Positions 1-64,000 of a stretch of DNA of 64,000 nucleotides are shown piece by piece. The translations under genes and the position numbers were made by a program. Origin of the DNA: Cellulomonas hominis. GTDB taxonomy: Bacteria > Actinomycetota > Actinomycetes > Actinomycetales > Cellulomonadaceae. Every line of letters begins with the position of its first letter. The first letter of the stretch is position 1. The DNA lies in assembly GCF_005239125.1 (NCBI RefSeq), contig NZ_SZYE01000002.1, positions 1 through 64,000 on the forward strand, in the 5' to 3' direction. Below the pieces are notes generated by a model. The model was not told the origin of the DNA. It was given only the letters and a program-made list of their open reading frames with translations, and did no database searches.

Positions 1-620
1 GGCGGCGGGCGCGCCGGGGGATCGCCCTGATGGTCCGCACCCCCGCGCTGCGTGCGGTGCTCGCGCTGAACATGGTCGTGGCGGCCGGGGGCGCCTACGT
101 GCTGGTGCAGTACGTCCTCGTCGCCCGTGAGGTCTACGCCCGGGGTGACGGGGTCGCGGCGCTGCTGATGGCCGCGCTCGGCGCGGGCTCGATCACGGTG
201 GCGGTGCTGCTTCCCCGGGCGCTCGAGGCGCTGCCGGAGCGCGCGCTGATGCTCGCCGGCGGCGGGGTCGTCGTGGCCGCGACCGCCGGGGTCGCGGCGG
301 CGCTGCACGTCCCCGGCACCCGCGGTCTCGTCCTCGTGGGGGCGCTGTTCGCCCTCGTCGGCGCGGGGTGGGCCGCTGCGGAGACCCCCGTGGGCCGGAT
401 CATCGCCCGCACGACCCCCGAGCGCGACCAGCCCGCGGTGTTCGCCGCGCAGTTCTCGCTGTCGCACGCGTGCTGGCTCGTGACCTACCCGGTGGCGGGG
501 TGGCTCAGCGTGCTCGGGCTCGGCTCGGCCGCCCTCGTCCTCGCCGGCCTGGGCGCGGCGGCTCTCGCGGCGACAGCCGCGCTGTGGCCCACCCGGGAGG
601 TCAGCCACGTGGCACGCTGA
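1..620 (+). CDS. MFS transporter, C-terminal half (cut by window start)
   Basis: The reading frame is open from base 3 and has no start in the window, so the N-terminal half lies upstream. About 205 residues are visible with six hydrophobic helices, which matches helices 7-12 of a 12-helix major facilitator exporter in the cytoplasmic membrane. The entry sequence RRGIALMVRTPALR is a typical loop before helix 7. The next gene starts five bases after the stop and encodes a KmtR-like nickel/cobalt sensor, so metal efflux (NreB-like) is a reasonable inference; a drug exporter cannot be excluded. The substrate is not visible in the sequence. Confidence 0.85.
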   Translation, partial: RRARRGIALMVRTPALRAVLALNMVVAAGGAYVLVQYVLVAREVYARGDGVAALLMAALGAGSITVAVLLPRALEALPERALMLAGGGVVVAATAGVAAALHVPGTRGLVLVGALFALVGAGWAAAETPVGRIIARTTPERDQPAVFAAQFSLSHACWLVTYPVAGWLSVLGLGSAALVLAGLGAAALAATAALWPTREVSHVAR

Positions 621-624
621 GCGG

Positions 625-963
625 GTGACCGCCGAGACCTCCCGGGCCACCGCCCCGGACGCCGACCTCGACACCGCCGTCGACGTCCTGCGCCTGCTCG
701 CCGACCGCACCCGCCTCGCGATCCTCGGCCTGCTGCACGACGGGGAGCTGTCGGTCGGGGCGATCGCGGAGCACCTCGCCCGCCCGGTGCCTGCGGTCTC
801 GCAGCATCTCGCCAAGCTGCGCGGGGGTCGCCTGGTCACCACGCGGCGCGACGGCGCGACGGTCTACTACCGGATGGCGAACGAGCACATCGACGCCCTC
901 GTGCTCAACGTCCTGCACCAGGCCGAGCACCTGCGCTACGACCGCCCGCCGCACCACCACTGA
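625..963 (+). CDS. ArsR/SmtB-family metal sensor, KmtR-like
   Basis: A 112-residue winged-helix repressor. The recognition region is PVPAVSQHLAKLR, followed by the wing TTRRDGATVYYR. The C-terminal part carries H88, E101, H102, H110 and H111 (the protein ends PPHHH). As I remember them, these are exactly the residues that bind nickel/cobalt in mycobacterial KmtR, at the same numbering. There is no CVC arsenic motif. The GTG start lies five bases after the stop of the MFS gene, so the two are probably co-transcribed and the sensor probably derepresses the exporter when Ni or Co rises. The family is certain; the metal is inferred from the ligand set. Confidence 0.9.
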   Translation: MTAETSRATAPDADLDTAVDVLRLLADRTRLAILGLLHDGELSVGAIAEHLARPVPAVSQHLAKLRGGRLVTTRRDGATVYYRMANEHIDALVLNVLHQAEHLRYDRPPHHH

Positions 964-987
964 CCGGTCCGCACGACGCCCGGCTGC

Positions 988-1710
988 TCAGCGCCCCGGG
1001 TCCCCGCCGTCGCGCGCCGGGCCGCTCCGCACCGACCGAGCGGTCGCCGGGGGAGTGCCGACCTCCTCGACGCCGTGGTCGCCGCAGGGGGTCGCGGTCA
1101 CGGCGGCGCGCTCGATCCGGGTCACGAGGAACCACCGGATGCCGCGGCGCAGCCGGCACCAGCCGACCAGGTACCACCGGCCACCCATCGCGCCGAACAT
1201 GATCGGCTCGACGTCGCGGGTCGTCACGCCGCCGTCGCCCGCGACGTACCGGATCCGCACCACGCGCTGCTCCGCCATCGCCTGCTCGAGCGCCGACCTG
1301 ATGGCACGCGAGGGGGCCGGGGGAGCGTTCACCCAGACGCGGCCGGCGAGCTCGTCCGCCTTCCTCCGGGTCACGGGGTCCAGGACGTCCAGGACCTTGC
1401 GCACCCCGGCCGCGGCCAGATCGGCGTAGGGGGCGTCGGGCGCCGCCGAGACGGCCGCGAGCAGCGCGACCGCCTGGGCGGGCGTCAGGCTGACCGGCGG
1501 GAGGGTGGCCCGGGCGGTGAGCCCGTACCCGCCGCCGGGCCCCGGGCGGGACCAGATCGGCGCACCGCTGCTCTCGAGCGCGGCGAGGTCGCGCTTCACC
1601 GTCCGCACGGACACGCCGAACTCGGCGGCCAGCCGCTCGGCCGTGCAACCGCGGGTGCCCTGCCGGCGCAGCATCTCGACCAGCGCGTGCAGGCGCTCCG
1701 CCCGCCTCAA
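988..1710 (-). CDS. YafY-type HTH/WYL-domain transcriptional regulator
   Basis: About 240 residues from a TTG start (MRRAERLHALVEML). The open frame runs much further upstream, but those residues look like out-of-frame sequence. Residues 1-60 form a DeoR/HTH_11-like winged helix (AERLAAEFGVSVRTVKRDL). Residues about 125-190 form a WYL domain with the RWYLVGW core and its basic flank; WYL domains bind small ligands or nucleic acids. The gene is divergent from an alpha/beta hydrolase that starts 74 bases away, which is its likeliest target. The exact start is uncertain because no strong ribosome site is present. Confidence 0.88.
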   Translation of the reverse strand: MRRAERLHALVEMLRRQGTRGCTAERLAAEFGVSVRTVKRDLAALESSGAPIWSRPGPGGGYGLTARATLPPVSLTPAQAVALLAAVSAAPDAPYADLAAAGVRKVLDVLDPVTRRKADELAGRVWVNAPPAPSRAIRSALEQAMAEQRVVRIRYVAGDGGVTTRDVEPIMFGAMGGRWYLVGWCRLRRGIRWFLVTRIERAAVTATPCGDHGVEEVGTPPATARSVRSGPARDGGDPGR

Positions 1711-1783
1711 CTCGACGCCCGGACCAGATCCATGCCAGAAATGGTGACACACCGCTGTCCGGAGGGCTTGCGAGCATCGGGCC

Positions 1784-2524
1784 ATGACGACCAGCACAGA
1801 CGCACCGACCATCCTCCTGATCCCCGGCCACTGGCTGGGGGCGTGGGCCTGGGACGAGGTGGTGGCGCACCTGACCGGCGCCGGCCACCGAGCCGTCCCG
1901 ATGACCCTGCCCGGCCTCGACCCCGCCGACCCCGAGCGCGCGTCCAGGACCCTCGACGACCAGGCCGCGGCGATCGAGCAGGCCATGCACCGGGCCGGCG
2001 CGTCCGCCGGGCGTCCGGTGGTGGTCGTGGCGCACAGCGGGGCCAACGCACCCGTCAGCCTCGTCCTCGACCGGCACCCCGGGTGGGTGCGGCACGTGGT
2101 CTGGGTCGACAGCGGACCAGTGGCGCCCGGCACCGTCGCCGCCCCGGACGGCCCGGACGAGCTGCCCCTGCCGCCCTTCGACGCGCTGGGGCAGCAGGCG
2201 AGCCTCGACGGCCTGGGCGAGGCGTCCCTGGAGCGGTTCCGGACCCGCGCCGTCCCGCAGCCCGGGGCCGCGCTGCGGCAGCCCGTGCAGCTCTCGGACC
2301 CCGGCCGGCTGGAGGTGCCGACGACGCTCGTGTGCTGCTCCATCCCCGGAGCCCAGGTGAGGGAGCTGGCGGACGGGGGCCACCCGATGTTCGCGGAGGT
2401 CGCGCGGCTCCGGCACGTCGAGTTCGTCGACCTGCCCACCGGGCACTGGCCGATGTGGAGCCGGCCCGCCGACCTGGCGGAGGTCGTCCTCACCGCGGCG
2501 GCTGCGGCGGCCGAGGCCGGGTGA
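1784..2524 (+). CDS. alpha/beta-fold hydrolase
   Basis: A 246-residue cytosolic hydrolase. The oxyanion segment LLIPGHWLGAWAWD is near residue 12, the nucleophile elbow VVAHSGAN carries the probable catalytic serine near residue 85, and TGHWPMW near the C terminus supplies the histidine. The elbow is A-H-S-G-A rather than the usual G-x-S-x-G, which also occurs in this family. It is transcribed away from the WYL regulator. The substrate cannot be read from the sequence. Confidence 0.9.
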   Translation: MTTSTDAPTILLIPGHWLGAWAWDEVVAHLTGAGHRAVPMTLPGLDPADPERASRTLDDQAAAIEQAMHRAGASAGRPVVVVAHSGANAPVSLVLDRHPGWVRHVVWVDSGPVAPGTVAAPDGPDELPLPPFDALGQQASLDGLGEASLERFRTRAVPQPGAALRQPVQLSDPGRLEVPTTLVCCSIPGAQVRELADGGHPMFAEVARLRHVEFVDLPTGHWPMWSRPADLAEVVLTAAAAAAEAG

Positions 2525-2558
2525 GACTGCGGGCCCGCTGCGGTGTCAGGCTGGTCCC

Positions 2559-3230
2559 GTGACCAGGACGCAGCTGCCCGCGGGCCTCCGTGCCGTCGTG
2601 TTCGACGTGGGCGAGACCCTCGTCGACGAGTCGGGGGCGTGGAGCCGGCAGGCGAGAGCCGCGGGCGTCACGGCGTTCAGCCTCATGGCGGCCGTCGGTG
2701 CGGCGATCAGCCAGGGACGCGACCACCGCGACGCGTGGGCGCTGCTCGGCGTGCCGGCACCGCGGTCGGTGCCCGACATCGACGGTGCGGACCTGTACCC
2801 CGATGCGGTCGGCTGCCTCCGCGCGGCGCGCGCGGCGGGGTTCGTCGTCGGCGTCGCGGGCAACCAGCCAGCAGGAGCGGAGGCCGCCGTCGAGGGCTTC
2901 GGGGTCGACCTCGACTTCGTGGCCGCGTCCGCGACGTGGGGCGTCGCGAAGCCGTCGCCCGAGTTCTTCCGACGTGTCGTCGCCCGGACGGGTCTCCGCC
3001 CGCACCAGGTGCTGTACGTGGGGGACCGCCTCGACAACGACGTCCGGCCGGCCCGCGCGGCGGGCCTGCGGACCGCCTGGCTCCGGCGAGGACCGTGGGG
3101 CCACCTCCAGCAGCTGCGGGCCGATGAGGAACGCCCCGATCTCGAGCTCACGGACCTCGCCGCGCTCACCGAGGCGCTCCGCGCCGCGGCACCCGGGGCG
3201 CGGGACCGGCTGCCCGGGTCGGCGGTCTGA
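2559..3230 (+). CDS. HAD-family hydrolase
   Basis: A 223-residue haloacid-dehalogenase-superfamily phosphatase. Motif I is FDVGETL with the nucleophilic Asp near residue 16. A C1-type helical cap occupies about residues 30-75. Motif III has the Lys in WGVAKPSPEFF and motif IV is YVGDRLDNDV. The second aspartate of the classical DxDxT is a glycine, as in many HAD subfamily IA members. The GTG start lies 34 bases after the hydrolase stop, with CAGGCT six bases before it, so it may have its own leaderless promoter. Substrate unknown. Confidence 0.9.
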   Translation: MTRTQLPAGLRAVVFDVGETLVDESGAWSRQARAAGVTAFSLMAAVGAAISQGRDHRDAWALLGVPAPRSVPDIDGADLYPDAVGCLRAARAAGFVVGVAGNQPAGAEAAVEGFGVDLDFVAASATWGVAKPSPEFFRRVVARTGLRPHQVLYVGDRLDNDVRPARAAGLRTAWLRRGPWGHLQQLRADEERPDLELTDLAALTEALRAAAPGARDRLPGSAV

Positions 3231-3254
3231 TCCGGCTCGGTCGGTCGGCGGCCG

Positions 3255-4004
3255 TCAGGACTCCGGGCCCTCCGGGTGGAGCCGGTCGGCGAGGAGCCTG
3301 TCGAGCTCCCGCCACGCGGGCGAGTCGACGCCGGCGTGCGCCGTGAGCAGGTCGACCACGTCGGGCCGGACGTGGCCGAACGCGGGGAGGTCCGGCACCG
3401 TCGTCATGCGGCGGGCGAGCGCGGCGGCGGTGTCGGCGACCTCCGCCAGGCGCGGGTCGTCCGGGTTCCGGTCGATGGCGTCGTCGTAGCCGCGGAGCAC
3501 GGCGACGTACTCCTCGTCGTCGAGCAGCGCGGCGTGCGTGGGGAGGATCCCGCGCGCGAGGTCCGGGGCCACGGCGTACCCGAGGATCCAGTCGTCGCGG
3601 ATGGCGTCCTGGTACCGCTCGGAGAGCCCGATCGCGCCGAGCCGGTCCAGGTACGCGATCGCCTCGGCGGGCAGGCAGAGGCGGTCGGGCCGGCCCAGGT
3701 GCTGCAGCCGAGCCCGGCGCCGCTCCAGCGAGCGGACGCGGTCACCGAGCGTGGCGTCGATGAGCGCGACGTGCCGGGCGAGGTCGTCGCCGTCGGCGGC
3801 CAGGACGTCCGGGATGCGGGCCAACGGGACCCCCGCCTGCGCCAGCGTGACGATCCGGGTGAGGTCGACGACCGCCCGGCTGTCGTACCGCCGGTAGCCG
3901 GAGGCGTCCCGCGCCGGTTCCGGGAGCAGCCCCTTGGCGTGGTAGACGCGGACGGCCTTGACCGTCACCCCGGCGTGGGTCGCGAGCTGTCCGATGGTGA
4001 GCAC
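3255..4004 (-). CDS. MerR-family transcriptional regulator
   Basis: A 249-residue MerR protein. The HTH starts with LTIGQLATHAGVTVKAVRVY and is followed by the second half-wing GYRRYDSRAV, then a coiled dimerisation helix rich in Arg and Leu (about residues 75-120). The C-terminal 130 residues are helical and resemble the TipA-like effector region of actinobacterial MerR proteins, without metal-binding cysteines. The GTG start gives the canonical MerR N terminus. It is divergent from an esterase whose promoter region holds a MerR-type long spacer with a dyad (4020-4051). Confidence 0.9.
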   Translation of the reverse strand: MLTIGQLATHAGVTVKAVRVYHAKGLLPEPARDASGYRRYDSRAVVDLTRIVTLAQAGVPLARIPDVLAADGDDLARHVALIDATLGDRVRSLERRRARLQHLGRPDRLCLPAEAIAYLDRLGAIGLSERYQDAIRDDWILGYAVAPDLARGILPTHAALLDDEEYVAVLRGYDDAIDRNPDDPRLAEVADTAAALARRMTTVPDLPAFGHVRPDVVDLLTAHAGVDSPAWRELDRLLADRLHPEGPES

Positions 4005-4019
4005 ACCCCATCCTGACGC

Positions 4020-4051
4020 TTGACCTTGACCCAGGGGCGGGGTCGCAGCCT
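4020..4051 (+). promoter_or_regulatory. MerR-type promoter with spacer dyad
   Basis: A TTGACC -35 (4020-4025) and a weak CAGCCT -10 (4046-4051) are separated by 20 bases, the long spacing typical of MerR targets. The spacer holds the dyad GACCC-N7-GGGTC (4028-4044). It lies between the divergent MerR gene and the esterase. Three better examples of the same layout occur elsewhere in the window. Confidence 0.55.
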
Positions 4052-4109
4052 GGGTCCGACCGGACGCGATCCGCGCGCCCGGGCCCGTCTCCCACGAGAG
4101 GACCACCGC

Positions 4110-5021
4110 ATGACCGGCATGCTGCACGGCTGCCTCCCCGACACGGAGTACCTCGAGCTCACGGCGCGGTCAGGGCGTCGCTACGGGATCTGGCTGACGA
4201 CGCCGCCCGGGTACGCGGACGGCACGGATCCGCTCCCGCTCGTGTACGTGGTCGACGGCAACTGGTCCGTGGGCCTCACGGCGCCCCTGATCGTCACCCA
4301 GCTGGACCCGTTCCTCGCGGTCGCCCCGTACGTCCAGGTCAGCGTCGGGTACGCGGGCGAGGACGCGTCGGACTGGGACACGCTCCGGAACCGGGACCTC
4401 GTGCCGCCGGGCGAGCCCGTGAACGAGATCACCCTGTCCACGCTCGTGACGGCTCGCGACCGCGGGCTCATGTCGCAGGCGGTCGTGGACGCCTACCTCG
4501 CCGAGCTCGCCGACACCCGCGCCGACGCCTTCCTCGACTTCCTGACCCACGAGCTGCACCCGCACCTGACCTCGCGGCTCCGCGTCAGCGAGACCGGGCA
4601 CGGGCTCTTCGGCTACTCGTACGGAGGGCTGTTCGCCCTGTACGCGTGGCTGCGCGACGCCGCGCCGTTCGCGACCTTCGGTGCGGGCAGCCCGGGGGTC
4701 CTCGCCGAGGACAGCCAGATCTTCGCGCTGATCGACGCCCTGCCGGAACGCCGCACCGACGCGACCCCCGCGCGGCTGCACCTCACCGGCAACGAGGTCG
4801 AGGCGCTCGGGCCCGTGCCCGTCTACCGGAGGCTGGCGAGCCAGCTCCTCGCCGTGCACGACCGGCTGCAGAGCACGGACCGGGCGCCGGACGTGTCCAC
4901 CGCCCTCCTGCGCGAGACGCACGTCACCGGGCTCCAGGCCTCGTTCCTGAGCTACCTGAAAGCGTGCCGCTCGGGGGCCGAGGGCTCCGGCACCCGCGGG
5001 GGCCGAGCACGGCCGGCGTGA
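4110..5021 (+). CDS. alpha/beta hydrolase, esterase-D / enterochelin-esterase-like family
   Basis: A 303-residue hydrolase of the putative-esterase family (the IroE/YbbA type). It shows the early motif YGIWLTTPPGY, the segment LVYVVDGN, and the nucleophile elbow FGYSYGGLFALYAW near residue 165. A late ETHVTGL near the C terminus could supply the catalytic His. The ATG at 4110 is preceded by GAGAGGAC, which favours it over upstream in-frame starts. It is divergent from the MerR gene and probably regulated by it. There is no signal peptide, so it probably acts in the cytosol. Substrate unknown. Confidence 0.88.
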   Translation: MTGMLHGCLPDTEYLELTARSGRRYGIWLTTPPGYADGTDPLPLVYVVDGNWSVGLTAPLIVTQLDPFLAVAPYVQVSVGYAGEDASDWDTLRNRDLVPPGEPVNEITLSTLVTARDRGLMSQAVVDAYLAELADTRADAFLDFLTHELHPHLTSRLRVSETGHGLFGYSYGGLFALYAWLRDAAPFATFGAGSPGVLAEDSQIFALIDALPERRTDATPARLHLTGNEVEALGPVPVYRRLASQLLAVHDRLQSTDRAPDVSTALLRETHVTGLQASFLSYLKACRSGAEGSGTRGGRARPA

Positions 5022-5134
5022 GCCACCGGGCCCCCGCGGCGCGCTCGGCGCCGGTCGGGCGTCGGCATCGTGTTGAATGGTCGCTCTGGTCAGCGGCGAG
5101 GCACCCCGTCCTCCGCCACGCGGAGAGGACGCAG

Positions 5135-5497
5135 GTGACGAGTCCGGGTTGGTTCGCAGCCGTGGGGTGCGCCGTGCTGCTCGGCGTCCTCGACGTCGTG
5201 ATCTGGGCGGTCGTCTCGGCCGCCGGCGGCGCCGGTCGGAGCCGCTCCGCGGGCATCCGCCTGCCGTCCCTGATGGCGAGCGAGGAGGCCTGGCGCGCCG
5301 GGCACGCCGCGGCGCGGAAGGTCATGGGTCCGCTGCTGGTCGCGGCTGCGGTGATCGCCGTGCTGTCCGTCCCCCTGCAGCTGTCACCGATCGCCTACGT
5401 CGTCACCCTGGGGCTGTCCCTCGCCTGCACGGTCCTGGCGCTCGGGGCGGGAGCGGCGGCCGCCTCGCGGGTCGCCCGCCAGCGCGCCGACGACTGA
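5135..5497 (+). CDS. SdpI-family membrane protein
   Basis: A 120-residue protein with three hydrophobic helices (about residues 5-27, 65-85 and 90-112). Between the first and second helix it has the SdpI-family signature GIRLPSLMASEEAWRAGH. SdpI is the Bacillus immunity protein against the SDP toxin, but most actinobacterial relatives have no known toxin partner and none is visible here. A GGAGAGG ribosome site lies upstream of the GTG start. Confidence 0.85.
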   Translation: MTSPGWFAAVGCAVLLGVLDVVIWAVVSAAGGAGRSRSAGIRLPSLMASEEAWRAGHAAARKVMGPLLVAAAVIAVLSVPLQLSPIAYVVTLGLSLACTVLALGAGAAAASRVARQRADD

Positions 5498-5507
5498 CCG
5501 CCCCGAC

Positions 5508-6047
5508 TCAGTCCGGCCGGAGGCCCCCGCGGAGGACAGCGGCGATCGTCCCGCGGTCCTCCGGCGGGCCGAGCCGGGCGGCGTGCTCGAACCCGCAGAC
5601 CAGGTGCATGAGCTGCTCCAGGGTGAGCTCCTGCCGGACGTCGCCGGCGCGCTGGGCGCGCTCCAGCAGGACGGCGGCGCTCCGCGTCAGCTCGGCCTTC
5701 GCGTCGCGGACCTCGGGGGAGGAGCCGTCGGCCGCCAGGAGCACCTGCTGCAGCCCGTCGTCCGCGAGCATCAGGTCCAGCACGGTGGCGAGGAACCCGT
5801 GGAACGCGGGACCTGCGGCGTCGTCGGCCACGGCGGCGCGGGCGGCGTCGAGCGCCCGCTGGACGGTGCCCGCGGTGAGCTGCTCGACGAGGGCGTCGAC
5901 CGTGGGGAAGTGCCGGTAGACGGTGCCGACGCCGACCCCGGCGGCGCGCGCGACGTCGTTGAGCCGGAGGGTCCCGCGGTCCTGGCCGGCGGCGGCCTCG
6001 AGGATGCGTTCGCGGCTGCGGGCGGCGTCGGCGCGGAGGGGGGACAT
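5508..6047 (-). CDS. TetR-family repressor
   Basis: A 179-residue TetR protein. The N-terminal HTH contains LNDVARAAGVGVGTVYRHF near residues 28-46; the C-terminal ligand domain is helical (LADDGLQQVLLAADG, LEQLMHLVCGFEHAARLG). The start MSPLRADAARSRERIL fits the family. It is divergent from an SDR whose start is 84 bases away, with two 13-bp GGATGA-type dyads between them. The gene ends 11 bases from the convergent SdpI-like gene. Confidence 0.93.
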   Translation of the reverse strand: MSPLRADAARSRERILEAAAGQDRGTLRLNDVARAAGVGVGTVYRHFPTVDALVEQLTAGTVQRALDAARAAVADDAAGPAFHGFLATVLDLMLADDGLQQVLLAADGSSPEVRDAKAELTRSAAVLLERAQRAGDVRQELTLEQLMHLVCGFEHAARLGPPEDRGTIAAVLRGGLRPD

Positions 6048-6068
6048 GTGGACCACCCTACCTGAAGC

Positions 6069-6112
6069 GGATGAAGCATCCGGTACGGTGACCACGACCG
6101 GATGATCTATCC
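6069..6112. promoter_or_regulatory. paired TetR operator candidates
   Basis: Two similar 13-mers, GGATGAAGCATCC (6069-6081) and GGATGATCTATCC (6100-6112), start 31 bases apart between the divergent TetR and SDR genes. Each has GGAT/ATCC arms, and both share the first six bases. The second lies just upstream of the SDR start. These are the likeliest sites for the adjacent TetR protein. Confidence 0.55.
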
Positions 6113-6131
6113 ACTTACGGACGGGGCCACC

Positions 6132-7103
6132 ATGACCGAGCAGACGACCACCCACCGGACCGCGACCGGCGACGCGACCTGGGATCCGGCGCGCCCGCCC
6201 CGCCAGGACGGGCGCACCGTCGTGGTCACGGGCGCGACCGCCGGCATCGGGTACTTCGCGGCCGAGCAGCTCGCGGCCGCGGGCGCGGAGGTCGTGCTCG
6301 CCTCGCGCTCCGCCGCCCGGCTGGCCGGGGCGCGGGAGGCGATCCTCGCCCGGACCCCGGACGCGCACGTGCGGACCGTCGTGCTGGAGCTCGGCTCCTT
6401 CGGGGCGGTCGACGAGGCGGCGGCCGAGCTCGCGGCGCTCCCGCGCCTCGACGGCGTGTTCCTCAACGGCGGCGCGATGTCCATGAGCACGCGCGCCCGC
6501 ACGTCGGACGGCCACCCGCTGCTGCTCGGCACGCACGTCCTCGGGCACGTGCGGCTGCTCGCGGGGATCCTGCCCGCGCTGACGGCGACCGCCGTCGAGC
6601 ACGGGGGAGAGGGGCGGGTCGTGCACGCCTCGACCGGCTTCGTCGCGCGGTTCCGGCCGGACGTCGACGACCCCGCGCGGGTGCCGCGACTCGGTGTCGT
6701 CGCGTACGCCAAGGCCAAGGCCGTCACGGAGGTGCTCGCGTTCGAGCTGGACCGGCGGCTGCGCGCGGCCGGGCGGCCCGTGGCCTCGGTGGTCACGCAC
6801 CCCGGTGTGGGCGTCGACGCGCGCACGCCGCACCGCCCGGGCATCCGCGACGACAGCACGCCGTACCGGCGCAACCCGTACACCCCGTGGGCGCAGGGCA
6901 AGGACGCGGCGGCCTGGCCCGGCGTCCGCGCGCTGACCGACCCCGGGATCCGCGGCGGGGACTACGTGGCGCCCCGCGAGGGGATGCGGGGTCTGCCGGT
7001 GCGTTTGGCGGCGCCCGCGCGGACCGCCGACCCGGGGGCCGACGCGGTGCGCCGCGTCTGGGAGCGGGTCGAGGCCCTCGCGGGCGTCGAGCTCCGCGTC
7101 TGA
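6132..7103 (+). CDS. SDR-family oxidoreductase (retinol-dehydrogenase / WW-oxidoreductase-like)
   Basis: A 323-residue short-chain dehydrogenase. The dinucleotide motif is TVVVTGATAGIGYFAAEQLA (about residues 32-51), and NGG at FLNGGAMS replaces the usual NNAG. The active site has a Ser in VVHASTGF and a YAKAK motif (Tyr-x-x-x-Lys) near residue 195. The length and the LNGGA motif fit the retinol-dehydrogenase/WWOX-like group. The ATG at 6132 is chosen over an upstream in-frame ATG that would lie in the operator. It is probably repressed by the divergent TetR protein. Confidence 0.9.
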   Translation: MTEQTTTHRTATGDATWDPARPPRQDGRTVVVTGATAGIGYFAAEQLAAAGAEVVLASRSAARLAGAREAILARTPDAHVRTVVLELGSFGAVDEAAAELAALPRLDGVFLNGGAMSMSTRARTSDGHPLLLGTHVLGHVRLLAGILPALTATAVEHGGEGRVVHASTGFVARFRPDVDDPARVPRLGVVAYAKAKAVTEVLAFELDRRLRAAGRPVASVVTHPGVGVDARTPHRPGIRDDSTPYRRNPYTPWAQGKDAAAWPGVRALTDPGIRGGDYVAPREGMRGLPVRLAAPARTADPGADAVRRVWERVEALAGVELRV

Positions 7104-7117
7104 GGAGCCCTCGCGCC

Positions 7118-7169
7118 CGCGCCCCGACGCGCTGCCGGCTACCTGGCGCCGGCAGCGCGTCGGGGCGCG
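7118..7169. terminator. 22-bp perfect hairpin, bidirectional terminator
   Basis: The arms 7118-7139 and 7148-7169 are perfectly complementary over 22 bp with an 8-base loop. The hairpin sits between two converging genes (SDR and MFS). There is no T tract, which is common for actinobacterial terminators. Confidence 0.8.
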
Positions 7170-7196
7170 CACGCCGGCCGCGTGCGGGCGCGCGCG

Positions 7197-8666
7197 TCAC
7201 CGTCCGGGGAGCGCCCGGGCCCGCCGCACACCCGCGAAGCCGGCGGCGACGCATGCTCCGGCCAGCAGCGCGAGCGCCCCACCCGCTGCCGGGACGACAC
7301 GACCGAACTGCTCGACCTGCTGGTGCGTCCACGGGTCCGCCGACACGTCGCCCGCCACGAGCGTGGCGAGCACCGCGCCGCTGAGGGCGACACCGGCCGC
7401 CGTGGCCACCTCCGACGCGGTGTCGACGAGCGCGGCGCCGATGGTGGTCCGGTCCTCCGGCAGGCCGCGCATGACGTTCGTGCCCGCGACCACGCCGTTC
7501 ACGCGCATACCCGCGGCGACGAGCACCAGGGCGACCGCCACCCAGACGTAGCCGGCGGAACCGAGGACCGTGTACACGACCAGCCCGAGCAGCACGGCGA
7601 GCGCGCTGAGCCCGGCGGCCCGCTCGAGGCCGACCCGCTGCATGATCGGTCGGATCAGGTACCCGCCGGCGATCAGGACCACGACCTGGGGGAGGGTACC
7701 GAGCGCGGCCTGCGCGGGGGTCCACCCCCACGCGAGCTGGAGCTGCAGCGTCACCAGGAACCCGAGTCCGGACGCCGCCAGCCCCGTCGCGGCCTTGAAC
7801 GCCAGCCCGGACGACACCAGGGGCCGCCCGACCAGGCGCAGGTCGAGCAGGGGGTGCGGCGTGGACCGCTCCCGCCGGACGAACGCGACGGCGGCGAGGA
7901 CCGCACCGGCGGCGGCCGCGTAGCCCACCCAGGGCGGGACGCCCGCCTCCACGAGCAGGGTCGGGGCGAGCAGCGCCAGCACCACCGACGCGGTGCCGAG
8001 GATCCCGCCGGGCACGTCGACGGGGGCGCGGTGCAGCTCGCCCGGCTGGTCGGCCGCGACGCCGCGGACCAGGCACACGAACGCCAGGGCGGCGATCGGG
8101 GCGTCCGCGATCAGCAGCGCCTGCCACGGCGCGAAGGCGAGCACGACACCGCCGACGGTGGGACCGAGGGCCAGGCCGACGAGGCCGACCGTGGAGATGA
8201 CGGTGGTCGCGCGCACCCGCCGCTCGTCGTCGTCGAAGAGCCGGAACGCGAGGGCCAGGGACCCGGGCGTCGTCATCGCGGCGGCGACGCCCATGGCCGC
8301 CCGGACCGCGACGAGCTGCCAGATCGACGTGACCGCCCCGGCCGCGAGGCTGGCCGTCCCGAGCAGGACGAGCCCGACCAGCATCACCCGGCGGCGCCCG
8401 ACACGGTCGGCGAGGGCGCCGAGGGTCAGCATCAGGCCGCCCAAGACCACGGCGTACGAGCTGGTCACCAGCTGCAGGGACACGGCCGAGGCGCGCAGGT
8501 CGCGGCCGATCGTCGGCAGCGCGACGTTGAGGACCGAGTTGTCGAGCATCTCGACCAGGAACACGGCCGAGAGGCCGGTGAGGGGCAGCCACGCCTCGCG
8601 CAGGGTCCGTGCGGGCCGGGGTGGCTGCGTGGTCGAGGTGACAGGGCTCTGAGGTCGCGTGGTCAC
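7197..8666 (-). CDS. MFS drug exporter, DHA2 (14-helix) family
   Basis: A 489-residue membrane transporter with about 14 predicted helices. It has the DHA2 motif NVALPTIGRDL in helix 1, motif A GALADRVGRRRVMLVGL between helices 2 and 3, and motif C-like GPTVGGVV in helix 5. This is the LfrA/QacA/EmrB type of proton-coupled multidrug exporter in the cytoplasmic membrane. The GTG start is preceded by GAAGGAG. No regulator gene adjoins it, which is unusual for the family; the 460 bases upstream are empty. Confidence 0.93.
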   Translation of the reverse strand: MTTRPQSPVTSTTQPPRPARTLREAWLPLTGLSAVFLVEMLDNSVLNVALPTIGRDLRASAVSLQLVTSSYAVVLGGLMLTLGALADRVGRRRVMLVGLVLLGTASLAAGAVTSIWQLVAVRAAMGVAAAMTTPGSLALAFRLFDDDERRVRATTVISTVGLVGLALGPTVGGVVLAFAPWQALLIADAPIAALAFVCLVRGVAADQPGELHRAPVDVPGGILGTASVVLALLAPTLLVEAGVPPWVGYAAAAGAVLAAVAFVRRERSTPHPLLDLRLVGRPLVSSGLAFKAATGLAASGLGFLVTLQLQLAWGWTPAQAALGTLPQVVVLIAGGYLIRPIMQRVGLERAAGLSALAVLLGLVVYTVLGSAGYVWVAVALVLVAAGMRVNGVVAGTNVMRGLPEDRTTIGAALVDTASEVATAAGVALSGAVLATLVAGDVSADPWTHQQVEQFGRVVPAAGGALALLAGACVAAGFAGVRRARALPGR

Positions 8667-9127
8667 GGGTGCACTCCTTCGAGGAAGAAGTGGCGACTCA
8701 CCCGAGACCGCGTGCGCGCGCCGTCGCTGGCGCGGACGGCGATTTTCCTTCAGATGCCGGGACGGTACCCCCGCACCGGGCCGAGCGCGAGCGCCGACCA
8801 GGTGGTGACGGTCAGGAACGACACGACGAGCGTGCGCCGCCCCGCCCCGCGCCGCGACGACGCCCACGCCGACGATCGTGCCCCGACGCCGTGGCGGCGC
8901 CGGGGCACGTCGGGGTGGACCCGGTGGACCCGGTCGGCGCACCGGTCCCGCGAGGACGTCGACCCCGCGGGCCGCGCCACCGTCGTGCGGCGCCCGCACC
9001 CGCGCGAGGGCCGCGCCCTCGACGTCGACGTGTCGTGGGCGCTCCGGCCGGACCCAGCATCCCCGGGCCCGCGCCGGCCGTCACCCTCCGCCGGGCTGAC
9101 CCGGGCCCGGATCAGCCCAGCGGAGTA
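8667..9127. other. long intergenic stretch, nothing recognised
   Basis: The stretch lies upstream of the exporter gene. Open frames run through on both strands but give only Arg/Pro/Gly-rich translations with no motif. A position usually taken by a TetR regulator is empty, so a lost regulator gene is possible, but I see no residue of one. Confidence 0.4.
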
Positions 9128-9155
9128 GCCGGGTACTGCGCCCGCAGTACCCGGC
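9128..9155. terminator. 12-bp hairpin terminator
   Basis: GCCGGGTACTGC (9128-9139) pairs perfectly with 9144-9155 across a 4-base loop. It lies 18 bases beyond the end of the small minus-strand gene at 9173 and probably ends that transcript. Confidence 0.7.
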
Positions 9156-9172
9156 CGCAGCGGAACCGCTCG

Positions 9173-9412
9173 TCAGGCCCGGTGCTCCGGAACGGCCTCG
9201 CGGTCCCAGTCGATCGCGAACCGGCGCGGCTCGAACCGCACCACCCAGACCGGAAGCCGCTCACCGACACGCACGGGCCTCGGGAGCGCCTCGGTGTGCG
9301 TCACCCGGGGCTCACCGGGCGCGTCGATCCGCAGCACCAGCTCCGCCCGCCGCGGTCCGTCGCCGGTGGCGGGGAGCGGGGCGACCGACTCGACCAGGGC
9401 GGTCGTGGCCAC
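9173..9412 (-). CDS. small conserved-type protein (hypothetical)
   Basis: A 79-residue protein from a GTG start (MATTALVESV...). The pattern of TALVES, ELVLRI, VTHTEALPRP and VWVVRFEPRRFAIDW resembles the C-terminal beta-rich segment of actinobacterial hypothetical proteins that usually have an N-terminal extension. Here everything upstream in frame is out-of-frame sequence of the overlapping gene, so the protein may have lost its N terminus in a deletion. No function is known. Confidence 0.55.
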   Translation of the reverse strand: MATTALVESVAPLPATGDGPRRAELVLRIDAPGEPRVTHTEALPRPVRVGERLPVWVVRFEPRRFAIDWDREAVPEHRA

Positions 9413-9713
9413 GCCGGGCGATCGGGTGGAGGTAGGCCGCCGCGGCCGCGTCGCCGCACGCGAGCGCGGCGAGCCGCGCAGGTTCCGTGGCGACGGACCG
9501 CGCCGCGCGGTGCGCGGCGAACGACGCGGTGCGCTGCAGGTTCGAGCGAGCGGCCCCGTCGGCGAAGGTCTGCGCGGCGGCGATCGCGTCCCGCGGGCGG
9601 GCATCGTCCGGGGCGACGGCCTCGAACTCGGGGAGCAGGTCCCGGGCGCAGTCGACCGCGAACCGGACGACGGCGCGCAGCTCGTCCGCCGTCAGGTCGA
9701 CCCGGTGCGCCAT
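9312..9713 (-). pseudogene. putative immunity-protein-like gene, truncated at its 3' end
   Basis: 133 residues from ATG. The first 90 (MAHRVDLTADELRAVVRF..., RPRDAIAAAQTFADGAARS, FAAHRAARSV, GDAAAAAYLHPIA) match the helical family usually annotated as putative immunity protein or exonuclease SbcC-like. Family members continue with a second helical half after AAYLHPLA, near a TQVKHIL segment. Here that half is absent and the frame runs on into an Arg/Gly/Pro-rich tail that overlaps the next gene out of frame. I read this as a gene cut by a deletion whose other edge is inside the 9173 gene. It may still be expressed as a shortened protein. Confidence 0.6.
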
Positions 9714-9766
9714 CCCCCCATCATGCCGCCGGTGCGACCCCGGCCCGGGCCGGGGTCGCGGGAGGC

Positions 9767-10522
9767 TCACGCGTCACGGGTCCGGAGCGTGATGTGCGCC
9801 GCGAGCGTCGTCCAGAGGGTGAACACCGCCATCACCGCGAGTCCTGCGGGGCCCGTCAGGACTCCGGTGCCGGTGGTCGTGTACGAGGCCTGTCCGGCCG
9901 TCGTGGGCCAGTAGGTCCCGGCGAGCTCCCCGAGGGCCCCGGGCAGCCCGGGTGCCAGTGCCGGCACGAGCAGCGCGACGGTCACGACGACCGCGAGCGC
10001 GCCGGAGGAGGAGCGCGTGATGGCGCCGAGAGCCACGCCGAGCACGGCGGTGAGCACCAGGTAGCCGATGGCGCACGGGACCGCCCGGACGCTGTCGGCA
10101 TCGGTCAGGTCCGCCGTCGGCAGTCCCGCGGCGGCCAGCGCCGCCTGGCTCGCGCCGAGGCTGCACACCACCGCGAGCACGGCGGTCGCCAGCGCGACCA
10201 GGGCGGTGACGCCGAGCTTCGTGACCAGGAGGATCGCCCGGCGGGGCGCGATCGTCAGGCTCGTGACGATCTGACCGGTCGCGTACTCGCTGGTGAACGC
10301 CTGGGCGCCCAGCGTCGCGACGAGGATCTGCCCGACGAGGATGCCCTTGAAGCTGACGCCGGTCGGGTCGAAGTCTGCGGGCAGGTCGGCCTGCCAGTCG
10401 GCCTGGAGGCCACTGATGCCGAGCAGGCTCACGACCACGGTGACCAGGACGGTGCCCGCCGCCAGCACCCAGGTGGTGCGGATGCTGCGCGTCTTGATCC
10501 ACTCCGAGGCGAGGAGGTCCAT
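9767..10522 (-). CDS. ABC-2 type transporter permease
   Basis: A 251-residue membrane protein with six predicted helices. It begins MDLLASEWIKTRSIRTTW, the usual amphipathic start of actinobacterial ABC-2 permeases, and has SEYATGQIVTSLTIAPRR after helix 2. It starts one base after the stop of its ATPase gene, so the two are translationally coupled. It is the membrane half of an exporter controlled by the divergent TetR gene. The substrate is probably a drug or lipid-like compound, by inference only. Confidence 0.93.
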   Translation of the reverse strand: MDLLASEWIKTRSIRTTWVLAAGTVLVTVVVSLLGISGLQADWQADLPADFDPTGVSFKGILVGQILVATLGAQAFTSEYATGQIVTSLTIAPRRAILLVTKLGVTALVALATAVLAVVCSLGASQAALAAAGLPTADLTDADSVRAVPCAIGYLVLTAVLGVALGAITRSSSGALAVVVTVALLVPALAPGLPGALGELAGTYWPTTAGQASYTTTGTGVLTGPAGLAVMAVFTLWTTLAAHITLRTRDA

Positions 10523-10523
10523 G

Positions 10524-11447
10524 TCAGGCGGCTTCCTTCTGAGTCGAGGTCATGGTGAGGAAGACGTCCTCGAGCGAGTCGCGGACCGCGGTCAGCTCCG
10601 ACAGCTCGGCGCCGGCGGTGGCGGCGATGCGACCGACGTGGTCGGTCGCGGCGCCCTCGATGTCGATCCCGTCCGCGCTGGCGGTGTCCGCCGTGGCCTG
10701 CACGCCCGCGCGGGCGAGTGCGTCGAGGAGCCCGGGCCGGTCCGGCGTGCGCGCGCGGACGTGCTCGGTGGTGTGGTCGGCGATGAAGGCGGCCAGGGGC
10801 TGATCGGCCAGCAGCCGCCCGTGGTGGATGACGACGAGGTGGTCCGCCGTCAGCTCCATCTCGCCCATGAGGTGGCTGGAGAACAGGACCGTGCGGCCCT
10901 CGGCCGCCAGGTCGCGCATCAGCGAGCGCGCCCACCGGATCCCCTCGGGGTCGAGGCCGTTGAGCGGCTCGTCGAAGATCACGACGGCCGGGTCCCCGAT
11001 CAGCGCGGTCGCGATGCCCAGCCGCTGCTTCATCCCGAGCGAGAAGTCGCCGGCGGGGCGGTTCCCGACGCCTCCCAGCCCGACCCGCTCCAGCATCTCG
11101 GGCACCCGGGTCCTGGGCACGCCCCCCGCGCGCGCCACCGCGGCGAGGTGGTCCGCCGCCGTGCGGCGCGGGTGGACGCCCCGGGCGTCGAGCATCGCGC
11201 CGACGACGCGCATCGGGTGCGGTGTCTCCGCGAGCCGCAGCCCGCCGACCGTCGCCGCACCGCTGGTGGGCCTGTCCAGCCCGAGGAACATCCGCAGCGT
11301 CGTGGACTTCCCCGCCCCGTTGGGGCCCAGGAAGCCGGTCACGACGCCCGGTCTCACCGTGAACGACAGGCCGTCGACGGCGGTGAGGTGCCCGTAGCGC
11401 TTCTGCAGGGCGTGCGCCTGCAAGGTCACCGGGTTCGTGGTGTGCAT
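10524..11447 (-). CDS. ABC transporter ATP-binding protein
   Basis: A 307-residue ATPase. Walker A is GPNGAGKST near residue 40, the signature is FSLGMKQRLG, Walker B is VVIFDEPLNGLDPEG, and the switch His is in SSHLM. The C-terminal 90 residues are the DrrA/NatA-like extension. It forms the exporter with the next gene. Its start lies 12 bases from a tandem palindrome (11459-11496) shared with the divergent TetR gene, so it is very probably repressed by that protein. It is paralogous to the ATPase at 15168-16139. Confidence 0.95.
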   Translation of the reverse strand: MHTTNPVTLQAHALQKRYGHLTAVDGLSFTVRPGVVTGFLGPNGAGKSTTLRMFLGLDRPTSGAATVGGLRLAETPHPMRVVGAMLDARGVHPRRTAADHLAAVARAGGVPRTRVPEMLERVGLGGVGNRPAGDFSLGMKQRLGIATALIGDPAVVIFDEPLNGLDPEGIRWARSLMRDLAAEGRTVLFSSHLMGEMELTADHLVVIHHGRLLADQPLAAFIADHTTEHVRARTPDRPGLLDALARAGVQATADTASADGIDIEGAATDHVGRIAATAGAELSELTAVRDSLEDVFLTMTSTQKEAA

Positions 11448-11458
11448 GAGGCGGCACA

Positions 11459-11496
11459 CTACACCGTGTCGTGTAGATCTACACCGCACGGTGTAG
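11459..11496. promoter_or_regulatory. tandem TetR operators, near-perfect 38-bp palindrome
   Basis: Two 16-bp palindromes of the form TACAC-N6-GTGTA lie at 11460-11475 and 11480-11495, separated by GATC. Together they form a 38-bp palindrome with only the two positions on each side of the inner core mismatched. It sits between the divergent ABC ATPase and TetR starts, so it probably serves both promoters. Confidence 0.8.
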
Positions 11497-11525
11497 CATC
11501 GTCCCGAGCACCACGGAGGAGGGCG

Positions 11526-12179
11526 ATGACGACGGTGGGCGACAAGCCCGTGCGCGAGGGCCAGGCGCACAAGCGTGCGGCGATCCTGACCGCCGCCAGA
11601 GAGCTGTTCCTGCAGACGGGCGTGGAGCGCACGAGCATGGACGCGGTGGCTGCGCTCGCCGGGGTGTCGAAGCGGACGGTCTACGACTACTACGGGGACA
11701 AGCGGCGCCTCCTGCTCGGCGTCGTGGAGGACGCGGGGGAGCGGGCGCTGGCCACGCTCCGACGGCTGGTCGCGCAGCACCTCGACGACGCGAGCATCAC
11801 GGACGTCGCCGCTCTCGACGAGGCGCTCACCGCGCTCGCCGCCGACCTCGGCCGCTCCCTGCTGCTCTCGTCGGACTACCTCGCCGCCGTCCGGCTGATC
11901 AACGAGAACGAGTCGCTGCTGCCGGAGCTCGACGACCACCCGCTCGACGAGGCCCACGCGCAGGTCCTCAGCGAGCGCGTCGACCGCTTCGCCCGCGCCG
12001 GCCTGCTCGACGCCGAGGACCCGGGGCTCGCCGCCGCGCACTTCCACGCCCTGACCGCCCTGCGCGTGCTCAACGAGCCGGCGCGCCGGCGCGCCGAGAG
12101 CGAGCACGTCCGGCGGATCATGACCGAGGGTGCGCGCGCGTTCGTGCGCGCCTACGAGGCGCGCGACGCCGGCGCGTGA
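11526..12179 (+). CDS. TetR-family repressor of the ABC exporter
   Basis: A 217-residue TetR protein. The HTH is TSMDAVAALAGVSKRTVYDYYGDK at about residues 39-62, followed by a TetR_C domain. A GGAGGAGG ribosome site precedes the ATG. It is divergent from the ABC exporter pair with the tandem operator between, which is the standard layout of an autoregulated repressor that is released by the exported compound. The C-terminal end overlaps a short hairpin. Confidence 0.95.
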   Translation: MTTVGDKPVREGQAHKRAAILTAARELFLQTGVERTSMDAVAALAGVSKRTVYDYYGDKRRLLLGVVEDAGERALATLRRLVAQHLDDASITDVAALDEALTALAADLGRSLLLSSDYLAAVRLINENESLLPELDDHPLDEAHAQVLSERVDRFARAGLLDAEDPGLAAAHFHALTALRVLNEPARRRAESEHVRRIMTEGARAFVRAYEARDAGA

Positions 12180-12192
12180 CCGGCGCGCCGGC
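12168..12192. terminator. 9-bp hairpin over the TetR stop codon
   Basis: GCCGGCGCG (12168-12176) pairs with CGCGCCGGC (12184-12192) across seven bases that contain the TGA stop. It separates the TetR gene from the converging two-component operon. Confidence 0.5.
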
Positions 12193-12263
12193 TACCGCCG
12201 ACGCCGACGTCCACGCCCGGGGCGGGCGCGCTGACGACGTCGTCGCTCCGCCGGCTGGAGCGG

Positions 12264-12938
12264 TCAGCCGCGCCCGACGTGCACCAGACCCGTCTCGTAG
12301 GCGAGGACGACGGCCTGGACGCGGTCGCGCGCCCCGAGCTTCGGCAGGATGCGCGCCAGGTGGGTCTTCACCGTCGCCTCCGACACCTGGAGCTGCTCGG
12401 CGATCTCGCCGTTCGAGCGCCCCTCGCCGACGCAGCGGAGCACCTCGAGCTCCCGCGGCGTGAGCACGGCCAGCCGCGGGTCCACCCCGTCGTCCGACCG
12501 GGTGCCGCGCGCGGGCAGGGCGCGGGAGAACAGCTCGAGCATCCGCCGGGTGATCCGGGGGGAGACCACGGCGTCACCCGCCGCGACCGTCCGCACCGCC
12601 GCCACCAGCTCGGTCGGGGCGGCGTCCTTCACGAGGAACCCGCTGGCGCCGGCCTGCAGCGCCGCGAAGGCGTACTCGTCGAGGTCGAACGTGGTGAGGG
12701 CGAGCACCCGCACCTCGGGGTCGGCCGCGACGATCTCCCGTGTGGCCTCGATGCCGTCGGTCCTCGGCATCCGCACGTCCATGAGGACGACGTGCGGCCG
12801 CAGGGTCGCGGCCTGCTCGACCGCCGCGCGCCCGTCGCCCGCCTCGCCGACGACCTCCAGGTCGCCGGCGCTCTCCAGCAGCAGGCGGAAGCCCATGCGG
12901 ACCAGTGCGTGGTCGTCCGCCAGCAGCACCGTGGTCAT
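12264..12938 (-). CDS. NarL/LuxR-type response regulator
   Basis: 224 residues: a receiver domain (residues 1-120; acidic pair in LLADDHALVRMG, phospho-acceptor Asp in VVLMDVRMPRTDG, Lys in GFLVKDAAP) and a LuxR HTH (LTPRELEVLRCVGEGRSNGE, near residues 158-215). Its ATG overlaps the kinase stop by four bases (ATGA). It is the last gene of the ABC-ABC-kinase-regulator operon, so it probably activates that operon on a cell-envelope or drug signal sensed by the kinase. A candidate binding site is the dyad at 16240-16256. Confidence 0.95.
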   Translation of the reverse strand: MTTVLLADDHALVRMGFRLLLESAGDLEVVGEAGDGRAAVEQAATLRPHVVLMDVRMPRTDGIEATREIVAADPEVRVLALTTFDLDEYAFAALQAGASGFLVKDAAPTELVAAVRTVAAGDAVVSPRITRRMLELFSRALPARGTRSDDGVDPRLAVLTPRELEVLRCVGEGRSNGEIAEQLQVSEATVKTHLARILPKLGARDRVQAVVLAYETGLVHVGRG

Positions 12939-14296
12939 GCGTCCCCCTCCGCGTGCGGCAGCACGGCCCGGACGCGCCAGCCGGCCCCGTGCGGACCGGC
13001 CTCGACGGTGCCGCCGAACGCCGCGGCGCGCTCGCGCATCCCGAGCACGCCCCGCCCCGCGCCCGCGCCTCCGGGGGTGGCGCGGGCGTCGCCCTGGTCG
13101 GTCACGACGAGCTCCACCGACCCGGGGGTCCGGCGCACGGCGAGCGCGGCGCCCGCGGTCCCCGGCGCGTGCCGCAGCACGTTGGTCAGCGCCTCCTGCG
13201 CGATGCGGAACACCGTGAGCTGCAGGGCCGCGGGGAGCGTCGCCAGGCCGCGGTCGTCGAGCCCGGTCGCGTGCAGCGCGAGGCCCGCGGTGCGGAACCG
13301 GTCGGTGAGTGCGCCCAGGTCCCCGGTGCCGGGCTGCGGGGTGAGCGGCACCCCCGGGCCCGCCGCGCCACCGGGCTCGTCCTCGTGCAGGACGTCCAGG
13401 ACCCGGCGCATGTCGCGCAGCGCCCCCTGGCCGGTCGCGACCAGCTCGCCGAGCGCCGCCCGGGACCGGTCCGGTGCCTGGTCCAGCGCCGCGGCCGCAC
13501 CACCGCCGAGGGTCACCATCACCGAGACGCTGTGCGCGACGACGTCGTGCATCTCGCGGGCGATGCGTGCGCGCTCCGACGCCCGGGCGAGCTGCACGCG
13601 CTGCTCCTGCTCGCGGGCCACCGCGTTCGCCTGCTCGACGAAGGCCGCGAGGTGGAGCCGCCGGTTCCGCACGCTCGCACCGGTCGCGACGGCGAGCAGG
13701 GCGAGCACGACCACCGGCGCGGCGGTCTGGAACCAGACGGTGCCCCGGAGGTCGCGGCCCGCCCCGTCCGGGTCGAGACCGGCCATGAGGGCGCCGACGA
13801 CCGGCGGCAGCGGGAGCAGCCACGCGGCGAGGAGCAGCGAGGTGACCGTCCCCGCGAGCACGCGCCACGTGACCGCCGGGTCCCGACGGGTGGCGACGGT
13901 GAACAGCGCGACCGCCGCCCCGACCTCGAAGCCCGACGTCGCGCCGGTCGCCGCCAGCGCCCCGACCCCGAGCAGCGTCATCGCGACGGCCACGGGTACC
14001 GGCCGGCGGCGGCGCACGAGCAGCGCGACCACCCCCGCCACCGTCATCCCGGCGGAGGCGAGCTGCATCTGCAGCACCCGGTCCCCGCCGAACCGCGCGT
14101 GCAGGGAGTACATCGAGTCCGCTCCGACGCCCAGCAGCAGCGCCCACCCCGCGAAGCCGGCGGCCACGAGCAGGTCCACCACCACCGGGCGCCGCCGCAG
14201 GAACCGGCGGACCGGTCCGAGCGGGCGCGCGGACAGCTCGGTGAAGACCGGCGGGGTGGTCAGCCCGTCCTCGTCGGTCCTGTCGTGCGCGGCCAC
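12935..14296 (-). CDS. sensor histidine kinase, NarX/DesK-type (HisKA_3)
   Basis: 453 residues from GTG, preceded by GGGAGAG. The N-terminal half has about six membrane helices with no large outside loop, so it likely senses a signal in the membrane. The HisKA_3 phospho-acceptor is H in REMHDVVAHSVSVMV near residue 258, and the ATPase domain has EALTNVLRHAPG and GRGVLGMRERA. It phosphorylates the response regulator encoded four bases overlapping downstream. The pairing with ABC exporter genes is typical of drug or envelope stress modules. Confidence 0.94.
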   Translation of the reverse strand: MAAHDRTDEDGLTTPPVFTELSARPLGPVRRFLRRRPVVVDLLVAAGFAGWALLLGVGADSMYSLHARFGGDRVLQMQLASAGMTVAGVVALLVRRRRPVPVAVAMTLLGVGALAATGATSGFEVGAAVALFTVATRRDPAVTWRVLAGTVTSLLLAAWLLPLPPVVGALMAGLDPDGAGRDLRGTVWFQTAAPVVVLALLAVATGASVRNRRLHLAAFVEQANAVAREQEQRVQLARASERARIAREMHDVVAHSVSVMVTLGGGAAAALDQAPDRSRAALGELVATGQGALRDMRRVLDVLHEDEPGGAAGPGVPLTPQPGTGDLGALTDRFRTAGLALHATGLDDRGLATLPAALQLTVFRIAQEALTNVLRHAPGTAGAALAVRRTPGSVELVVTDQGDARATPGGAGAGRGVLGMRERAAAFGGTVEAGPHGAGWRVRAVLPHAEGDA

Positions 14297-14322
14297 GTCC
14301 GTACTCTCCCAGACCTGCCGCG

Positions 14323-15171
14323 TCAGGCATCCCGGCGGCGCAGCAGCACCGACGCCGCGACCAGGACCACCGCCACCCAGGCGAGCATCACGCCGTAGCC
14401 CTCCCAGGGCGACAGGGTCGTCGTGCTCGACGTGGTGATGACCGACCCGACCGCGTCGGACTGCAGCAGCCGGTTGCCCGCGCTCGCGGGCAGGAACGAC
14501 GCGAACGTCTGCAGCGGCTTCCACGGCACGGCGCCGAGGCCGTTCTCCAGGACGAGCAGCAGGCCCAGCACCGTCGCGATCCCCGCGGCCGAGCTGCGCA
14601 CGATCGCGCCGATGCCGAACGCCAGGGCGGTCGCCGCACCGAGGTACAGCGGGACGCCCAGCAGGATGCGCAGGTCGTCCGCACGGGTCAGGTCGATCGA
14701 CATGCCCGTGCGTTCGAACCACGGCGTCCCGGCCGCCCAGGCGAGCGCCACGCCGAGCAGCGAGGCGACCATCACCACGGCGACCGTGACGAACAGCTTC
14801 GCCCACAGCGCCGGGAGCCGGCGAGGTGCGGCGGTCAGCGTCGACCGGATCTGCCCGGTGCCGTACTCCCCGGCGATCGACAGCACGCCGAGCGTGCAGA
14901 ACACCAGCTGCGTCAGCGCGACGCCGGACGTCACGTACACCGCGCCGACGAGGTACGGGGAGCCGACCGCCTCGGGCACCGCGGAGATGCTCGAGAAGCG
15001 CATCGCGGCGAACGCCGGGAGGAACGCGACACCCACCAGCAGGGACCACCACGTCGAGCGCAGCGTCCGCAGCTTGATCCACTCGGCGGCGACGAGGCGG
15101 GGGAAGGTCACCGGCTGTGCGACGGGCGTGGCGCGCGCGGGCAGGTCGGCGAGCGTGGCGAACGTGGTCAT
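14323..15171 (-). CDS. ABC-2 type transporter permease
   Basis: A 282-residue membrane protein with six predicted helices after a 30-residue cytosolic start. AAEWIKLRTLRSTWW leads into helix 1, and GEYGTGQIRSTLTAAPRR follows helix 2, as in its paralogue at 9767. The ATG overlaps the ATPase stop by four bases. It is the membrane part of the exporter in the two-component operon. Confidence 0.94.
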   Translation of the reverse strand: MTTFATLADLPARATPVAQPVTFPRLVAAEWIKLRTLRSTWWSLLVGVAFLPAFAAMRFSSISAVPEAVGSPYLVGAVYVTSGVALTQLVFCTLGVLSIAGEYGTGQIRSTLTAAPRRLPALWAKLFVTVAVVMVASLLGVALAWAAGTPWFERTGMSIDLTRADDLRILLGVPLYLGAATALAFGIGAIVRSSAAGIATVLGLLLVLENGLGAVPWKPLQTFASFLPASAGNRLLQSDAVGSVITTSSTTTLSPWEGYGVMLAWVAVVLVAASVLLRRRDA

Positions 15172-16139
15172 CGGGCACCTCCGGTGGTGCGGGTCCGGGA
15201 CGTGGGGGAGGTGCGGTCGTCGACCGGGTCGGGCGAGCCCGAGCGGTACTCCACCTCGGTCGCGGTGAGCTGCATGTAGGCGTCCTCGAGGGAGACCTGG
15301 ACGGGGGCCAGCTCGTGCAGCACGACGCCCGCGCCGGTGGCGATCTGCGCGATCTCCGGCGCCTCCGCCCCGGTCACGTCGAGCAGGTCGGGTCCGGTGG
15401 GCGCGACCTCGACGCCCGGCAGCGCCCGCAGCGCGGTCGCCAGTTCCTGCGCCATCGGCGTCCGCACCCGCACGACCCGGGTCCGCGCCCGCTCCACCAC
15501 CTCCGCCACGGGTGCGTCCGCGAGCACGCGCCCGCGGCCGAGGACGATCAGGTGGTCCGCGGTCAGCGCCATCTCGGACATGAGGTGCGACGACAGCAGC
15601 ACCGTCCGGCCCTGCGCCGCCAGGCCACGGAGCAGGTTCCGCACCCAGACGACGCCCTCCGGGTCGAGCCCGTTCACGGGCTCGTCCAGGATCAGCGTCC
15701 GCGGGTCGCCGAGCAGCGCCGCGGCGATGCCGAGCCGCTGCCCCATGCCCAGCGAGAACGTCCCGGCCCGCTTGTGCGCCACGGGCAGCAGGCCGGTCTC
15801 CTCCATCACGGTCGTCACGCGGCGCGGGTCGATCCCGTGGGTCGCCGCCAGCGCCAGCAGGTGCGCCCTCGCGGACCGTCCGCCGTGGACGGCTCTCGCG
15901 TCGAGCAGCGCGCCGACCTCGCCCAGCGGGGCGCGGTGCTCCGCGTAGCGGCGGCCGTTCACGGTGACGGAACCCGCGGTCGGGCGGTCGAGCCCGACGA
16001 TCATCCGCATCGTCGTGGACTTCCCCGCGCCGTTCGGACCCAGGAACCCGGTGACCGCACCGGGTCGGACCGTGAAGCTGATGCCGTCGACCGCCACCTT
16101 CCCCTCGTACGTCTTGGTCAGGCCGGTGGCCTCGATCAT
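15168..16139 (-). CDS. ABC transporter ATP-binding protein
   Basis: A 323-residue ATPase with Walker A GPNGAGKST, signature FSLGMGQRLG, Walker B LILDEPVNGLDPEG and switch SSHLMSEM. The C-terminal extension ends in a charged tail. It is the first gene of a four-gene operon (ATPase, permease, kinase, response regulator) with 4-base overlaps at two of the three junctions. It resembles the ATPase at 10524 closely in motif context, which suggests duplication of an exporter with different regulators. Confidence 0.95.
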   Translation of the reverse strand: MIEATGLTKTYEGKVAVDGISFTVRPGAVTGFLGPNGAGKSTTMRMIVGLDRPTAGSVTVNGRRYAEHRAPLGEVGALLDARAVHGGRSARAHLLALAATHGIDPRRVTTVMEETGLLPVAHKRAGTFSLGMGQRLGIAAALLGDPRTLILDEPVNGLDPEGVVWVRNLLRGLAAQGRTVLLSSHLMSEMALTADHLIVLGRGRVLADAPVAEVVERARTRVVRVRTPMAQELATALRALPGVEVAPTGPDLLDVTGAEAPEIAQIATGAGVVLHELAPVQVSLEDAYMQLTATEVEYRSGSPDPVDDRTSPTSRTRTTGGAR

Positions 16140-16239
16140 GCGTCCTCCTCGTTCGGTGTCCTTCGAACGTAGGAGCGAGGCCCGCGGCGCCGGGACCTCC
16201 GGCGGGACGAGATGCGGCGGGCGCGCGCGTACAACGGCT

Positions 16240-16256
16240 GGATGACACCGTCATCC
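16240..16256. promoter_or_regulatory. perfect 17-bp dyad upstream of the ABC/two-component operon
   Basis: GGATGAC-ACC-GTCATCC is perfectly symmetric. It lies about 100 bases upstream of the ATPase start and 45 bases beyond the end of the neighbouring MerR gene. The ATGAC/GTCAT core resembles sites of NarL/DesR-type response regulators, so autoregulation by the operon's own regulator is a reasonable guess. A transcript-end hairpin for the MerR gene is the alternative. Confidence 0.45.
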
Positions 16257-16300
16257 CGCGGGCCCCGCGGGCCTGCCGACGCCACAGGGTGCTGGCGTCG

Positions 16301-16693
16301 TCACGACGCGGTCGCGCACCCGCTCTCGTCGGCGTGCCGACCCTGACCCGCGAGGTTCGCCCGCCCGTGCCGGATGACCTCGTCGAGCTTGTCGCGCGTC
16401 GCGGTCAGCTGGTCGAGCTGGCCCTGCACGCGGGCGCGCTCGGCCAGGAGCCGGTCGAGCATCTCGTCGGTGAGCCCGCCGTGCTCCAGGCAGGGCAGGA
16501 TCCGCAGCACCGCCTTGCTGCCGAGACCGGCGGCGTAGAGGTGCTGGATGAACGTGACCCGGTCCACTGCGTCGGGGGCGTACCGGCGCTGCCCGCTCGG
16601 GCTGCGCTCGGCGGCGAGCAGCCCCTGCTCCTCGTAGTACCGCAGCGCCCGCACGCTCACGCCGGCCCGCGCGGCGACCTCCCCGATGCGCAT
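16301..16693 (-). CDS. MerR-family transcriptional regulator
   Basis: A short 130-residue MerR protein: HTH MRIGEVAARAGVSVRALRYY, wing GQRRYAPDAVDRV, then one long dimerisation helix (about residues 75-115). There is no separate effector domain. C-terminal GCATAS has a single Cys, so it is not a classical metal sensor. It is divergent from an SDR whose promoter carries a perfect palindrome in the spacer (16721-16752). Confidence 0.93.
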   Translation of the reverse strand: MRIGEVAARAGVSVRALRYYEEQGLLAAERSPSGQRRYAPDAVDRVTFIQHLYAAGLGSKAVLRILPCLEHGGLTDEMLDRLLAERARVQGQLDQLTATRDKLDEVIRHGRANLAGQGRHADESGCATAS

Positions 16694-16720
16694 CCGTCTC
16701 CTCGACCGCTCGACCTGGAC

Positions 16721-16752
16721 TTGACCCTGACGTCAACGTCAGGTCCTAGCGT
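16721..16752 (+). promoter_or_regulatory. MerR-type promoter with perfect spacer palindrome
   Basis: TTGACC (16721-16726) and TAGCGT (16747-16752) are 20 bases apart. Between them lies the perfect palindrome CCTGACGT-CA-ACGTCAGG (16726-16743). The -10 ends seven bases before the SDR ATG, so the SDR message is probably leaderless. Long spacing plus a central dyad is the hallmark of MerR activation by DNA distortion. Confidence 0.8.
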
Positions 16753-16759
16753 GCCAGAC

Positions 16760-17449
16760 ATGACAACCGCACTCATCACCGGGGCCAACCGCGGCCTCGG
16801 CCACCACTTCGCCGCCGAGCTCCTCGCCAGGGGGGCGACCGTCTACGCCGCCGCCCGCGAGCCCGCGACGATCGACCTCCCCGGCGTCCGGCCGGTGGCC
16901 CTGGACGTCACCGACCCCGACGCGGTCGCCGCGGCCGCCGAGCTGGCCGCCGACGTCGACCTGCTGGTGAACAACGCCGGCATCTCGACCGGGTCGCAGC
17001 TCCTCGGGGACCTGGGCGGCGTGCGCGCCGAGATGGACGTCAACTTCTGGGGCGCGCTGTCGATGGTCCGCGCGTTCGCCCCGGTCCTCGCGGCCAACGG
17101 GGGCGGGGCGATCGTCAACATCGCCTCCGCGCTGTCCTGGTTCGCCGCTCCGGGTGCCGGGGCGTACGCCGTGTCCAAGGCGGCGAACTGGAACATGAGC
17201 AACGCCCTGCGGCTGGAGCTCGCCGCGCAGGGCACGCGGGTGACCTCCGTGCACCTCGGGCTGGCGGACACGGACATGGCCGCTGGGCTCCAGGGGCCGA
17301 AGACCGACCCGGCCGTGGTCGTCCGCACGGTGCTGGACGCCGTCGAGGCGGGCGACCTCGAGGTCGTCGTCGACGAGTGGAGCGCGATGGTCAAGGCCTC
17401 GCTGGCGGACGACCCCCGCGCGTTCTACGACCGCTTCGGTACGGCCTGA
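16760..17449 (+). CDS. SDR-family oxidoreductase
   Basis: A 229-residue classical short-chain dehydrogenase: TALITGANRGLGHHFAAEL at the N terminus, NNAG in LLVNNAGIS, the catalytic Ser in NIASALSWF, and YAVSK (Tyr-x-x-x-Lys) near residue 138. It is divergent from and probably activated by the small MerR protein. The MerR target suggests a role against an oxidised or electrophilic compound; the substrate is unknown. Confidence 0.93.
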   Translation: MTTALITGANRGLGHHFAAELLARGATVYAAAREPATIDLPGVRPVALDVTDPDAVAAAAELAADVDLLVNNAGISTGSQLLGDLGGVRAEMDVNFWGALSMVRAFAPVLAANGGGAIVNIASALSWFAAPGAGAYAVSKAANWNMSNALRLELAAQGTRVTSVHLGLADTDMAAGLQGPKTDPAVVVRTVLDAVEAGDLEVVVDEWSAMVKASLADDPRAFYDRFGTA

Positions 17450-17452
17450 GCC

Positions 17453-17484
17453 GCGCGCCGCGCCCGCCGGGTGGCGCGGCGCGC
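17453..17484. terminator. 12-bp hairpin between convergent genes
   Basis: GCGCGCCGCGCC (17453-17464) pairs perfectly with 17473-17484 across an 8-base loop, just after the SDR stop and before the end of the convergent ArsR gene. Confidence 0.7.
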
Positions 17485-17499
17485 CGCGCCGCGGCACCG

Positions 17500-17868
17500 T
17501 CACCGAACGCCGGCGAGATGCTGCCCGAGGTGCGCCGAGAGCTGCTGCACCGCGTCGGGGACGAGGGTGTAGTACGCCCAGACCCCGCGCTTCTCGCGCG
17601 TGACGAAGCCGGCCTCGGTGAGCACCTTGAGGTGGTGGGACACGGTCGGCTGCGACAGCCCGACGGGCTCGGTGAGGTCGCAGACGCACGCCTCGCCGCC
17701 GTCGTGGGCCGCGATGATCGACAGCAGCCGCAGGCGGGCCGGGTCGGCCAGCGCCTTGAGGGTCCGCGCGGTGCGCTCGGCGTCCTCGGCGCTCATGGTC
17801 GATCCGGTCGTGGGGGTGCAGCAGCCCGTCGACGGGGCCGAGGTCACCGGGAGCAGGTCGAGAGCCAT
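17500..17868 (-). CDS. arsR: ArsR-family arsenic repressor
   Basis: A 122-residue winged-helix repressor. It carries two groups of cysteines: C16-C17 in STGCCTP and the C61-V-C63 of EACVCDL. The C15-C16 plus C55 pattern of Corynebacterium glutamicum ArsR is the closest layout I recall. The recognition helix is LSQPTVSHHLKVL. It is divergent from arsM and its start is 20 bases from the dyad ATCGAC-N4-GTCGAT. Arsenite release of this repressor should induce arsM and itself. Confidence 0.93.
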   Translation of the reverse strand: MALDLLPVTSAPSTGCCTPTTGSTMSAEDAERTARTLKALADPARLRLLSIIAAHDGGEACVCDLTEPVGLSQPTVSHHLKVLTEAGFVTREKRGVWAYYTLVPDAVQQLSAHLGQHLAGVR

Positions 17869-17888
17869 GGACCCATCATGCGCGACAC

Positions 17889-17966
17889 ATCGACGCCTGT
17901 CGATGTTGACAGCCGTCGATGGGTGGTCCACGCTCCTGGTGTCGGTAGATATTGACGAGGATCGAT
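17889..17966. promoter_or_regulatory. ArsR operator cluster between arsR and arsM
   Basis: The perfect dyad ATCGAC-GCCT-GTCGAT is at 17889-17904. Two degenerate copies follow: GTTGAC-AGCC-GTCGAT at 17905-17920 and ATTGAC-GAGG-ATCGAT at 17951-17966. A fourth related site, ATTGAC-ATGC-GTCGAA, is upstream of the ArsR-ArsC fusion gene at 20286. The shared pattern YGAC-N4-RTCGA identifies the probable ArsR operator of the whole arsenic island. Confidence 0.75.
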
Positions 17967-17980
17967 CCAAAGGAGGAGTG

Positions 17981-18754
17981 ATGGCACAGGACATCCGGGA
18001 GCAGGTCCGGGCCCGCTACGCCCTGGCGGCCGTGCAGGGCACCGGGGACGCCGGCTGCTGCGGCGGCGGCTCGGCCGGCGGGTGCGGGCCGACCGACCTG
18101 GTGATCGACGAGCGGTTCGGCGCCGGCCTGTACGGCGCGGAGGACGCGGCCGCGGTCCCGGCGGAGGCGCTGGCGGCGTCCCTGGGGTGCGGGAACCCGC
18201 TGATGGTCGCCGAGCTGCGGGAGGGCGAGCGCGTGCTGGACCTGGGGTCCGGCGGCGGGATCGACGTGCTCCTCTCGGCGCGACGGGTCGGGGCGGACGG
18301 GTTCGCCTACGGGGTCGACATGACCGACGAGATGCTCGACCTGGCCCGGGCGAACGCGACCAGGGCCGGTGCGAGCAACGTGGAGTTCCGCAAGGGCACG
18401 ATCGAGGACCTGCCGCTGGACGACGCCGCGGTCGACGTGGTGATCTCGAACTGCGTGGTCAACCTGTCCCCGGACAAGCCGGCGGTGCTGGCCGAGGCGT
18501 TCCGGGTGCTGGTGCCCGGCGGGCGGTTCGGGATCTCCGACGTGGTCGCCGAGGACCACCTGACCCCAGAGCAGCGGGCGGAGCGCGGCTCGTACGTCGG
18601 GTGCATCGCCGGGGCGCTGTCGCGCACCGAGTACCTGCAGGGGCTCGCGGCGGCGGGGTTCGTCGACGCCGAGGTCCAGTTCACCCACCCGGTCGCCGAG
18701 GGCATGCACGGTGCGATCGTGCGCGCCCGCAAGCCCGGACCCCCGGAGGCGTGA
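17981..18754 (+). CDS. arsM: arsenite S-adenosylmethionine methyltransferase ArsM
   Basis: A 257-residue class I methyltransferase. The SAM motif is VLDLGSGGGIDVLLSARRVG near residue 80. The ArsM cysteines are present in SLGCGNP, ISNCVVNLSPDKP and YVGCIAGA, and an extra Cys-rich stretch GCCGGGSAGGCG lies near residue 25. It methylates As(III) to methylated and volatile species in the cytosol. A full AAAGGAGGAG ribosome site precedes the ATG. It is divergent from arsR and shares its operators. Confidence 0.95.
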   Translation: MAQDIREQVRARYALAAVQGTGDAGCCGGGSAGGCGPTDLVIDERFGAGLYGAEDAAAVPAEALAASLGCGNPLMVAELREGERVLDLGSGGGIDVLLSARRVGADGFAYGVDMTDEMLDLARANATRAGASNVEFRKGTIEDLPLDDAAVDVVISNCVVNLSPDKPAVLAEAFRVLVPGGRFGISDVVAEDHLTPEQRAERGSYVGCIAGALSRTEYLQGLAAAGFVDAEVQFTHPVAEGMHGAIVRARKPGPPEA

Positions 18755-18787
18755 GGCGCCCCGCGGCGCGCACCTGGCGTCGAGGCG

Positions 18788-19207
18788 TCAGGCGGTGACG
18801 GGCTCGACCCCGAGCTCGGACAGCAGGGTGAGGACGCGGCCGCGGATCTCGTCGCGGATCGGGCGGACCGACTCGATGCCCTGGCCGGCCGGGTCGGCCA
18901 GGGCCCAGTCCTCGTACCGCTTGCCGGGGAAGATCGGGCACGCGTCGCCGCAGCCCATGGTGATGACGACGTCGGACGCCTTGACCGCGTCGGTGGTCAG
19001 GACCTTGGGTCGCTCGGCGCGGATGTCGATGCCCTCCTCGAGCATCGCCGCCACGGCGACCGGGTTGATCTGCTCGGCGGGCATCGACCCGGCCGAGCGG
19101 ACCTCGACGTCGCCGCCGGACAGGTGCCGCAGGTAGCCGGCGGCCATCTGGGACCGGCCGGCGTTGTGCACGCAGACGAACAGGGCGGACGGCTTGGTGT
19201 CGGGCAT
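18788..19207 (-). CDS. arsC: arsenate reductase, low-molecular-weight phosphatase type
   Basis: A 139-residue ArsC. The P-loop is CVHNAGRS (C-x5-R-S) at the N terminus, and the redox cysteine pair is in TMGCGDACPIFPGK, followed by the DPAGQ loop. It reduces arsenate to arsenite with a thiol or thioredoxin system; in actinobacteria mycothiol-linked forms exist. It lies 17 bases downstream of the ArsR-ArsC fusion gene on the same strand and is likely co-transcribed with it. Confidence 0.95.
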   Translation of the reverse strand: MPDTKPSALFVCVHNAGRSQMAAGYLRHLSGGDVEVRSAGSMPAEQINPVAVAAMLEEGIDIRAERPKVLTTDAVKASDVVITMGCGDACPIFPGKRYEDWALADPAGQGIESVRPIRDEIRGRVLTLLSELGVEPVTA

Positions 19208-19224
19208 CTCGGTCTCCACGGGGG

Positions 19225-20277
19225 TCAGGCGGTGGTCGGGGTGAGGTCGGGCAGCAGGTCGGTGAGCAGGGCGCGCACGCGGCGGTCGATCACGTCGCGG
19301 ATGGCCCGCACCCCGGTCTCGGACGCCAGGGCCGGGTCGCCGACGACCCAGTCCTCGTACCGCTTGCCGGGCAGGACCGGGCAGGTGTCGCCGCAGCCCA
19401 TCGTGATGACGACGTCCGCGGCGCGGACCGCGTCGTCGGTCAGCGGCTTGGGGAACGCCTCGGCGTCGGCGCCGAGCTCGGCGAGCAGCGGGCGGACCGC
19501 GGCGTGCACGTCCGCCGCCGGCGCGGACCCCGCCGAGCGGACCGCGACCGCGTCGCCGGCGTGGTGGCGGAGCAGGGCGGCGGCCAGCTGGGAGCGGCCG
19601 GCGTTCGCGACGCACACGAACAGCACCTGCGGGCGGGCGGGCGCGGCGCCCGTCGCCCGTGCGGCGTCGGACAGCCGCTGGCGCGCGAACCGCTCGGTGC
19701 TGCCCACCAGGCGCGAGGGGATGGCCGAGGACCGGGCCAGAGCGGTGTAGGACTCCCGGACCACGCTGAGCACCGCGCCGGGGTCACGGTCGGGGAACGC
19801 TGCGGCGAGCCGGTCCGCGATCCGCGCCAGCGCGTCGTCGGCCTCGGCGGGCCCGGCCGGCGGGGCCGCGCTCGCGGCATCGACGGCCGCGGGGGCGAAC
19901 GAGTCGAGCAGGGTGGTGACCGCGCCCCGCAGCGCCGGCCGCACCCGGTAGTACACCCAGGTCCCGCGGCGCTCGGAGGTCAGCAGCCCGGCCTGCTTGA
20001 GCAGCTTCAGGTGGTGCGAGACGGTCGGCTGGGAGACCTCGGCGACCGTGGCCAGGTCGCACACGCACGCCTCCCCGGTCGGGGACGTCGCGATCAGCGA
20101 CAGCATCCGCAGCCGCAGCGGGTCGCCCAGGGCCTTCAGGGTCGCGGCGACGTGCGCCGCCGCGTCGGCGCCCATCGCGTGGTCCGCGGGCGAGGTCGGC
20201 GGCGTGCAGGCGTCGGCGGGGCGATCGAGCATCAAGAGCCCGGGGTCCGACCCGCTCGGTCGGCGCTCGTTCGGCAT
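19225..20277 (-). CDS. ArsR-ArsC fusion protein
   Basis: About 350 residues in three parts. Residues about 45-125 are an ArsR winged helix with EACVCDL and VSQPTVSHHLKLLK. Residues about 150-205 are a three-helix bundle (ALARIADRLAAAFP, SRLVGSTERFARQRL) as found at the N terminus of actinobacterial ArsC. The remainder is a full low-molecular-weight phosphatase ArsC with FVCVANAGRS and TMGCGDTCPVLPGK. Regulator and enzyme are therefore one polypeptide. ArsRC fusions are known from Leptospirillum and Acidimicrobium. The start at 20277 is chosen because the operator at 20286-20301 lies just upstream; 20232 is an alternative ATG. Confidence 0.93.
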   Translation of the reverse strand: MPNERRPSGSDPGLLMLDRPADACTPPTSPADHAMGADAAAHVAATLKALGDPLRLRMLSLIATSPTGEACVCDLATVAEVSQPTVSHHLKLLKQAGLLTSERRGTWVYYRVRPALRGAVTTLLDSFAPAAVDAASAAPPAGPAEADDALARIADRLAAAFPDRDPGAVLSVVRESYTALARSSAIPSRLVGSTERFARQRLSDAARATGAAPARPQVLFVCVANAGRSQLAAALLRHHAGDAVAVRSAGSAPAADVHAAVRPLLAELGADAEAFPKPLTDDAVRAADVVITMGCGDTCPVLPGKRYEDWVVGDPALASETGVRAIRDVIDRRVRALLTDLLPDLTPTTA

Positions 20278-20285
20278 GTGCCTAT

Positions 20286-20301
20286 ATTGACATGCGTCGA
20301 A
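20286..20301. promoter_or_regulatory. ArsR operator upstream of the fusion gene
   Basis: ATTGAC-ATGC-GTCGAA matches the three operators at 17889-17966. It lies nine bases before the chosen start of the ArsR-ArsC gene, where bound repressor would block transcription. Confidence 0.65.
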
Positions 20302-20365
20302 CCAACCAGCACTCCGCACTACGCACGCCGCGTGCGGTTACCTTACGGAGGGTGACTGAAGGCAG

Positions 20366-20776
20366 GTGGACGCAGTGGCGAACCCCAGGACGCTGAGCGG
20401 GCCGTGTCAGGCGTGGCCGGCGGAGAGCGGGTTCATCCGGGAGGTCCTGGACCGGATCGGCGACAAGTGGACGATGCTCGTCGTCAGCACGCTCGGCGAC
20501 GGTCCGCTGCGCTACTCCGACCTCCACGCCAGCATCCCCGGGATCTCCCAACGGATGCTCACGGTGACGCTGAAGGCTCTCGAGCGCGACGGGCTCCTCA
20601 CCCGGACCGCGTTCCCGGAGGTGCCACCACGGGTCGTGTACGAGCTGACGGACCTGGGCCGCTCGCTCTCCGACGCGGTTCTGGCGATGGCCTCCTGGGC
20701 CGTGGCCCACTACGAGGAGGTCGCTGCCCAGCGGCGGGTCCACGACATCACGGGGGTCGGTCGGGAGGGCGCGTAG
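20366..20776 (+). CDS. HxlR-family transcriptional regulator
   Basis: A 136-residue winged-helix protein: GDKWTMLVVSTLGDGPLRYS, SIPGISQRMLTVTLKALERDGL and the wing PPRVVYELTDLG are the HxlR hallmarks. C15 near the N terminus is the cysteine that in some HxlR proteins senses aldehydes or disulphide stress. It converges on an SDR gene from which it is separated by a strong terminator; the target is probably elsewhere or the SDR. The GTG at 20366 could be replaced by GTG 20375. Confidence 0.9.
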   Translation: MDAVANPRTLSGPCQAWPAESGFIREVLDRIGDKWTMLVVSTLGDGPLRYSDLHASIPGISQRMLTVTLKALERDGLLTRTAFPEVPPRVVYELTDLGRSLSDAVLAMASWAVAHYEEVAAQRRVHDITGVGREGA

Positions 20777-20795
20777 CGGCGCCCTCCCGACCGAC
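20756..20795. terminator. 17-bp perfect hairpin containing a stop codon
   Basis: The arms 20756-20772 and 20779-20795 are perfectly complementary over 17 bp with loop GTAGCG, which contains the TAG stop of the HxlR gene. It separates the convergent HxlR and SDR genes. Confidence 0.8.
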
Positions 20796-20805
20796 CGTGC
20801 CGAGG

Positions 20806-21483
20806 TCAGGGAGCGACGACGATCTCGTGCGCGGATCGGTTCTGGTGTGCGTCCCAGTGGAACGGCGCGATCTCCGCCGCTGACATCGCCGGCACCCCGT
20901 CCGGCGCCTGGTCGGTGATCCAGGCCGCGATCGCCAGGTGCGCGACGTGGATGCCGTCGCCCTCCAGCTCCCCGGCGAGGTTCAGCGCCCAGTTCCGCAT
21001 GGCCGCGGCGCCGGCGTTCACGTTGCCGAAGACCGCGGTGGGGGTGATCGACCCTGCGCCGCTGGTGAACAGGAGCGTGCCCGCTCCCGCCCGGCGGAGG
21101 TCCGGCAGCACGGCAGCCGCTGCAGCCTGGGCTCCGTACAGGTAGTACTCGATCTGCGCCTGGGTGTTCTCGGGGGTCGTCTCCCGGATGTGGACCGGGG
21201 CGAGCGGCCCCGCCGAGGCGTCGGCGGGGGAGTACTCCAGCACGTCGATACCGCCGAATCGCCGCTTCGCGGCGTCCAGCGCGGCCGTCAGGCCGTCGCG
21301 GTCCAGGACGTCCGCCGGGAACGCGGCCGCGGTGATCCCGTCGGCGGCGAGATCCGCGACCAGGCCGTCGAGCTTGTCCGGGTTCCGCGCGACGAGCGCG
21401 ACGTCGAAGCCCTCCGAGCCGAACCTGCGCGCGATGGCGAGGCCGAGTCCGGGGCCGGCGCCGATGATGGCGATCGTGGGCAT
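20806..21483 (-). CDS. SDR-family NAD(P)-binding protein, atypical
   Basis: A 225-residue Rossmann protein. The nucleotide motif is IAIIGAGPGLGLAIARRFG. The family NNAG is replaced by EYSPAD, the catalytic Ser stands in LLFTSGAGS, and the Tyr-x-x-x-Lys motif is missing (VNAGAAAMRNW in its place). It may therefore be a non-classical SDR or have lost classical dehydrogenase chemistry. It lies 45 bases downstream of the FrnE-like gene, likely in one transcript. Confidence 0.9.
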   Translation of the reverse strand: MPTIAIIGAGPGLGLAIARRFGSEGFDVALVARNPDKLDGLVADLAADGITAAAFPADVLDRDGLTAALDAAKRRFGGIDVLEYSPADASAGPLAPVHIRETTPENTQAQIEYYLYGAQAAAAAVLPDLRRAGAGTLLFTSGAGSITPTAVFGNVNAGAAAMRNWALNLAGELEGDGIHVAHLAIAAWITDQAPDGVPAMSAAEIAPFHWDAHQNRSAHEIVVAP

Positions 21484-21527
21484 GGTGTTCCTCTGTCTCT
21501 CGATGTGGTCGTGCTCGTGACAGCTCT

Positions 21528-22250
21528 CTAGCGCGCGCGGTCGGGCGACGGTGGCTCCGGCGCGGTCCGCCGGGCCGCGGGCGGCGCGCTCGCGATCACC
21601 TGGTCGAGCACCTGCGCGTACACGTCGACGGTCTGGGCGCCTGCGGTGGCGAAGCGCCGGTCGAACACCATGAACGGCACACCCTGCGCTCCCATGTCCC
21701 GGGCCTCCTTGACGTCGGCACGGACCGCATCGGCGTACTCGTCGCCCGCCAGCACGTCCCGGACCCGCCGACCCGACAGGCCCACCTGCTCGGCGACCCG
21801 TGCGAGCTCGTCGGCCTCGAAGGGGTTGAGGTCCCCGGCGAAGAAGCGGTCCTGCACGAGGGAGAACAGCGCCAGGCCTCGGCCCGACTCCTCCGCGTCG
21901 CGCACGACGCGGTGGAAGTCGAAGGTGTTCGCGTTGAGCCGGTCCACGGAGAAGGGAAGACCCTCCCGCTGCGCGAGCGCCTGGATGCGGCTCTCCGCGT
22001 GCCGCACGACCTCCGCGTCCCCGCCGTGCGAGCGGATGAACGCGGTCTCGATCGTCTCCGGCGTGCGCGGTGCGTCCGGGTGCAGCTCGAACGACCGCAG
22101 CGCGACGACGAACCGTCCCGCGTCCGTCCGGGCCGCGATCGCCCGCTCCAGCCGGTGCTTGCCGACGTAGCACCACGGGCAGCCCAGGTCGGACCACACC
22201 TCGATGACCACCGGGCCCCTGCAACCGTCCGCGGTCGCCTGCTCACTCAT
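21528..22250 (-). CDS. DsbA-family oxidoreductase, FrnE-like
   Basis: A 240-residue thioredoxin-fold protein. The active site CPWC lies in SDLGCPWCYVGKHRLE near residue 28, followed by a helical insertion domain and the cis-Pro loop QGVPFMVFDRR near residue 195. There is no signal peptide, so it acts in the cytosol, as FrnE of polyketide clusters and the Deinococcus stress disulphide isomerase do. It probably rearranges or reduces disulphides under oxidative stress. Confidence 0.93.
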   Translation of the reverse strand: MSEQATADGCRGPVVIEVWSDLGCPWCYVGKHRLERAIAARTDAGRFVVALRSFELHPDAPRTPETIETAFIRSHGGDAEVVRHAESRIQALAQREGLPFSVDRLNANTFDFHRVVRDAEESGRGLALFSLVQDRFFAGDLNPFEADELARVAEQVGLSGRRVRDVLAGDEYADAVRADVKEARDMGAQGVPFMVFDRRFATAGAQTVDVYAQVLDQVIASAPPAARRTAPEPPSPDRAR

Positions 22251-22455
22251 CGCCCCACCCCGCTCCTCGTGCGTCACCCGATGATCGGCGGGCGAGGGCG
22301 TGCCGACAAAAGGCACCTCGAGGTGCGCCGTGACGGGGCTCCGTGGCCTGTCGCGGAGCTGCGGACGGCGGGGCAGGAGCGTGGGCCCGCGCGTACCGCT
22401 CCGGGCGGGCTCACCACCCGACGGGGTGCCGGTCGCGCGGGAGGCGTCACCGCGA

Positions 22456-23466
22456 CTAGCCGGGCACCGCCGGCACGTACAGACCGTCCCGTTCCGCACG
22501 GACGGCGGCGTGGGTCCGTGTCGGCGTCCCGAGCTTGGCCAGGATGTGCTCGAGGTGCGTGGCCACGGTCCGCGGGGTGACGACGAGCCGGCACGCGATG
22601 TCGGGGTTGGTGCACCCCTCCACCAGCAGCCCCAGCACCTCCAGCTCCCGGGGGGTGAGGCCGTGCAGCGGCGGGGCGGGGAGAGCAGCACCAGGCCGGG
22701 CAGGCCGGGACCGGCGTCGTCCGACGCGCTCAGGATGGTGATCCGCGCGTGCCCGTCGGGAGCGTGCGCCCCGCCGAGCGGCCAGAGGAACGACGAGCTG
22801 ACCCGTCCGTCGCGCACGCGCCGCCGCGCGAGCGTGAGGACCGGCGACCCCGGGAGCAGCAGGGGGGTGGTCGCCAGCCCCGGGACCACCTGGCACCCGC
22901 CGTCGGCGCGCAGGACCGCGCCCGCGGTGACCCCCCTGGACGAGCCGGGCGACGGCGAGGAGCGAGCTCAGGGGGTCGAGGCCGCGTGCGAGCGGGGGCG
23001 CGAGCCGGGCGAGGCGCCGGCGCGTGGCCGCAGACGGCGGGGCCGGGCTGGCGAGGAGCACCGCGAGGTGCCCCACGTGCCGGCCGTCGGCGAACAGGGC
23101 GACACCGAGCCCCTCCCGCAGCCCGGACGGGATCAGGCACTCCGCCCAGGTCGGCAGCTCCTCGGCGGGGTAGGGCAGGTCCGACGGCCCCAGCGGCAGG
23201 CGCGCGCGGTCCGTGCCGGTGAGCTCGGTGTCCCGGGCCACCCGCGGGCCTTCGAGGAACCGCACCGCGGTGTCGTCCAGGTCCACCGTGGCGAGGGAGT
23301 AGTAGCGGCGCTCCCACGGGTCCGCGAACGCGAGGAACGCGGCGTCGAACGGGGCGGCCCGGCGCAGCACCTCGAGCAGGCCCCGCGTCCGCTCGGGCGG
23401 CGTGGCGAGGGTGCGCACGGCGGCGCCCTCGACGAGGAGCAGGTCGTCGACGCGGAGCGGGTGCAT
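22456..23466 (-). CDS. LuxR-family regulator gene with two compensating frameshifts
   Basis: The single open frame encodes 336 residues, but its middle (about residues 178-262) is Arg/Gly/Pro-rich noise. Residues 1-177 are a normal N-terminal sensor region (FDAAFLAFADPWERRYYSLAT, HVGHLAVLL), and the last 70 are a LuxR HTH (LTPRELEVLGLLVEGCTNPD). In the +1 frame between, the protein-like sequence VTAGAVLRADGG...DGHARITILSASDD...GLVLLSP joins both ends properly. It requires one base fewer in the C6 run at 22931-22936 and one base more near 22671-22686. So the gene has a +1 and a -1 shift, by mutation or sequencing error; the open frame survives because high-G+C frames rarely stop. Confidence 0.85.
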   Translation of the reverse strand: MHPLRVDDLLLVEGAAVRTLATPPERTRGLLEVLRRAAPFDAAFLAFADPWERRYYSLATVDLDDTAVRFLEGPRVARDTELTGTDRARLPLGPSDLPYPAEELPTWAECLIPSGLREGLGVALFADGRHVGHLAVLLASPAPPSAATRRRLARLAPPLARGLDPLSSLLAVARLVQGGHRGRGPARRRRVPGGPGAGDHPPAAPGVAGPHARAAARARRTGQLVVPLAARRGARSRRARADHHPERVGRRRSRPARPGAALPAPPLHGLTPRELEVLGLLVEGCTNPDIACRLVVTPRTVATHLEHILAKLGTPTRTHAAVRAERDGLYVPAVPG

Positions 23467-23710
23467 GCGGGACCCCCGGGGGACGTCAGCGGCGGTGCGC
23501 TGACCCGACCTGGCGGGACCCGTTGCTCGAGAGACCGGCGGGTGCGGACGAGACCCTTTCTACCCCCGCCCGGGCCCGGTCGCCCGCGGGCGGCCGGGGC
23601 TCGGCGGCGGGCACGGATCGGCAGGTCTGCCGATACCGCGGCGGCGCGCCGCGTGGGTGCAATGGCCTGTCCGATCCCGGCGCCCGCCGGGCCCGACCAG
23701 AGGAGCCGTC

Positions 23711-24865
23711 ATGAAGGCAGTGGTGTACGAGGGTCCGCGCCAGGTCAGCGTCTCGGACGTCCCGGACGCGAGGATCGAGCGGCCGACCGACGTGCTGGTG
23801 CGCGTCACCTCCGCGAACATCTGCGGCTCCGACCTGCACATGTACGAGGGCAGGACGGACTTCGAGAAGGGCCGGTGGTTCGGGCACGAGAACCTGGGCC
23901 AGGTGGTCGAGGTCGGCGACGGGGTCGACAAGGTCCGGGTCGGCGATTGGGTCGTCCTCCCGTTCAACATCGCCTGCGGGCACTGCAAGAACTGCGAGCG
24001 CCAGCTCACCAACTACTGCCTCACTGCGCAGCCGGAGCCGAGCATGGCGGGGGCCGCGTACGGCTTCGCCGACATGGGCCCGTACGGCGGCGGTCAGGCC
24101 GAGCTGCTGCGGGTGCCCTGGGGCGACTTCAACTGCCTGCGGCTGGGGGAGGACGCCGAGGAGCGGCAGACCGACTACGTGATGCTCGCCGACATCTTCC
24201 CGACGGGGTACCACGCCACCGACATGGCGGGCGTGAAGCCCGGCGACCAGACGGTGATCTACGGCGCCGGCCCGGTCGGGCTGATGGCGGCGCTGTCGGC
24301 GACGATCCGCGGCGCAGGCAAGGTGATGGTCGTCGACCGGCAGCCCGACCGGCTGCGGCTGGCGGAGTCCATCGGGGCGATCACGATCGACGACTCCGAG
24401 GTCGACCCGGTGGAGGCCGTCCTGGAGCAGACGATGGGCCTCGGCGCCGACAACGGCTGCGAGTGCGTGGGCTACCAGGCGCACGAGCCCGACGGCCAGG
24501 AGCAGACGAACCTGACCATGAACCGGCTGGTCGGCTCGGTCCGGTTCACCGGGACGATCGGCACCGTCGGTGTCTTCGTCCCGCAGGACCCCGGGGCCGA
24601 GGACGAGCTCGCGAAGCAGGGGAAGATCGCGTTCGACTTCGGCATGTTCTGGTTCAAGGGCCTGCACCTCGGCACCGGTCAGGCGCCGGTCAAGAAGTAC
24701 AACCGGCAGCTGCGCGACCTGATCGCCGGCGGCAAGGCCGAGCCGTCGTTCATCGTCAGCCACGAGCTGCCGCTGGACCGCGCCCCCGAGGCGTACGAGC
24801 ACTTCGACAAGCGCGACGACGGGTGGACGAAGGTCGTCCTGCACCCCGACGGGAAGGGCGCCTGA
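23711..24865 (+). CDS. zinc-dependent formaldehyde dehydrogenase, glutathione-independent type
   Basis: A 384-residue MDR alcohol dehydrogenase. The catalytic zinc ligands stand in NICGSDLHMYEGRT and WFGHENLG; the structural zinc cysteines are in ACGHCKNCERQLTNYC; the NAD motif is IYGAGPVGLMAA. The long insertion and LHLGTGQAPVKKYN near the C terminus are typical of the Pseudomonas FdhA type (NAD-dependent formaldehyde oxidation or dismutation). AGAGGAG precedes the ATG. It stands alone between the LuxR gene (divergent) and the DUF1345 gene. Confidence 0.94.
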   Translation: MKAVVYEGPRQVSVSDVPDARIERPTDVLVRVTSANICGSDLHMYEGRTDFEKGRWFGHENLGQVVEVGDGVDKVRVGDWVVLPFNIACGHCKNCERQLTNYCLTAQPEPSMAGAAYGFADMGPYGGGQAELLRVPWGDFNCLRLGEDAEERQTDYVMLADIFPTGYHATDMAGVKPGDQTVIYGAGPVGLMAALSATIRGAGKVMVVDRQPDRLRLAESIGAITIDDSEVDPVEAVLEQTMGLGADNGCECVGYQAHEPDGQEQTNLTMNRLVGSVRFTGTIGTVGVFVPQDPGAEDELAKQGKIAFDFGMFWFKGLHLGTGQAPVKKYNRQLRDLIAGGKAEPSFIVSHELPLDRAPEAYEHFDKRDDGWTKVVLHPDGKGA

Positions 24866-24895
24866 CGTGGCCGCGCTCCGCGATATGGCGGGCGG

Positions 24896-25579
24896 GTGAG
24901 CGGGCGCGGGGTCATGTCGGGTGCCGTCGCCGGGGACGCCGCGGGGGAGTCGACCATCCTCGCGTCGCGCCGCCTGCTGCTCTTCCTCGGCTGCGGCGTC
25001 CTGGCGGCGGTGGTGACGGTCGTCCTCGGCGTGCCCGAGATCGCGGTGCTCGTGGGGTGGGTCGTCGCCGCAGGCGGCCTCCAGCTCCGGGTCTGGCGGA
25101 TCGGATGGCCGCAGGACCACCGCGGGACCAAGCGGCTCGCCGAGGAGGAGGGCCGGACGCGGGCCACGGACGCGGCCGTCCTCGGCGCCGCCGTCATCAG
25201 CCTCGCCGCGGTCGCGCAGGGGCTCGTCCAGGCGGGGTCCCGGGACCTCCTCGGGGTCGTCACGGTGATCCTGTGCGTCCTCACCGTCGTCCTGTCGTGG
25301 TCCCTCGTGAACACCGTCTTCGCGCTCAAGTACGCCAGGCACTACTACACAGGGGGCGACGGCGGGATCGACTTCGGGGAGGGCGAGGCGCCGGCCTACA
25401 GCGACTTCGCGTACCTCGCCTTCACCGTCGGCATGAGCTTCGGCGTCGCCGACACCCAGCTCGTGACCACCCCGATCCGCAAGGTCGGGCTCGGGCACGC
25501 GCTGCTGTCGTACCTGTTCGGGACCGTGGTCATCGCGGGGGCGGTCAACCTGGTGACGAACCTGGGTCAGTCGGGCTGA
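24896..25579 (+). CDS. DUF1345 membrane protein
   Basis: A 227-residue protein with five predicted membrane helices. It has the DUF1345 signature ARHYYTGGDGGIDF and PAYSDFAYLAFTVGMSFGVADTQ. The family is of unknown function. Start GTG 24896 is used; ATG 24914 is an in-frame alternative. The last 35 bases overlap the end of the convergent TetR gene, so read-through in either direction would make antisense RNA. Confidence 0.9.
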   Translation: MSGRGVMSGAVAGDAAGESTILASRRLLLFLGCGVLAAVVTVVLGVPEIAVLVGWVVAAGGLQLRVWRIGWPQDHRGTKRLAEEEGRTRATDAAVLGAAVISLAAVAQGLVQAGSRDLLGVVTVILCVLTVVLSWSLVNTVFALKYARHYYTGGDGGIDFGEGEAPAYSDFAYLAFTVGMSFGVADTQLVTTPIRKVGLGHALLSYLFGTVVIAGAVNLVTNLGQSG

Positions 25580-26222
25580 GGTCGGCCCGAGAGCGGCCGC
25601 ACCCGGGGTCGCGCTCGTCCCTGCCGTACCGGGCGGACATGGTCAGGGCGGCCTCCTCGACGGCACGGGCGACCTCGCCCGCCTCGGGATCCCAGTCGGG
25701 CAGGAACATGCGCGGCCACAGCACGAAGTTCGAGATCATGCCCAGCATCTGGGTCGCTGCCATCGTCGGGTCCTCGACCTCCAGCGTCCCGGCTCGCGAC
25801 GTCGCCTCGAGGTAGCCACGGACCTCCTCGAAGAAGGGCATCTTGCCGAGGTCGAACTGCCGGCGACCCAGCTCGGGGGACGTCGGTGCCTCGCTGATGA
25901 CGAGGCGGAACAGAGCGGCCATGCCCGGCCGGCCCAGCAGCTCGGCGTACACGGTCCCGAGCGCCCGGAGACCAGCCCCGGGGTCGGCCGGATCGAGCTC
26001 GGCGGGTCGTGTCTGCGGAGTCCACACGTCGGCGACGATCGCGTCGAACAGCGCGTCCTTCGTGGGGAACCGCTTGAACAACGTCGACCGGGAGACGTGC
26101 GCGGCCGCCGCGACCTGCGCCAGGGACGTGCGGGCGAACCCCTGCGTCCCGAAGAGCGCCGTGGCGGCGGCGAGGATCGCGGCCCGCTTGTCGGCGGCGA
26201 CGCGCTCGTGGAACGGCGACAT
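25545..26222 (-). CDS. TetR-family repressor
   Basis: A 225-residue TetR protein from MSPFHERVAADKRAAIL; the frame continues upstream through the operator region, which I exclude. The HTH is TSLAQVAAAAHVSRSTLFKRFPTK near residues 33-56. The C-terminal domain resembles TetR_C of the AcrR-like group. It is divergent from an SDR/Ddn operon with two identical-spacing dyads between, so autoregulation and control of that operon are likely. Confidence 0.94.
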   Translation of the reverse strand: MSPFHERVAADKRAAILAAATALFGTQGFARTSLAQVAAAAHVSRSTLFKRFPTKDALFDAIVADVWTPQTRPAELDPADPGAGLRALGTVYAELLGRPGMAALFRLVISEAPTSPELGRRQFDLGKMPFFEEVRGYLEATSRAGTLEVEDPTMAATQMLGMISNFVLWPRMFLPDWDPEAGEVARAVEEAALTMSARYGRDERDPGCGRSRADLSPTDPGSSPG

Positions 26223-26251
26223 ACCTGGCACGGGACGTGAGTCTACCGACG

Positions 26252-26322
26252 GGCGAGTGGCTTGACTCGCCTCACGAGGAGGACGACGATTGTGTGTGGC
26301 GAGTCGCCCGACTCGCCACACA
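26252..26322. promoter_or_regulatory. two TetR operators GGCGAGT-N6-ACTCGCC
   Basis: The same dyad with six-base spacer occurs at 26252-26271 and 26298-26317, 46 bases apart. The second is embedded in a 30-bp palindrome (26293-26322; arms TGTGTGGCGAGTCG, centre CC). They lie between the TetR start and the SDR start. Confidence 0.8.
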
Positions 26323-26335
26323 GGAGGTCACCAGC

Positions 26336-27127
26336 ATGGCCGAGCGCTTCAGCAACGACGTCGTCCTCGTGACGGGAGCCACGGGCGGGATGGGCTCGTC
26401 CCACGTCCGGGGCTACCACGCCGAGGGTGCGCGCGTCGTCGTCGCGGGCCGCCGCGACGACGAGGGCACGGCACTGGTGGACGAGCTCGGGGATCGCGCC
26501 CTGTTCGCCCATCTCGACGTCACCGAGCCCGAGGACTGGGGGAGGGCGGTCGCCGTCGCCGAGGCAGCATTCGGCCCGATCTCCGTCCTCGTCAACAACG
26601 CGGGCCTCCAGACCCCACCCGCGCTGATCGAGGACACCGACCCCGCCGACTGGGCGCGCGCCCTCGCGGTCAACACGACCGGCACGTTCCTCGGGATCCG
26701 GGCGGCCGCCCCGTCGCTGCGACGTGCGGGCGGCGGGTCGATCGTCAACGTCGCCTCGACGATGGCGAACGTCGGCACTGCGCTCTTCGCGCCCTACACC
26801 GCCGCCAAGTGGGCCGTCCGCGGGCTCACCCGAACCGCCGCGCTGGAGCTGGGACGCGACCGGATCCGGGTGAACTCGATCCACCCCGGGGTCGTCTCCA
26901 CGCCCTTCGTCAACGAACCGGTGCCCGGCTCCGGCACGGTGATCGCCGACGCCTTCTCTCCCGACGCGTTCGCGGTCCCGCGCCTGGCCGACCCGCAGGA
27001 GGTCACCGACATGCTGCTGTGGCTGACGTCCCGCGAGGCGGGGTTCGTCACGGGCGCCGAGTTCGTCGTCGACGGCGGGCTGCTCCTGGGGCCGGCCATG
27101 CCGCCGGACGCGACCGCCGGTGTCTGA
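26336..27127 (+). CDS. SDR-family oxidoreductase
   Basis: A 263-residue classical SDR: VVLVTGATGGMGSSHVRGY, NNAG in VLVNNAGLQ, Ser in VNVASTMANV, YTAAK (Tyr-x-x-x-Lys) near residue 152, and the C-terminal GAEFVVDGG. The pattern resembles 3-alpha/20-beta-hydroxysteroid dehydrogenase and FabG relatives. AGGAGGT precedes the ATG. It overlaps the next gene by eight bases, so both form an operon under the TetR operators. Confidence 0.94.
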   Translation: MAERFSNDVVLVTGATGGMGSSHVRGYHAEGARVVVAGRRDDEGTALVDELGDRALFAHLDVTEPEDWGRAVAVAEAAFGPISVLVNNAGLQTPPALIEDTDPADWARALAVNTTGTFLGIRAAAPSLRRAGGGSIVNVASTMANVGTALFAPYTAAKWAVRGLTRTAALELGRDRIRVNSIHPGVVSTPFVNEPVPGSGTVIADAFSPDAFAVPRLADPQEVTDMLLWLTSREAGFVTGAEFVVDGGLLLGPAMPPDATAGV

Positions 27128-27611
27128 GCGCGACAACGATCGGGGTGGTCTGCCCGACCGAGCGGCCGTCAGAGCGGCGCTGTCCATCGACCGGTGGTCG
27201 AGCGCCGCCGCGCGCACGATCGACCTGACCACCACCGGCGCGCGCTCCGGTCGCCCCCGCAGGATCGAGATCTGGTTCTACCGCGCGGGCGACGATCTCT
27301 ACCTGACCACGACGCCGGCGCGCCGCCACTGGTACGCCAACGTCCAGGTCCACCCGAGGATCGTCCTGCACCTCGAGCACGGCGTGCGAGCCGACCTGCC
27401 TGCCACAGGTGTCGTCATCACGGACCCGGTCGAGCGCGAGCGGGTGCTGCGCGAGATCGTCGAGGAGCTGCGGCACCCCGACAACCGCGGGGGAGTGCAG
27501 GCGATGGTCGGAGCGGTCGACGACTGGATCAGCGGGAGCCCGCTCGTCCGGATCGACCTGGACGACCGCTCGCTCCTGCCCGGTGACCGAGGAGGACGTC
27601 CTTCGGCCTGA
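27120..27611 (+). CDS. F420H2-dependent reductase, Ddn (nitroreductase) family
   Basis: A 163-residue split-barrel protein. TTGARSGRPRRIEIWF is the Ddn-family entry motif, and YLTTTPARRHWYANVQVHP carries the typical deazaflavin-binding strand and the WYANV..HP signature. Such enzymes use F420H2 to reduce quinones, nitro compounds or other electrophiles. It overlaps the SDR gene by eight bases (GTG start) and is probably induced with it. Confidence 0.88.
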   Translation: MSERDNDRGGLPDRAAVRAALSIDRWSSAAARTIDLTTTGARSGRPRRIEIWFYRAGDDLYLTTTPARRHWYANVQVHPRIVLHLEHGVRADLPATGVVITDPVERERVLREIVEELRHPDNRGGVQAMVGAVDDWISGSPLVRIDLDDRSLLPGDRGGRPSA

Positions 27612-27664
27612 CATCTGCCCCGTCGGACGATCATGGCCACGCGGCCCTCCGCTGTGCGCGCGTG

Positions 27665-28459
27665 TCACGCGACGCGGAACACCGGCCACCCGATCTCCGT
27701 CCGCCAGGCGGCCGGGTCGCCGGTGTCCCGCGGACCCACGCGGTAGACCTCCCGGACGGGCCCGGCGACCGCCATCGCGTTCTCCACGACCCACGCGCCG
27801 AGCTCGCCGTAGGTGACGTCCACGCCGTCGTGCTCGCCGACGTGGGTGGTCACCGCCAGCTCCGCGGCCGGGAGCGTGACGGCGCGCACCCGTCCGGTGC
27901 TCGGGGGGTCGGAGCTCGGCAGGTAGACCAGCGCCCGGCCCCCGCCCTCCTCGAACAGGGCGTCGTCGTACGTACCGCCCGGCGGTCCGGTGGCACCGGC
28001 GCCGACGGCCGACTCCAGCTCGGCCATGGCGCCGGCGAACCACGCCTCCACGTCGTCGTGGCCGATCACCGCCGCGACCGCCGCGACCCGGCGGGCGGGT
28101 TCGGCGCGCAGCTCGACCGCGATCGGCGCGGGGTCGGGCCGCAGGAGGCGCCGCAGCGAGGCGACCGCCGCACGGGTGCGGTCGAGCTCGGACTCCAGGC
28201 GCTGGAGGTGCCCCGCGGCCAGGGCCGACCGGGCGCCGGGGTCCGACGCGCGGAGGATCAGCCGGACGTCGCCCAGGGGGACGTCGAGCGCGCGAAGGCG
28301 GTGGATGACCTGGGCGGTGGGGATCTGCTCGACGGCGTAGTACCGGTAGCCGGTCGTGCCGTCCACGACGTCCGGCTCGAGCAGCTCCGCCTCGTGGTAC
28401 CGGCGCAGGGTCCGCACGCTCAGGTGGGTCAGCCGCGAGAACTCCCCGATGGTCAGCAC
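27665..28459 (-). CDS. MerR-family regulator with GyrI-like effector domain
   Basis: 264 residues. HTH LTIGEFSRLTHLSVRTLRRY, wing GYRYYAVEQIPTAQVI, dimerisation helix about residues 75-115, and a C-terminal GyrI-like effector-binding domain (residues about 130-264, ending EIGWPVFRV). This is the BmrR/TipA layout, which binds bulky hydrophobic drugs. The GTG start gives the canonical N terminus. It is divergent from a SnoaL-like gene with a MerR-type promoter between. Confidence 0.93.
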   Translation of the reverse strand: MLTIGEFSRLTHLSVRTLRRYHEAELLEPDVVDGTTGYRYYAVEQIPTAQVIHRLRALDVPLGDVRLILRASDPGARSALAAGHLQRLESELDRTRAAVASLRRLLRPDPAPIAVELRAEPARRVAAVAAVIGHDDVEAWFAGAMAELESAVGAGATGPPGGTYDDALFEEGGGRALVYLPSSDPPSTGRVRAVTLPAAELAVTTHVGEHDGVDVTYGELGAWVVENAMAVAGPVREVYRVGPRDTGDPAAWRTEIGWPVFRVA

Positions 28460-28500
28460 GCGTCCAGTGTGGTGCCTCTCCTTGGGGGAGAGTCCACCGC

Positions 28501-28531
28501 TTGACCCTGCTCCTCGGGGAGGCCGCACGGT
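28501..28531 (+). promoter_or_regulatory. MerR-type promoter, imperfect spacer dyad
   Basis: TTGACC (28501-28506) and a weak CACGGT (28526-28531) are 19 bases apart. The spacer holds CTCC-TCGG-GGAG. The putative -10 ends six bases before the ATG of the downstream gene. Confidence 0.55.
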
Positions 28532-28537
28532 GACGGC

Positions 28538-28894
28538 ATGACACACACCGAGCACGCCGACACCGTCCCGACCACCGTCCGCGGCTTCCTCGCCGCCAGC
28601 ACCGTGCACGACGCCGACTCGGCCTCGTCGTTCCTCGTCGAGGACGTCGTGGTCGTCGACCAGGGCGAGACCTTCCGCGGCCACGACGAGGTGCTCGCGT
28701 TCGTGCGCGAAGCCGGCGCCGAGTTCGAGTACACCACCGCGCAGACCGGCGCCCGCCGCGTCGACGACGACCACTGGGTCGTGACCCTGCGCCTCGAGGG
28801 CACCTTCCCGGGCGGCGTCGCCGACCTGGACTACCGCTTCACCCTCCGCGGCGGCCTCGTGGCCGAGCTGGTCATCGCGAACCACGAGTCGTGA
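28538..28894 (+). CDS. SnoaL/NTF2-like protein
   Basis: A 118-residue cone-fold protein. The order of a helix (VRGFLAASTVHDADS), VVVVDQGETFRGHDEV and a beta sheet ending in FTLRGGLVAELVIANH fits the NTF2-like superfamily. Members act as small isomerases, hydrolases or ligand binders. The gene is probably activated by the divergent MerR protein and may be translated without a leader. Confidence 0.87.
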   Translation: MTHTEHADTVPTTVRGFLAASTVHDADSASSFLVEDVVVVDQGETFRGHDEVLAFVREAGAEFEYTTAQTGARRVDDDHWVVTLRLEGTFPGGVADLDYRFTLRGGLVAELVIANHES

Positions 28895-28936
28895 GCCGGA
28901 CAGAGGACCGGGGACCTGAGACAGGAAGGAGGGAGC

Positions 28937-29040
28937 ATGTCCAGCAAGGACCGCGACCGGCTCGCCGGGCGCGCGCTCGTCGCGGGCGGGTCACCAGCTG
29001 GCGCCCCGCGGCGTGCGGGTCGACGCGATCAGCCCCGGTG
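28937..29040 (+). pseudogene. relic of an SDR gene
   Basis: A good ribosome site (AGGAAGGAGGG) precedes an ATG whose translation MSSKDRDRLAGRALVAGG looks like the first strand and glycine motif of an SDR. After about 20 codons the frame changes, and in another frame QLAPRGVRVDAISPGG is the well-known SDR segment normally found near residue 180. An internal, out-of-frame deletion of roughly 400 bases would explain this. The relic follows the SnoaL-like gene on the same strand. Confidence 0.6.
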
Positions 29041-29088
29041 GCGGCCAGCGGCACAGGCGCCGGTCGGTGCCCTCGACGCGCGATCGAT

Positions 29089-29661
29089 CTAGACCGGGAC
29101 CGGGGTGACGGCGGCTCGCGGCACGTCGGCCCAGCGGAACCGGTCGACCAGCGCGGCGACCCGGGGGACCCGGACGAGCGCCGCGAGCACGCCGTACCCG
29201 ACGGCGCCGCCGACGACGTTGAACACCAGATCGTTCACGTCGGCGAGGTGCCCACCGCCCAGCGCGTGGGCGGTGACGTACTGGGTGGCCTCGATGCCCA
29301 GGCTGATGCAGGCCGCGACCAGCACCGTCCGCCGCCACGAGGGCCGGGCGGTCAGCAGCGGCACCAGCATCCCCAGCGGCACGAACACCGCGACGTTGAT
29401 CATCGCGTCATCGACCTGGTACCCGGCCAGCGGCACGAGCGCCAGGTGGTGCATCCAGCCGCCGTCGCGCGCCGGCTTGTCCAGGAAGATCGGGAAGACG
29501 GTGTTCGCCACGATCCCCGCCGCGTACACCCCCAGCGCCAGGGCGACCGCGGCGCGCGGCGCCGAGAGCCGCCCACGCCGGGCCAGCAGCACGAGGAGCA
29601 CGGCGACGACCAGCGCGGCCAGGGGGACGACGACGGGCAGGACGGGGACCTGACGGAACAC
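29089..29661 (-). CDS. VanZ-family membrane protein
   Basis: 190 residues from GTG, with five predicted helices. The VanZ-like core INVAVFVPLGMLVPLL, GIEATQYVTAH and ADVNDLVFNVVGGAVGYG is complete. VanZ gives low-level teicoplanin resistance in enterococci; most actinobacterial copies have no known role. GAGAGG lies upstream of the start. Confidence 0.9.
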   Translation of the reverse strand: MFRQVPVLPVVVPLAALVVAVLLVLLARRGRLSAPRAAVALALGVYAAGIVANTVFPIFLDKPARDGGWMHHLALVPLAGYQVDDAMINVAVFVPLGMLVPLLTARPSWRRTVLVAACISLGIEATQYVTAHALGGGHLADVNDLVFNVVGGAVGYGVLAALVRVPRVAALVDRFRWADVPRAAVTPVPV

Positions 29662-29871
29662 GTGGGACGGACCTCTCGGACACGGGTGCGGTACCGCGCC
29701 GGCGCGACCCGGCGACGTGCCACCGTGGCACCGACCAGCGGGTCCGTGCATCCACCCGTGGTCGGAGGTCGTCGTCCGACCGGTCCGGCGACCGGCTGCG
29801 GATCAACCGCCGCGCGAGGGCCGGCCCGCGGTCGTGCGCGGAGCCCGCCGCGCCCGGTGCGGAACGCTGCG

Positions 29872-31296
29872 TCACGGCCGGTCGACACCCTCGAAGACGC
29901 GCAGCACCTCGATCGCGTGGGTGGTCGGGTCGTCGGGCGGACTGCCGACGCCCTTCGTGCTGGGGGTCTCGGTGACGGGGTCCCACAGCGTGCTCTGGTC
30001 GCCGGCGGCGAACGCCAGCAGGGCGTCGCGCACGAACGCGTCGCGGGCGATCTGCTCATCGGAGGCACCTGGTCGCGTCTGGCCGACGATGCCGTACATC
30101 TCGGTGCCGTGGACGGCGTGCGCTCCCTCGACGGGGCCGATCGAGAGGAGGTGCGCGTTGCCCCCTGCCGCGGCGTGCGCGAGCGCTCCGCGGGCCTGCG
30201 GGAGGGTGAAGGAGAAGTCGGTGAGCAGCGCACCGCGGACCTGGACGGGTGTTCGTCCGTCGGTGTCGTAGGCGGCGATGATCCTGCGGGCGCGGCTGCG
30301 GGGGATGCGGTTGCGGGGGGCGAACTCCTCGACCAGGCCGTCGATGCTGCCGGGGTCGAAGTCCTCGGTCCGGTGCAGGACCCACCAGTCGGTCTCGTGG
30401 GTGGTGCTGCTGAAGAGGATGTCGACGTCGCGGTGCCGGCCGGACTCCAGGACGCGCATGGGATGGTCGACGAGGACGCCGTTCGGCTGGTCGCGGTCGT
30501 CGACGACGGCGATGACGTCGTTGTCGACCCCGTGCGCGGCGCCCGGGTCCGACGACTGCGTGGCGGCCATCGTCGCGGCGAGCACGTGCGCGTCGACGTC
30601 CACCAGCTTCTCGGGATCGTCCTGGAGACCGAGGGCGGTCAGGACCGCGAGGGCACGCTCCTCCGCTCCCCACGCCGGCACCTGGCGGGACGGCATGCCG
30701 GAGAAAGCGGCGAGCCGGTGGTACAGGCCGTCGGCGGACGGCGCGGCGAGCAGGCTCAGGGCGCTGAAGGCGCCGGCGCTGTGGCCGGTGACGGTGACGT
30801 TGTCGGGGTCGCCGCCGAACCGGGCGATGTTCTCCCGCACCCAGCGCAGCGCCGCGATGATGTCCTGCAGGCCGAGGTTGCTGGCCTCGGCGAGCGCGCC
30901 GCCGTACTGGGACAGGGACAACCACCCGAAGGGGCCGAGCCGGTAGTTCAACGAGACCCCGATGGCCCGCCCGGTCGCGGCGAGGCCGGACGCGTTCGAG
31001 GTGGTCTGGGTGTTCGCGCCGAGCATCCAGCCGCCGCCGAAGACGTAGACGACGACGGGCAGCGGCTCGTCGCCGGTGTCCTCGGGGGCCCAGACGTTGA
31101 GATTCAGGCAGTCCTCGCTGAAGCCGTTGTCGGCCTCGAGCCAGCTGGTGTCGCCGGCCTGCAGAGGTGCCGGGCCCTTCTGGTCGTACGGCCGGTCCGG
31201 GTCGAACGGCAGCAGGACTGGGCGGCGGAAGCGCTCGGCCGCGGCGTACGGGATGCCCAGCCAGGAGCGCACGGCGTGGTTCGTGGTGCCGGTCAT
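29872..31296 (-). CDS. carboxylesterase, type B family
   Basis: A 474-residue esterase. The oxyanion loop is YVFGGGWMLG, the nucleophile elbow is VTGHSAGAFSAL near residue 165, DCLNLNVWAP is the EDCLxLN motif, and HAVHGTEMYGIVGQ near residue 400 carries the catalytic His region. The protein starts at the first strand, without a signal peptide, so it is cytosolic. Its ATG overlaps the rarA stop by four bases, an unusual partner that suggests simple transcriptional linkage. Confidence 0.93.
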   Translation of the reverse strand: MTGTTNHAVRSWLGIPYAAAERFRRPVLLPFDPDRPYDQKGPAPLQAGDTSWLEADNGFSEDCLNLNVWAPEDTGDEPLPVVVYVFGGGWMLGANTQTTSNASGLAATGRAIGVSLNYRLGPFGWLSLSQYGGALAEASNLGLQDIIAALRWVRENIARFGGDPDNVTVTGHSAGAFSALSLLAAPSADGLYHRLAAFSGMPSRQVPAWGAEERALAVLTALGLQDDPEKLVDVDAHVLAATMAATQSSDPGAAHGVDNDVIAVVDDRDQPNGVLVDHPMRVLESGRHRDVDILFSSTTHETDWWVLHRTEDFDPGSIDGLVEEFAPRNRIPRSRARRIIAAYDTDGRTPVQVRGALLTDFSFTLPQARGALAHAAAGGNAHLLSIGPVEGAHAVHGTEMYGIVGQTRPGASDEQIARDAFVRDALLAFAAGDQSTLWDPVTETPSTKGVGSPPDDPTTHAIEVLRVFEGVDRP

Positions 31297-32642
31297 GAGG
31301 AGGTCCTCTCGGTGGTGGGTGGCTCGTCTCGCGCCCGGTCGGGTGTGTCACCGATCGCGGCGCGCAGCTGCGCCCAGTGGCGCAGGCGCTCGGTGATCGC
31401 GCGCTCGTAGCCGTGGCCGGTGGGCGTGTAGTAGGTCTCGCGGCGCATGCCGACGGGGAAGTACTCGGCGCCGGAGAACCCCTCCGGGGTGTCGGGGTCG
31501 TACTGGTAGCCGTCGCCGTAGCCGAGGTCCCTCATCAGTCGGGTCGGGGCGTTGAGGATGTGCGCCGGCGGCATGAGCGAGCCGGTGCGCCCGGCTGCTG
31601 CCCGCGCCCGGCTCGCGCCGCGGTACACGGCGATCGACTTGGGAGCCGTGGCGAGGTAGACCACCGCCTGGGCGATCGCGAGGTCGCCCTCGGGGGAGCC
31701 GAGCCGCTCGTAGGCGTCCCAGGCGGCGAGGGTCTGCTGGACCGCGGCCGGGTCGGCCATGCCGACGTCCTCGTTCGCGAACCGCACGAGCCGGCGCGCG
31801 ATGTACAGCGGGTCCTCCCCGCCGTCGAGCATCCGCGCCAGCCAGTACAGCGCCGCGTCCGGGTCGGACCCGCGCATGGACTTGTGCAGGGCGGAGATCA
31901 GGTTGAAGTGCCCCTCCTGGGACTTGTCGTACAGCGGCGCCCGCTTCTGCACCGCCCGGGCCAGCCCCGTGGCGTCGACCGGCCCGGGCAGCGACTGCAC
32001 CTGCTCGATCATGTTGAGCAGGTACCGCCCGTCACCGTCCGCCATCGCGGTCAGCGCCTGGCGGGCGTCGTCGTCGAGGGGGAGGGGGGCGCCCAGCAGC
32101 TCCTCGGCGCGGGCGATCAGCGTCGTCAGCGCGTCGTCGTCCAGCCGCCTGAGCACCAGGACCTGGCAGCGGGACAGCAGGGCGGCGTTCAGCTCGAAGC
32201 TGGGGTTCTCGGTCGTCGCCCCGACCAGCACGATCGTCCCGTCCTCCACGTAGGGGAGGAACGAGTCCTGCTGGGCTCGGTTGAACCGGTGGATCTCGTC
32301 GACGAACAGCAGCGTGCCCTGCCCGACCTCGCGCCGCCGCTGCGCGGCCTCGAACACCTTGCGCAGGTCCGCGACCCCGGAGAACGTCGCGGACAGCGGC
32401 TCGAACACCAGGTCGGTCCGCTCGGCCAGCAGCCGCGCGATCGTCGTCTTGCCGCAGCCGGGCGGTCCCCACAGCACCATCGAGGCCAGCCGGTGCGCGG
32501 CGAGCATCCGCCCGATCGGGGCGTCGTCGGCGAGCAGGTGGTCCTGGCCCACGACGTCCGTGAGGGCCCGGGGGCGCAGTCGGTCCGCGAGCGGGCGCGA
32601 GGCGTCGTCCACCTCGAACAGCGACGGCGGGTCCTGGGTCAC
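31293..32642 (-). CDS. rarA: replication-associated recombination protein A (RarA/MgsA)
   Basis: A 449-residue AAA+ ATPase. Walker A is GPPGCGKTTIARLLAERT near residue 53, Walker B is LFVDEIHRFNRAQQD, sensor 1 is VGATTENPSF, and the C-terminal MgsA domain includes HKSMRGSDPDAALYW and DVGMADP. It acts at stalled replication forks with single-strand-binding protein. The GTG start overlaps the upstream YjbR-like stop by four bases. Confidence 0.96.
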   Translation of the reverse strand: MTQDPPSLFEVDDASRPLADRLRPRALTDVVGQDHLLADDAPIGRMLAAHRLASMVLWGPPGCGKTTIARLLAERTDLVFEPLSATFSGVADLRKVFEAAQRRREVGQGTLLFVDEIHRFNRAQQDSFLPYVEDGTIVLVGATTENPSFELNAALLSRCQVLVLRRLDDDALTTLIARAEELLGAPLPLDDDARQALTAMADGDGRYLLNMIEQVQSLPGPVDATGLARAVQKRAPLYDKSQEGHFNLISALHKSMRGSDPDAALYWLARMLDGGEDPLYIARRLVRFANEDVGMADPAAVQQTLAAWDAYERLGSPEGDLAIAQAVVYLATAPKSIAVYRGASRARAAAGRTGSLMPPAHILNAPTRLMRDLGYGDGYQYDPDTPEGFSGAEYFPVGMRRETYYTPTGHGYERAITERLRHWAQLRAAIGDTPDRARDEPPTTERTSS

Positions 32643-32881
32643 GGGGACGTCTTCCCTGCTCGATCGGCGACGAGGTCGTAGGACTCCTGCACGAGCTGCT
32701 CGACCAGCCGGCGCGTGACGCCCGGGCCCGCGCCGACCGAGATCCAGTGCTCCTTGTCGAGGTAGCGCCCGCGGGTGATCGAGTCGTGGTCGCGCCGCAG
32801 AGCGTCACCGTGGTGCGGGTCGACCTCGACCTCGGCGGCGCCGCGGGCGACCTGCTGCAGCCGGGCGCCGGACAGGCTCAT
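32639..32881 (-). CDS. short MmcQ/YjbR-like protein
   Basis: An 80-residue protein matching only the C-terminal half of a YjbR domain: DSITRGRYLDKEHWISV and RRLVEQLVQESYDLVADRA. It is preceded and followed by 4-base overlaps with a full-length YjbR gene and rarA. It is probably a duplicated and halved copy of its neighbour; the reading frame is intact and coding-like, so it may be made. No function is known. Confidence 0.8.
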   Translation of the reverse strand: MSLSGARLQQVARGAAEVEVDPHHGDALRRDHDSITRGRYLDKEHWISVGAGPGVTRRLVEQLVQESYDLVADRAGKTSP

Positions 32882-33264
32882 GACTCCCTCCGGCCGAACA
32901 GGGCCGGGTCGACCGGCCGCTTCGCCCGCGGCAGGTTCTCCACGACCAGCAGGTAGGACTCCGTCACCAGGTCCTCGACCAGGGAGGGTTCCAGCGAGCC
33001 GCCCGGGTGCAGCGTGATCCAGTGCTGCTTGTTCATGTGGTAGCCCGGCGTGATGTCCTCGTGCGCGCTGCGCAGCGCCGTGGCGTCGTGCGGCTCGGAC
33101 TTCAGGATCACGATCGGCTCGCCGGTCACGTCGGTCATCAGCATGAACACCTTGCCGCGGACCTTGAACACGTCCCACTCCGGCCCGAAGGGATGCTCCA
33201 GGTCGCTCCCGGGCAGCTCCTCGGCCCGCGCCCGCGCCCGGTCCTGCACCGTCTGGTCCTGCAT
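32878..33264 (-). CDS. MmcQ/YjbR-family protein
   Basis: A 128-residue CyaY-like-fold protein: HPFGPEWDVFKVRGKVFMLM, IVILKSEPHDATALR, PGYHMNKQHWITLHPGG and LVTESYLLVVENLPR define the family. YjbR proteins are annotated as DNA-binding-fold proteins without a firm biochemical role. A GGGAGG ribosome site precedes the ATG. It is the first gene of the yjbR / half-yjbR / rarA / esterase operon. Confidence 0.92.
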   Translation of the reverse strand: MQDQTVQDRARARAEELPGSDLEHPFGPEWDVFKVRGKVFMLMTDVTGEPIVILKSEPHDATALRSAHEDITPGYHMNKQHWITLHPGGSLEPSLVEDLVTESYLLVVENLPRAKRPVDPALFGRRES

Positions 33265-33293
33265 GGGACCTCCCTCGCTCGACTCCTCCACGC

Positions 33294-33317
33294 AAGTACG
33301 TACCATGGTACGTACTT
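33294..33317. promoter_or_regulatory. perfect 24-bp palindrome, TetR operator
   Basis: AAGTACGTACCA followed by its exact reverse complement forms a perfect palindrome between the YjbR gene and the TetR gene. It ends 18 bases before the TetR start. It lies in a good position to control both directions. Confidence 0.8.
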
Positions 33318-33335
33318 CCACTGACAGGAGACCCG

Positions 33336-33959
33336 GTGCGCAAGGGCAGGCCGAACGACCCGCGGCGACGGGACCGCATCCTGCGGGCCACGCTCGCCGT
33401 GATCGGCGACGAGGGCGTGCACGCGACGTCCTACCGCCGGGTCGCCGCGCGCGCCGAGGTCCCGCTCGGGTCGATGACCTACTACTTCGCGGACCTGGAG
33501 ACGCTGATCGTCAGCGCCTTCGAGACCCTGGGGGAGGGCTTGGAGCCGCGGTACGCCGGCCCGCTGCGTGACGCGCGGGACGAGCTCGAGGCGATCGAGG
33601 CGCTGGTGGCGGCCACCGGCGGCACGACCAGCCCGAGCCGGCACGACATCCGCCTGTACACGGAGATGTACCAGTACGCGGCGCGCAGTCAACGCGTGGC
33701 CGAGCTCGTCCGCACCTTCCAGGAGGACTCGCTGGAGGTGCTGCGCCGACACTTCTCGGACTCCGCGGCCCGCGCTGTCGACGCACTCATCTGGGGGTGG
33801 TGGACCTACCGCTCGTTCCACGACACGCCTCTGGACGAGACGATGGTCCGCCGCGCCTTCCGAGCGCTGGTCACCGACCTCGCCGACGACACCGGGACCG
33901 ATCCCGACGGCACGACGCCACGCGCCGGAGCGAGCACCACGCAGAGGGGACCGACATGA
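33336..33959 (+). CDS. TetR-family repressor
   Basis: 207 residues from GTG with AGGAG upstream. The HTH is TSYRRVAARAEVPLGSMTYYFADLE near residues 30-54, which is the PaaX/YbiH-like group with a MTYYF helix end. The stop overlaps the next gene's start (ATGA), so the repressor and a quinone oxidoreductase are translated together. The palindrome at 33294-33317 makes autorepression likely. Confidence 0.94.
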   Translation: MRKGRPNDPRRRDRILRATLAVIGDEGVHATSYRRVAARAEVPLGSMTYYFADLETLIVSAFETLGEGLEPRYAGPLRDARDELEAIEALVAATGGTTSPSRHDIRLYTEMYQYAARSQRVAELVRTFQEDSLEVLRRHFSDSAARAVDALIWGWWTYRSFHDTPLDETMVRRAFRALVTDLADDTGTDPDGTTPRAGASTTQRGPT

Positions 33960-34978
33960 GCGACACGATCACGACCCACCGCACCGCCCCGCCGACCATG
34001 CGCGCGGTCGTGGTCACCCGACCCGGGCACCTGGAGGCGTTGGAGGTCCGCGACGTGCCGACCCCCGGGCGTGAGCCGGGCTGGGTGCTGATCGCCGTGC
34101 GGGCGTTCGGGGTCAACGAGTCCGAGATCACCACGCGCAAGGGGGAGTCCGACGCCGACGTCACCTACCCCCGCATCCCGGGGATCGAGGGCGTCGGGGT
34201 GGTCGTCGACGCCGACCCGGACAGCGACCTGCGCCCCGGCCAGCAGGTGGCGACCATGATGGGCGGCATGGGCCGCTCCTTCGACGGGTCCTACGCCGAG
34301 TACGTCACCGTTCCCGCGGACCAGGTCATCCCGTTCGAGAGCGCGCTGCCCTGGGAGGCGCTCGGGGCACTGCCCGAGACGCTCCAGACCGCGTACGGGT
34401 CGCTCAGCACCGGCCTGGACCTCCAGGCCGGGCAGACCCTGCTCATCCGCGGCGGGACCTCCACGGTCGGGCTGGCCGCCGCCACCCTCGCCAAGGAGCT
34501 CGGCGCCACGGTCATCTCGACCACGAGGCACGCCTCCCGGCTCGACGCCCTCCGTGCCGTCGGTGTGGACCACCCGATCACCGACGACGGGAACATCGCC
34601 GGCACCGTGCGGGACATCGCCCCGTCCGGCGTCGACGCCGCGCTCGAGCTGGTGGGCTGCACCGCCCTTCCCGACACGCTGGCCTGCGTCCGGGTCCACG
34701 GGACCACGTGCTTCACCGGCGCACTCGGGGGAGCGTGGACGATCGCCGACTTCGACCCGTTCGCCATTCCCAAGGGCGTCCGTCTCACCAGCTACGCGGG
34801 CGACGCCCGCGACCTGCCGCCCGAGGTGCTCCAGCGCCAGCTCGAGGCGATCGCCGCAGGCCGCCTCACGTTGCCGGTCGCGCGCACCTACCGCGGGCTC
34901 GAGCAGGTCCCCGACGCCCACGCCGCGCTCGAGTCCGGGAGCACCACGGGGAAGCACGTCGTCGTCCTCGATCACTGA
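33956..34978 (+). CDS. MDR-family NADPH:quinone-oxidoreductase-like protein
   Basis: A 340-residue zinc-free medium-chain reductase: MRAVVVTRPGHLEALEVRDV, GVNESEITTRKG, the dinucleotide motif LLIRGGTSTVGLAAATLA, and C-terminal GLEQVPDAHAALESGSTTGKHV. No zinc-binding cysteines are present, which puts it with the quinone/enone reductases. It is coupled to the TetR gene by a 4-base overlap and preceded by AGAGGGGA. Confidence 0.93.
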   Translation: MSDTITTHRTAPPTMRAVVVTRPGHLEALEVRDVPTPGREPGWVLIAVRAFGVNESEITTRKGESDADVTYPRIPGIEGVGVVVDADPDSDLRPGQQVATMMGGMGRSFDGSYAEYVTVPADQVIPFESALPWEALGALPETLQTAYGSLSTGLDLQAGQTLLIRGGTSTVGLAAATLAKELGATVISTTRHASRLDALRAVGVDHPITDDGNIAGTVRDIAPSGVDAALELVGCTALPDTLACVRVHGTTCFTGALGGAWTIADFDPFAIPKGVRLTSYAGDARDLPPEVLQRQLEAIAAGRLTLPVARTYRGLEQVPDAHAALESGSTTGKHVVVLDH

Positions 34979-35157
34979 ACGCCGGCACCTCTGCGCCTCG
35001 CGATCGGTCGATCTACTAGGTCGCTGCCGACGCCGGGGCCTTGACGCCGGTCGCCGCAGCCGGGCTCACCAGACGCTCCGGTTCTCGCTCCGGTCCGTCG
35101 AGCTCGACGGCGGGCGCGTCACCGCTTGCTCGCGCTCGGAGGGCTCGGCCGGCGAGG

Positions 35158-35793
35158 TCAGGGCCGGGGCGCGGCCGGCGCGCACACGATGGCGGCGAGC
35201 TGGCCGAACGTCTCGTCGAGCAGTTCTGACAGGTCGCGTCCGGTGCCGGCCGCGAGGTCGTTCGCGGTGCGCATGCACGCGAACGCCGCTCCGACCGCCG
35301 CCGCCGGCGCCGGATCGGCGGGCTCCCACGGATGGCCGGCGGCCTGCGCACGTTCGCGCGCAGCGTCCACCAGCGCGCCCTGGATCGCATCCAGGCGGTG
35401 GAGGTAGGAGGCGCGCAGCGCGTCGTTGGACTGCACGATCCGCTCCATCGCGGCCATGCGCTGCGCCGTGGCGGGGTCCGTCGCGTAGTCGACGACACCG
35501 TCGAAGACCCGACGCAGCGAGTCCCACAGCGGCTCGTCGGCCGGGCGGGCGTGGAGGGCTTCGGCGAGCTGGTCGGCCATCGCGTCGTACTTGCCCAGGA
35601 CCAGGTCGTCCTTGGAGGCGAAGTAGCGGAAGAAGCTGCGGCGCGACATGCCCACAGCCGCCGCGATCTGGTCGACGGTCGTGCCCTCGTACCCCTGGGC
35701 GACGAACAGGTCCTGCGCCGCGTCGATCAGCTCGGCGCGCACCGCGCGGCGGGTCCGCTCCCGCAGCGGCGAGGTCGTCGGTTCCGTGGCCAT
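35158..35793 (-). CDS. TetR-family repressor
   Basis: A 211-residue TetR protein with HTH TTVDQIAAAVGMSRRSFFRYFASK near residues 38-61 and a helical C-terminal domain. It is divergent from an SDR that begins 87 bases away. The last gene before it on the plus strand converges on it with about 180 unassigned bases between. Confidence 0.94.
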   Translation of the reverse strand: MATEPTTSPLRERTRRAVRAELIDAAQDLFVAQGYEGTTVDQIAAAVGMSRRSFFRYFASKDDLVLGKYDAMADQLAEALHARPADEPLWDSLRRVFDGVVDYATDPATAQRMAAMERIVQSNDALRASYLHRLDAIQGALVDAARERAQAAGHPWEPADPAPAAAVGAAFACMRTANDLAAGTGRDLSELLDETFGQLAAIVCAPAAPRP

Positions 35794-35821
35794 GCGCTGA
35801 ACCTACCACCGGTTGCACATC

Positions 35822-35860
35822 TGACACCGAGTGCCATAGCGTGCGCCAAGTGACACGCAC
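35822..35860. promoter_or_regulatory. TetR operator candidates
   Basis: TGACAC-CGA-GTGCCA (35822-35836) is symmetric except for one pair, and GTGCG-N10-CGCAC (35841-35860), which contains a second TGACAC, follows before the SDR start. The region lies between divergent TetR and SDR genes. This is weaker than the other operators in the window. Confidence 0.4.
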
Positions 35861-35879
35861 CGCTCTGGAGGAGGCTCAC

Positions 35880-36698
35880 ATGTCGAAGGTCTGGTTCATC
35901 ACCGGTACGAGCCGCGGGTTCGGCCGGGAGTTCGCCGTCGCCGCTCTGGGACGCGGCGACCGAGTGGTCGCGACGGCCCGGGACGCGGCATCGCTGGACG
36001 ACCTGGCGGGGGAGTACGGCGACGCGGTCCTGCCGCTCGCGCTGGACGTGACGGACCGGGACGCGGCCTTCGCCTCGGTGGCCGCTGCGGTCGAGCGGTT
36101 CGGGCGCCTGGACGTCGTCGTGAACAACGCCGGCTACGGGCTGTTCGGCGCGGTCGAGGAGATCACGCCGGAGCAGCTGCGTGACCAGCTCGAGGTCAAC
36201 CTGTTCGGCGTCCTGCACGTCACCCAGGCGGTCCTGCCGGTGCTGCGGGAGCAGGGGAGCGGCCACATCGTGCAGATCTCCACGATCGGCGGTGTCGCGG
36301 CCTTCCCGAACCTCGGCGGGTACCACGCCTCGAAGTGGGCGCTGGAGGGGCTGACCGAGTCGCTGGCGCAGGAGGTCGCCGGGTTCGGCATCAAGGTCAC
36401 CCTGGTCGAGCCCGGCGGCTTCGCCACCGACTGGGCCGGCAGCAGCGCGACGCACGCGACTCCGCTGCCCGCCTACGACGGGCTGCGTGAGGCGATGGCG
36501 TCCAGGCGCGGGTCCAGCGTCCCGGGCGACCCCACCGCGACCGGGCCGGCACTGCTCCAGGTGGTCGACGCCGAGCAGCCGCCGCTGCGGGTGTTCTTCG
36601 GCGCCATGCCGACGCAGATGATCCCGGGCCTGTACCAGTCCCGCCTGGACACCTGGGAGCAGTGGAAGGACGTCTCCGTCGCGGCCGACGGCCACTGA
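35880..36698 (+). CDS. SDR-family oxidoreductase
   Basis: A 272-residue classical SDR: VWFITGTSRGFGREFAVAAL, NNAG in VVVNNAGYGLFG, Ser in IVQISTIGGVA, YHASK (Tyr-x-x-x-Lys) near residue 155, and EPGGFATDWAG. This is the oxidoreductase group with a TGTSRGFG entry. GGAGGAGG precedes the ATG. It is probably repressed by the divergent TetR protein, and is paralogous to the SDR at 37013. Confidence 0.94.
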   Translation: MSKVWFITGTSRGFGREFAVAALGRGDRVVATARDAASLDDLAGEYGDAVLPLALDVTDRDAAFASVAAAVERFGRLDVVVNNAGYGLFGAVEEITPEQLRDQLEVNLFGVLHVTQAVLPVLREQGSGHIVQISTIGGVAAFPNLGGYHASKWALEGLTESLAQEVAGFGIKVTLVEPGGFATDWAGSSATHATPLPAYDGLREAMASRRGSSVPGDPTATGPALLQVVDAEQPPLRVFFGAMPTQMIPGLYQSRLDTWEQWKDVSVAADGH

Positions 36699-36713
36699 CC
36701 CCACCCAGCCCCT

Positions 36714-36747
36714 CGGGCCGGCGACCGCACGCGCGGTTGCCGGCCCG
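36714..36747. terminator. 15-bp hairpin terminator
   Basis: The arms 36714-36728 and 36733-36747 pair over 15 bp with a single G-T wobble and the loop ACGC. It lies 16 bases after the SDR stop. Confidence 0.75.
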
Positions 36748-37012
36748 CGGCAGCTCCATCGCGCTCGCTACTGCCACCTCGGCGCACGGACAACAGCGCC
36801 GTGGTCGGACGGGGTGATCCGAGGAGCGGGTCAGCGCCGGCCGGTGCCCGAGAGCTGCATCGGCCGGCGCCGGGGCTCGCCGCTGCTCGGTGAGCTCGTC
36901 GACCTGGGTGGCGAGCGACTGCTGGAGGACGGTGGGTGGACGAATTCCCTGGGGTCAGCCGCCCACCGCGGTCACGTCGACGACCTCCGCGGACGATGGC
37001 CGGCGCGGTCCC
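36748..37012. other. unassigned intergenic DNA
   Basis: Between a terminator and the end of the convergent SDR gene I see no start with a ribosome site and no protein-like frame. Short translations such as LLGELVDLGGERLLEDGG appear in one frame but lead nowhere. Confidence 0.4.
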
Positions 37013-37867
37013 TCAGCGCGCCTTGTCGGTCGTCAGCGCCAGGTCCCGGGCTGCTGCGACGTCGGACGCCAGGGCCGTGGCCCGCTCCGCGGCCATCGCC
37101 GAGGAGTCCGAGCCGAGCTGCTGGCGCAGCGGCCCGTCCGCACGGGCCGCGATCAACGCGATCGCACGAGCTGCTCTGACGGGGTCACCGGGCTGGGTGC
37201 CCGGCATCGCGCGGTGCTGCTCGATCATCGAGGCGATGGCCGGGTACGCGTCGCCCGTGTCTGCGGCGACCTCGAGCGAGCTCGCCCGGAGGAAGTCCGT
37301 GTCGAAGTACCCGGGCTCGACGATCGTGACGCGGATGCCGTGGTCCGCGACCTCGCCGGCCAGCGACTCCGTGAGCCCCTCGACGGCGAACTTCGCGGCG
37401 CAGTACAGGCCCCAGCCCGGGAAGGCCAGGAGCCCCAGGATCGAGGACACGGTGATCACGTGCCCGGACCCGGCAGCGCGCATGCCCGGCAGCACCTCGC
37501 GCAGGACGTTCCAGGTGCCTGCGACCTGGACGTCGAGCATGCGGCGCACGTCGGCGTCGCTCGTGTCCTCGACCGCGCCCAGGTAGCCGTAGCCCGCGTT
37601 GTTGACCACGACGTCGATGGCGCCGAACCGCGTGGTCGCCTCCGACACCGCGGTGCGCACGGAGTCCGGGTCGGTGAGGTCGACCTCGAGCGCCAGGAGG
37701 CCCCCGGTCGGGACGCCGTCGAGCGCGGCGAGCAGTCGCTCGGTCGAGCGGGTCGTGGCTGCCACGCGGTCGCCCCGGCCGAGGAGATGGCGGACCAGGG
37801 CGAGGCCGAGGCCCCGGGAGGTCCCGGTGATGAACCAGGTCGCGGCGCTGTCGGTGGGGGATGTCAT
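37013..37867 (-). CDS. SDR-family oxidoreductase
   Basis: A 284-residue classical SDR: TWFITGTSRGLGLALVRHLL, NNAG in VVVNNAGYGYLG, Ser in ITVSSILGLLA, YCAAK (Tyr-x-x-x-Lys) near residue 158, and EPGYFDTDFL. It starts 147 bases from a divergent XRE/MmyB-like regulator, with an inverted repeat between. A similar SDR/XRE unit occurs at 39624-41325. Confidence 0.94.
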   Translation of the reverse strand: MTSPTDSAATWFITGTSRGLGLALVRHLLGRGDRVAATTRSTERLLAALDGVPTGGLLALEVDLTDPDSVRTAVSEATTRFGAIDVVVNNAGYGYLGAVEDTSDADVRRMLDVQVAGTWNVLREVLPGMRAAGSGHVITVSSILGLLAFPGWGLYCAAKFAVEGLTESLAGEVADHGIRVTIVEPGYFDTDFLRASSLEVAADTGDAYPAIASMIEQHRAMPGTQPGDPVRAARAIALIAARADGPLRQQLGSDSSAMAAERATALASDVAAARDLALTTDKAR

Positions 37868-37920
37868 GGGAGTTCCTCTCTCGTCGGTTCCTCCAGCCTC
37901 CGGTGGTCGGCGGGGCCGTG

Positions 37921-37948
37921 GGGCCGCACAATCGGCCGTGTGCGGCCC
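37921..37948. promoter_or_regulatory. inverted repeat between SDR and XRE genes
   Basis: GGGCCGCACA (37921-37930) and TGTGCGGCCC (37939-37948) are exact inverted copies with an 8-base gap. It lies between the divergent SDR and XRE regulator starts and is a candidate operator. Confidence 0.55.
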
Positions 37949-38014
37949 AGGAGGCGCGCGCCTAGGACGCGCAGGGCCAGGCGCGACGACAACGTGGTGC
38001 GAGACGATCGAGCA

Positions 38015-38875
38015 GTGGCCGACGTCAACCGCGAACTCGCCGACTTCCTGCGCCGCGCGCGCGGCCAGGCCGACCGGTCCCGGGCGGGCCTCCCCCCGGA
38101 CGATCGGGTGCGCCGCGTGCCGGGCCTCCGGCGGGAGGAGGTCGCTGCGCTCGCCCGCGTGTCGACGGACTACTACACGAGGCTCGAGCAGGGACGGCGG
38201 ATCGTCCCGTCGGCAGGCGTCGTGGCGGCGATCGCGACGGCCCTGGACCTGGACGACGCAGGACGCGCGCACCTGACCCACCTGATCGGCGCGGCTCCGC
38301 GCCCGTCCCGACGGCCCGTCCGTGCGCAGAGCGCTCGCAGGGGGCTGCATCAGCTCCTCGACGCTCTCGACGGCGTCCCGGCGCTGCTGCTGGGACGACG
38401 TACGGACGTGCTCGCGGCCAACAGGCTCGCCCGCGCCCTGCTGGCCGACTTCGACGCGATGCCCGCTCGGGACCGGAACTACGCGCGGTGGATGTTCCTC
38501 GATCCCGAAGCGCGCGAGCGCCTCGTCGACTGGGATGCGCAGGCCCGGACCGTCGTGGAGAACCTCCGCCTCGAAGCGGGTCGCGACCCCGACGACCCGG
38601 CGACACAGGCGCTCGTCGGCGCCCTGACCATCGCCAGCCCGGACTTCGCCCGGTGGTGGGAGGAGCACCGCGTCCACCAGCGCACGTTCGGCGACAAGCG
38701 GTTCCGGCATCCTGTGGCCGGTGACCTCACCCTGCAGTACGAGACGCTGACCAACCCGGGCGACCCGGAGCAGGTGCTGTTCCTGTTCACCGCCGAACCC
38801 GGGTCACCGTCGCGCCAGGCGCTCGACCTGTTGACGAGCTGGACGGTGGAGCGGGCCGGGCACCCGTCCGCCTGA
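38015..38875 (+). CDS. XRE-family regulator with MmyB-like ligand domain
   Basis: 286 residues from GTG. The HTH (residues about 10-80) contains VPGLRREEVAALARVSTDYYTRLEQGR; the C-terminal MmyB-like domain has LDALDGVPALLLGRRTDVLAANRLARALL and FGDKRFRHPVAGDLTLQYETL. MmyB-like regulators are usually divergent from an SDR or dehydrogenase and seem to sense a ligand; the Streptomyces example controls methylenomycin genes. The partner here is the divergent SDR at 37013. Confidence 0.94.
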   Translation: MADVNRELADFLRRARGQADRSRAGLPPDDRVRRVPGLRREEVAALARVSTDYYTRLEQGRRIVPSAGVVAAIATALDLDDAGRAHLTHLIGAAPRPSRRPVRAQSARRGLHQLLDALDGVPALLLGRRTDVLAANRLARALLADFDAMPARDRNYARWMFLDPEARERLVDWDAQARTVVENLRLEAGRDPDDPATQALVGALTIASPDFARWWEEHRVHQRTFGDKRFRHPVAGDLTLQYETLTNPGDPEQVLFLFTAEPGSPSRQALDLLTSWTVERAGHPSA

Positions 38876-39137
38876 CACCGCCGCTCCCGGACCAGGTCGG
38901 TCCCCCCGGCCTCCTGCGCGCGAGCGAGCTGAGTCGAGCGCGCCGGATCGGTAGAGGTGCAGGTCAGGAGATACGCAGGCCAGTACTGGCACCGCTGCCG
39001 ATCAGGATCGGGCGTACTCGCCGGACGACGGTCTCCTGCGAGGACGATCGAGCTACTCGGCGACCGAACCCCGGACCTCGGCGGCGCTCGTCCGTTAGCG
39101 TGCCGAGAGCTCGGGCACCGGCCCGGCAAGACGGGGG

Positions 39138-39416
39138 GTGGTGTCGGTGGCGCAGGGGCAGGTGGCACGGGTTCGACTCCGGGCAGCGGCGCAGGTCATC
39201 GCCGTGCTGGCCCTCGTGCTCACCGTCGCCGACGGGTTCCGGTGGGGGAATCGCTGGTACGTGGCCACTCAGTTCGCCCAGTCCGACGTGGACTCGGGTA
39301 ACGCGATGGTCGCGCACGCGCACGAGGCGCTGGTCCGCGGGCTCGCGCTGCTTCTGGTGGCGGCCGTCGCCGCGGTGATCGGGTGGCGAGTGCGCGTCGT
39401 CGTCGTGCACCGCTGA
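39138..39416 (+). CDS. small membrane protein (hypothetical)
   Basis: 92 residues from GTG. Helix 1 is AAAQVIAVLALVLTVADGF, a 30-residue loop with several acidic residues and W/Y follows, and helix 2 is LVRGLALLLVAAVAAVIGW; the protein ends in a basic tail. The composition is coding-like. No family is recognised. TTAGCGT lies about 40 bases upstream as a possible -10. Start codons at 39141 and 39147 are alternatives. Confidence 0.5.
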   Translation: MVSVAQGQVARVRLRAAAQVIAVLALVLTVADGFRWGNRWYVATQFAQSDVDSGNAMVAHAHEALVRGLALLLVAAVAAVIGWRVRVVVVHR

Positions 39417-39623
39417 CCCGGGCGCGCGTGATCCGCCGATGCCGAACGCTGGCTCGCGTCCGCCGAAGCGCGGCGAGGTCGGACAGCGCAGCATGGCGAA
39501 ACCGCAGGTCAGCACGATATGCCGGGGTCTGCTGGCACCTCATGCGCTGCAGCACGTCGTCGGGGGAGACGCGCGTGGTCGTCGTCAGCCTCATGCCCGG
39601 GGCCGACCCCGCCGCACCCGTCC

Positions 39624-40364
39624 TCAGCGGCCGGGGAGGCTCGCCAGCGCCTGCGAGCGCCGCGCGACCAGCTCGGCGTACGTGCCGTCGCGCTCCGCCC
39701 ACCGGTGCTGCAGCACGCCCTGCACGAGGATCTCGGCGGGCGTGGGGTCCTGGGCGAGCAGCCCGAGGGCCTCGTCGAGGAACGCGTCGAGCGGCAGGGC
39801 CGCCGGGTTGACCTTCTCCTGGCCGGCCGTCGCGACGGCCGGCGGCACGAGCTCGGTGACCTCGACGCCGGTGCCGGCGAGCTGCGCGCGCAGCGCCTCG
39901 GTGTAGGCGTGCACGCCGGCCTTGGACCCCGCGTACGTCGGCATCGAGGGGAACGGCAGGAACGCGATGCCCGAGCTCACCGTGACGATAGCGCCGCCGC
40001 CGCGGCCCACCAGGTGCGGCGTGAAGGCGTCGACGACCCGGATCGTCCCGAGCAGGTTGGTCGCCACCGTCGTCTCGGCGGCCGGGTAGTGCGCGGGGTC
40101 GCGCAGGTCCTCGACCAGCATCACGCCGGCCATCGCGACGACGAGGTCGAGGTCCGGGTGCGCGGCCAGCACGGCGTCACGGGCGCGGAGCACGGAAGCG
40201 GCGTCGGTGACGTCGACCTGCACGGTCTCCAGGTCGTCGACCCGTCCGGTGCTGCGGCCGCCGACGACGACGGTGCTGCCGGCCGCGGCGAGCCGCCGCG
40301 CGAGGCCGAGCCCGATCCCTGACGTGCCGCCGACGACGAGGGCGGTGCGGTGGGTGAGGTCCAT
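39624..40364 (-). CDS. SDR-family oxidoreductase, DltE-like
   Basis: A 246-residue classical SDR: TALVVGGTSGIGLGLARRLA, the family NNAG replaced by VAMAGVML, Ser in VTVSSGIAFL, YAGSK (Tyr-x-x-x-Lys) near residue 145, and PPAVATAG. The VPP motif and length fit the DltE-like subgroup. It is divergent from an XRE/MmyB-like regulator with a 21-bp dyad between. Confidence 0.92.
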   Translation of the reverse strand: MDLTHRTALVVGGTSGIGLGLARRLAAAGSTVVVGGRSTGRVDDLETVQVDVTDAASVLRARDAVLAAHPDLDLVVAMAGVMLVEDLRDPAHYPAAETTVATNLLGTIRVVDAFTPHLVGRGGGAIVTVSSGIAFLPFPSMPTYAGSKAGVHAYTEALRAQLAGTGVEVTELVPPAVATAGQEKVNPAALPLDAFLDEALGLLAQDPTPAEILVQGVLQHRWAERDGTYAELVARRSQALASLPGR

Positions 40365-40440
40365 GGGAGGTCCTTCTTCCTGTACGGGTTGTGGTGCTGC
40401 CAGGCTGCCGGTGCCCCGCAGCCGGTGGGTCCGCCCCGTC

Positions 40441-40491
40441 GGTCCTGGGAGTGGCAGGACCACCCCTCCGGGGCCGTCGCCCGCCTACCGT
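40441..40491. promoter_or_regulatory. XRE operator candidate and leaderless promoter
   Basis: GGTCCTG-N7-CAGGACC (40441-40461) is perfectly symmetric. TACCGT (40486-40491) ends six bases before the GTG of the XRE gene, the leaderless layout seen repeatedly in this window. Confidence 0.6.
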
Positions 40492-40497
40492 GGCCCG

Positions 40498-41325
40498 GTG
40501 AGCGGAGACGACGGGACGAACCGGCTGGGCGCGTACCTGCGCGCCCGGCGCGCGCTCGTCACCCCCGAGCAGGCCGGCATTCCTGGCGGCGCGAACCGCC
40601 GCGTGGCGGGCCTGCGGCGCGAGGAGGTGGCGCTGCTGGCCGGCATCAGCGCCGACTACTACCTGCGCCTCGAGCAGGGGCGGGACCGGAACCCGTCGGT
40701 CCAGGTGCTGGACGCACTGGCCCGGGTGCTCCGGCTCGACGAGGTGGAGTCGGCGTATCTGCAGGACCTGGCCGCGCCACGACCCCGCGGGCGGGCGCGG
40801 CGCCCGACCGGCGAGCGGGTCCCGGGGCGCCTGCACCACCTGCTCGCGGCGCTGGACGTGCCCGCGTTCATCGAGGGCCGGACGTTCGACGTGCTCGCGG
40901 CCAACTCGCTCGCCCAGGCGTTCTCGCCGCGGCTGCGGGTGGGCGAGAACCGGCTGCGGTCCCTGCTGCTCGACCCCGAGGAGCGGGCGTTCCACGACGA
41001 CTGGGAGGGCGCGGTCGCCGGCTTCGTCGCGGCCTTCCGGCAGAGCGCCGGGGACGGCGCCGACGACCCGCGCACGGTGGAGCTGGTGGGCGAGCTCTCG
41101 CTGGCGAGCGCCCGGTTCCGGACGCTGTGGGCGCGGCAGGACGTGCGCCGCCTCGCGGGCGGGACCACGGTGGTGCACCACCCCGTCGTCGGCGAGCTGA
41201 CGCTCCACCGGGACAAGCTGCCGGTCGACGGGGTGGTGCTCGTCGTGTACTACGCGGACGAGGGCAGCCCGAGCGCCGACCGGCTGCGCCTGCTCGGGGC
41301 GCTCGGCGCGCCCGCGCGAGGCTGA
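40498..41325 (+). CDS. XRE-family regulator with MmyB-like ligand domain
   Basis: 275 residues from GTG. The HTH has VAGLRREEVALLAGISADYYLRLEQGR, and the MmyB-like domain has LLAALDVPAFIEGRTFDVLAANSLAQAF and HPVVGELTLHRDKLPV. It is paralogous to the regulator at 38015 and is in the same divergent arrangement with an SDR. The transcript is probably leaderless. Confidence 0.95.
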   Translation: MSGDDGTNRLGAYLRARRALVTPEQAGIPGGANRRVAGLRREEVALLAGISADYYLRLEQGRDRNPSVQVLDALARVLRLDEVESAYLQDLAAPRPRGRARRPTGERVPGRLHHLLAALDVPAFIEGRTFDVLAANSLAQAFSPRLRVGENRLRSLLLDPEERAFHDDWEGAVAGFVAAFRQSAGDGADDPRTVELVGELSLASARFRTLWARQDVRRLAGGTTVVHHPVVGELTLHRDKLPVDGVVLVVYYADEGSPSADRLRLLGALGAPARG

Positions 41326-41485
41326 GCGGACCGGGGACGTGGTCGGGCGCGGAGTTCGTGGTCGGCCGTCGCGGCACATCCGGTAGCCGATCCCACCGTC
41401 GACCCCGCCGACGTGTCGGTGCCCTACTGGCGTCTCTGCGTATCAAGGTCGGGCGTACTGAGAGGTCGGGCTCGCCCTCGCGTGG

Positions 41486-41923
41486 TCAGCGTTCCGTGGT
41501 GGTGGTCGCAGCACGCCGAGCCGCGACCTCGTCCATGTGCGCCTGTGCCCAGATCCGGAGGGGCCTCACCGTTCGATGCAGGGACAGCCCCAGGTCGGTC
41601 AGCTCGTAGGCGACCGTCACCGGAACGGTGGGAGTCACCGTCCGCGTGACGAGCCCGTCGGCTTCCAGGCCGCGGAGCGTCTGGGTCAGCATCTTCTGGC
41701 TCACCCCCGCGAGGAGGCGGGAGAGCTCGGAGTAGCGCATCGACACCGGCCCGCCCGCCGGCGCGTCCGGCCCCCCAGCACTGTCCCCGGCGAGCCCGCA
41801 CAGCACGAGGGTGACCCACTTGTCGGAGATCCGGTCCAGCAGCTGCCGGCTCGGGCATCCCGCGAGGAACGCGTTGTACTGCACCTTGGCCTGAGCCCGC
41901 GCCTGCGCTGCCGTCGTGGTCAT
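41486..41923 (-). CDS. HxlR-family transcriptional regulator
   Basis: A 145-residue winged helix: LDRISDKWVTLVLCGLAGD, an unusual insertion SAGGPDAPAGGP, SMRYSELSRLLAGVSQKMLTQTLRGLEADGL and VAYELTDLGLSL. C23 in FLAGCPSRQLL is at the position of the redox-sensitive cysteine of HypR/YodB-type proteins. It is divergent from an aldo/keto reductase, with the dyad GCACTT-TG-AAGTGC 27 bases from its start. Confidence 0.93.
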   Translation of the reverse strand: MTTTAAQARAQAKVQYNAFLAGCPSRQLLDRISDKWVTLVLCGLAGDSAGGPDAPAGGPVSMRYSELSRLLAGVSQKMLTQTLRGLEADGLVTRTVTPTVPVTVAYELTDLGLSLHRTVRPLRIWAQAHMDEVAARRAATTTTER

Positions 41924-41949
41924 CGAGCCTCCGCTGTTCGGTGAGTAAC

Positions 41950-41963
41950 GCACTTTGAAGTGC
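41950..41963. promoter_or_regulatory. HxlR operator candidate
   Basis: GCACTT-TG-AAGTGC is a perfect 14-bp dyad between the divergent HxlR and aldo/keto reductase genes. Confidence 0.65.
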
Positions 41964-42046
41964 CTACTTCCTGATGGAGAGCACTGTTGCCAGTCTGACT
42001 CACGGCGCCAGCTCGGCGCCAGACCGACGACAGGAACGGCAGCATC

Positions 42047-42916
42047 GTGAGCAGCACTACCGCGCTTCCCGGCGGCACCTGGACCCTGGGGGACCGGACC
42101 GTCACCCGCTTCGGCTACGGCGCCATGCAGCTCGCCGGTCCCTGGGTGATGGGGCCGCCCGCAGACCGCGACGCCGCCTTGGCGGTCCTGCGCGAGGCCG
42201 TCGCGGCCGGCATCACCCACATCGACACCAGCGACGCCTATGGGCCCCGCGTCACGAACGACCTGATCCGCGAGGCCCTGCACCCGTACGACGACTCGCT
42301 CGTCGTGGCGACCAAGGTCGGCGCCGAGCGCGACGCAGAGGGCGGCTGGCCGACCGCGCGCCGCCCCGAGGACCTTCGCCAGCAGGTCACGGCGAACCTC
42401 GAGGCACTCGGCGTCGACTCGCTCGACCTCGTGAACATGCGGATGGGCGACGCCACCGGGCCGCAGGCCGGGTCGATCGCCGAAGGCTTCGAGACCCTCG
42501 CGCAGCTGCAGCAGGACGGCCTCGTCCGGCACCTCGGGGTCAGCAACGTCACGCCCGAGCAGGTCGCCGAGGCTCGCGCCATCGCCCCCGTCGTCAGCGT
42601 GCAGAACATGTACAACCTCGCCGTCCGCCACGACGACGACCTGATCGACGACCTGGCGCCCGACGGCATCGCCTACGTCCCGTTCTTCCCGCTCGGCGGG
42701 TTCACGCCACTGCAGTCGGACGCCCTCGCACGCGTCGCCGAGCGCACGGGCACCAGCTCCATGGGCGTGGCCCTGAGCTGGCTGCTGCACAGATCGGCGA
42801 ACATCCTGCTCATCTCGGGAACGAAGTCGGTGGCGCACCTGCGGGAGAACATCGCCGCCGCGGCGATCGAGCTGTCTGACGAGGACCTGGCAGACCTGGA
42901 GACGATCGGACGCTGA
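42047..42916 (+). CDS. aldo/keto reductase
   Basis: 289 residues from GTG. The catalytic tetrad is visible: Asp in HIDTSDAYGP, Tyr in the same segment, Lys in VVATKVGAE, and the expected His position replaced by Asn in DLVNMRMGD. The NADPH site is ISGTKSVAHLRENIAAA. It reduces carbonyls with NADPH in the cytosol. The missing His, normally LxxxHxP, also occurs in some family members. It is probably induced through the divergent HxlR regulator. Confidence 0.93.
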   Translation: MSSTTALPGGTWTLGDRTVTRFGYGAMQLAGPWVMGPPADRDAALAVLREAVAAGITHIDTSDAYGPRVTNDLIREALHPYDDSLVVATKVGAERDAEGGWPTARRPEDLRQQVTANLEALGVDSLDLVNMRMGDATGPQAGSIAEGFETLAQLQQDGLVRHLGVSNVTPEQVAEARAIAPVVSVQNMYNLAVRHDDDLIDDLAPDGIAYVPFFPLGGFTPLQSDALARVAERTGTSSMGVALSWLLHRSANILLISGTKSVAHLRENIAAAAIELSDEDLADLETIGR

Positions 42917-42925
42917 CGCTGACCC

Positions 42926-42958
42926 GGCGGCCGACCGCGTTCCGCGCGGACGGCCGCC
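42926..42958. terminator. interrupted hairpin terminator
   Basis: GGCGGCCG (42926-42933) pairs with CGGCCGCC (42951-42958), and inside it CCGCG pairs with CGCGG after one mismatch. It lies ten bases after the aldo/keto reductase stop. Confidence 0.65.
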
Positions 42959-43016
42959 GACGCGGACGAACATCCACGGGCTCTCGGCGTTGCCGGTGGC
43001 GAGGTCGGGCGGCTTT

Positions 43017-43379
43017 TCAGGTGCGCTCGGACCAGTCCTGCGAACGGTTCGGGCAGGGGAGTGGGGGTGTGCCGGGCTCGATGGTCATGCCGGCGGGGGA
43101 GTCGCGCACGGCATCCACGCGCAGCGCGACGACCTTGACCAGGGGTTGCGCGAGCAGCAGCAGCAACATGCGTGCGGTGCGGTAGGGCAGCGACTCACTG
43201 GTCCCGACGAGCATCTCGCCGATCCAGGCGGTGGGTTGGTCCTGGGCGATGGCGGGGCGTGAGCGCGGCGTGCGGTACGGGACGTCCAGGCGCGGGCTCA
43301 GTCGGTGGCGTCGCGCGATCACCATGAAGGTGCGGTCCGGCTTCCTCGACCGCCACGCAACCTCCCGAAGTGGTGACAT
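43017..43379 (-). CDS. protein of unknown family
   Basis: 120 residues from ATG 43379 (the frame is open further upstream to 43460). Third codon positions are mostly G or C and the composition is rich in Y, W, D, E and not Arg/Gly-biased, so I think it is real. Visible features are REVAWRSRKPDRTFMVIARR, PAIAQDQPTAWIGEML and a leucine-rich ARMLLLLLAQPLVKVVALRV. I recognise no family. It stands isolated next to the dif-like site. Confidence 0.6.
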   Translation of the reverse strand: MSPLREVAWRSRKPDRTFMVIARRHRLSPRLDVPYRTPRSRPAIAQDQPTAWIGEMLVGTSESLPYRTARMLLLLLAQPLVKVVALRVDAVRDSPAGMTIEPGTPPLPCPNRSQDWSERT

Positions 43380-43594
43380 CTGGTGAATCTCGTCGCACCG
43401 GATGTCACACCGACGCAAGACCTGCAGGTCAGCGCCTCGGCGCTGGCGCGCCGATTGCACCCCCGTGCCGCCATGCGCTGCGCTCCTGTCGCGCTTCCTC
43501 GACGTTCGCGCCGGTCAGAGGGCGGTTCTGCCCGCGTGCCGGGGAGGGGTGACGCTGGCCGTGTGCGACATCAGATGCACGGACGCAGACCCCG

Positions 43595-43622
43595 CTCTGA
43601 CATAACGTGCATTATCGGCGTC
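43595..43622 (-). other. candidate XerCD recombination site (dif)
   Basis: Read on the minus strand, CGCCGATAAT is followed by the five bases GCACG and then TTATGTCA. This is the XerC arm, spacer edge and XerD arm of the actinobacterial dif consensus as I remember it; 22 of 28 degenerate positions agree and the mismatches are mostly at the outer edges. It lies in 435 bases without a recognised gene (43380-43814). I see no second copy in the window, which argues against an integrated dif-exploiting element. It would mark the replication terminus region. Confidence 0.55.
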
Positions 43623-43814
43623 GAGCCAATCTGGCGCCCACCCAGACGAGAGGACTCGTCTCACCGTGAGCAGACGTCCGCGCACCCGGACAGTCCCTGG
43701 GTGCTCCCCGGACGGCCAGCGGGCACGGGGCGACGACAGGTCCGGTCGCACATCTCGCCGAGGACCGGGTCCGGAGCCGGTGACCGACGTCCACGACGGT
43801 GGCATGCTCGCTCG

Positions 43815-44387
43815 ATGATCGACGAGTTCGCGAAGACCTACCTCCACGACGACCTCCGCGAGGTGCGGCGGTCGCTCCTGGGCACGCTCGACGGGCTCTC
43901 CGAGTACGACGTGCGGCGACCGCTCACGAGGACGGGAACCAACCTGCTCGGCCTGGTCAAGCACCTCACGCTGTCCGAGGCGCGCTACCTGGGCGATGTC
44001 TTCGGCCGTCCGTATCCCGAGCGGATCCCGCGCTTCGACGACCCGGGCTACGCCAACCGCGACAGCCTGTGGGTCACCGAACGGGAGTCGCGCCACGACG
44101 TCGTGGACGGGTACCTCCGGGCGTGCGCGCACGCGGACGCCACCATCGAGACGCTGCCCGTCGACGCCCGTGGCGTGGTGCCGTGGTGGCCGCGGCCCGA
44201 CGTGATGCTGTTCAACGTCATGGTGCACGTGCTGACCGAGACCAACCGCCACGCCGGCCACGCGGACATCGTGCGCGAGCAGCTCGACGAGGCGGCCGGC
44301 GCCGCCCCGGTGACGTCCACGGCTGCCGACTGGGCGGCGCACCGCTCCCGCGTGGAGGCGGCGGCACGCTCAGCGGCCGGTCGCTGA
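43815..44387 (+). CDS. DinB-family protein (DUF664)
   Basis: A 190-residue four-helix-bundle protein. Conserved DinB features are the His in LLGLVKHLTLSEARYLGDVFG and the HAGH motif in TETNRHAGHADIVREQLD near residue 160, which together form a metal triad. DUF664 proteins are related to mycothiol- and bacillithiol-S-transferases, so thiol-dependent detoxification is possible. Confidence 0.9.
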   Translation: MIDEFAKTYLHDDLREVRRSLLGTLDGLSEYDVRRPLTRTGTNLLGLVKHLTLSEARYLGDVFGRPYPERIPRFDDPGYANRDSLWVTERESRHDVVDGYLRACAHADATIETLPVDARGVVPWWPRPDVMLFNVMVHVLTETNRHAGHADIVREQLDEAAGAAPVTSTAADWAAHRSRVEAAARSAAGR

Positions 44388-44472
44388 ACGCACCGAGAGT
44401 CCGGAAGTCGATCGCCGAACCGGGACAGATCGCGCCCGGTTCTGGACACTCGGCGGCTCGGTCGCGCGCTCG

Positions 44473-44880
44473 TCAGCGCGGTTCGAGCACCACGACCGGG
44501 ATCTCCCGAGTCGTCTTCGCCTCGTAGCCGGCGAAGCCCGCGTGCTCGGCCTTCTGCTTCTCCCAGATCGCGGTCCGCTCGTCACCGGTGGCGACCCGTG
44601 CCAGGAACTCGCGGGTCTCGGTGCCAATCTCCGCCGAGACCCGCGGTTCTGCGACCAGGTTGTGGAACCACGCCGGGTTGACGTCGAGCCCGGCGAACGA
44701 GGCGAAGACCGCGACCCGGCCGTCGCCCAGGTCCTGGTACATCACCGGGTTGACGCGCTCCTGGCCGGATCTGGCCCCGGTGGTGTGCAGCAGGAGCAGC
44801 GGAGACCCCTCGAACCGTCCCCCGACCCTGCCCTCGTTCGCGCGGAACTCGGTGATGATGCTGGTGTTCCAGTCGTTCAC
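44473..44880 (-). CDS. F420H2-dependent reductase, Ddn (nitroreductase) family
   Basis: 135 residues from GTG with GGAGAGG upstream. LLLLHTTGARSGQERVNPVMYQ is the family entry motif, and VFASFAGLDVNPAWFHNLVAEP is the NPAWFHNL..P signature. This form is a close textbook match to Ddn-like deazaflavin reductases. It lies in opposite orientation to the MerR gene at 45167; the 286 bases between hold that gene's promoter and nothing else I recognise. Confidence 0.92.
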   Translation of the reverse strand: MNDWNTSIITEFRANEGRVGGRFEGSPLLLLHTTGARSGQERVNPVMYQDLGDGRVAVFASFAGLDVNPAWFHNLVAEPRVSAEIGTETREFLARVATGDERTAIWEKQKAEHAGFAGYEAKTTREIPVVVLEPR

Positions 44881-45128
44881 GGTGGCCTCTCCCCTGCTCC
44901 CCTGCCGGCCTGCGCCGGCTTCTGACCCAACTCGTTCCGGTCGCCCGCGCCGCGCCTCGCGCTCAGAGCGCCGCCGCGAGGACCCGCGCCCGCCGTGCGA
45001 GCGCCTCGTGGCCGGTCGGGCCACCGGCGGTTCAGCAGGTCGACGCCCTCGGCCCCGCACGCGGCGCGCACTCCCCCGACCGGTCCGCGTCGTCGCTCAC
45101 CCTCGCGATGCTAGTTCGCCGCACCCGG

Positions 45129-45159
45129 TTGAACCTGCCCCAGGGGCAGGCCCTAGCGT
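45129..45159 (+). promoter_or_regulatory. MerR-type promoter with perfect spacer palindrome
   Basis: TTGAAC (45129-45134) and TAGCGT (45154-45159) are 19 bases apart and enclose the perfect palindrome CCTGCCCC-A-GGGGCAGG (45134-45150). The -10 ends seven bases before the ATG of the MerR gene, which is therefore probably leaderless and autoregulated. Confidence 0.8.
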
Positions 45160-45166
45160 CGACGGC

Positions 45167-45979
45167 ATGACCAGCACCTACAGCACCGGCCAGGTCGCGC
45201 ACGCGCTCGGGGTGAGCGAGAAGGCCGTGCGCCTCTACGCCGCCCGGGGGCTCGTCCCGGTGGCGCAGGACCCGCGCACGGGTCGGCGTGCGTTCTCGCC
45301 GGAGGCCCTCGACCGCGCACGGTCGGTCGGGCTGCTCCGCGGTGTCGGGCTCTCGCTCGCGGACGTCGCGCGCGTGCTCGACGCGGCGGACCCGGTCGCG
45401 GCGTTCGACGACCTGTGGGGCGCCCGGCGTGAGCGGTTGCGTGCGCTGACGGCGGCGGGTGAGCGGGCGCGCGCCGCGCTGTCCGCGACCCCGCTGCGCG
45501 ACGTGCGGGTCGGCCACCGCGACGTCCCCGAGCGGCTGACCCTCGACCTGGAGCTCCGGACCGACCTGCACGGGCTGCCCGACGCGATCGCCGCGGGAAC
45601 CGCCGCGCTGTTCGCCGTCCTGCGCGGCGCCGGGGTGGACCTGTCCGGGCACCCGTTCGTCGAGTACCACGGGCGTGCGACGGGCTCCGGGACGGCACCC
45701 GTCACGGTCCGTGCCCCCGTCGTCGGCGTGGTCCGGCCGTCGGGGTCGACCCGGCTCTCGGTCGACCCCGCCCACCGGGAGGAGTTCGTGCCGGTCGACG
45801 ACGTCCAGGTCCGGGACCAGTCGTTCCTCGTCCGCCTGCACGACCACCTGTCGTCCGGCGCGTCCCGCGACGGGAGCCCGGCGGCGGGCGACAACAGGGA
45901 GATCTACCTGCCGACCTTCGGGACGGGCGCGGCGGGTCCGGTGATGGAGGTCGCGGTCCCGGTCGGCGTGCCGGGCTGA
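45167..45979 (+). CDS. MerR-family regulator with GyrI-like effector domain
   Basis: 270 residues. HTH YSTGQVAHALGVSEKAVRLY, wing GRRAFSPEALDRARSVGLL, dimerisation helix about residues 75-110, and a GyrI-like effector domain from residue 120 (FVEYHGRATGSGTAPVTV...). Here the MerR promoter reads into the regulator itself rather than a divergent gene. The 285 bases after it hold nothing recognised. Confidence 0.93.
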   Translation: MTSTYSTGQVAHALGVSEKAVRLYAARGLVPVAQDPRTGRRAFSPEALDRARSVGLLRGVGLSLADVARVLDAADPVAAFDDLWGARRERLRALTAAGERARAALSATPLRDVRVGHRDVPERLTLDLELRTDLHGLPDAIAAGTAALFAVLRGAGVDLSGHPFVEYHGRATGSGTAPVTVRAPVVGVVRPSGSTRLSVDPAHREEFVPVDDVQVRDQSFLVRLHDHLSSGASRDGSPAAGDNREIYLPTFGTGAAGPVMEVAVPVGVPG

Positions 45980-46264
45980 GCGACGCGGGAAATCCGGTCG
46001 ACACCCCCGCGCCACGTGGGGCAGCATCGGGTCGACTGCGCCGCGGGCACCGCCGCGACGCCGAGGAGCACGAGGAGCTCGCGGATGTCCGCAGGGAGCG
46101 AGGTCGGCCGCCACGGCCACCTTGTGTGACGGGGACGACCCCGTCGCGCCGGACCGCCCCACCCGCACGGGTGCGGGTCGCCGTCCCCCGCGACGGGTGC
46201 TCCCCCGTGCCCGCGCGGCCCCGACCGCGGCGGGCGTCACCACTCCCTGAGAGCGAGCCTGCTC

Positions 46265-46750
46265 ATGCGTGCCCTGACCGTGCCCGAGATCCGTGCGTCC
46301 TTCGTCAACTGCTCCCGGCGGGAGGCGGCCCAGGCCGTCGTGCCCGACCTGGCGGTCCTCGACTGGGACCGGCTCGACTACCTCGGCTGGACCGACCCGA
46401 AGAACCCCCGCCGCGCGTACGTCGTGACCCTGGTCGACGACCGCGTCACCGGCATGGTGCTGCGCGCGTCCGACGGCGCCACCCGGAGGAACGCGGTGTG
46501 CGCCTGGTGCGAGGACGTGATCGCGACCAACGAGGTCGCGCTGTTCGTCGCCCGGCTCGCCGGGTCGTCCGGCCGGAACGGCGACACGATCGGGACGCTG
46601 GTCTGCGTGGACTTCGCGTGCTCCCGCAACGCGCGCCGCCGCCCGACGATCGCCGAGGCGGGCGAGGACGCCGCGGCCGTCGTGGCGCGGCGGGTCGCCG
46701 GCGTGCAGGAGCGCAGCACGCGGTTCGTGGCGGCGGTCGCCCGCGGCTGA
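46265..46750 (+). CDS. FBP-domain protein (FusB-like, EF-G-binding)
   Basis: A 161-residue protein matching the C-terminal FBP (fibronectin-binding/EF-G-binding) domain. Four zinc cysteines stand in AVCAWCEDVIATN and LVCVDFACSRNARR, the treble clef that holds EF-G in FusB-type fusidic-acid resistance proteins. In FusB this domain frees ribosomes from stalled EF-G. GAGAGCGAG lies upstream of the ATG. Confidence 0.88.
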   Translation: MRALTVPEIRASFVNCSRREAAQAVVPDLAVLDWDRLDYLGWTDPKNPRRAYVVTLVDDRVTGMVLRASDGATRRNAVCAWCEDVIATNEVALFVARLAGSSGRNGDTIGTLVCVDFACSRNARRRPTIAEAGEDAAAVVARRVAGVQERSTRFVAAVARG

Positions 46751-46790
46751 CCCCTCCCGGCGTGCGCCGCACGGCGGTACCGTGCGGCGC

Positions 46791-47228
46791 ATGCCGATCG
46801 CGCTCGAGAACGTCGGGATCGCCGTCCGCGACCTGGACGCGACCATCGCCTTCTTCACGGACCTCGGCCTGGAGGTCGTGGGCCGGGACGAGGTGAGCGG
46901 CGGGTGGGCCGACACCGCCGTCGGCCTGGACGGCAACCACGCCCGGATCGCCATGCTGCGGACGCCGGACGGCCACGGCCGGCTGGAGCTGTTCGAGTAC
47001 CTGCACCCCGACGCGATCGAGACGGAGCCGACACGTCCGAACGAGATCGGCATGCACCGGGTCGCGTTCTCGGTGGACGACCTCGACGAGGCCCTCGCGA
47101 TCGCCGCGCGGCACGGCTGCCACCCGCTGCGCGGGGTCGCCACGTACGAGGACGTCTACCGGCTGACCTACGTCCGCGGCCCGAGCGGCATCATCGTGAT
47201 GCTCGCCCAGGAGCTGCGGCGCGGCTGA
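46791..47228 (+). CDS. VOC-family protein, methylmalonyl-CoA-epimerase-like
   Basis: A 145-residue vicinal-oxygen-chelate protein with two beta-alpha-beta modules: ENVGIAVRDLDATIAFFTDLGLEVVGRDE and HRVAFSVDDLDEALAIAARHG. Metal ligands E (LELFEYLHP) and H (MHRVAFSV) are present. TACCGT seven bases before the ATG suggests a leaderless transcript. Confidence 0.88.
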   Translation: MPIALENVGIAVRDLDATIAFFTDLGLEVVGRDEVSGGWADTAVGLDGNHARIAMLRTPDGHGRLELFEYLHPDAIETEPTRPNEIGMHRVAFSVDDLDEALAIAARHGCHPLRGVATYEDVYRLTYVRGPSGIIVMLAQELRRG

Positions 47229-47252
47229 CCCGCCCCGGCGCGTGCCGTCGCG

Positions 47253-48041
47253 TCAGCCCGCGTCGGCCCGCACCCGGGCGATCCAGTCCGCGAGCAGCGC
47301 CGCCGTGAGCGCCGGCTGCTCGAGGTGCACGTCGTGCCCGGCGGCGTCGAGCACCGCGAACGTGGACCTCGGGTAGTGCGCCCGGCGGGCCCACGCGTCC
47401 TCGTACCCGACGACCTGGTCCTGCCGCGCGGTGAGGATCAGGCCCGGCGCGGTGAACGGCTCCGGGGACGCGTCCTCGGGCTCGCTGTCGAGGGAGTAGC
47501 GGGAGGCGATCCGGGCGAGCGCCTCCTGGTCCGCGGCGAGCAGCCCGGGGCGGACGTGGTCGAGGAACGCCCGCGCACCCGCGACGCTCTGCACCACCGC
47601 GCCCTCCGTGTAGTCGGCCGCGGCGTCGCCCAGGAGCGCGAGGGCCTCGGGGTCCGTCCGCAGGACCGTCTTGGGCGGCACGACCCGGCGGTCGTGCTGG
47701 GCGACGAACACCCCCGCCACGACCGCCAGCCCCAGCACGCGGCGCCGGTGGTCGTGGGCGACCTGCCGCGCGACCATGCCGCCGAACGACTGCCCGAGGA
47801 CCGCGAACGGCTCGTCGCCGATGCGCCGGACCAGCTCGTGCTCGACCGCCGTCACGACGTCCTGGGCGCTCGCGACGTCCCCGGCCGGTGTGCCGCCGGC
47901 GCCGGGCAGGTCCAGGTACAGGCGGCGCCACCCGCCCGCGGCCTCGAAGACCGGGTCCAGCGGCAGGAGCGCCCGGTGGTCGATGCCGAAGCCGTGGATC
48001 AGGACGACCGGTGTCCCGGCCCCGCGTTCGATGACGTGCAC
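47253..48041 (-). CDS. alpha/beta-fold hydrolase
   Basis: 262 residues from GTG, with TAGGGT (48048-48053) six bases upstream, a leaderless layout. Motifs: LIHGFGIDHRALLPL, nucleophile elbow VLGQSFGGMVARQVA (Ser near residue 93), ARQDQVVGYEDAW with Asp, and AGHDVHLEQP with the catalytic His. A cap domain lies between. Substrate unknown. Confidence 0.92.
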   Translation of the reverse strand: MHVIERGAGTPVVLIHGFGIDHRALLPLDPVFEAAGGWRRLYLDLPGAGGTPAGDVASAQDVVTAVEHELVRRIGDEPFAVLGQSFGGMVARQVAHDHRRRVLGLAVVAGVFVAQHDRRVVPPKTVLRTDPEALALLGDAAADYTEGAVVQSVAGARAFLDHVRPGLLAADQEALARIASRYSLDSEPEDASPEPFTAPGLILTARQDQVVGYEDAWARRAHYPRSTFAVLDAAGHDVHLEQPALTAALLADWIARVRADAG

Positions 48042-48072
48042 CGGCGCACCCTAGCGAGCCGCACCGACATCC

Positions 48073-48951
48073 TCACTGCAGCCCGAAGCCGCCGTCTGTC
48101 GTCAGCACCTGCCCGACCACCCACGAGCCGGCCGGGCCGACGAGCCACCCGATGAGCCGCGCGGGGTCCGCGGGCTCGCCCCACCGCCCGAAGGGGGTCG
48201 CCGCCCGCAGCGCGTCGAGCTCGGCGAGCGGGCGGTCGGTCGACCCGGGATCGAGGTACCCGGTGTTGACCGGCCCGGGGTCGACCGTGTTGAGGACGAC
48301 GCCCAGGTCCAGCAGCTCGGCGGCCACGGTGGCGGTCACGCCGGCCAGCGCCGCCTTCGACGTCGCGTAGGCGACCTCGCCGCGCATCGGCCCGTGCTGC
48401 TGGCCCGACGTCATCCAGACGACCTTAGGCGCGCGGTCCGGGTCCGCCGGTCCTGTGCGCGCGCGGCGCTCGCCGGGGCGGGCGGCCGCGAGCCCGGGCC
48501 CGGCGGCGAACTGGCTCGCGAACCGCTGCGTCAGCTGGATCGTCGACCGGGTGTTGGTCTGCCAGAACGCGTCGAGCGCCTCGGGCGTCATGTCGAGGAT
48601 CGACCCGTCGCCGCCGCTGCGGGCGTGGTTGCAGACGAGCACGTCGACGGCACCGGTCAGGTCGCGGGCCGTGCCGAACAGCCGGTCCACCTCGGCGGGG
48701 TCGCGCAGGTCGGCGCTCACGCGGCCGGCGACCGCGTCGCCCCGGAGGGACGCGCGCACCCCCGCGGCGACCGCGTCGAGGTCGTCACCGCCCCAGGGCT
48801 GGTCCGCGTCGTGCGGCGCGAAGTCGTGCGTGCACACGCTCGCCCCGAGCCGCGCGAGCTCGCACGCGACGGCGAACCCGATCCCCTTGCGGCGCGACAC
48901 CCCCGTCACGAGCGCGGTGCGACCGGCCAGCGGGAGCTCCTCGACAGGCAT
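48073..48951 (-). CDS. SDR-family oxidoreductase
   Basis: A 292-residue SDR: TALVTGVSRRKGIGFAVACELA with an extended glycine motif, CNHARSGG for NNAG, Ser in VVWMTSGQQHG, YATSK near residue 215, and C-terminal GQVLTTDGGFG. The order and SRRKGIG motif place it with FabG/antibiotic-biosynthesis-type SDRs. TACGGT (48958-48963) lies six bases before the ATG. Confidence 0.93.
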   Translation of the reverse strand: MPVEELPLAGRTALVTGVSRRKGIGFAVACELARLGASVCTHDFAPHDADQPWGGDDLDAVAAGVRASLRGDAVAGRVSADLRDPAEVDRLFGTARDLTGAVDVLVCNHARSGGDGSILDMTPEALDAFWQTNTRSTIQLTQRFASQFAAGPGLAAARPGERRARTGPADPDRAPKVVWMTSGQQHGPMRGEVAYATSKAALAGVTATVAAELLDLGVVLNTVDPGPVNTGYLDPGSTDRPLAELDALRAATPFGRWGEPADPARLIGWLVGPAGSWVVGQVLTTDGGFGLQ

Positions 48952-49000
48952 GCGGCGACCGTACCGGGGCTGGTCAAGCCCAATCCGTGCCGGACGGCGG

Positions 49001-49705
49001 CTAGCCCAGCGCGATCACCGCACCGATGAGCGGGCCGACGACGACCAGCTGCATGAGCCCGAAGAACGCCCCGCACACGACGGTGAACGCGCCCGCCGCG
49101 GCGAGCCTGCCCGGGGCGCGCAGGTGGTCCACGACCCGGGCGACGAGCCGCCAGGGCCGCAGGACGTCCCAGCTGTTCACCCGGATGTTCCGCCCGAGGT
49201 AGACGCCGAACGCCGCGAGCAGCAGGACGGCGACCGTCAGCCAGCGCACCTCGGCGGACGCCAGCCCGTCGACGTCGTCGAACCGCAGCGCCACGTACGC
49301 GAGCTGGACGAAGAAGACGTTGATCAGCATGTTCAGCACGCCCGACATCGCGAGCGACAGCACGAGCAGGACGTCGTACCACTCCGGGACCCGCTCCCCC
49401 GGCCTGCGGTGCGACTGGTTGAGCTCGGTGATGAGGTACCCGGCGTTGGGCAGCAGCAGCAGCCACACGAGGACCACGACGGCCTCCGCCGCGGCACCCA
49501 CGGCGCGCGGGGCGCCCGCGGCGATGAGCAGCGCGACCGCGAGGACACCTGCCCCGAGGACGAGCACGGGCGCGATCGACAGACCGACGTTCAGCAGCAT
49601 CGGGCGGTACAGCCGGGTGCCGAACACCGGTGCCCGCGCGACGACGAGCAGGACCGCGAGCACGTTCATCCCGACGACGCCCAGCACCGTGTCCTGCAGC
49701 AGCAC
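49001..49705 (-). CDS. DUF1361 membrane protein
   Basis: 234 residues with about six membrane helices. The DUF1361 core is complete: LLLLPNAGYLITELNQSHRR, VPEWYDVLLVLSLAM and FGVYLGRNIRVNSWDVL. Function unknown. GTG 49705 is chosen because GGAGGGGG lies just upstream; an ATG at 49738 is an alternative. Confidence 0.9.
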   Translation of the reverse strand: MLLQDTVLGVVGMNVLAVLLVVARAPVFGTRLYRPMLLNVGLSIAPVLVLGAGVLAVALLIAAGAPRAVGAAAEAVVVLVWLLLLPNAGYLITELNQSHRRPGERVPEWYDVLLVLSLAMSGVLNMLINVFFVQLAYVALRFDDVDGLASAEVRWLTVAVLLLAAFGVYLGRNIRVNSWDVLRPWRLVARVVDHLRAPGRLAAAGAFTVVCGAFFGLMQLVVVGPLIGAVIALG

Positions 49706-49813
49706 CTGTCCCCCTCCGCCCGTCCGACCCTCGCCCATGGTGCCCGAGGAGCGGGCCGGTCGGCCCGCGGAACGCCTCCGCGTCGCGTCCGCGTCTCCCG
49801 GCTCTTGACGCCG

Positions 49814-49832
49814 CACTTGCTTTTTGCAAGTG
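49814..49832. promoter_or_regulatory. HxlR operator candidate with T5 centre
   Basis: CACTTGC-TTTTT-GCAAGTG is a perfect 7-bp dyad around five T bases. It lies upstream of the VOC/HxlR pair and is A+T-rich compared with its surroundings. Confidence 0.7.
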
Positions 49833-49872
49833 TGGTGCGCGTCACACACAGCCGCGTCCGAGGGAGCACACC

Positions 49873-50307
49873 ATGACCGCGATCTTCGTCAACCTGCCGG
49901 TGACCGACCTCGAACGCGCCAAGGCGTTCTACGAGGCCGTCGGGTTCACCATCAACCCGCTGTTCACCGACCACAACGCCGCGTGCGTCGTCGTGGAGGA
50001 GGACCACGGGTACTTCATGCTCGTGACCCGCGACTACTTCCAGACCTTCAGCGACCGCCCCATCGGCGACCCGTCGACCACCGTGTCCGTCGCGACGGCG
50101 ATCTTCCTCGACAGCCGCGAGGCGGTGGACGAGACGGTCGCCCGGGGACTGGGCGCGGGCGGCGCCGAGGAGCGGCCCGCCTCGGACTACGGCTTCATGT
50201 ACCAGCGCCAGCTCGCCGACCCCGACGGGAACCTGCTGGAGTTCGGCTGGATGGACCCCGTCGCCGCCGCGAACGGCCCCGCGGCCGTCGCCGACCAGCA
50301 GGCCTGA
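49873..50307 (+). CDS. VOC-family glyoxalase-like protein
   Basis: A 144-residue VOC protein: FVNLPVTDLERAKAFYEAVGF, FMLVTRDYFQTF, FMYQRQLADPDGNLLEFGW. The DPDGN(x)LE(F) end is a typical metal-ligand segment. Related proteins bind or detoxify antibiotics or reactive aldehydes. It forms an operon with the HxlR gene five bases downstream. Confidence 0.92.
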   Translation: MTAIFVNLPVTDLERAKAFYEAVGFTINPLFTDHNAACVVVEEDHGYFMLVTRDYFQTFSDRPIGDPSTTVSVATAIFLDSREAVDETVARGLGAGGAEERPASDYGFMYQRQLADPDGNLLEFGWMDPVAAANGPAAVADQQA

Positions 50308-50312
50308 GGCCG

Positions 50313-50957
50313 ATGGCCGCGCGCGACTACGGGCAGTACTGCGGCGTCACCCGCGGGCTGGAGCTCGTGGGCGAGCGCTGGGCCCTGCTCATCGTGCGCG
50401 ACCTGCTCGTCGGGCCGCGCCGCTACGGCGAGCTCGCGGCGGGACTCCCCCGCATCCCGAGCAACGTGCTGGCGGCGCGGCTCAAGGAGCTGCAGGAGGC
50501 GGGCGTCATCCGGCGCGCACCGCGGTCCCGGGTCGTCGTCTACGAGCTGACGCCGTACGGGCGGGAGCTCGAGCCGGTCGTGCTCGCCCTCGGGGCGTGG
50601 GGCTTCAAGGCGATGGGCGACCCCCGGGAGGGCCAGGTGGTCACGGCCGACTCGATGACCGTCGCCCTGCGCACCGCGTTCCGCGCGGACGTGGCCGCGG
50701 ACCTGCCGCCGACGGCGTACGCCGCGCGCGTCGGCCCGGCGGAGCTGCTGGTCCGGGTCGACGGCCCGGCGCTCGCCGTCGCGCGGGGCACCGACCCCGC
50801 GGCCGACCTGGCGTTCGCCGCGGGACCGGGCATCCGGCGGCTGATCTCCGGCGAGCTGGACCCCGCCGGCGCGATCGCGACCGGCGTGGTCGAGGTCCTG
50901 CGCGGACCCGACGGGCTGCTCGACAGGTTCGCGCGGACGTTCCACCTCGCGGCCTGA
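50313..50957 (+). CDS. HxlR-family transcriptional regulator, extended
   Basis: 214 residues. HTH: CGVTRGLELVGERWALLIVRDLLVGPRRYG, LPRIPSNVLAARLKELQEAGV, SRVVVYELTPYGREL. The last 100 residues form an additional SCP2-like/alpha-beta domain (VRVDGPALAVARGTDPAADLAF). C11 in QYCGVTR is the usual regulatory cysteine position. It probably binds the dyad at 49814-49832 and controls its own operon. Confidence 0.93.
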   Translation: MAARDYGQYCGVTRGLELVGERWALLIVRDLLVGPRRYGELAAGLPRIPSNVLAARLKELQEAGVIRRAPRSRVVVYELTPYGRELEPVVLALGAWGFKAMGDPREGQVVTADSMTVALRTAFRADVAADLPPTAYAARVGPAELLVRVDGPALAVARGTDPAADLAFAAGPGIRRLISGELDPAGAIATGVVEVLRGPDGLLDRFARTFHLAA

Positions 50958-50996
50958 CCGGCCGCGCCCGCGCCGCCCCTCGTGTTCACTGGGCGG

Positions 50997-51959
50997 ATGC
51001 GACGGGTCCTGGTCCTCGGCGGCACCGCCTGGCTCGGGCGCGCCGTCGCCCGCGAGGCCCTGGCCCGCGGCGCCGAGGTCACCTGCCTCGCGCGCGGGGC
51101 GTCGGGGGACGCGCCGGAGGGCGCGCGCCTGGTCCGCGCGGACCGGTCCCGGCCCGGCGCCTACGACGGCCTCGCCGGCGACTGGGACGCGGTGGTCGAG
51201 CTGGCGTACGAGCCGGTGCTGGTGCGGTCCGCGCTGGCTGCGCTCGCCGACCGCGCGCGGCACTGGACGCTGGTCTCGTCCGTGTCCGTCTACCGGCGCG
51301 ACGACGAGCCGGGCGCCGACGAGTCCGCGGACCTCGTCGAGCCGCGTGACCTGACCGCGTACCCCGACGCGAAGGTCGCGGCCGAGCGCGCGTCCGCGGA
51401 GCGGCTGCCCGGTCGGCTGCTCGTCGCCCGCCCGGGCCTGGTCGTCGGTCCCGGCGACCCCTCCGACCGCTTCGGGTACTGGCCCGCGCGGCTGCACCGC
51501 GGTGGCCGGGTGCTCGTGCCCACCGGCACCGGCCGGGCGGTCCAGGTGATCGACGTCGACGACCTGGCCGCCTGGGTCGTCCGCGCCGGCGAGGACGCGG
51601 TGACCGGGGCGGTCGACGCGGTGGGGACGAGCGCACCCTTCGACGTCCTCGTCGACACGGTGCGGGCGGCGACCGGGTTCACCGGGACCCTGGTGCCCGC
51701 GGACGACGCCTGGCTGGTCGACCACGACGTCCGGTACTGGGCCGGCCCCCGCTCGCTGCCGCTCTGGCTGCCCGCGTCCGCGTCGGGCTTCGCCCGGCGG
51801 TCGAACGCGCGCTACCGCGCGGCAGGGGGGCGGGAGCGGGACCTGGCCGAGACCGTCGCGCGCGTCCTGCGGGACGAGGTCGCCCGCGGCACCGGCCGAC
51901 CGCGGCGCGCGGGGCTCACCGCCGGCGAGGAGGCCGACCTGCTCGCCGCGCTCGCCTGA
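50997..51959 (+). CDS. extended SDR / NAD-dependent epimerase-like protein
   Basis: A 320-residue Rossmann protein: VLVLGGTAWLGRAVAREAL, SSVSVYRRD, YPDAKVAAERA (Tyr-x-x-x-Lys with D-A between), RPGLVVGPGDPSDRFGYW and VIDVDDLAAWVV. It resembles the RNA-binding CSP41-like and NAD-epimerase family in actinobacteria. Substrate unknown. Confidence 0.92.
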   Translation: MRRVLVLGGTAWLGRAVAREALARGAEVTCLARGASGDAPEGARLVRADRSRPGAYDGLAGDWDAVVELAYEPVLVRSALAALADRARHWTLVSSVSVYRRDDEPGADESADLVEPRDLTAYPDAKVAAERASAERLPGRLLVARPGLVVGPGDPSDRFGYWPARLHRGGRVLVPTGTGRAVQVIDVDDLAAWVVRAGEDAVTGAVDAVGTSAPFDVLVDTVRAATGFTGTLVPADDAWLVDHDVRYWAGPRSLPLWLPASASGFARRSNARYRAAGGRERDLAETVARVLRDEVARGTGRPRRAGLTAGEEADLLAALA

Positions 51960-52071
51960 CGACGCCCGGTCGACCACCCGTCGACGCGCCGGAACGCGTG
52001 CGCCGTGGTCCACTGCGGGTCGTGACCGCACGAGGTCCGCGACCCTCCCCCTCGACGGAAGCAGCGACGAC

Positions 52072-53073
52072 ATGAGCACCACCAGCCCGGCCCACCCGGC
52101 GGACGACCGCGACCCGGGCGACGCCTCGCTCGCCCGCGACACCGGGCCGCTGCGGTCGGTCGTCGTGTACAACCCGGTCCGGGTCGACGGCCTGGAGGAG
52201 CGGCGGGCGGCCGTCGAGGCGGCGCTGACCGAGGCCGGGTGGCCGCTGCCCGAGTGGGTCGAGACGACGGAGGACGACCCGGGTGCGGGTCAGGCGCGGC
52301 GCGCGGTCGAGGACGGCGCGCAGGTCGTGTTCGCCTGCGGCGGCGACGGGACCGTCCGGTCGTGCATCGAGGGCCTGGCCGGCACCGACGTCGCGCTGGC
52401 GGTGCTCCCCGCCGGGACCGGGAACCTGCTCGCCGCGAACCTCGGCGTGCCGGACGACCCGGCCGCGGCCGTGCAGATCGCCACGGAGCACGGTCGGCGG
52501 CGGATCGACGTCGGCGAGGCCGACGGCCACACGTTCGCCGTGATGGCCGGCATCGGCTTCGACGCGGCGCTGCTCGACGACGCCTCGACGGCCCTGAAGG
52601 CCAAGGCCGGTTCGATCGCCTACGTGCTGTCGGCGCTGACGCACCTGCGGGACCGCAGCATGCACCTCGAGATCCACCTGGACGACCAGCCGCCCGTGCG
52701 GCGCCGCGCGCGCTCGGTGATCATCGGGAACGTCGGGCGCCTGCAGGGCGGCGTGCGGCTGCTCGCCGACGCCGAGCCGGACAACGGGCAGATGGACGTC
52801 GCCGTGCTCGCCCCCCGCACGCTCGGCCACTGGGTGCAGACCGCCTGGGGCGTGCTGCGGCACCCGCACCGGGTCGCGCACCTGGACGTGCTGCGCGCCT
52901 CGCGGATCACGGTGGTCAGCGACCGCGAGGAGCGGCGGCAGGTCGACGGCGACGTCATCGAACCGGGCCGCACCCTCACCGTGACGATCCGCCCGCAGGC
53001 GCTCGAGCTGTGCGTGCCGCGGCCCGAGCGCAGCCCCGACCTGGCGGAGGGCTCGGAGCACCTCGGCGGCTAG
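52072..53073 (+). CDS. diacylglycerol/lipid kinase family protein
   Basis: A 333-residue DAGK-catalytic-domain protein. VVVYNPVRVDGLEERR, the ATP motif FACGGDGTVRSCIEGLAG, and LPAGTGNLLAANLGVP are diagnostic. The C-terminal beta sandwich ends VDGDVIEPGRTLTVTIRP. It phosphorylates diacylglycerol or a related lipid at the membrane surface, feeding phosphatidate back to lipid synthesis. The protein starts with an acidic 25-residue tail. Confidence 0.95.
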   Translation: MSTTSPAHPADDRDPGDASLARDTGPLRSVVVYNPVRVDGLEERRAAVEAALTEAGWPLPEWVETTEDDPGAGQARRAVEDGAQVVFACGGDGTVRSCIEGLAGTDVALAVLPAGTGNLLAANLGVPDDPAAAVQIATEHGRRRIDVGEADGHTFAVMAGIGFDAALLDDASTALKAKAGSIAYVLSALTHLRDRSMHLEIHLDDQPPVRRRARSVIIGNVGRLQGGVRLLADAEPDNGQMDVAVLAPRTLGHWVQTAWGVLRHPHRVAHLDVLRASRITVVSDREERRQVDGDVIEPGRTLTVTIRPQALELCVPRPERSPDLAEGSEHLGG

Positions 53074-53110
53074 CGCGCCGGCGCCGCCGGGGGCCCGTAC
53101 GTTTCCCGGC

Positions 53111-53512
53111 GTGCTCCGCCTCTCCGACTCCCGGCTCGCGTTCGTCACCGAGCGCCACCTCGCGACGCTCACCACCCTGCGGGCCGACGGGACGCCGCAC
53201 GTCGTGCCCGTCGCGTTCACCTGGGACGAGGACGCCGGGCTGGCGCGCGTGACGACCCGGCCCACGACGCAGAAGGCGGTGAACGCCCGCCGCCGGGTCG
53301 ACGGCGTCCCGGGGCGCGCGGTGCTGTGCCAGGTCGACGGGCGGCGGTGGCTCACGCTCGAGGGCACCGTCGAGGTCGCCGACGACCCGGGCGAGGTGGC
53401 GGAGGCGCTGGCCCGGTACGCGGTGCGCTACCGCACGCCGGACCCGACGATCGAGCGGGTCGTCCTGCGGATCACCGCGGACCGGGCGATGTCGTCCCGC
53501 GACCTGGCCTGA
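53111..53512 (+). CDS. PPOX-class F420-dependent oxidoreductase
   Basis: 133 residues from GTG. LRADGTPHVVPVAFTWDED and TTRPTTQKAVNARR form the split-barrel cofactor site of the Rv1155-like group. It binds F420 or FMN and reduces small substrates. TACGTT (53098-53103) lies seven bases upstream of the start, so the transcript is probably leaderless. Confidence 0.92.
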   Translation: MLRLSDSRLAFVTERHLATLTTLRADGTPHVVPVAFTWDEDAGLARVTTRPTTQKAVNARRRVDGVPGRAVLCQVDGRRWLTLEGTVEVADDPGEVAEALARYAVRYRTPDPTIERVVLRITADRAMSSRDLA

Positions 53513-53536
53513 GGTCCCCCGGCCCCGCCGGGCCCG

Positions 53537-54283
53537 TCACGCGAGGCGCCGCAGCACGATCAGCGGTGTCACGTAGTGCTCCCGCACCGTGCCCCCGAGG
53601 TCCGTCGCGGCCCGGGCCGCCGCCTCGGCCTCGTCGGGCGTCCAGTCGCTGAAGGTCGCGAACAGGTCGCGCACCTGCCCGGCGTCGAGGTCGACGGCCC
53701 AGCGGAACCGGTCCCGGTGCACGACCTCGAACAGCCCGCCGCCCGCGAGGACCTCCGCCCAGCCCGCGTCGTCGAGCTCCCCGGGCCCCGGCCGGGGCGG
53801 CCGCGGGCCGCGCCGGGCGACGATCCGGTCCACCCGCTCGCGGAACGGCGTCACGGGCGCCTCCGGGTCGCCGTACGCGTTCCGCCACACCGCCAGGTGC
53901 CCACCCGGCGCCAGCGCGCGGTGCACGTCCGGCAGCACGACGCCGAGGTCGAACCAGTGCACGGCGGTGGCCGCCACCGCCAGGTCGAACGCGCCCGGGG
54001 CCAGGTCGGCGTCCTCGGCGGTGCGCGGCACGACCTCGGCCGCCGGCCACCGCCGCCGCAGCCGCGCGGCGAGCGACTCCCCCGGCTCGACGGCCAGCAC
54101 CGCGGCGCCGGCGTCCAGCATCGGGCCGGTGGCCTGGCCCGTGCCCGCGCCGAGGTCCACGACCCGCACCCCCGGGCCGAGCAGCCGCAGCGCGCGCAGC
54201 CGCTCCCACAGCGCAGGCGGGTACGGCGGCCGCCCGCGCTCGTACGCGTCGGCGTGGGCGTCGAAGTGCCCCGGCCCCGGCAT
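53537..54283 (-). CDS. class I SAM-dependent methyltransferase
   Basis: A 248-residue methyltransferase: FDAHADAYERGRPPYPPAL is the family start, VVDLGAGTGQATGPM is the SAM motif near residue 42, and AATAVHWFDLGVVLPDVHRALAPGG is motif post-II/III. TAGGCT lies seven bases before the ATG (leaderless). Substrate unknown. Confidence 0.94.
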   Translation of the reverse strand: MPGPGHFDAHADAYERGRPPYPPALWERLRALRLLGPGVRVVDLGAGTGQATGPMLDAGAAVLAVEPGESLAARLRRRWPAAEVVPRTAEDADLAPGAFDLAVAATAVHWFDLGVVLPDVHRALAPGGHLAVWRNAYGDPEAPVTPFRERVDRIVARRGPRPPRPGPGELDDAGWAEVLAGGGLFEVVHRDRFRWAVDLDAGQVRDLFATFSDWTPDEAEAAARAATDLGGTVREHYVTPLIVLRRLA

Positions 54284-54322
54284 GCCGCGCAGCCTAGGCG
54301 CCGCCGCTCGCAGTCCCCGGAA

Positions 54323-54361
54323 GTTCGAGCATTGACAGTTAGAGGTCGAACACTTAGCTTT
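54323..54361 (+). promoter_or_regulatory. strong leaderless promoter under a MarR dyad
   Basis: TTGACA (54332-54337) and TAGCTT (54356-54361) are 18 bases apart; the start ATG follows six bases later. GTTCGA (54323-54328) and TCGAAC (54346-54351) form an inverted repeat around the -35 and spacer, where a MarR dimer would block RNA polymerase. Confidence 0.75.
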
Positions 54362-54367
54362 CTCGAC

Positions 54368-54808
54368 ATGGACGCACCCGACCCCACGACGATCCTCGAC
54401 CTGGTGCGGTGGATCGGCTGGGCCCAGCGCAAGGCCGGCGAGGACTGGGTCCGCTCGCGCGGGCTCACCCACGAGCAGGCCTTCGTCCTGGGGTATCTCG
54501 CGCAGAACCCGGGGTCGATCCAGCGGGACGTCGCCGCGATCACCCGGACCAGCGCCGCGAGCGTCTCGAGCCTGCTCAAGGGCCTGGAGGCCCGCGGCCT
54601 GGTCGAGCGCCGCACCGAGCCGGGCGACGAGCGCAGCAAGCGCGTGCACGCCACGCCGGAGGGCGCCGAGCTCGTCGTGGGCTTCGCGTCGGCGGTGGCG
54701 GCCGCGGACGACGCGATCCTCGCCCCCCTGACCCCCGACGAGCGCGAGACCCTGCGCGCCCTGCTGACCAAGGCCGCGGCCGCGCTCCCCCGCCCCACGC
54801 GGGACTGA
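54368..54808 (+). CDS. MarR-family transcriptional regulator
   Basis: A 146-residue MarR protein: GLTHEQAFVLGYLAQNPGSIQRDVAA, recognition helix TSAASVSSLLKGLEARGLVER, wing TEPGDERSKRVHATPEG. It precedes a MATE exporter by 133 bases on the same strand, the usual place for a repressor of drug efflux. Its promoter carries a dyad at the -35, so autoregulation is likely. Confidence 0.94.
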   Translation: MDAPDPTTILDLVRWIGWAQRKAGEDWVRSRGLTHEQAFVLGYLAQNPGSIQRDVAAITRTSAASVSSLLKGLEARGLVERRTEPGDERSKRVHATPEGAELVVGFASAVAAADDAILAPLTPDERETLRALLTKAAAALPRPTRD

Positions 54809-54941
54809 CGCCCCCACGACCTCACCCCACCGCGCGGCCGGTCCGCGCGGCGGCACCCCGCGCCCACGCGCGCCCACCCCTCACCCCTGAGCACCCACGC
54901 GGCCCGCCGCGCGCTTCGCCCTGCCCAGAAACGGAGCAGCC

Positions 54942-56384
54942 ATGCGCACCACGACCCCCTCACCCGAATCGGCCGACGCCCCCGGCACCGACCGCTGGTT
55001 CCTGTCCACCGCGCCCGTCGTCAGCGCCCTCGTGCACCTCTGCGTGCCGATGGCGGCGGCGATGATCGTCGGCGCGGTCTACAACGTCATCAACGCGGGC
55101 TTCATCGGCTCCCTGCACGACGACGCCCTGCTGGCCGCCGTGACCCTCGGGTCACCCGTCCTCGCGCTGGTCATGGCCATCGGCAACGTGTTCGGCGTCG
55201 GCGGCGGCGCGCTCGTCTCCCGGCTCCTGGGGGCGGCCGAGCGGGACGGCGCCCGCACCGGCGAGATCCGGCACGTGTCGGCGTTCGCCCTGTGGGGCAC
55301 CGTCGCGGTGGGCGTGCTCGTCGGCGGGGTCGGTCTGCTCCTGCTCGACCCGCTCGTCTCGCTCCTCGGGGCGGACCAGGCGGCTCGGCACGCCACCACG
55401 ACGTTCGTCGGCGTCCTGCTGGCCGGGGTGCCCGTGCTGGCGGCGGCCGTGTGCCTGGAGCAGCTGGTGCGCGCGGAGGGCGCGGCGCGCCAGGTGATGA
55501 CCGGGCTCATCGCGTCGACGGTCGCGAACGTCGCGTTCGACGTGCTCTTCATCCTCGTCCTGCACCGGGGCGTCGCGGGAGCGGCGCTCGCCGTCACCCT
55601 CGCGAACGCGGTGACCGTCACGTACTTCGCCGTGTGGCTGACCCGGAACAGCACGCAGACGAGCCTGGCACCGCGCTGGTTCACGCTGTCGCCGGCCGTG
55701 CTGAAGCCGGTGCTGGGCGTCGGGATCGGCACGCTGCTGCAGTCGGCCTTCCTCATCGTCACCGCGCTGGTGCTCAACAACCTCGCCGCCGGCTACGGCG
55801 ACGGCCCGCTCGCCGCGATGGGCGTCGCGGTGCGGATCGCCCAGGTGCCGGAGTTCCTGGTCATGGGCGTGACGCTCGGCGTGCTGCCCCTGTTCGCCTA
55901 CGCGTACGGCAAGGGCGACCGCGCCCGGCTCCTCTCGGCGCTGCGGACGTCGTCGGTCGCGGTCGGTGGCGTGGCGCTGCTGTTCTCGGCGGTGGTGCTG
56001 CTGTTCCGGGACTCGCTGCTGGCGGTCTTCCTCACCGACCGCGCGGTGCTCGCGCTGGGCGTCACGGTGCTCGCGGCCCAGCTCACGGCGATGATCGCGA
56101 ACGGGTTCACCGGGCTGATCACCTCGCTGTTCCAGGCGACCGGCCAGGCGCTCCCGGCGACGATCATGTCCGTCACGCAGGGCGTGCTGTTCGTGCCGGT
56201 CGTGCTGCTCGGCAACCTCTGGTTCGGGCTGCCGGGGATCATCTGGGCGCTGACCGTCACCGAGGTGGCGGTGCTCGGGGCGGGCGCGGTGCTGCTGCTG
56301 ACGACACGGCGGGCGATCGACCGCGGCCTCGCGGACGGGAGCCCCGAGCGCGCCGAGGAGGCGCTGGCGATGGCCGAGGGCTGA
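54942..56384 (+). CDS. MATE-family efflux transporter
   Basis: 480 residues with 12 predicted helices in two similar halves (VPMAAAMIVGAVYNVINAGFIG; GIGTLLQSAFLIVTALVLNN). This is the MepA/NorM type, which exports cationic drugs with Na+ or H+ exchange. Likely controlled by the MarR protein upstream. It is followed by a strong hairpin. Confidence 0.95.
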   Translation: MRTTTPSPESADAPGTDRWFLSTAPVVSALVHLCVPMAAAMIVGAVYNVINAGFIGSLHDDALLAAVTLGSPVLALVMAIGNVFGVGGGALVSRLLGAAERDGARTGEIRHVSAFALWGTVAVGVLVGGVGLLLLDPLVSLLGADQAARHATTTFVGVLLAGVPVLAAAVCLEQLVRAEGAARQVMTGLIASTVANVAFDVLFILVLHRGVAGAALAVTLANAVTVTYFAVWLTRNSTQTSLAPRWFTLSPAVLKPVLGVGIGTLLQSAFLIVTALVLNNLAAGYGDGPLAAMGVAVRIAQVPEFLVMGVTLGVLPLFAYAYGKGDRARLLSALRTSSVAVGGVALLFSAVVLLFRDSLLAVFLTDRAVLALGVTVLAAQLTAMIANGFTGLITSLFQATGQALPATIMSVTQGVLFVPVVLLGNLWFGLPGIIWALTVTEVAVLGAGAVLLLTTRRAIDRGLADGSPERAEEALAMAEG

Positions 56385-56406
56385 CCCCGCGCAGCCGCAC
56401 CGACGC

Positions 56407-56450
56407 CTTCCGGCGCGCCCCACGCGGATCTGCGTGGGGCGCGCCGGAAG
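56407..56450. terminator. 19-bp perfect hairpin terminator
   Basis: The arms 56407-56425 and 56432-56450 are perfectly complementary, loop GGATCT. It lies 23 bases after the MATE stop. No T tract follows. Confidence 0.8.
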
Positions 56451-56541
56451 CCGTGGGCGACGTGGGCCGTCGGCCCGGCCGCGGGGAGCGGCGGCCGGGA
56501 ATCGGCTGGAGGACCGCATCCCGTCGCGCGAGCATGGTCGC

Positions 56542-57315
56542 GTGGACACGACGACGCCGGAGCCCGCCGAGACCCGCCTCCCCGGCGGCGGCATGGGCGG
56601 CGCGGTCCGGGCCGGCGGCACCGTCCGCCGCGCAGCGGGGCCGTGGACCCCGACCGTGCAGCACCTCCTCGCCCACCTGCGCGCGGCAGGCGTCGCAGGC
56701 GTCCCCGCCCCGCTCGGCGTCGACGACCGCGGCCGCGACGTGACCGAGCACGTGCCGGGTGACGTCCCCCGCTACCCGCTGCCCGCGTGGGTGTGGCGCG
56801 ACGAGGTGCTCGCCGACGCCGCGGCCCTGCTCCGGCGCGTGCACGACGCCTCGGCGTCGTTCGACCGGAGCGGCGCCGTCTGGCGGCTGCCCCCGCGCGA
56901 GCCCGCCGAGGTGGTCTGCCACAGCGACACGTCGCCGGACAACATGGTGTTCCGGGACGGCCGGCTCGTGGCCCTGATCGACTGGGACACCGCCGCGCCG
57001 GGACCGCGCACCTGGGACCTGGCGTACCTCGCGTACCGGCTGGTCCCGCTGGGCCCGGCCGGCGCCGACCCCGGTCCGCTCCCCGTGCCCGAGCGCCGGC
57101 GGCGCCTGGACCTGCTCTGCCTGTCCTACGGCGGCGTGCGCCCGGGCGACGTCCTCGCCGCCCTCCCGGTCCGGCTGCGCGAGCTGGCCCGGTTCACCCG
57201 GGAGCGCGCCGGCGGCGACACCCGGCTGCTCGGGCACGTCGGGCTGTACCTCGACGACGCGGCGTGGGTGGAGGCCCGGGCTGCCGCGCTCGGTGCGGAG
57301 CCGGGTGCCGGCTGA
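56542..57315 (+). CDS. aminoglycoside-phosphotransferase-like kinase
   Basis: 257 residues from GTG. The kinase catalytic loop is VVCHSDTSPDNMVF (Asp and Asn of HxDxxxxN) near residue 133 and the metal motif is LIDWDTAAPGPRTWDLAYLAY. The N-terminal lobe lacks a clear phosphate-binding loop, only VRAGGTVRRAAGPW. Substrates of this family range from antibiotics to choline; nothing here decides. Confidence 0.9.
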   Translation: MDTTTPEPAETRLPGGGMGGAVRAGGTVRRAAGPWTPTVQHLLAHLRAAGVAGVPAPLGVDDRGRDVTEHVPGDVPRYPLPAWVWRDEVLADAAALLRRVHDASASFDRSGAVWRLPPREPAEVVCHSDTSPDNMVFRDGRLVALIDWDTAAPGPRTWDLAYLAYRLVPLGPAGADPGPLPVPERRRRLDLLCLSYGGVRPGDVLAALPVRLRELARFTRERAGGDTRLLGHVGLYLDDAAWVEARAAALGAEPGAG

Positions 57316-57405
57316 GCGCCGCGGACCGCGGCCACGGGCCCGCGACCGGCGGGACCGTGGCGCACGTCACGGAATCCGCCGCCGCCAGGCGGCGCTGCCC
57401 CCGGC

Positions 57406-58479
57406 GTGAAGATCTTCGACCCCAGCACCGTCGGCCGCGTCGCCCTGGCCAACCGCGTCGTCATGGCCCCGCTCACCCGGCTCCGCGCCGGCGAGGCCGG
57501 GGTCCCCGGTGATCTGCTCGTCGAGCACTACCGCCAGCGCGCCGGCATGGGCCTCGTCCTCACCGAGGGCACGTACCCGGTGATCGAGGGCCGGACCTGG
57601 ACCGGACAGCCCGGCATCGAGACCGCCGAGCAGGCCACCGGCTGGGCCCGGGTCGCCGACGCGGTGCACGCCGCGGGCGGCCGGATCGCGATGCAGATCA
57701 TGCACGGCGGCCGGATCGCGCACCCCGACGTCACCGGCGCCGCCCGGGTCGTCTCCGCCAGCGCGGTCGCCGCACCGGGTGAGATCCGCACGCCGGGCGG
57801 CAAGGCGGCGCACCCCGTCCCGCACGCCCTCGACGCCGACGAGATCGCCGAGGTCGTCCGCGGCTTCGTCGCCGCGGCGCGACGGGCCGTCGACGCCGGA
57901 CTCGACGCCGTGGAGGTGCACGGCGCGAACGGCTACCTGGTCCACCAGTTCCTCTCCCCCGCCAGCAACCTGCGGACCGACGCCTACGGCGCCACCCCGG
58001 AGGGCCGGGCACGCCTCGCGATCGAGGTCGTGACCGCCGTCGCGGCGGAGGTCGGGGCCGACCGGACCGGCATCCGGCTGTCGCCCGAGCACGACATCCA
58101 GGGCGCGGTGGAGACCGACCCCGACGTCACCGCGGCGACGTACGCGGCGCTCGCGGACGGGCTCGCGCCGCTGGGGCTGGCGTTCGTGGACGTGCTGCAC
58201 CGCGACCTGCGCGGCGCCCTGGTCCAGGACGTCCGGCGCCGGGTCGGCGCACCGCTGATCGGGAACTCCGGCTTCGCGGTGAGCACCACGCGGGACGAGG
58301 CGGTCGGCCTGGTCGAGGAGGGTGTCGTCGACCTCGTGGCCGTCGGCCGGGCGGCGATCGCCAACCCGGACCTCGTCGCGCGCTGGGCCCGCGACCTCGG
58401 CGAGAACGCGCCCGACCCGGCGACGTTCTACGCCGCGGGGGCCGAGGGGTACACCGACTACCCGACCGCGGCGGCCTGA
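57406..58479 (+). CDS. old yellow enzyme family NADH:flavin oxidoreductase
   Basis: A 357-residue TIM barrel: NRVVMAPLTRLRAGE, QIMHGGRIAHPDVTG, VEVHGANGYLVHQFLSP (substrate-binding His/Asn) and YGATPEGRARLAIEVV, GNSGFAV and VAVGRAAIANPDL. It binds FMN and reduces activated alkenes or nitro compounds (NemA type). It is preceded by about 90 bases with no clear promoter; GTG start. Confidence 0.95.
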   Translation: MKIFDPSTVGRVALANRVVMAPLTRLRAGEAGVPGDLLVEHYRQRAGMGLVLTEGTYPVIEGRTWTGQPGIETAEQATGWARVADAVHAAGGRIAMQIMHGGRIAHPDVTGAARVVSASAVAAPGEIRTPGGKAAHPVPHALDADEIAEVVRGFVAAARRAVDAGLDAVEVHGANGYLVHQFLSPASNLRTDAYGATPEGRARLAIEVVTAVAAEVGADRTGIRLSPEHDIQGAVETDPDVTAATYAALADGLAPLGLAFVDVLHRDLRGALVQDVRRRVGAPLIGNSGFAVSTTRDEAVGLVEEGVVDLVAVGRAAIANPDLVARWARDLGENAPDPATFYAAGAEGYTDYPTAAA

Positions 58480-58494
58480 CGCCGGGCACCGCGC

Positions 58495-58524
58495 GGGCGC
58501 GCCCCGGGCGACCGGGGCGCGCCC
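58495..58524. terminator. 13-bp hairpin with GNRA loop
   Basis: GGGCGCGCCCCGG (58495-58507) pairs perfectly with 58512-58524, loop GCGA. It stands between the convergent old-yellow-enzyme and MarR genes. Confidence 0.8.
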
Positions 58525-58525
58525 G

Positions 58526-59032
58526 TCAGCCGCGTGCCGCCCGGCGGCGCGGCGCCGCCGACCGCGGCGGGTTCGCCCGCAGGTGGGCCCGCACGGTGCC
58601 GAGCACCCGCGCGAGCGCCTCGACGTCCTCACGGGCGAGCGGGTCGACCAGCAGGTCCCGCACCACGCCGATGTGCCCCGGGAACACCCGGGCGAGCACG
58701 TCGCGGCCGGCCCCCGTGATCGTCACCATGACGCCGCGATCGTCATCGGGGGCCGGCGCGCGCGTGACGAGGCCCGCCTTCTCGAGCAGGCCCGCCTGGT
58801 ACGTCAGGCCGCTGCGGCTGTACACGACGCCGTCGGCGAGCTCGGTCATGCGCCGGCTGCCGCCGGGCGCGTCGCCCAGCGTGGCGAGCAGCTGGAACTG
58901 CACGTAGCTCAGGCCGCCGGCCTCCTGCAGCTGCTGCTCGACCGTGTGCCGCAGCAGGCTGCTCACCTCGATGAGCGCGAAGTACGCGCCGAGCTCCACG
59001 GGGTCGAGGGACGGCTGCGTGGCGTCGGTCAT
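58526..59032 (-). CDS. MarR-family transcriptional regulator
   Basis: A 168-residue MarR protein: FQLLATLGDAPGGSRRMTELADGVVYSRSGLTYQAGLLEKAGLVTR and wing PAPDDDRGVMVTITGAG. The ATG 59032 is preceded by TAGGAT seven bases upstream, a leaderless start; an in-frame ATG at 59041 lies inside that -10. TTCGAATTCG just upstream could be the operator. Convergent with the old-yellow-enzyme gene, its likely partner. Confidence 0.93.
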   Translation of the reverse strand: MTDATQPSLDPVELGAYFALIEVSSLLRHTVEQQLQEAGGLSYVQFQLLATLGDAPGGSRRMTELADGVVYSRSGLTYQAGLLEKAGLVTRAPAPDDDRGVMVTITGAGRDVLARVFPGHIGVVRDLLVDPLAREDVEALARVLGTVRAHLRANPPRSAAPRRRAARG

Positions 59033-59079
59033 GCGTCCCATCCTAGGTGCTTCGAATTCGCAGGCGTCCGCCGCCCGGG

Positions 59080-59847
59080 TCAGCGCAGCGTGAGGACCTC
59101 CACCCCGTCCTCGGTGATCGCCACCGTGTGCTCGCTGTGCGCCGTCCGCGCGCCGGTCGCGCTGCGCAGCGTCCAGCCGTCGGCGTCCGTGACCAGCTCG
59201 TCGGTGTCGGCCATGACCCACGGCTCGATCGCGAGCAGCAGACCCGGGCGCAGGGTGTAGCCCCGCCCGGCCCGGCCCGTGTTCGCGATGTGCGGGTCCT
59301 GGTGCATCGTCGACCCGACGCCGTGCCCGCCGAACTCGGTGTTCACCGTGTACCCGGCCCCGGTGAGCACGGTCCCGATCGCGTGCGACAGGTCGCCGAT
59401 GCGGGCGCCCGGCCCGGCGGCGGCGATCCCGGCGGCCAGCGCGCGCTCGGTGGCGTCGATCAGCGCCAGGCTCTCGGCGGGCCGGGGCTTCCCGACGACG
59501 AAGCTCACGGCGGAGTCCGCGACGATCCCGTCGAGCGACACCGCCAGGTCGAGGGTCAGCAGGTCGCCGTCGGCGAGCACGTAGTCGTGGGGCTTGCCGT
59601 GCAGCACGGCGTCGTTGACCGAGGTGCAGATGTAGTGGCCGAACGGCCCGCGGCCGAACGACGGCGCGTAGTCGACGTAGCAGGACTCCGCCCCGGCGTC
59701 CGCGATCATCCCCCGGGTCCACCGGTCGATCTCCAGCAGGTTCGTCCCGACGGTGCTGCGCTCCTGCATCGTGCGCAGGATCGACGCCACGAGGGCGCCG
59801 GTCGCGCGGGCGCGGTCCAGCTCGGCGGGGTTCAGGATCTCGATCAT
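59080..59847 (-). CDS. map: type I methionine aminopeptidase
   Basis: A 255-residue pita-bread peptidase. Metal ligands: DLLTLDLAVSLDGIVADSAVSF (two Asp), GGHGVGSTMHQDP (His), AIEPWVM (Glu) and HTVAITEDGVEVLT (Glu). There is no N-terminal zinc-finger or SH3-binding extension. It removes N-terminal Met. Genomes of this kind usually hold a second copy near secY/adk; this one sits with a divergent XRE regulator and a 14-bp repeat array. GGAAGG lies upstream of the ATG. Confidence 0.95.
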   Translation of the reverse strand: MIEILNPAELDRARATGALVASILRTMQERSTVGTNLLEIDRWTRGMIADAGAESCYVDYAPSFGRGPFGHYICTSVNDAVLHGKPHDYVLADGDLLTLDLAVSLDGIVADSAVSFVVGKPRPAESLALIDATERALAAGIAAAGPGARIGDLSHAIGTVLTGAGYTVNTEFGGHGVGSTMHQDPHIANTGRAGRGYTLRPGLLLAIEPWVMADTDELVTDADGWTLRSATGARTAHSEHTVAITEDGVEVLTLR

Positions 59848-59870
59848 CGTGCGGCCTTCCAGCGCCGTGC

Positions 59871-59913
59871 GGATAACTATCCCGGCCATGCTATCCCGGT
59901 ACTAGAATCCCGG
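59871..59913. promoter_or_regulatory. three 14-bp-spaced repeats at the XRE promoter
   Basis: TATCCCGG at 59878-59885 and 59892-59899 and AATCCCGG at 59906-59913 are spaced exactly 14 bases. The first overlaps the palindrome GGATAACTATCC (59871-59882). TAGAAT (59903-59908) ends seven bases before the XRE ATG. The array is the obvious binding region of the small XRE protein and would also affect the divergent map promoter. Confidence 0.7.
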
Positions 59914-59915
59914 AC

Positions 59916-60206
59916 ATGGTCAGGCTCCCGCTCACCCCCGACGACGTCGAGCGCGGCCGCCGGCTCGGCGCGCTGCTGCGGCAGGCGCGCGGCGCGCGGA
60001 CCGTGCTCGCGGTGGCGCTGGAGGCCGGCGTCTCCCCCGAGACGCTCCGGAAGATCGAGTCCGGACGGGTCGCGACCCCGGCGTTCCCGACCGTCGCGGC
60101 CGTCGCCGAGGTGCTCGGGCTCTCCCTGGACGAGGTGTGGGCGGAGCTGCGGCGCGCGGAGCCCCCGGCGCTCACCGGCGCCGGCGGCGTGCGCGTCGCG
60201 TCCTGA
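59916..60206 (+). CDS. small XRE-family HTH protein
   Basis: 96 residues with one Cro/CI HTH (RRLGALLRQARGARTVLAVALEAGVSPETLRKIESGRVATPAFPTV) and a short tail. It is divergent from map, and three 14-bp-spaced repeats lie in its own promoter. Leaderless ATG. The pairing of a small XRE regulator with an additional methionine aminopeptidase is conserved-looking but its meaning is unknown to me. Confidence 0.92.
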   Translation: MVRLPLTPDDVERGRRLGALLRQARGARTVLAVALEAGVSPETLRKIESGRVATPAFPTVAAVAEVLGLSLDEVWAELRRAEPPALTGAGGVRVAS

Positions 60207-60218
60207 CGGCCCCGGGCG

Positions 60219-60761
60219 TCACCACGTCCGCCGCACCGCCGCCTTGGTGCCGGTGACCAGGCTCCGCTCCGGCACGTCCTCGGCGACCACGGCGCCCGCG
60301 GCGACGACTGAGTCCCGGCCGATGGTCACCCCCGGCAGGATCGTCGCACCGGCGCCGATCCAGACGTTCTCCCCGACGTCGATCGGGCCGCCGGTGAGCC
60401 AGACGCGCCGGTCTGCCGTGTCGACGGGGTGCCCGACGGTGATGAACGTGACCTTCGGCGCCACCAGCACCCGCGGACCGAGCCGGATGCCCGCGTAGTC
60501 GAGGAACGTGCAGTTCTGGTTGACGAACACCCGGTCCCCGAGGTCGAGGTTCAGGCCGTGGTCGGTGAAGAACGGCGGGTAGATCGTCACGCCGCCGGGC
60601 AGCGGCCGCCCCAGGATCTGCTCCAGCAGCGCGGCGCGCCCCGCCTCGTCGTCGAACGGCAGGACGTTCAGCCGCGAGGTCAGCTCGGTGGCCCGCAGCA
60701 CCCGCTCGGACATCGCCCGGAACTCGGGGCTGTGGATGCGCAGGAGGAGGTCGCCGGCCAT
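60219..60761 (-). CDS. sugar O-acetyltransferase (LbH hexapeptide family)
   Basis: A 180-residue left-handed beta-helix acetyltransferase. The maltose-acetyltransferase N domain is RATELTSRLNVLPFDDEAGR, and the hexapeptide region includes NQNCTFLDYAGIRLGPRVLVAPKV, TVGHPVD (catalytic His) and VGENVWIGAGATILPGVTIGRDS. It transfers acetyl from acetyl-CoA to a sugar or nodulation-type acceptor. It ends 12 bases from the convergent XRE gene. Confidence 0.94.
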   Translation of the reverse strand: MAGDLLLRIHSPEFRAMSERVLRATELTSRLNVLPFDDEAGRAALLEQILGRPLPGGVTIYPPFFTDHGLNLDLGDRVFVNQNCTFLDYAGIRLGPRVLVAPKVTFITVGHPVDTADRRVWLTGGPIDVGENVWIGAGATILPGVTIGRDSVVAAGAVVAEDVPERSLVTGTKAAVRRTW

Positions 60762-60840
60762 GCGGCGATCCTCTCGCGCGCCGCCCGGCGGCCGACGCAA
60801 CCCATCCGCGCGCCGCTGCGTCTTCTACGGTGTGACCACC

Positions 60841-61500
60841 ATGAGCAGCGCGGACGGCGTGGACTTCCTCCGCGAGCGGTTCGAGGCGGCCGGGCACGCG
60901 CCGCCCGCCCGGCCGGCGGCCGACCCGCCCGGTGCCGACGAGGTCACCCCCGTCGCGGTCGACCGCGACCGCCAGTTCACCGAGTTCGTCCGGCACCACC
61001 AGGGCGACCTGCTCCGCACCGCCTGGCTGCTCTGCGGGGACCGGCACCAGGCCGAGGAGCTCGTGCAGCAGGCGCTGGTGCGGACCTACAGCCGGTGGGG
61101 GCACGTCCGGCAGCGCGACCCGCTCGGCTACACCCGCCGCGTCCTGGCCAACCTGCGCGTCGACCACTGGCGCCGCCGCCGACGGGAGGTGCTGGTGCCG
61201 CCCGAGGACGTCGCGCCCGACAGCACGCCCCTGCACGGCAGGTCGACGGGCGACCGGACCGGCGACCGGGACCAGCTCGTCCGGGCGCTCGCGACCCTCA
61301 CCCCGCGGCAGCGCCGCGTCGTGGTCCTGCGGCACTTCCTCGACCTGTCCGAGGCCGAGGTGGCCGAGGACCTCGGCGTCAGCACCGGGACGGTGAAGTC
61401 GACCGCCTCCCGGGCGATGGCCGCGCTCCGCGCCGTCCTGGCCCCGGACGACACCGACGACACCGACGCGGGCGACGCCCGGGACGGGAGCCACCGATGA
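60841..61500 (+). CDS. ECF-family RNA polymerase sigma factor, SigE70/SigM-like
   Basis: 219 residues. Region 2: FTEFVRHHQGDLLRTAWLLCGDRHQAEELVQQALVRTY and WGHVRQRDPLGYTRRVLANLRVDHWRRRRRE; region 4: LATLTPRQRRVVVLRHFLDLSEAEVAEDLGVSTGTVKSTASRAMAALR. An N-terminal 40-residue extension is variable. TACGGT lies just upstream. Its stop overlaps the next gene (ATGA), which encodes a probable membrane partner. Confidence 0.94.
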   Translation: MSSADGVDFLRERFEAAGHAPPARPAADPPGADEVTPVAVDRDRQFTEFVRHHQGDLLRTAWLLCGDRHQAEELVQQALVRTYSRWGHVRQRDPLGYTRRVLANLRVDHWRRRRREVLVPPEDVAPDSTPLHGRSTGDRTGDRDQLVRALATLTPRQRRVVVLRHFLDLSEAEVAEDLGVSTGTVKSTASRAMAALRAVLAPDDTDDTDAGDARDGSHR

Positions 61501-62483
61501 GCACCCACGACGAGGACCTCGCCCGGCGCCTCCGCGCCCGCGCCGACGCCGAGGCACCCGCCATGTCCGTGGACCTCGCCGCGGTCGTGCGCGGCGGCCG
61601 GCGGCGGCGGCTGGCCCGCGGCGGCGCCGCCCTCGCCGTGGCGGCGCTGGCGGTCGCCGGCACCTGGTCCGGGGTGCGCGCGCTCGACACCGCACCCCAC
61701 GAGGTCCAGCCCGCGGGCACCTCCTCCCCCGCACCGACCCTGACGGAGGCGGACCTGCACGCCCAGGTCGACCCGGTCGCCGGCACCATCACCTTCCCGC
61801 TGGCCCGGTACGACCTCACCGCGGACGAGTGGGCCGTCGTCTGGCGCGCCCGCACCTGGGCCGGCTGGCGCTGCGCCGAGGAGGCGATCGGCCGCCCGAT
61901 CGCCTGGCAGACGTCAGTACCGGGTGACCCGCCGAGCGACAGGACGTACGGCGTGTGGAACCTCGCGGAGGCGCAGCAGTACGGCTACGCCGTGCCGGTC
62001 CAGGGCGGCCGGAGCGGAGGGCCGGTCGACCCCGACGTGCCGCTCTCCGTGTGGGACGCCTGCAACGAGTCGGCCGCCGTGCAGGCGATGAGCCCGGAGA
62101 TCGACGCCAGCGACGAGCTCGCCGCCGCGCTCCGGACCGCATCCGAGGCGGCCGAGGCCTCGGAGGCGAGCCGTGCCGCCGTCGCGGACTGGACCGCGTG
62201 CCTCGCCGCGCACGGACTCGAGCCGGCCGGTGGCGACGGCGGCTATGCCGTCGCCGGGGCGTCGTCGAGCCGGTGGGACCAGGACGCCGTCGCGCTCGCC
62301 GTGACGGACGTGCAGTGCAAGGCCGCCGTCGACTTCGTGCAGCGGATGGCGGATGCCGACGCCGCGGCGCAGGCGCCGGTGCTCGTGGCGTTCCGCGACG
62401 AGCTGGAGGCGCGGCTGGCGCACCAGCGCGCGGCGGTCGCGGTGGCGGAGGCGTACCTCGCGGAGCACCCCGAGATCCCCTAG
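61497..62483 (+). CDS. single-pass membrane protein, probable anti-sigma partner
   Basis: 328 residues. A cytosolic N terminus of about 38 residues with RGGRRRRLARGG, one helix (AALAVAALAVAGTWSGV), and a 265-residue outside domain with cysteines in WRCAEEAI, WDACNES, WTACLAAHG and VQCKAA, probably paired. It overlaps the sigma gene by four bases. A cognate anti-sigma or signal-sensing role is inferred from the coupling and topology; no ZAS motif (HxxxCxxC) is present. Confidence 0.85.
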   Translation: MSTHDEDLARRLRARADAEAPAMSVDLAAVVRGGRRRRLARGGAALAVAALAVAGTWSGVRALDTAPHEVQPAGTSSPAPTLTEADLHAQVDPVAGTITFPLARYDLTADEWAVVWRARTWAGWRCAEEAIGRPIAWQTSVPGDPPSDRTYGVWNLAEAQQYGYAVPVQGGRSGGPVDPDVPLSVWDACNESAAVQAMSPEIDASDELAAALRTASEAAEASEASRAAVADWTACLAAHGLEPAGGDGGYAVAGASSSRWDQDAVALAVTDVQCKAAVDFVQRMADADAAAQAPVLVAFRDELEARLAHQRAAVAVAEAYLAEHPEIP

Positions 62484-62556
62484 GACGGGCACGTGCCGCA
62501 CCACGCCGCGGTCGAGCGCCACGGCCCGGGCGGGCCGGCCGCACCGGCGGCGCCGG

Positions 62557-62589
62557 CATCAACATGGCGTTGACAACGCAGCGTTGATG
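62557..62589. promoter_or_regulatory. nested half-site array upstream of the HTH/PEP-dikinase pair
   Basis: GCGTTG-A-CAACGC-A-GCGTTG (62567-62586) gives three half-sites at 7-base steps, two of them forming perfect palindromes with the middle one. An outer pair CATCAAC (62557-62563) and GTTGATG (62583-62589) frames the array. TGATGT (62585-62590) ends six bases before the ATG and may be the -10. The adjacent HTH protein is the likely ligand. Confidence 0.7.
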
Positions 62590-62596
62590 TCCTGTC

Positions 62597-62974
62597 ATGG
62601 GTGTCGTGCCCGACGACCGGACCCGCGCCGCGGACCTCGACTCCCACCGCACCGCCCTCCTGCGCGCCGGGGGCGCCGCCCTGCCCGCGCGCCCCTGGCA
62701 GCACGGGGCGCAGCCGCCGAGCGACGGCGACCTCGTCAGGCTGGGTGCCTGGCTCGCGGCCGACCCCGCTGTCGGGCCCGACGTGGTGACCGCCGGGCTC
62801 GGTCTGCTGGCGGCGGCCCGCGCCGAGCTCGACCAGATCGAGGCCGCGCTGCTGTTCGCCGCGCGCGGAGCGGGGATGACGTTCCAGGAGATCGCGACGG
62901 CCCTCGGTCTCGGCTCCGGCCAGGCCGCGCAGCAGCGCATGGCGCGCGTGCTCTCCCGGGCGGACCGGGCGTGA
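62597..62974 (+). CDS. small HTH protein (sigma-region-4-like)
   Basis: 125 residues. A variable N-terminal part is followed by a coiled helix AAARAELDQIEAALLFAARGAG and an HTH MTFQEIATALGLGSGQAAQQRMARVLSRA similar to sigma region 4 or WhiB-associated regulators. Its stop overlaps the GTG of the next gene (GTGA), so it is made together with a PEP/pyruvate-dikinase-like enzyme. It probably binds the half-site array at 62557-62589. Confidence 0.8.
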   Translation: MGVVPDDRTRAADLDSHRTALLRAGGAALPARPWQHGAQPPSDGDLVRLGAWLAADPAVGPDVVTAGLGLLAAARAELDQIEAALLFAARGAGMTFQEIATALGLGSGQAAQQRMARVLSRADRA

Positions 62975-64000
62975 CCGGCGTCGTCCCGCTCCGGGCCGCC
63001 GACGCGCGCTGCGGCACCAAGGCCCGCACCCTCGGGCGTCTGCTCCGGGCGGGTCTCGCCGTCCCCGACGGCGTGGTGATCCCCCGCGCGCTCGGCACCG
63101 GGTGGCGGCACGACCTGCCGCTGCACCTGGGCGCCCTCGGGGCGCCGACCTTCGCGGTCCGGTCGTCCTCGTCGGCGGAGGACGGCGCGCGCGCCTCGTA
63201 CGCGGGGCAGCTCCGCACGGTGCTGCACGTCCCGCGGGCCGAGGTCGAGGACGCGGTGCGCGAGGTCGCGTCGGCGACGGCCGCGGACTACGAGGCCGCG
63301 CTGGACCTGCCGGCCGGTGGTGGCGTCGCGGTGCTCGTGCAGCCCATGCTCGCGCCGGTGGCGGCGGGCGTCGCCGTCACCCGGCACCCCGTCACCGGCG
63401 TGGTCACGACGGTCGTCGAGGCCGTGCCCGGCCTGGGCGAGCCGCTCGTGTCCGGCCGTGCCGACCCCGAGCGCTGGCAGGTCGACCGCGGCGGTCGCGC
63501 TCGCGTCGACCGCGTCCGCGACGTCCTCTCCCCGCCCCGGGCGGAAGCCGTGGCCCGCCTGGCCGAGAGCGTCGAGCGCTTGCTGGGCGGCCCGCAGGAC
63601 GTCGAGTGGGCGCTCGACGCCGGGGGCACCGTGTGGACCCTCCAGGCACGGCCCGTGACGACGGGACCGGCGGCCGGGCCAGGCCCCGGGGCGCGCCACG
63701 CCGGTACCGCGCGCGGTGCGCTCCTCGGCACCGGTACGCCGGCAGGGCCCGGGACGGCGTGCGGGCGGGTGCGCGTCCTGCGCGGCCTCGACGACCTGCC
63801 CGCGTTCCTGCCCGGCGAGGTGCTGGTCTGCCGCGCCACCTCCCCCGCCTGGACCCCCGCGCTCGCCCGCGCCGCCGCGGTGGTGACCGAGGTCGGCGGC
63901 ATGCTCTCGCACGCCGCGATCGTGGCACGCGAGCTGGGGCTCCCGGCCGTCACCGGCCTGGCGAGGGCGCGGGACCTGCCGGACGGTGCACTGGTGCGGG
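62971..64000 (+). CDS. compact PEP/pyruvate-binding dikinase-like enzyme (cut by window end)
   Basis: GTG start; 343 residues are visible and the frame is open at the window edge. The N-terminal ATP-grasp part matches PPDK/PEP-synthase: CGTKARTLGRLLRAGLAVPDGVVIP, FAVRSSSSAEDGARASYAGQ, VLVQPMLAPVAAGVAVTRHPVTG, DVEWALDAGGTVWTLQARPVT (about residues 10-228). After a 40-residue linker comes the swivelling phosphohistidine domain with TEVGGMLSHAAIVARELGLPAV (catalytic His near residue 314). No substrate-binding domain is inserted between, unlike rifampicin phosphotransferase. It probably makes phospho-His by ATP cleavage to AMP and phosphate and passes it to an unknown acceptor. Confidence 0.9.
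   Translation, partial: MTGVVPLRAADARCGTKARTLGRLLRAGLAVPDGVVIPRALGTGWRHDLPLHLGALGAPTFAVRSSSSAEDGARASYAGQLRTVLHVPRAEVEDAVREVASATAADYEAALDLPAGGGVAVLVQPMLAPVAAGVAVTRHPVTGVVTTVVEAVPGLGEPLVSGRADPERWQVDRGGRARVDRVRDVLSPPRAEAVARLAESVERLLGGPQDVEWALDAGGTVWTLQARPVTTGPAAGPGPGARHAGTARGALLGTGTPAGPGTACGRVRVLRGLDDLPAFLPGEVLVCRATSPAWTPALARAAAVVTEVGGMLSHAAIVARELGLPAVTGLARARDLPDGALVR

Follow-up and report, generated by a model that had tools for sequence, protein, structure and literature searches.

Integrons gather same-orientation cassettes at one anchored site, with recombination-type sites bounding the cassettes and an Xer-like tyrosine recombinase. In Escherichia coli, FtsK contacts the XerD side of dif, and asymmetric DNA needs on that side were reportedly described by Bonne et al. 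in 2009. Mobile DNA at dif includes the IMEX LME-1 and the GGI, and LME-1 brings a dif mimic and relies on the recombinase of its host (PMC9765430). Elements of the IS1202 family are 1.5-kb insertion sequences with a large transposase that lie in fixed orientation next to dif, 5 bp from its XerC side (PMC10132070). In Acinetobacter, gene modules that reshuffle are associated with sites of the dif type, called pdif (PMC13141974).

Here, we describe a dif site of Cellulomonas and what adjoins it. A chromosomal dif was to be expected, and the new part is an array anchored on it. We consider it likely that dif, in part of the genus, is both the XerCD site and the docking point, on its XerD side, of a cassette array run by a tyrosine recombinase (Int). 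A further reading, that this is a new cassette-capture platform with dif or a dif-like copy as its primary site, amounting to an integron with dif in the place of attI and with an Xer-like Int that has HTH and Cys-rich partners, is one we hold tentatively, at slightly less than an even chance. No dif-anchored cassette array in Actinobacteria was found described in those parts of the open-licence PMC literature that were available.

The dif site and the replication terminus

The draft assembly has 4,212,638 bases in 407 contigs, and the window covers the initial 64 kb of one of them, C222 (81,175 bases). An earlier sequence-only reading had proposed a dif-like 28-mer on its minus strand, and the arms, center, and coordinates check out: the letters from 43622 to 43595 are GACGCCGATAATGCACGTTATGTCAGAG, laid out as an 11-bp XerC arm, the 6-bp center TGCACG, and an 11-bp XerD arm. 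The 435-base gap in which that reading had set the site was not reproduced. Depending on the flanking ORF taken, the interval is 354 bases, from the end of an ORF remnant (43460) to the start of a mycothiol-S-transferase gene (43815), or 898 bases between the nearest convincing genes, of which one ends at 42916 and the other starts at 43815.

43595 to 43622, minus strand: dif 28-mer (XerC arm 43622-43612, center TGCACG 43611-43606, XerD arm 43605-43595)
43815 to 44387, plus strand: mycothiol-S-transferase/DinB-type gene, neighbor of dif on the XerC side
43541 to 43548, plus strand: FtsK-orienting-type motif GGGGAGGG, on the XerD side, 46 bp from the XerD edge and directed at dif

The 28-mer is almost certainly the chromosomal dif, in itself an ordinary thing to find. 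A search of the whole assembly that allowed up to three mismatches found the arm pattern at a single place, 43595-43622, with no mismatch, and did not find the reversed control pattern. A 23-mer with up to three mismatches had no match across 100 shuffles of the window, and the single genome copy and zero shuffle matches together rule out a chance match to a short motif. Counted by eye, 23 of 28 letters are the same in the published dif of Frankia alni (PMC3025954). The genome encodes FtsK gamma, an XerD above the model cut-off, and a second recombinase, labeled XerC-like, that reached 262.8 bits on the XerD model, below its cut-off.

The position is that of a terminus. Cumulative GC skew in the window is maximal at 40-44 kb, a bracket that includes dif, and dif is separated from dnaA by 44.5 to 53.1% of the contig in 16 near-complete Cellulomonas chromosomes, namely, those among 20 genomes examined that have both on one near-complete contig. 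In our own draft, dnaA is on a different contig from dif, and the antipodal position is thus read from relatives only. With the single copy and the switch in motif polarity below, these results bear out the proposal of an XerCD site at the terminus, and the assignment places the replication terminus on this contig. The orientation of dif relative to dnaA is the same in 8 and opposite in 8 of the 16 chromosomes, as would be expected if the axis from origin to terminus had been the center of repeated inversions.

A G-rich motif switches direction around the site. On our contig GGGGGAG points toward dif 38 times and away once, and with three relatives pooled the counts are 270 and 10; CGGGGGAG gives 177 toward and 2 away in the same pool, and the bias of GGGGAG is weaker (67 toward, 16 away). 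The likeliest switch on our contig falls at 43100-45050 for GGGGGAG and at 43550-43700 for GGGGAG. The E. coli motif GGGNAGGG is less polar here (16 toward and 4 away on our contig; 11 and 12 in G021). GGGGGAG, being strand polar and converging on dif as KOPS-type FtsK motifs do, is on sequence grounds a candidate FtsK-orienting motif for a group without one in the literature examined. Of 93 non-redundant family loci, 61 have a GGGGA directed at dif no more than 80 bp from the XerD arm, and only 1 has one on the XerC side; the corresponding counts are 14/38 and 2/38 in the order and 14/20 and 1 in the class. By analogy with E. coli, where FtsK contact is on the XerD side, such an asymmetry would fit. 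The nearest FtsK motif of E. coli K-12 is likewise on the XerD side of dif, at 115 bp by our own count and at 124 bp in a published account (PMC2680272). The G-rich motif is not among the k-mers with the strongest enrichment next to dif in the order set, and EM motif finding on dif flanks gave nothing interpretable.

The dif pattern is widespread. At up to three mismatches it is found in 54/60 genus and 149/150 family genomes, and at up to one mismatch in 110/119 order and 119/148 class genomes (our own included in each). All 28 columns are conserved over 107 family loci (47 of the first 50, without L025, L038, and L041, plus 60 fetched). Because these loci were picked for having the pattern, its fixed letters are bound to look conserved, but the flanks are not. 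Conservation ends at the XerC edge and extends two columns (C 81%, G 75%) past the XerD arm; the flank columns otherwise carry little information. The window's 23-mer was also found in a Bifidobacterium.

Six of the 60 genus genomes gave no dif match (G008, G018, G024, G041, G050, and G013), and in G022 and G055 the sole match has three mismatches; a relaxed pattern found nothing convincing in any of these. Assembly gaps or a diverged dif may account for the dif-less members. G008 is dif-less as a single contig of 4,266,344 bases. A 21-mer, CAGATRRCGAGCCATATGGCA, recurs in the dif-poor or dif-less G018, G024, G055, and G022, in most cases no farther than 250 bases from where a contig ends, and could be a repeat that breaks assembly.

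L106, L114-L116, L118, L121, L122, and G055:C5:32: occurrences of CAGATRRCGAGCCATATGGCA

Farther out, the pattern at up to one mismatch is absent from 10/10 genomes of a genus with 7.1- to 9.9-Mb genomes (f37/g93) and from 4/6 genomes of an order-level genus (f14/g38). Linear chromosomes are expected to have no dif. Three genomes of genus g17 have a second site, CCAATAATGNACAATATGTCA, that shares its center with the dif of the respective genome. In two of them (G096:C1:1789074 and G125:C13:822478) the distance to dif is 5-7 kb and the strand is the other one, and in the third (G112:C23:699) the site is on another contig; it is possibly an IMEX. G183 has the same dif core near the ends of two contigs (C13:18 and C24:76), probably an assembly split at dif.

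Repeats on the XerD side of dif

The lead to a repeat came from the XerD flank of our dif, where about 250 bp are 82% identical to G058 (289 bp including dif), and G058 carries a 74% copy of its own version of that flank 13.4 kb on. Two parts can be distinguished. LE, which begins TAGTCTGCGTAT, follows the XerD arm immediately on its 3' side in a number of Cellulomonas genomes, and RE is a 36-bp sequence with the consensus GAGTACGACCGATCCTGATACGCAGAGGTGCCAGTA; RE fused to LE recurs as sites that separate gene blocks. The fused RE/LE repeat holds an inverted repeat, noted as GATACGCAGA-N14-TCTGCGTATC, that we read as 13-8-13. The window contains the following parts.

43560 to 43594, minus strand: LE-like flank with GGTCTGCGTCCGTGCATCTGATGTCGCAC, directly 3' of the XerD arm, with four mismatches to TAGTCTGCGTAT by eye
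43567 to 43580: palindrome of LE, like TTGCATCTGATGTAAC
42988 to 43334, minus strand: remnant of the ZF (Cys-rich) gene; relatives have 2.29 kb more (int, HTH, and most of ZF) near 43334
42047 to 42916, plus strand: cargo of cassette 1, aldo/keto reductase (PF00248)
41425 to 41460, minus strand: RE site 1 (score 47; nhmmer E 9e-10)
40207 to 41325, plus strand: cargo of cassette 2, MmyB-like regulator (PF17765)
38984 to 39019, minus strand: RE site 2, then LE-like CTGGCCTGCGTATC
36915 to 38891, minus strand: block common to G035 (91.6%), with a short-chain reductase and an MmyB-like regulator, both named by eye
34980 to 35015, minus strand: RE site 3, a weak match scoring 20.5; past it comes the block that in G028 is placed directly at dif

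RE site 2 is the sole match in our genome of two site patterns searched at up to three mismatches, and the window's LE-like flank, with its four mismatches, falls below the cut-off of the LE survey. In that survey LE adjoins the XerD arm at 7/52 genus, 1/55 other family, 1/39 order, and 0/21 class loci, the two outside the genus being one of another genus and one of another family. Mirrored LE was found at none of the loci in the four sets, and control windows gave 0/936, 0/990, 0/702, and 1/378 matches, respectively.

RE was searched for in whole genomes, and 26 matches were found in 14/60 (our own included), with none for the reversed control. Twenty-one lie within 33 kb of the main dif, on its strand and on its XerD side. 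Two more, in G014 and G001, are at distances of 4.1 and 4.9 kb from an additional dif-like site, which is altered and has LE after it, and three are not placed relative to a dif (one in G040 and two in G041). The match in G040 adjoins a fragment of the ZF gene, and another ZF fragment adjoins the dif of that genome. G041, which has no recognizable dif, has its RE sites on a 19.7-kb contig. Side preference was also seen with nhmmer on 20 oriented dif regions (31 matches in 13 regions, all on dif's strand and XerD side) and in a matrix scan of both strands of those regions at a score of at least 16 (28 matches, every one of them in the class that combines dif's strand with the XerD side and none in the remaining three). 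The matrix result is weak alone, as the matrix was built from the same regions and most of them include little XerC side: the 480 kb of XerC side come nearly all from G003, G058, G021, our own genome, G012, and G001, and the other 14 regions have less than 3 kb each. The whole-genome search is the better control.

The site could be an ordinary dif and nothing else, its adjoining repeats being unrelated intergenic repeats or a vertically inherited flank. That 45/52 genus dif loci are without LE at the cut-off is in keeping with such a reading, as is the low information of the flank columns at 107 loci. RE, however, is linked genome-wide to dif, its strand, and its XerD side, and, as described below, a dedicated recombinase adjoins dif and blocks are common to genomes at differing positions. 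We regard an ordinary dif alone as very improbable.

The sequence-only reading had argued that a mobile element using dif would bring a second copy. No second 28-mer is present in our genome at up to three mismatches, but the argument has to be amended, as mobile DNA seems to be anchored beside the XerD arm without duplicating dif. Elsewhere, dif-like sites with LE lie away from the main dif in five relatives (G014, G001, G049, G152, and G131). The one in G049 is on a replicon of 110,066 bases (C2) that may be a plasmid, with the dif-like site and then directly LE at about 100,976. In G021, a degenerate dif-like site with LE lies 3.6 kb away on the XerC side of dif; an earlier model contained and matched this copy, and the later nhmmer model left it out. 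These six cases would suit IMEX, elements without machinery of their own that enter through host XerCD and a dif-like attP, with RE as the decayed partner site, and such insertion leaves one good and one altered dif (PMC9765430). RE joints, however, hold no dif-like site, the best fit within 70 bp having 5-8 mismatches in 14 arm letters (22 joints in six genomes), and four elements beside dif carry their own Int, with six catalytic residues all kept. An origin through IMEX seems unlikely to us.

Two other ideas were dropped. A CATC-N-GATG palindrome, considered as a general accessory of dif, occurs, among the loci listed, at 3/31 of the genus and 0/17 others and belongs to one form of LE. A tie of the array to one replichore was rejected, as arrays are on the XerD side in both classes of dif orientation (G043, G045, and G028 in one; G058 and G021 in the other).

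The gene trio and the shared blocks

A trio of genes, Int-HTH-ZF, lies beside dif in four species (G045, G058, G012, and G043), with the third gene interrupted in G058. The order in G045 is dif, LE, Int at +265, HTH, the Cys-rich protein, and RE at 3.6 kb. Int is there a tyrosine recombinase of 363 aa (PF00589), HTH is a Cro/C1-type protein of 111 aa (PF13443), and the Cys-rich (ZF) protein has about 500 residues with five CxxC pairs. The best PDB relative of Int is E. coli XerD, and R194, K227, H300, R303, H326, and Y335 are invariant in 15 homologues; we take these to be the six catalytic residues, by the roles known in the tyrosine recombinase family. Int is not an IntI, as it reached 43.2 bits on the integron-integrase model TIGR02249, which has a cut-off of 265. 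The Cys-rich protein had no Pfam match at 0.01 and no PDB match at E 1, and the idea that it is a second tyrosine recombinase found no support (hhalign probability 0.2%, E 0.38, five sequences).

Int was found in 13 family genomes. Three copies are within 300 bp of the main dif (G043, G045, and G180), two are beside a second dif-like site, where the trio is present (G131 and G152), and eight have no dif-like site at up to four mismatches inside 1.5 kb. The trio is mirrored on the XerC side of dif in G059 and G180. Just before Int in G045 and G043 (L278 and L279), a palindrome of the TGATGCAAC type, resembling that of LE, occurs twice. We guess from the shared palindrome that one protein of the trio binds both places, and the copy before Int is a candidate operator of the trio.

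Our own strain appears to have lost most of the trio. The window matches its relatives to +288 and resumes at their +2577, and thus 2.29 kb that include Int are missing; Int is absent from the whole genome at E 1e-30. The segment was presumably lost by deletion rather than never present, and with the recombinase genes gone, the array is probably frozen. Its cargo is largely reductase plus regulator, the aldo/keto reductase and the MmyB-like regulator being assigned by Pfam and HxlR-, TetR-, short-chain, and quinone reductase-like genes being named by eye.

Blocks are shared between arrays. Comparison of 13 arrays on the same strand (at least 250 bp at 75% identity or more) gave 23 shared blocks, and 14 were left when seven that are dif anchored in both genomes and two next to the deletion were set aside. 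The positions of these 14 differ by more than 1 kb in every case. Of the 56 ends of these displaced blocks, 17 come as close as 120 bp or less to RE or dif, compared with a mean of 4.1 and a maximum of 12 in 5000 random placements, and the other 39 ends are away from any site. One example is 7124-7788 of G009 and 3934-4598 of G038 (98.2%), which start at RE in both and end at the next RE in G038. Our own 4731-6708, the block at 36915-38891 of the window, matches 11461-13438 of G035 (91.6%), where it has an RE site on one side and another nhmmer site on the other. Finally, our 8627-10794 matches 68-2238 of G028 (94.8%); it adjoins our RE site 3 and lies directly at dif in G028, without a recognizable LE there, and this comparison gave no clean junction. 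By their sites and by block sharing, same-orientation cassettes are stacked at one primary site, and from this we infer movement.

Stacking might also arise by accretion, in which whole transposons of a Tn7- or IS1202-like kind pile up beside dif and then decay, with no movement of single cassettes. Fixed orientation beside dif and the stacking itself speak for accretion, IS1202-family elements have been called dif site hunters (PMC10132070), and the G058 array holds a 1.3-kb segment, probably an IS, that recurs at 99.9% identity some 15.6 kb farther along. Against accretion, Int is a tyrosine recombinase, and units down to 0.66 kb are shared between genomes one at a time, an argument that does not extend to the larger units. 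We give accretion a modest chance.

Proposed mechanism and comparison with known systems

We prefer cassettes run by a dedicated Int to stacked site-specific elements and to Xer-dependent IMEX. XerC and XerD would bind the arms of the 28-mer, and FtsK, loading on GGGGGAG-type motifs that converge from both sides, would join two dif sites at the septum and activate XerD, as is known in E. coli. Int, with the Cro/C1-type HTH and the five-CxxC protein, would insert circular units next to the XerD arm. The joint of the circular unit would be RE/LE, and the product would run dif/LE-genes-RE/LE-genes-RE and so on, with the newest unit nearest dif. We infer the role of Int, the circular intermediates, and the order of insertion. 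Our own strain would have lost its recombinase genes with the 2.29-kb deletion, after which the array would stop changing.

If true, the platform would tie gene capture to the terminus and bridge Xer and integron recombination. Beyond its exploitation by phages and IS elements, dif would be the standing dock of a cassette system that belongs neither to the integrons known so far nor to the dif modules of Acinetobacter. With such a system one could test directly how integron-like capture might arise from Xer-type recombination. The array, if it works as proposed, also predicts where variable Cellulomonas cargo lies, here often reductase-plus-regulator pairs.

The dif/XerCD/FtsK system of E. coli and Frankia alni is alike in its 28-bp layout, terminus position, and converging polar motifs, with the nearest motif on the XerD side in E. 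coli; the polar motif is GGGNAGGG in E. coli, whereas it is GGGGGAG in Cellulomonas. Compared with LME-1 and the GGI, the array comes with a recombinase gene of its own in four of the relatives, and our own genome has no duplicate of dif. Compared with IS1202, it has a tyrosine recombinase (PF00589) beside dif and lies on the XerD side, which speaks against the dif-hunter kind. Acinetobacter modules are plasmid-borne, flanked by inverted pdif sites, and moved by XerCD, whereas the joints here are without a dif-like site and the units have one orientation beside dif. Integrons differ in several respects, as here the anchor is dif, the recombinase is inside the first unit, there are two extra partner genes, Int scores far below the integrase cut-off, and the sites are RE/LE rather than established attC sites. 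The array is nonetheless like an integron in that its cassettes, all in the same orientation and bounded by sites of a recombination type, start from a single anchor, in that cassettes recur between genomes at differing positions, and in its Xer-like tyrosine recombinase.
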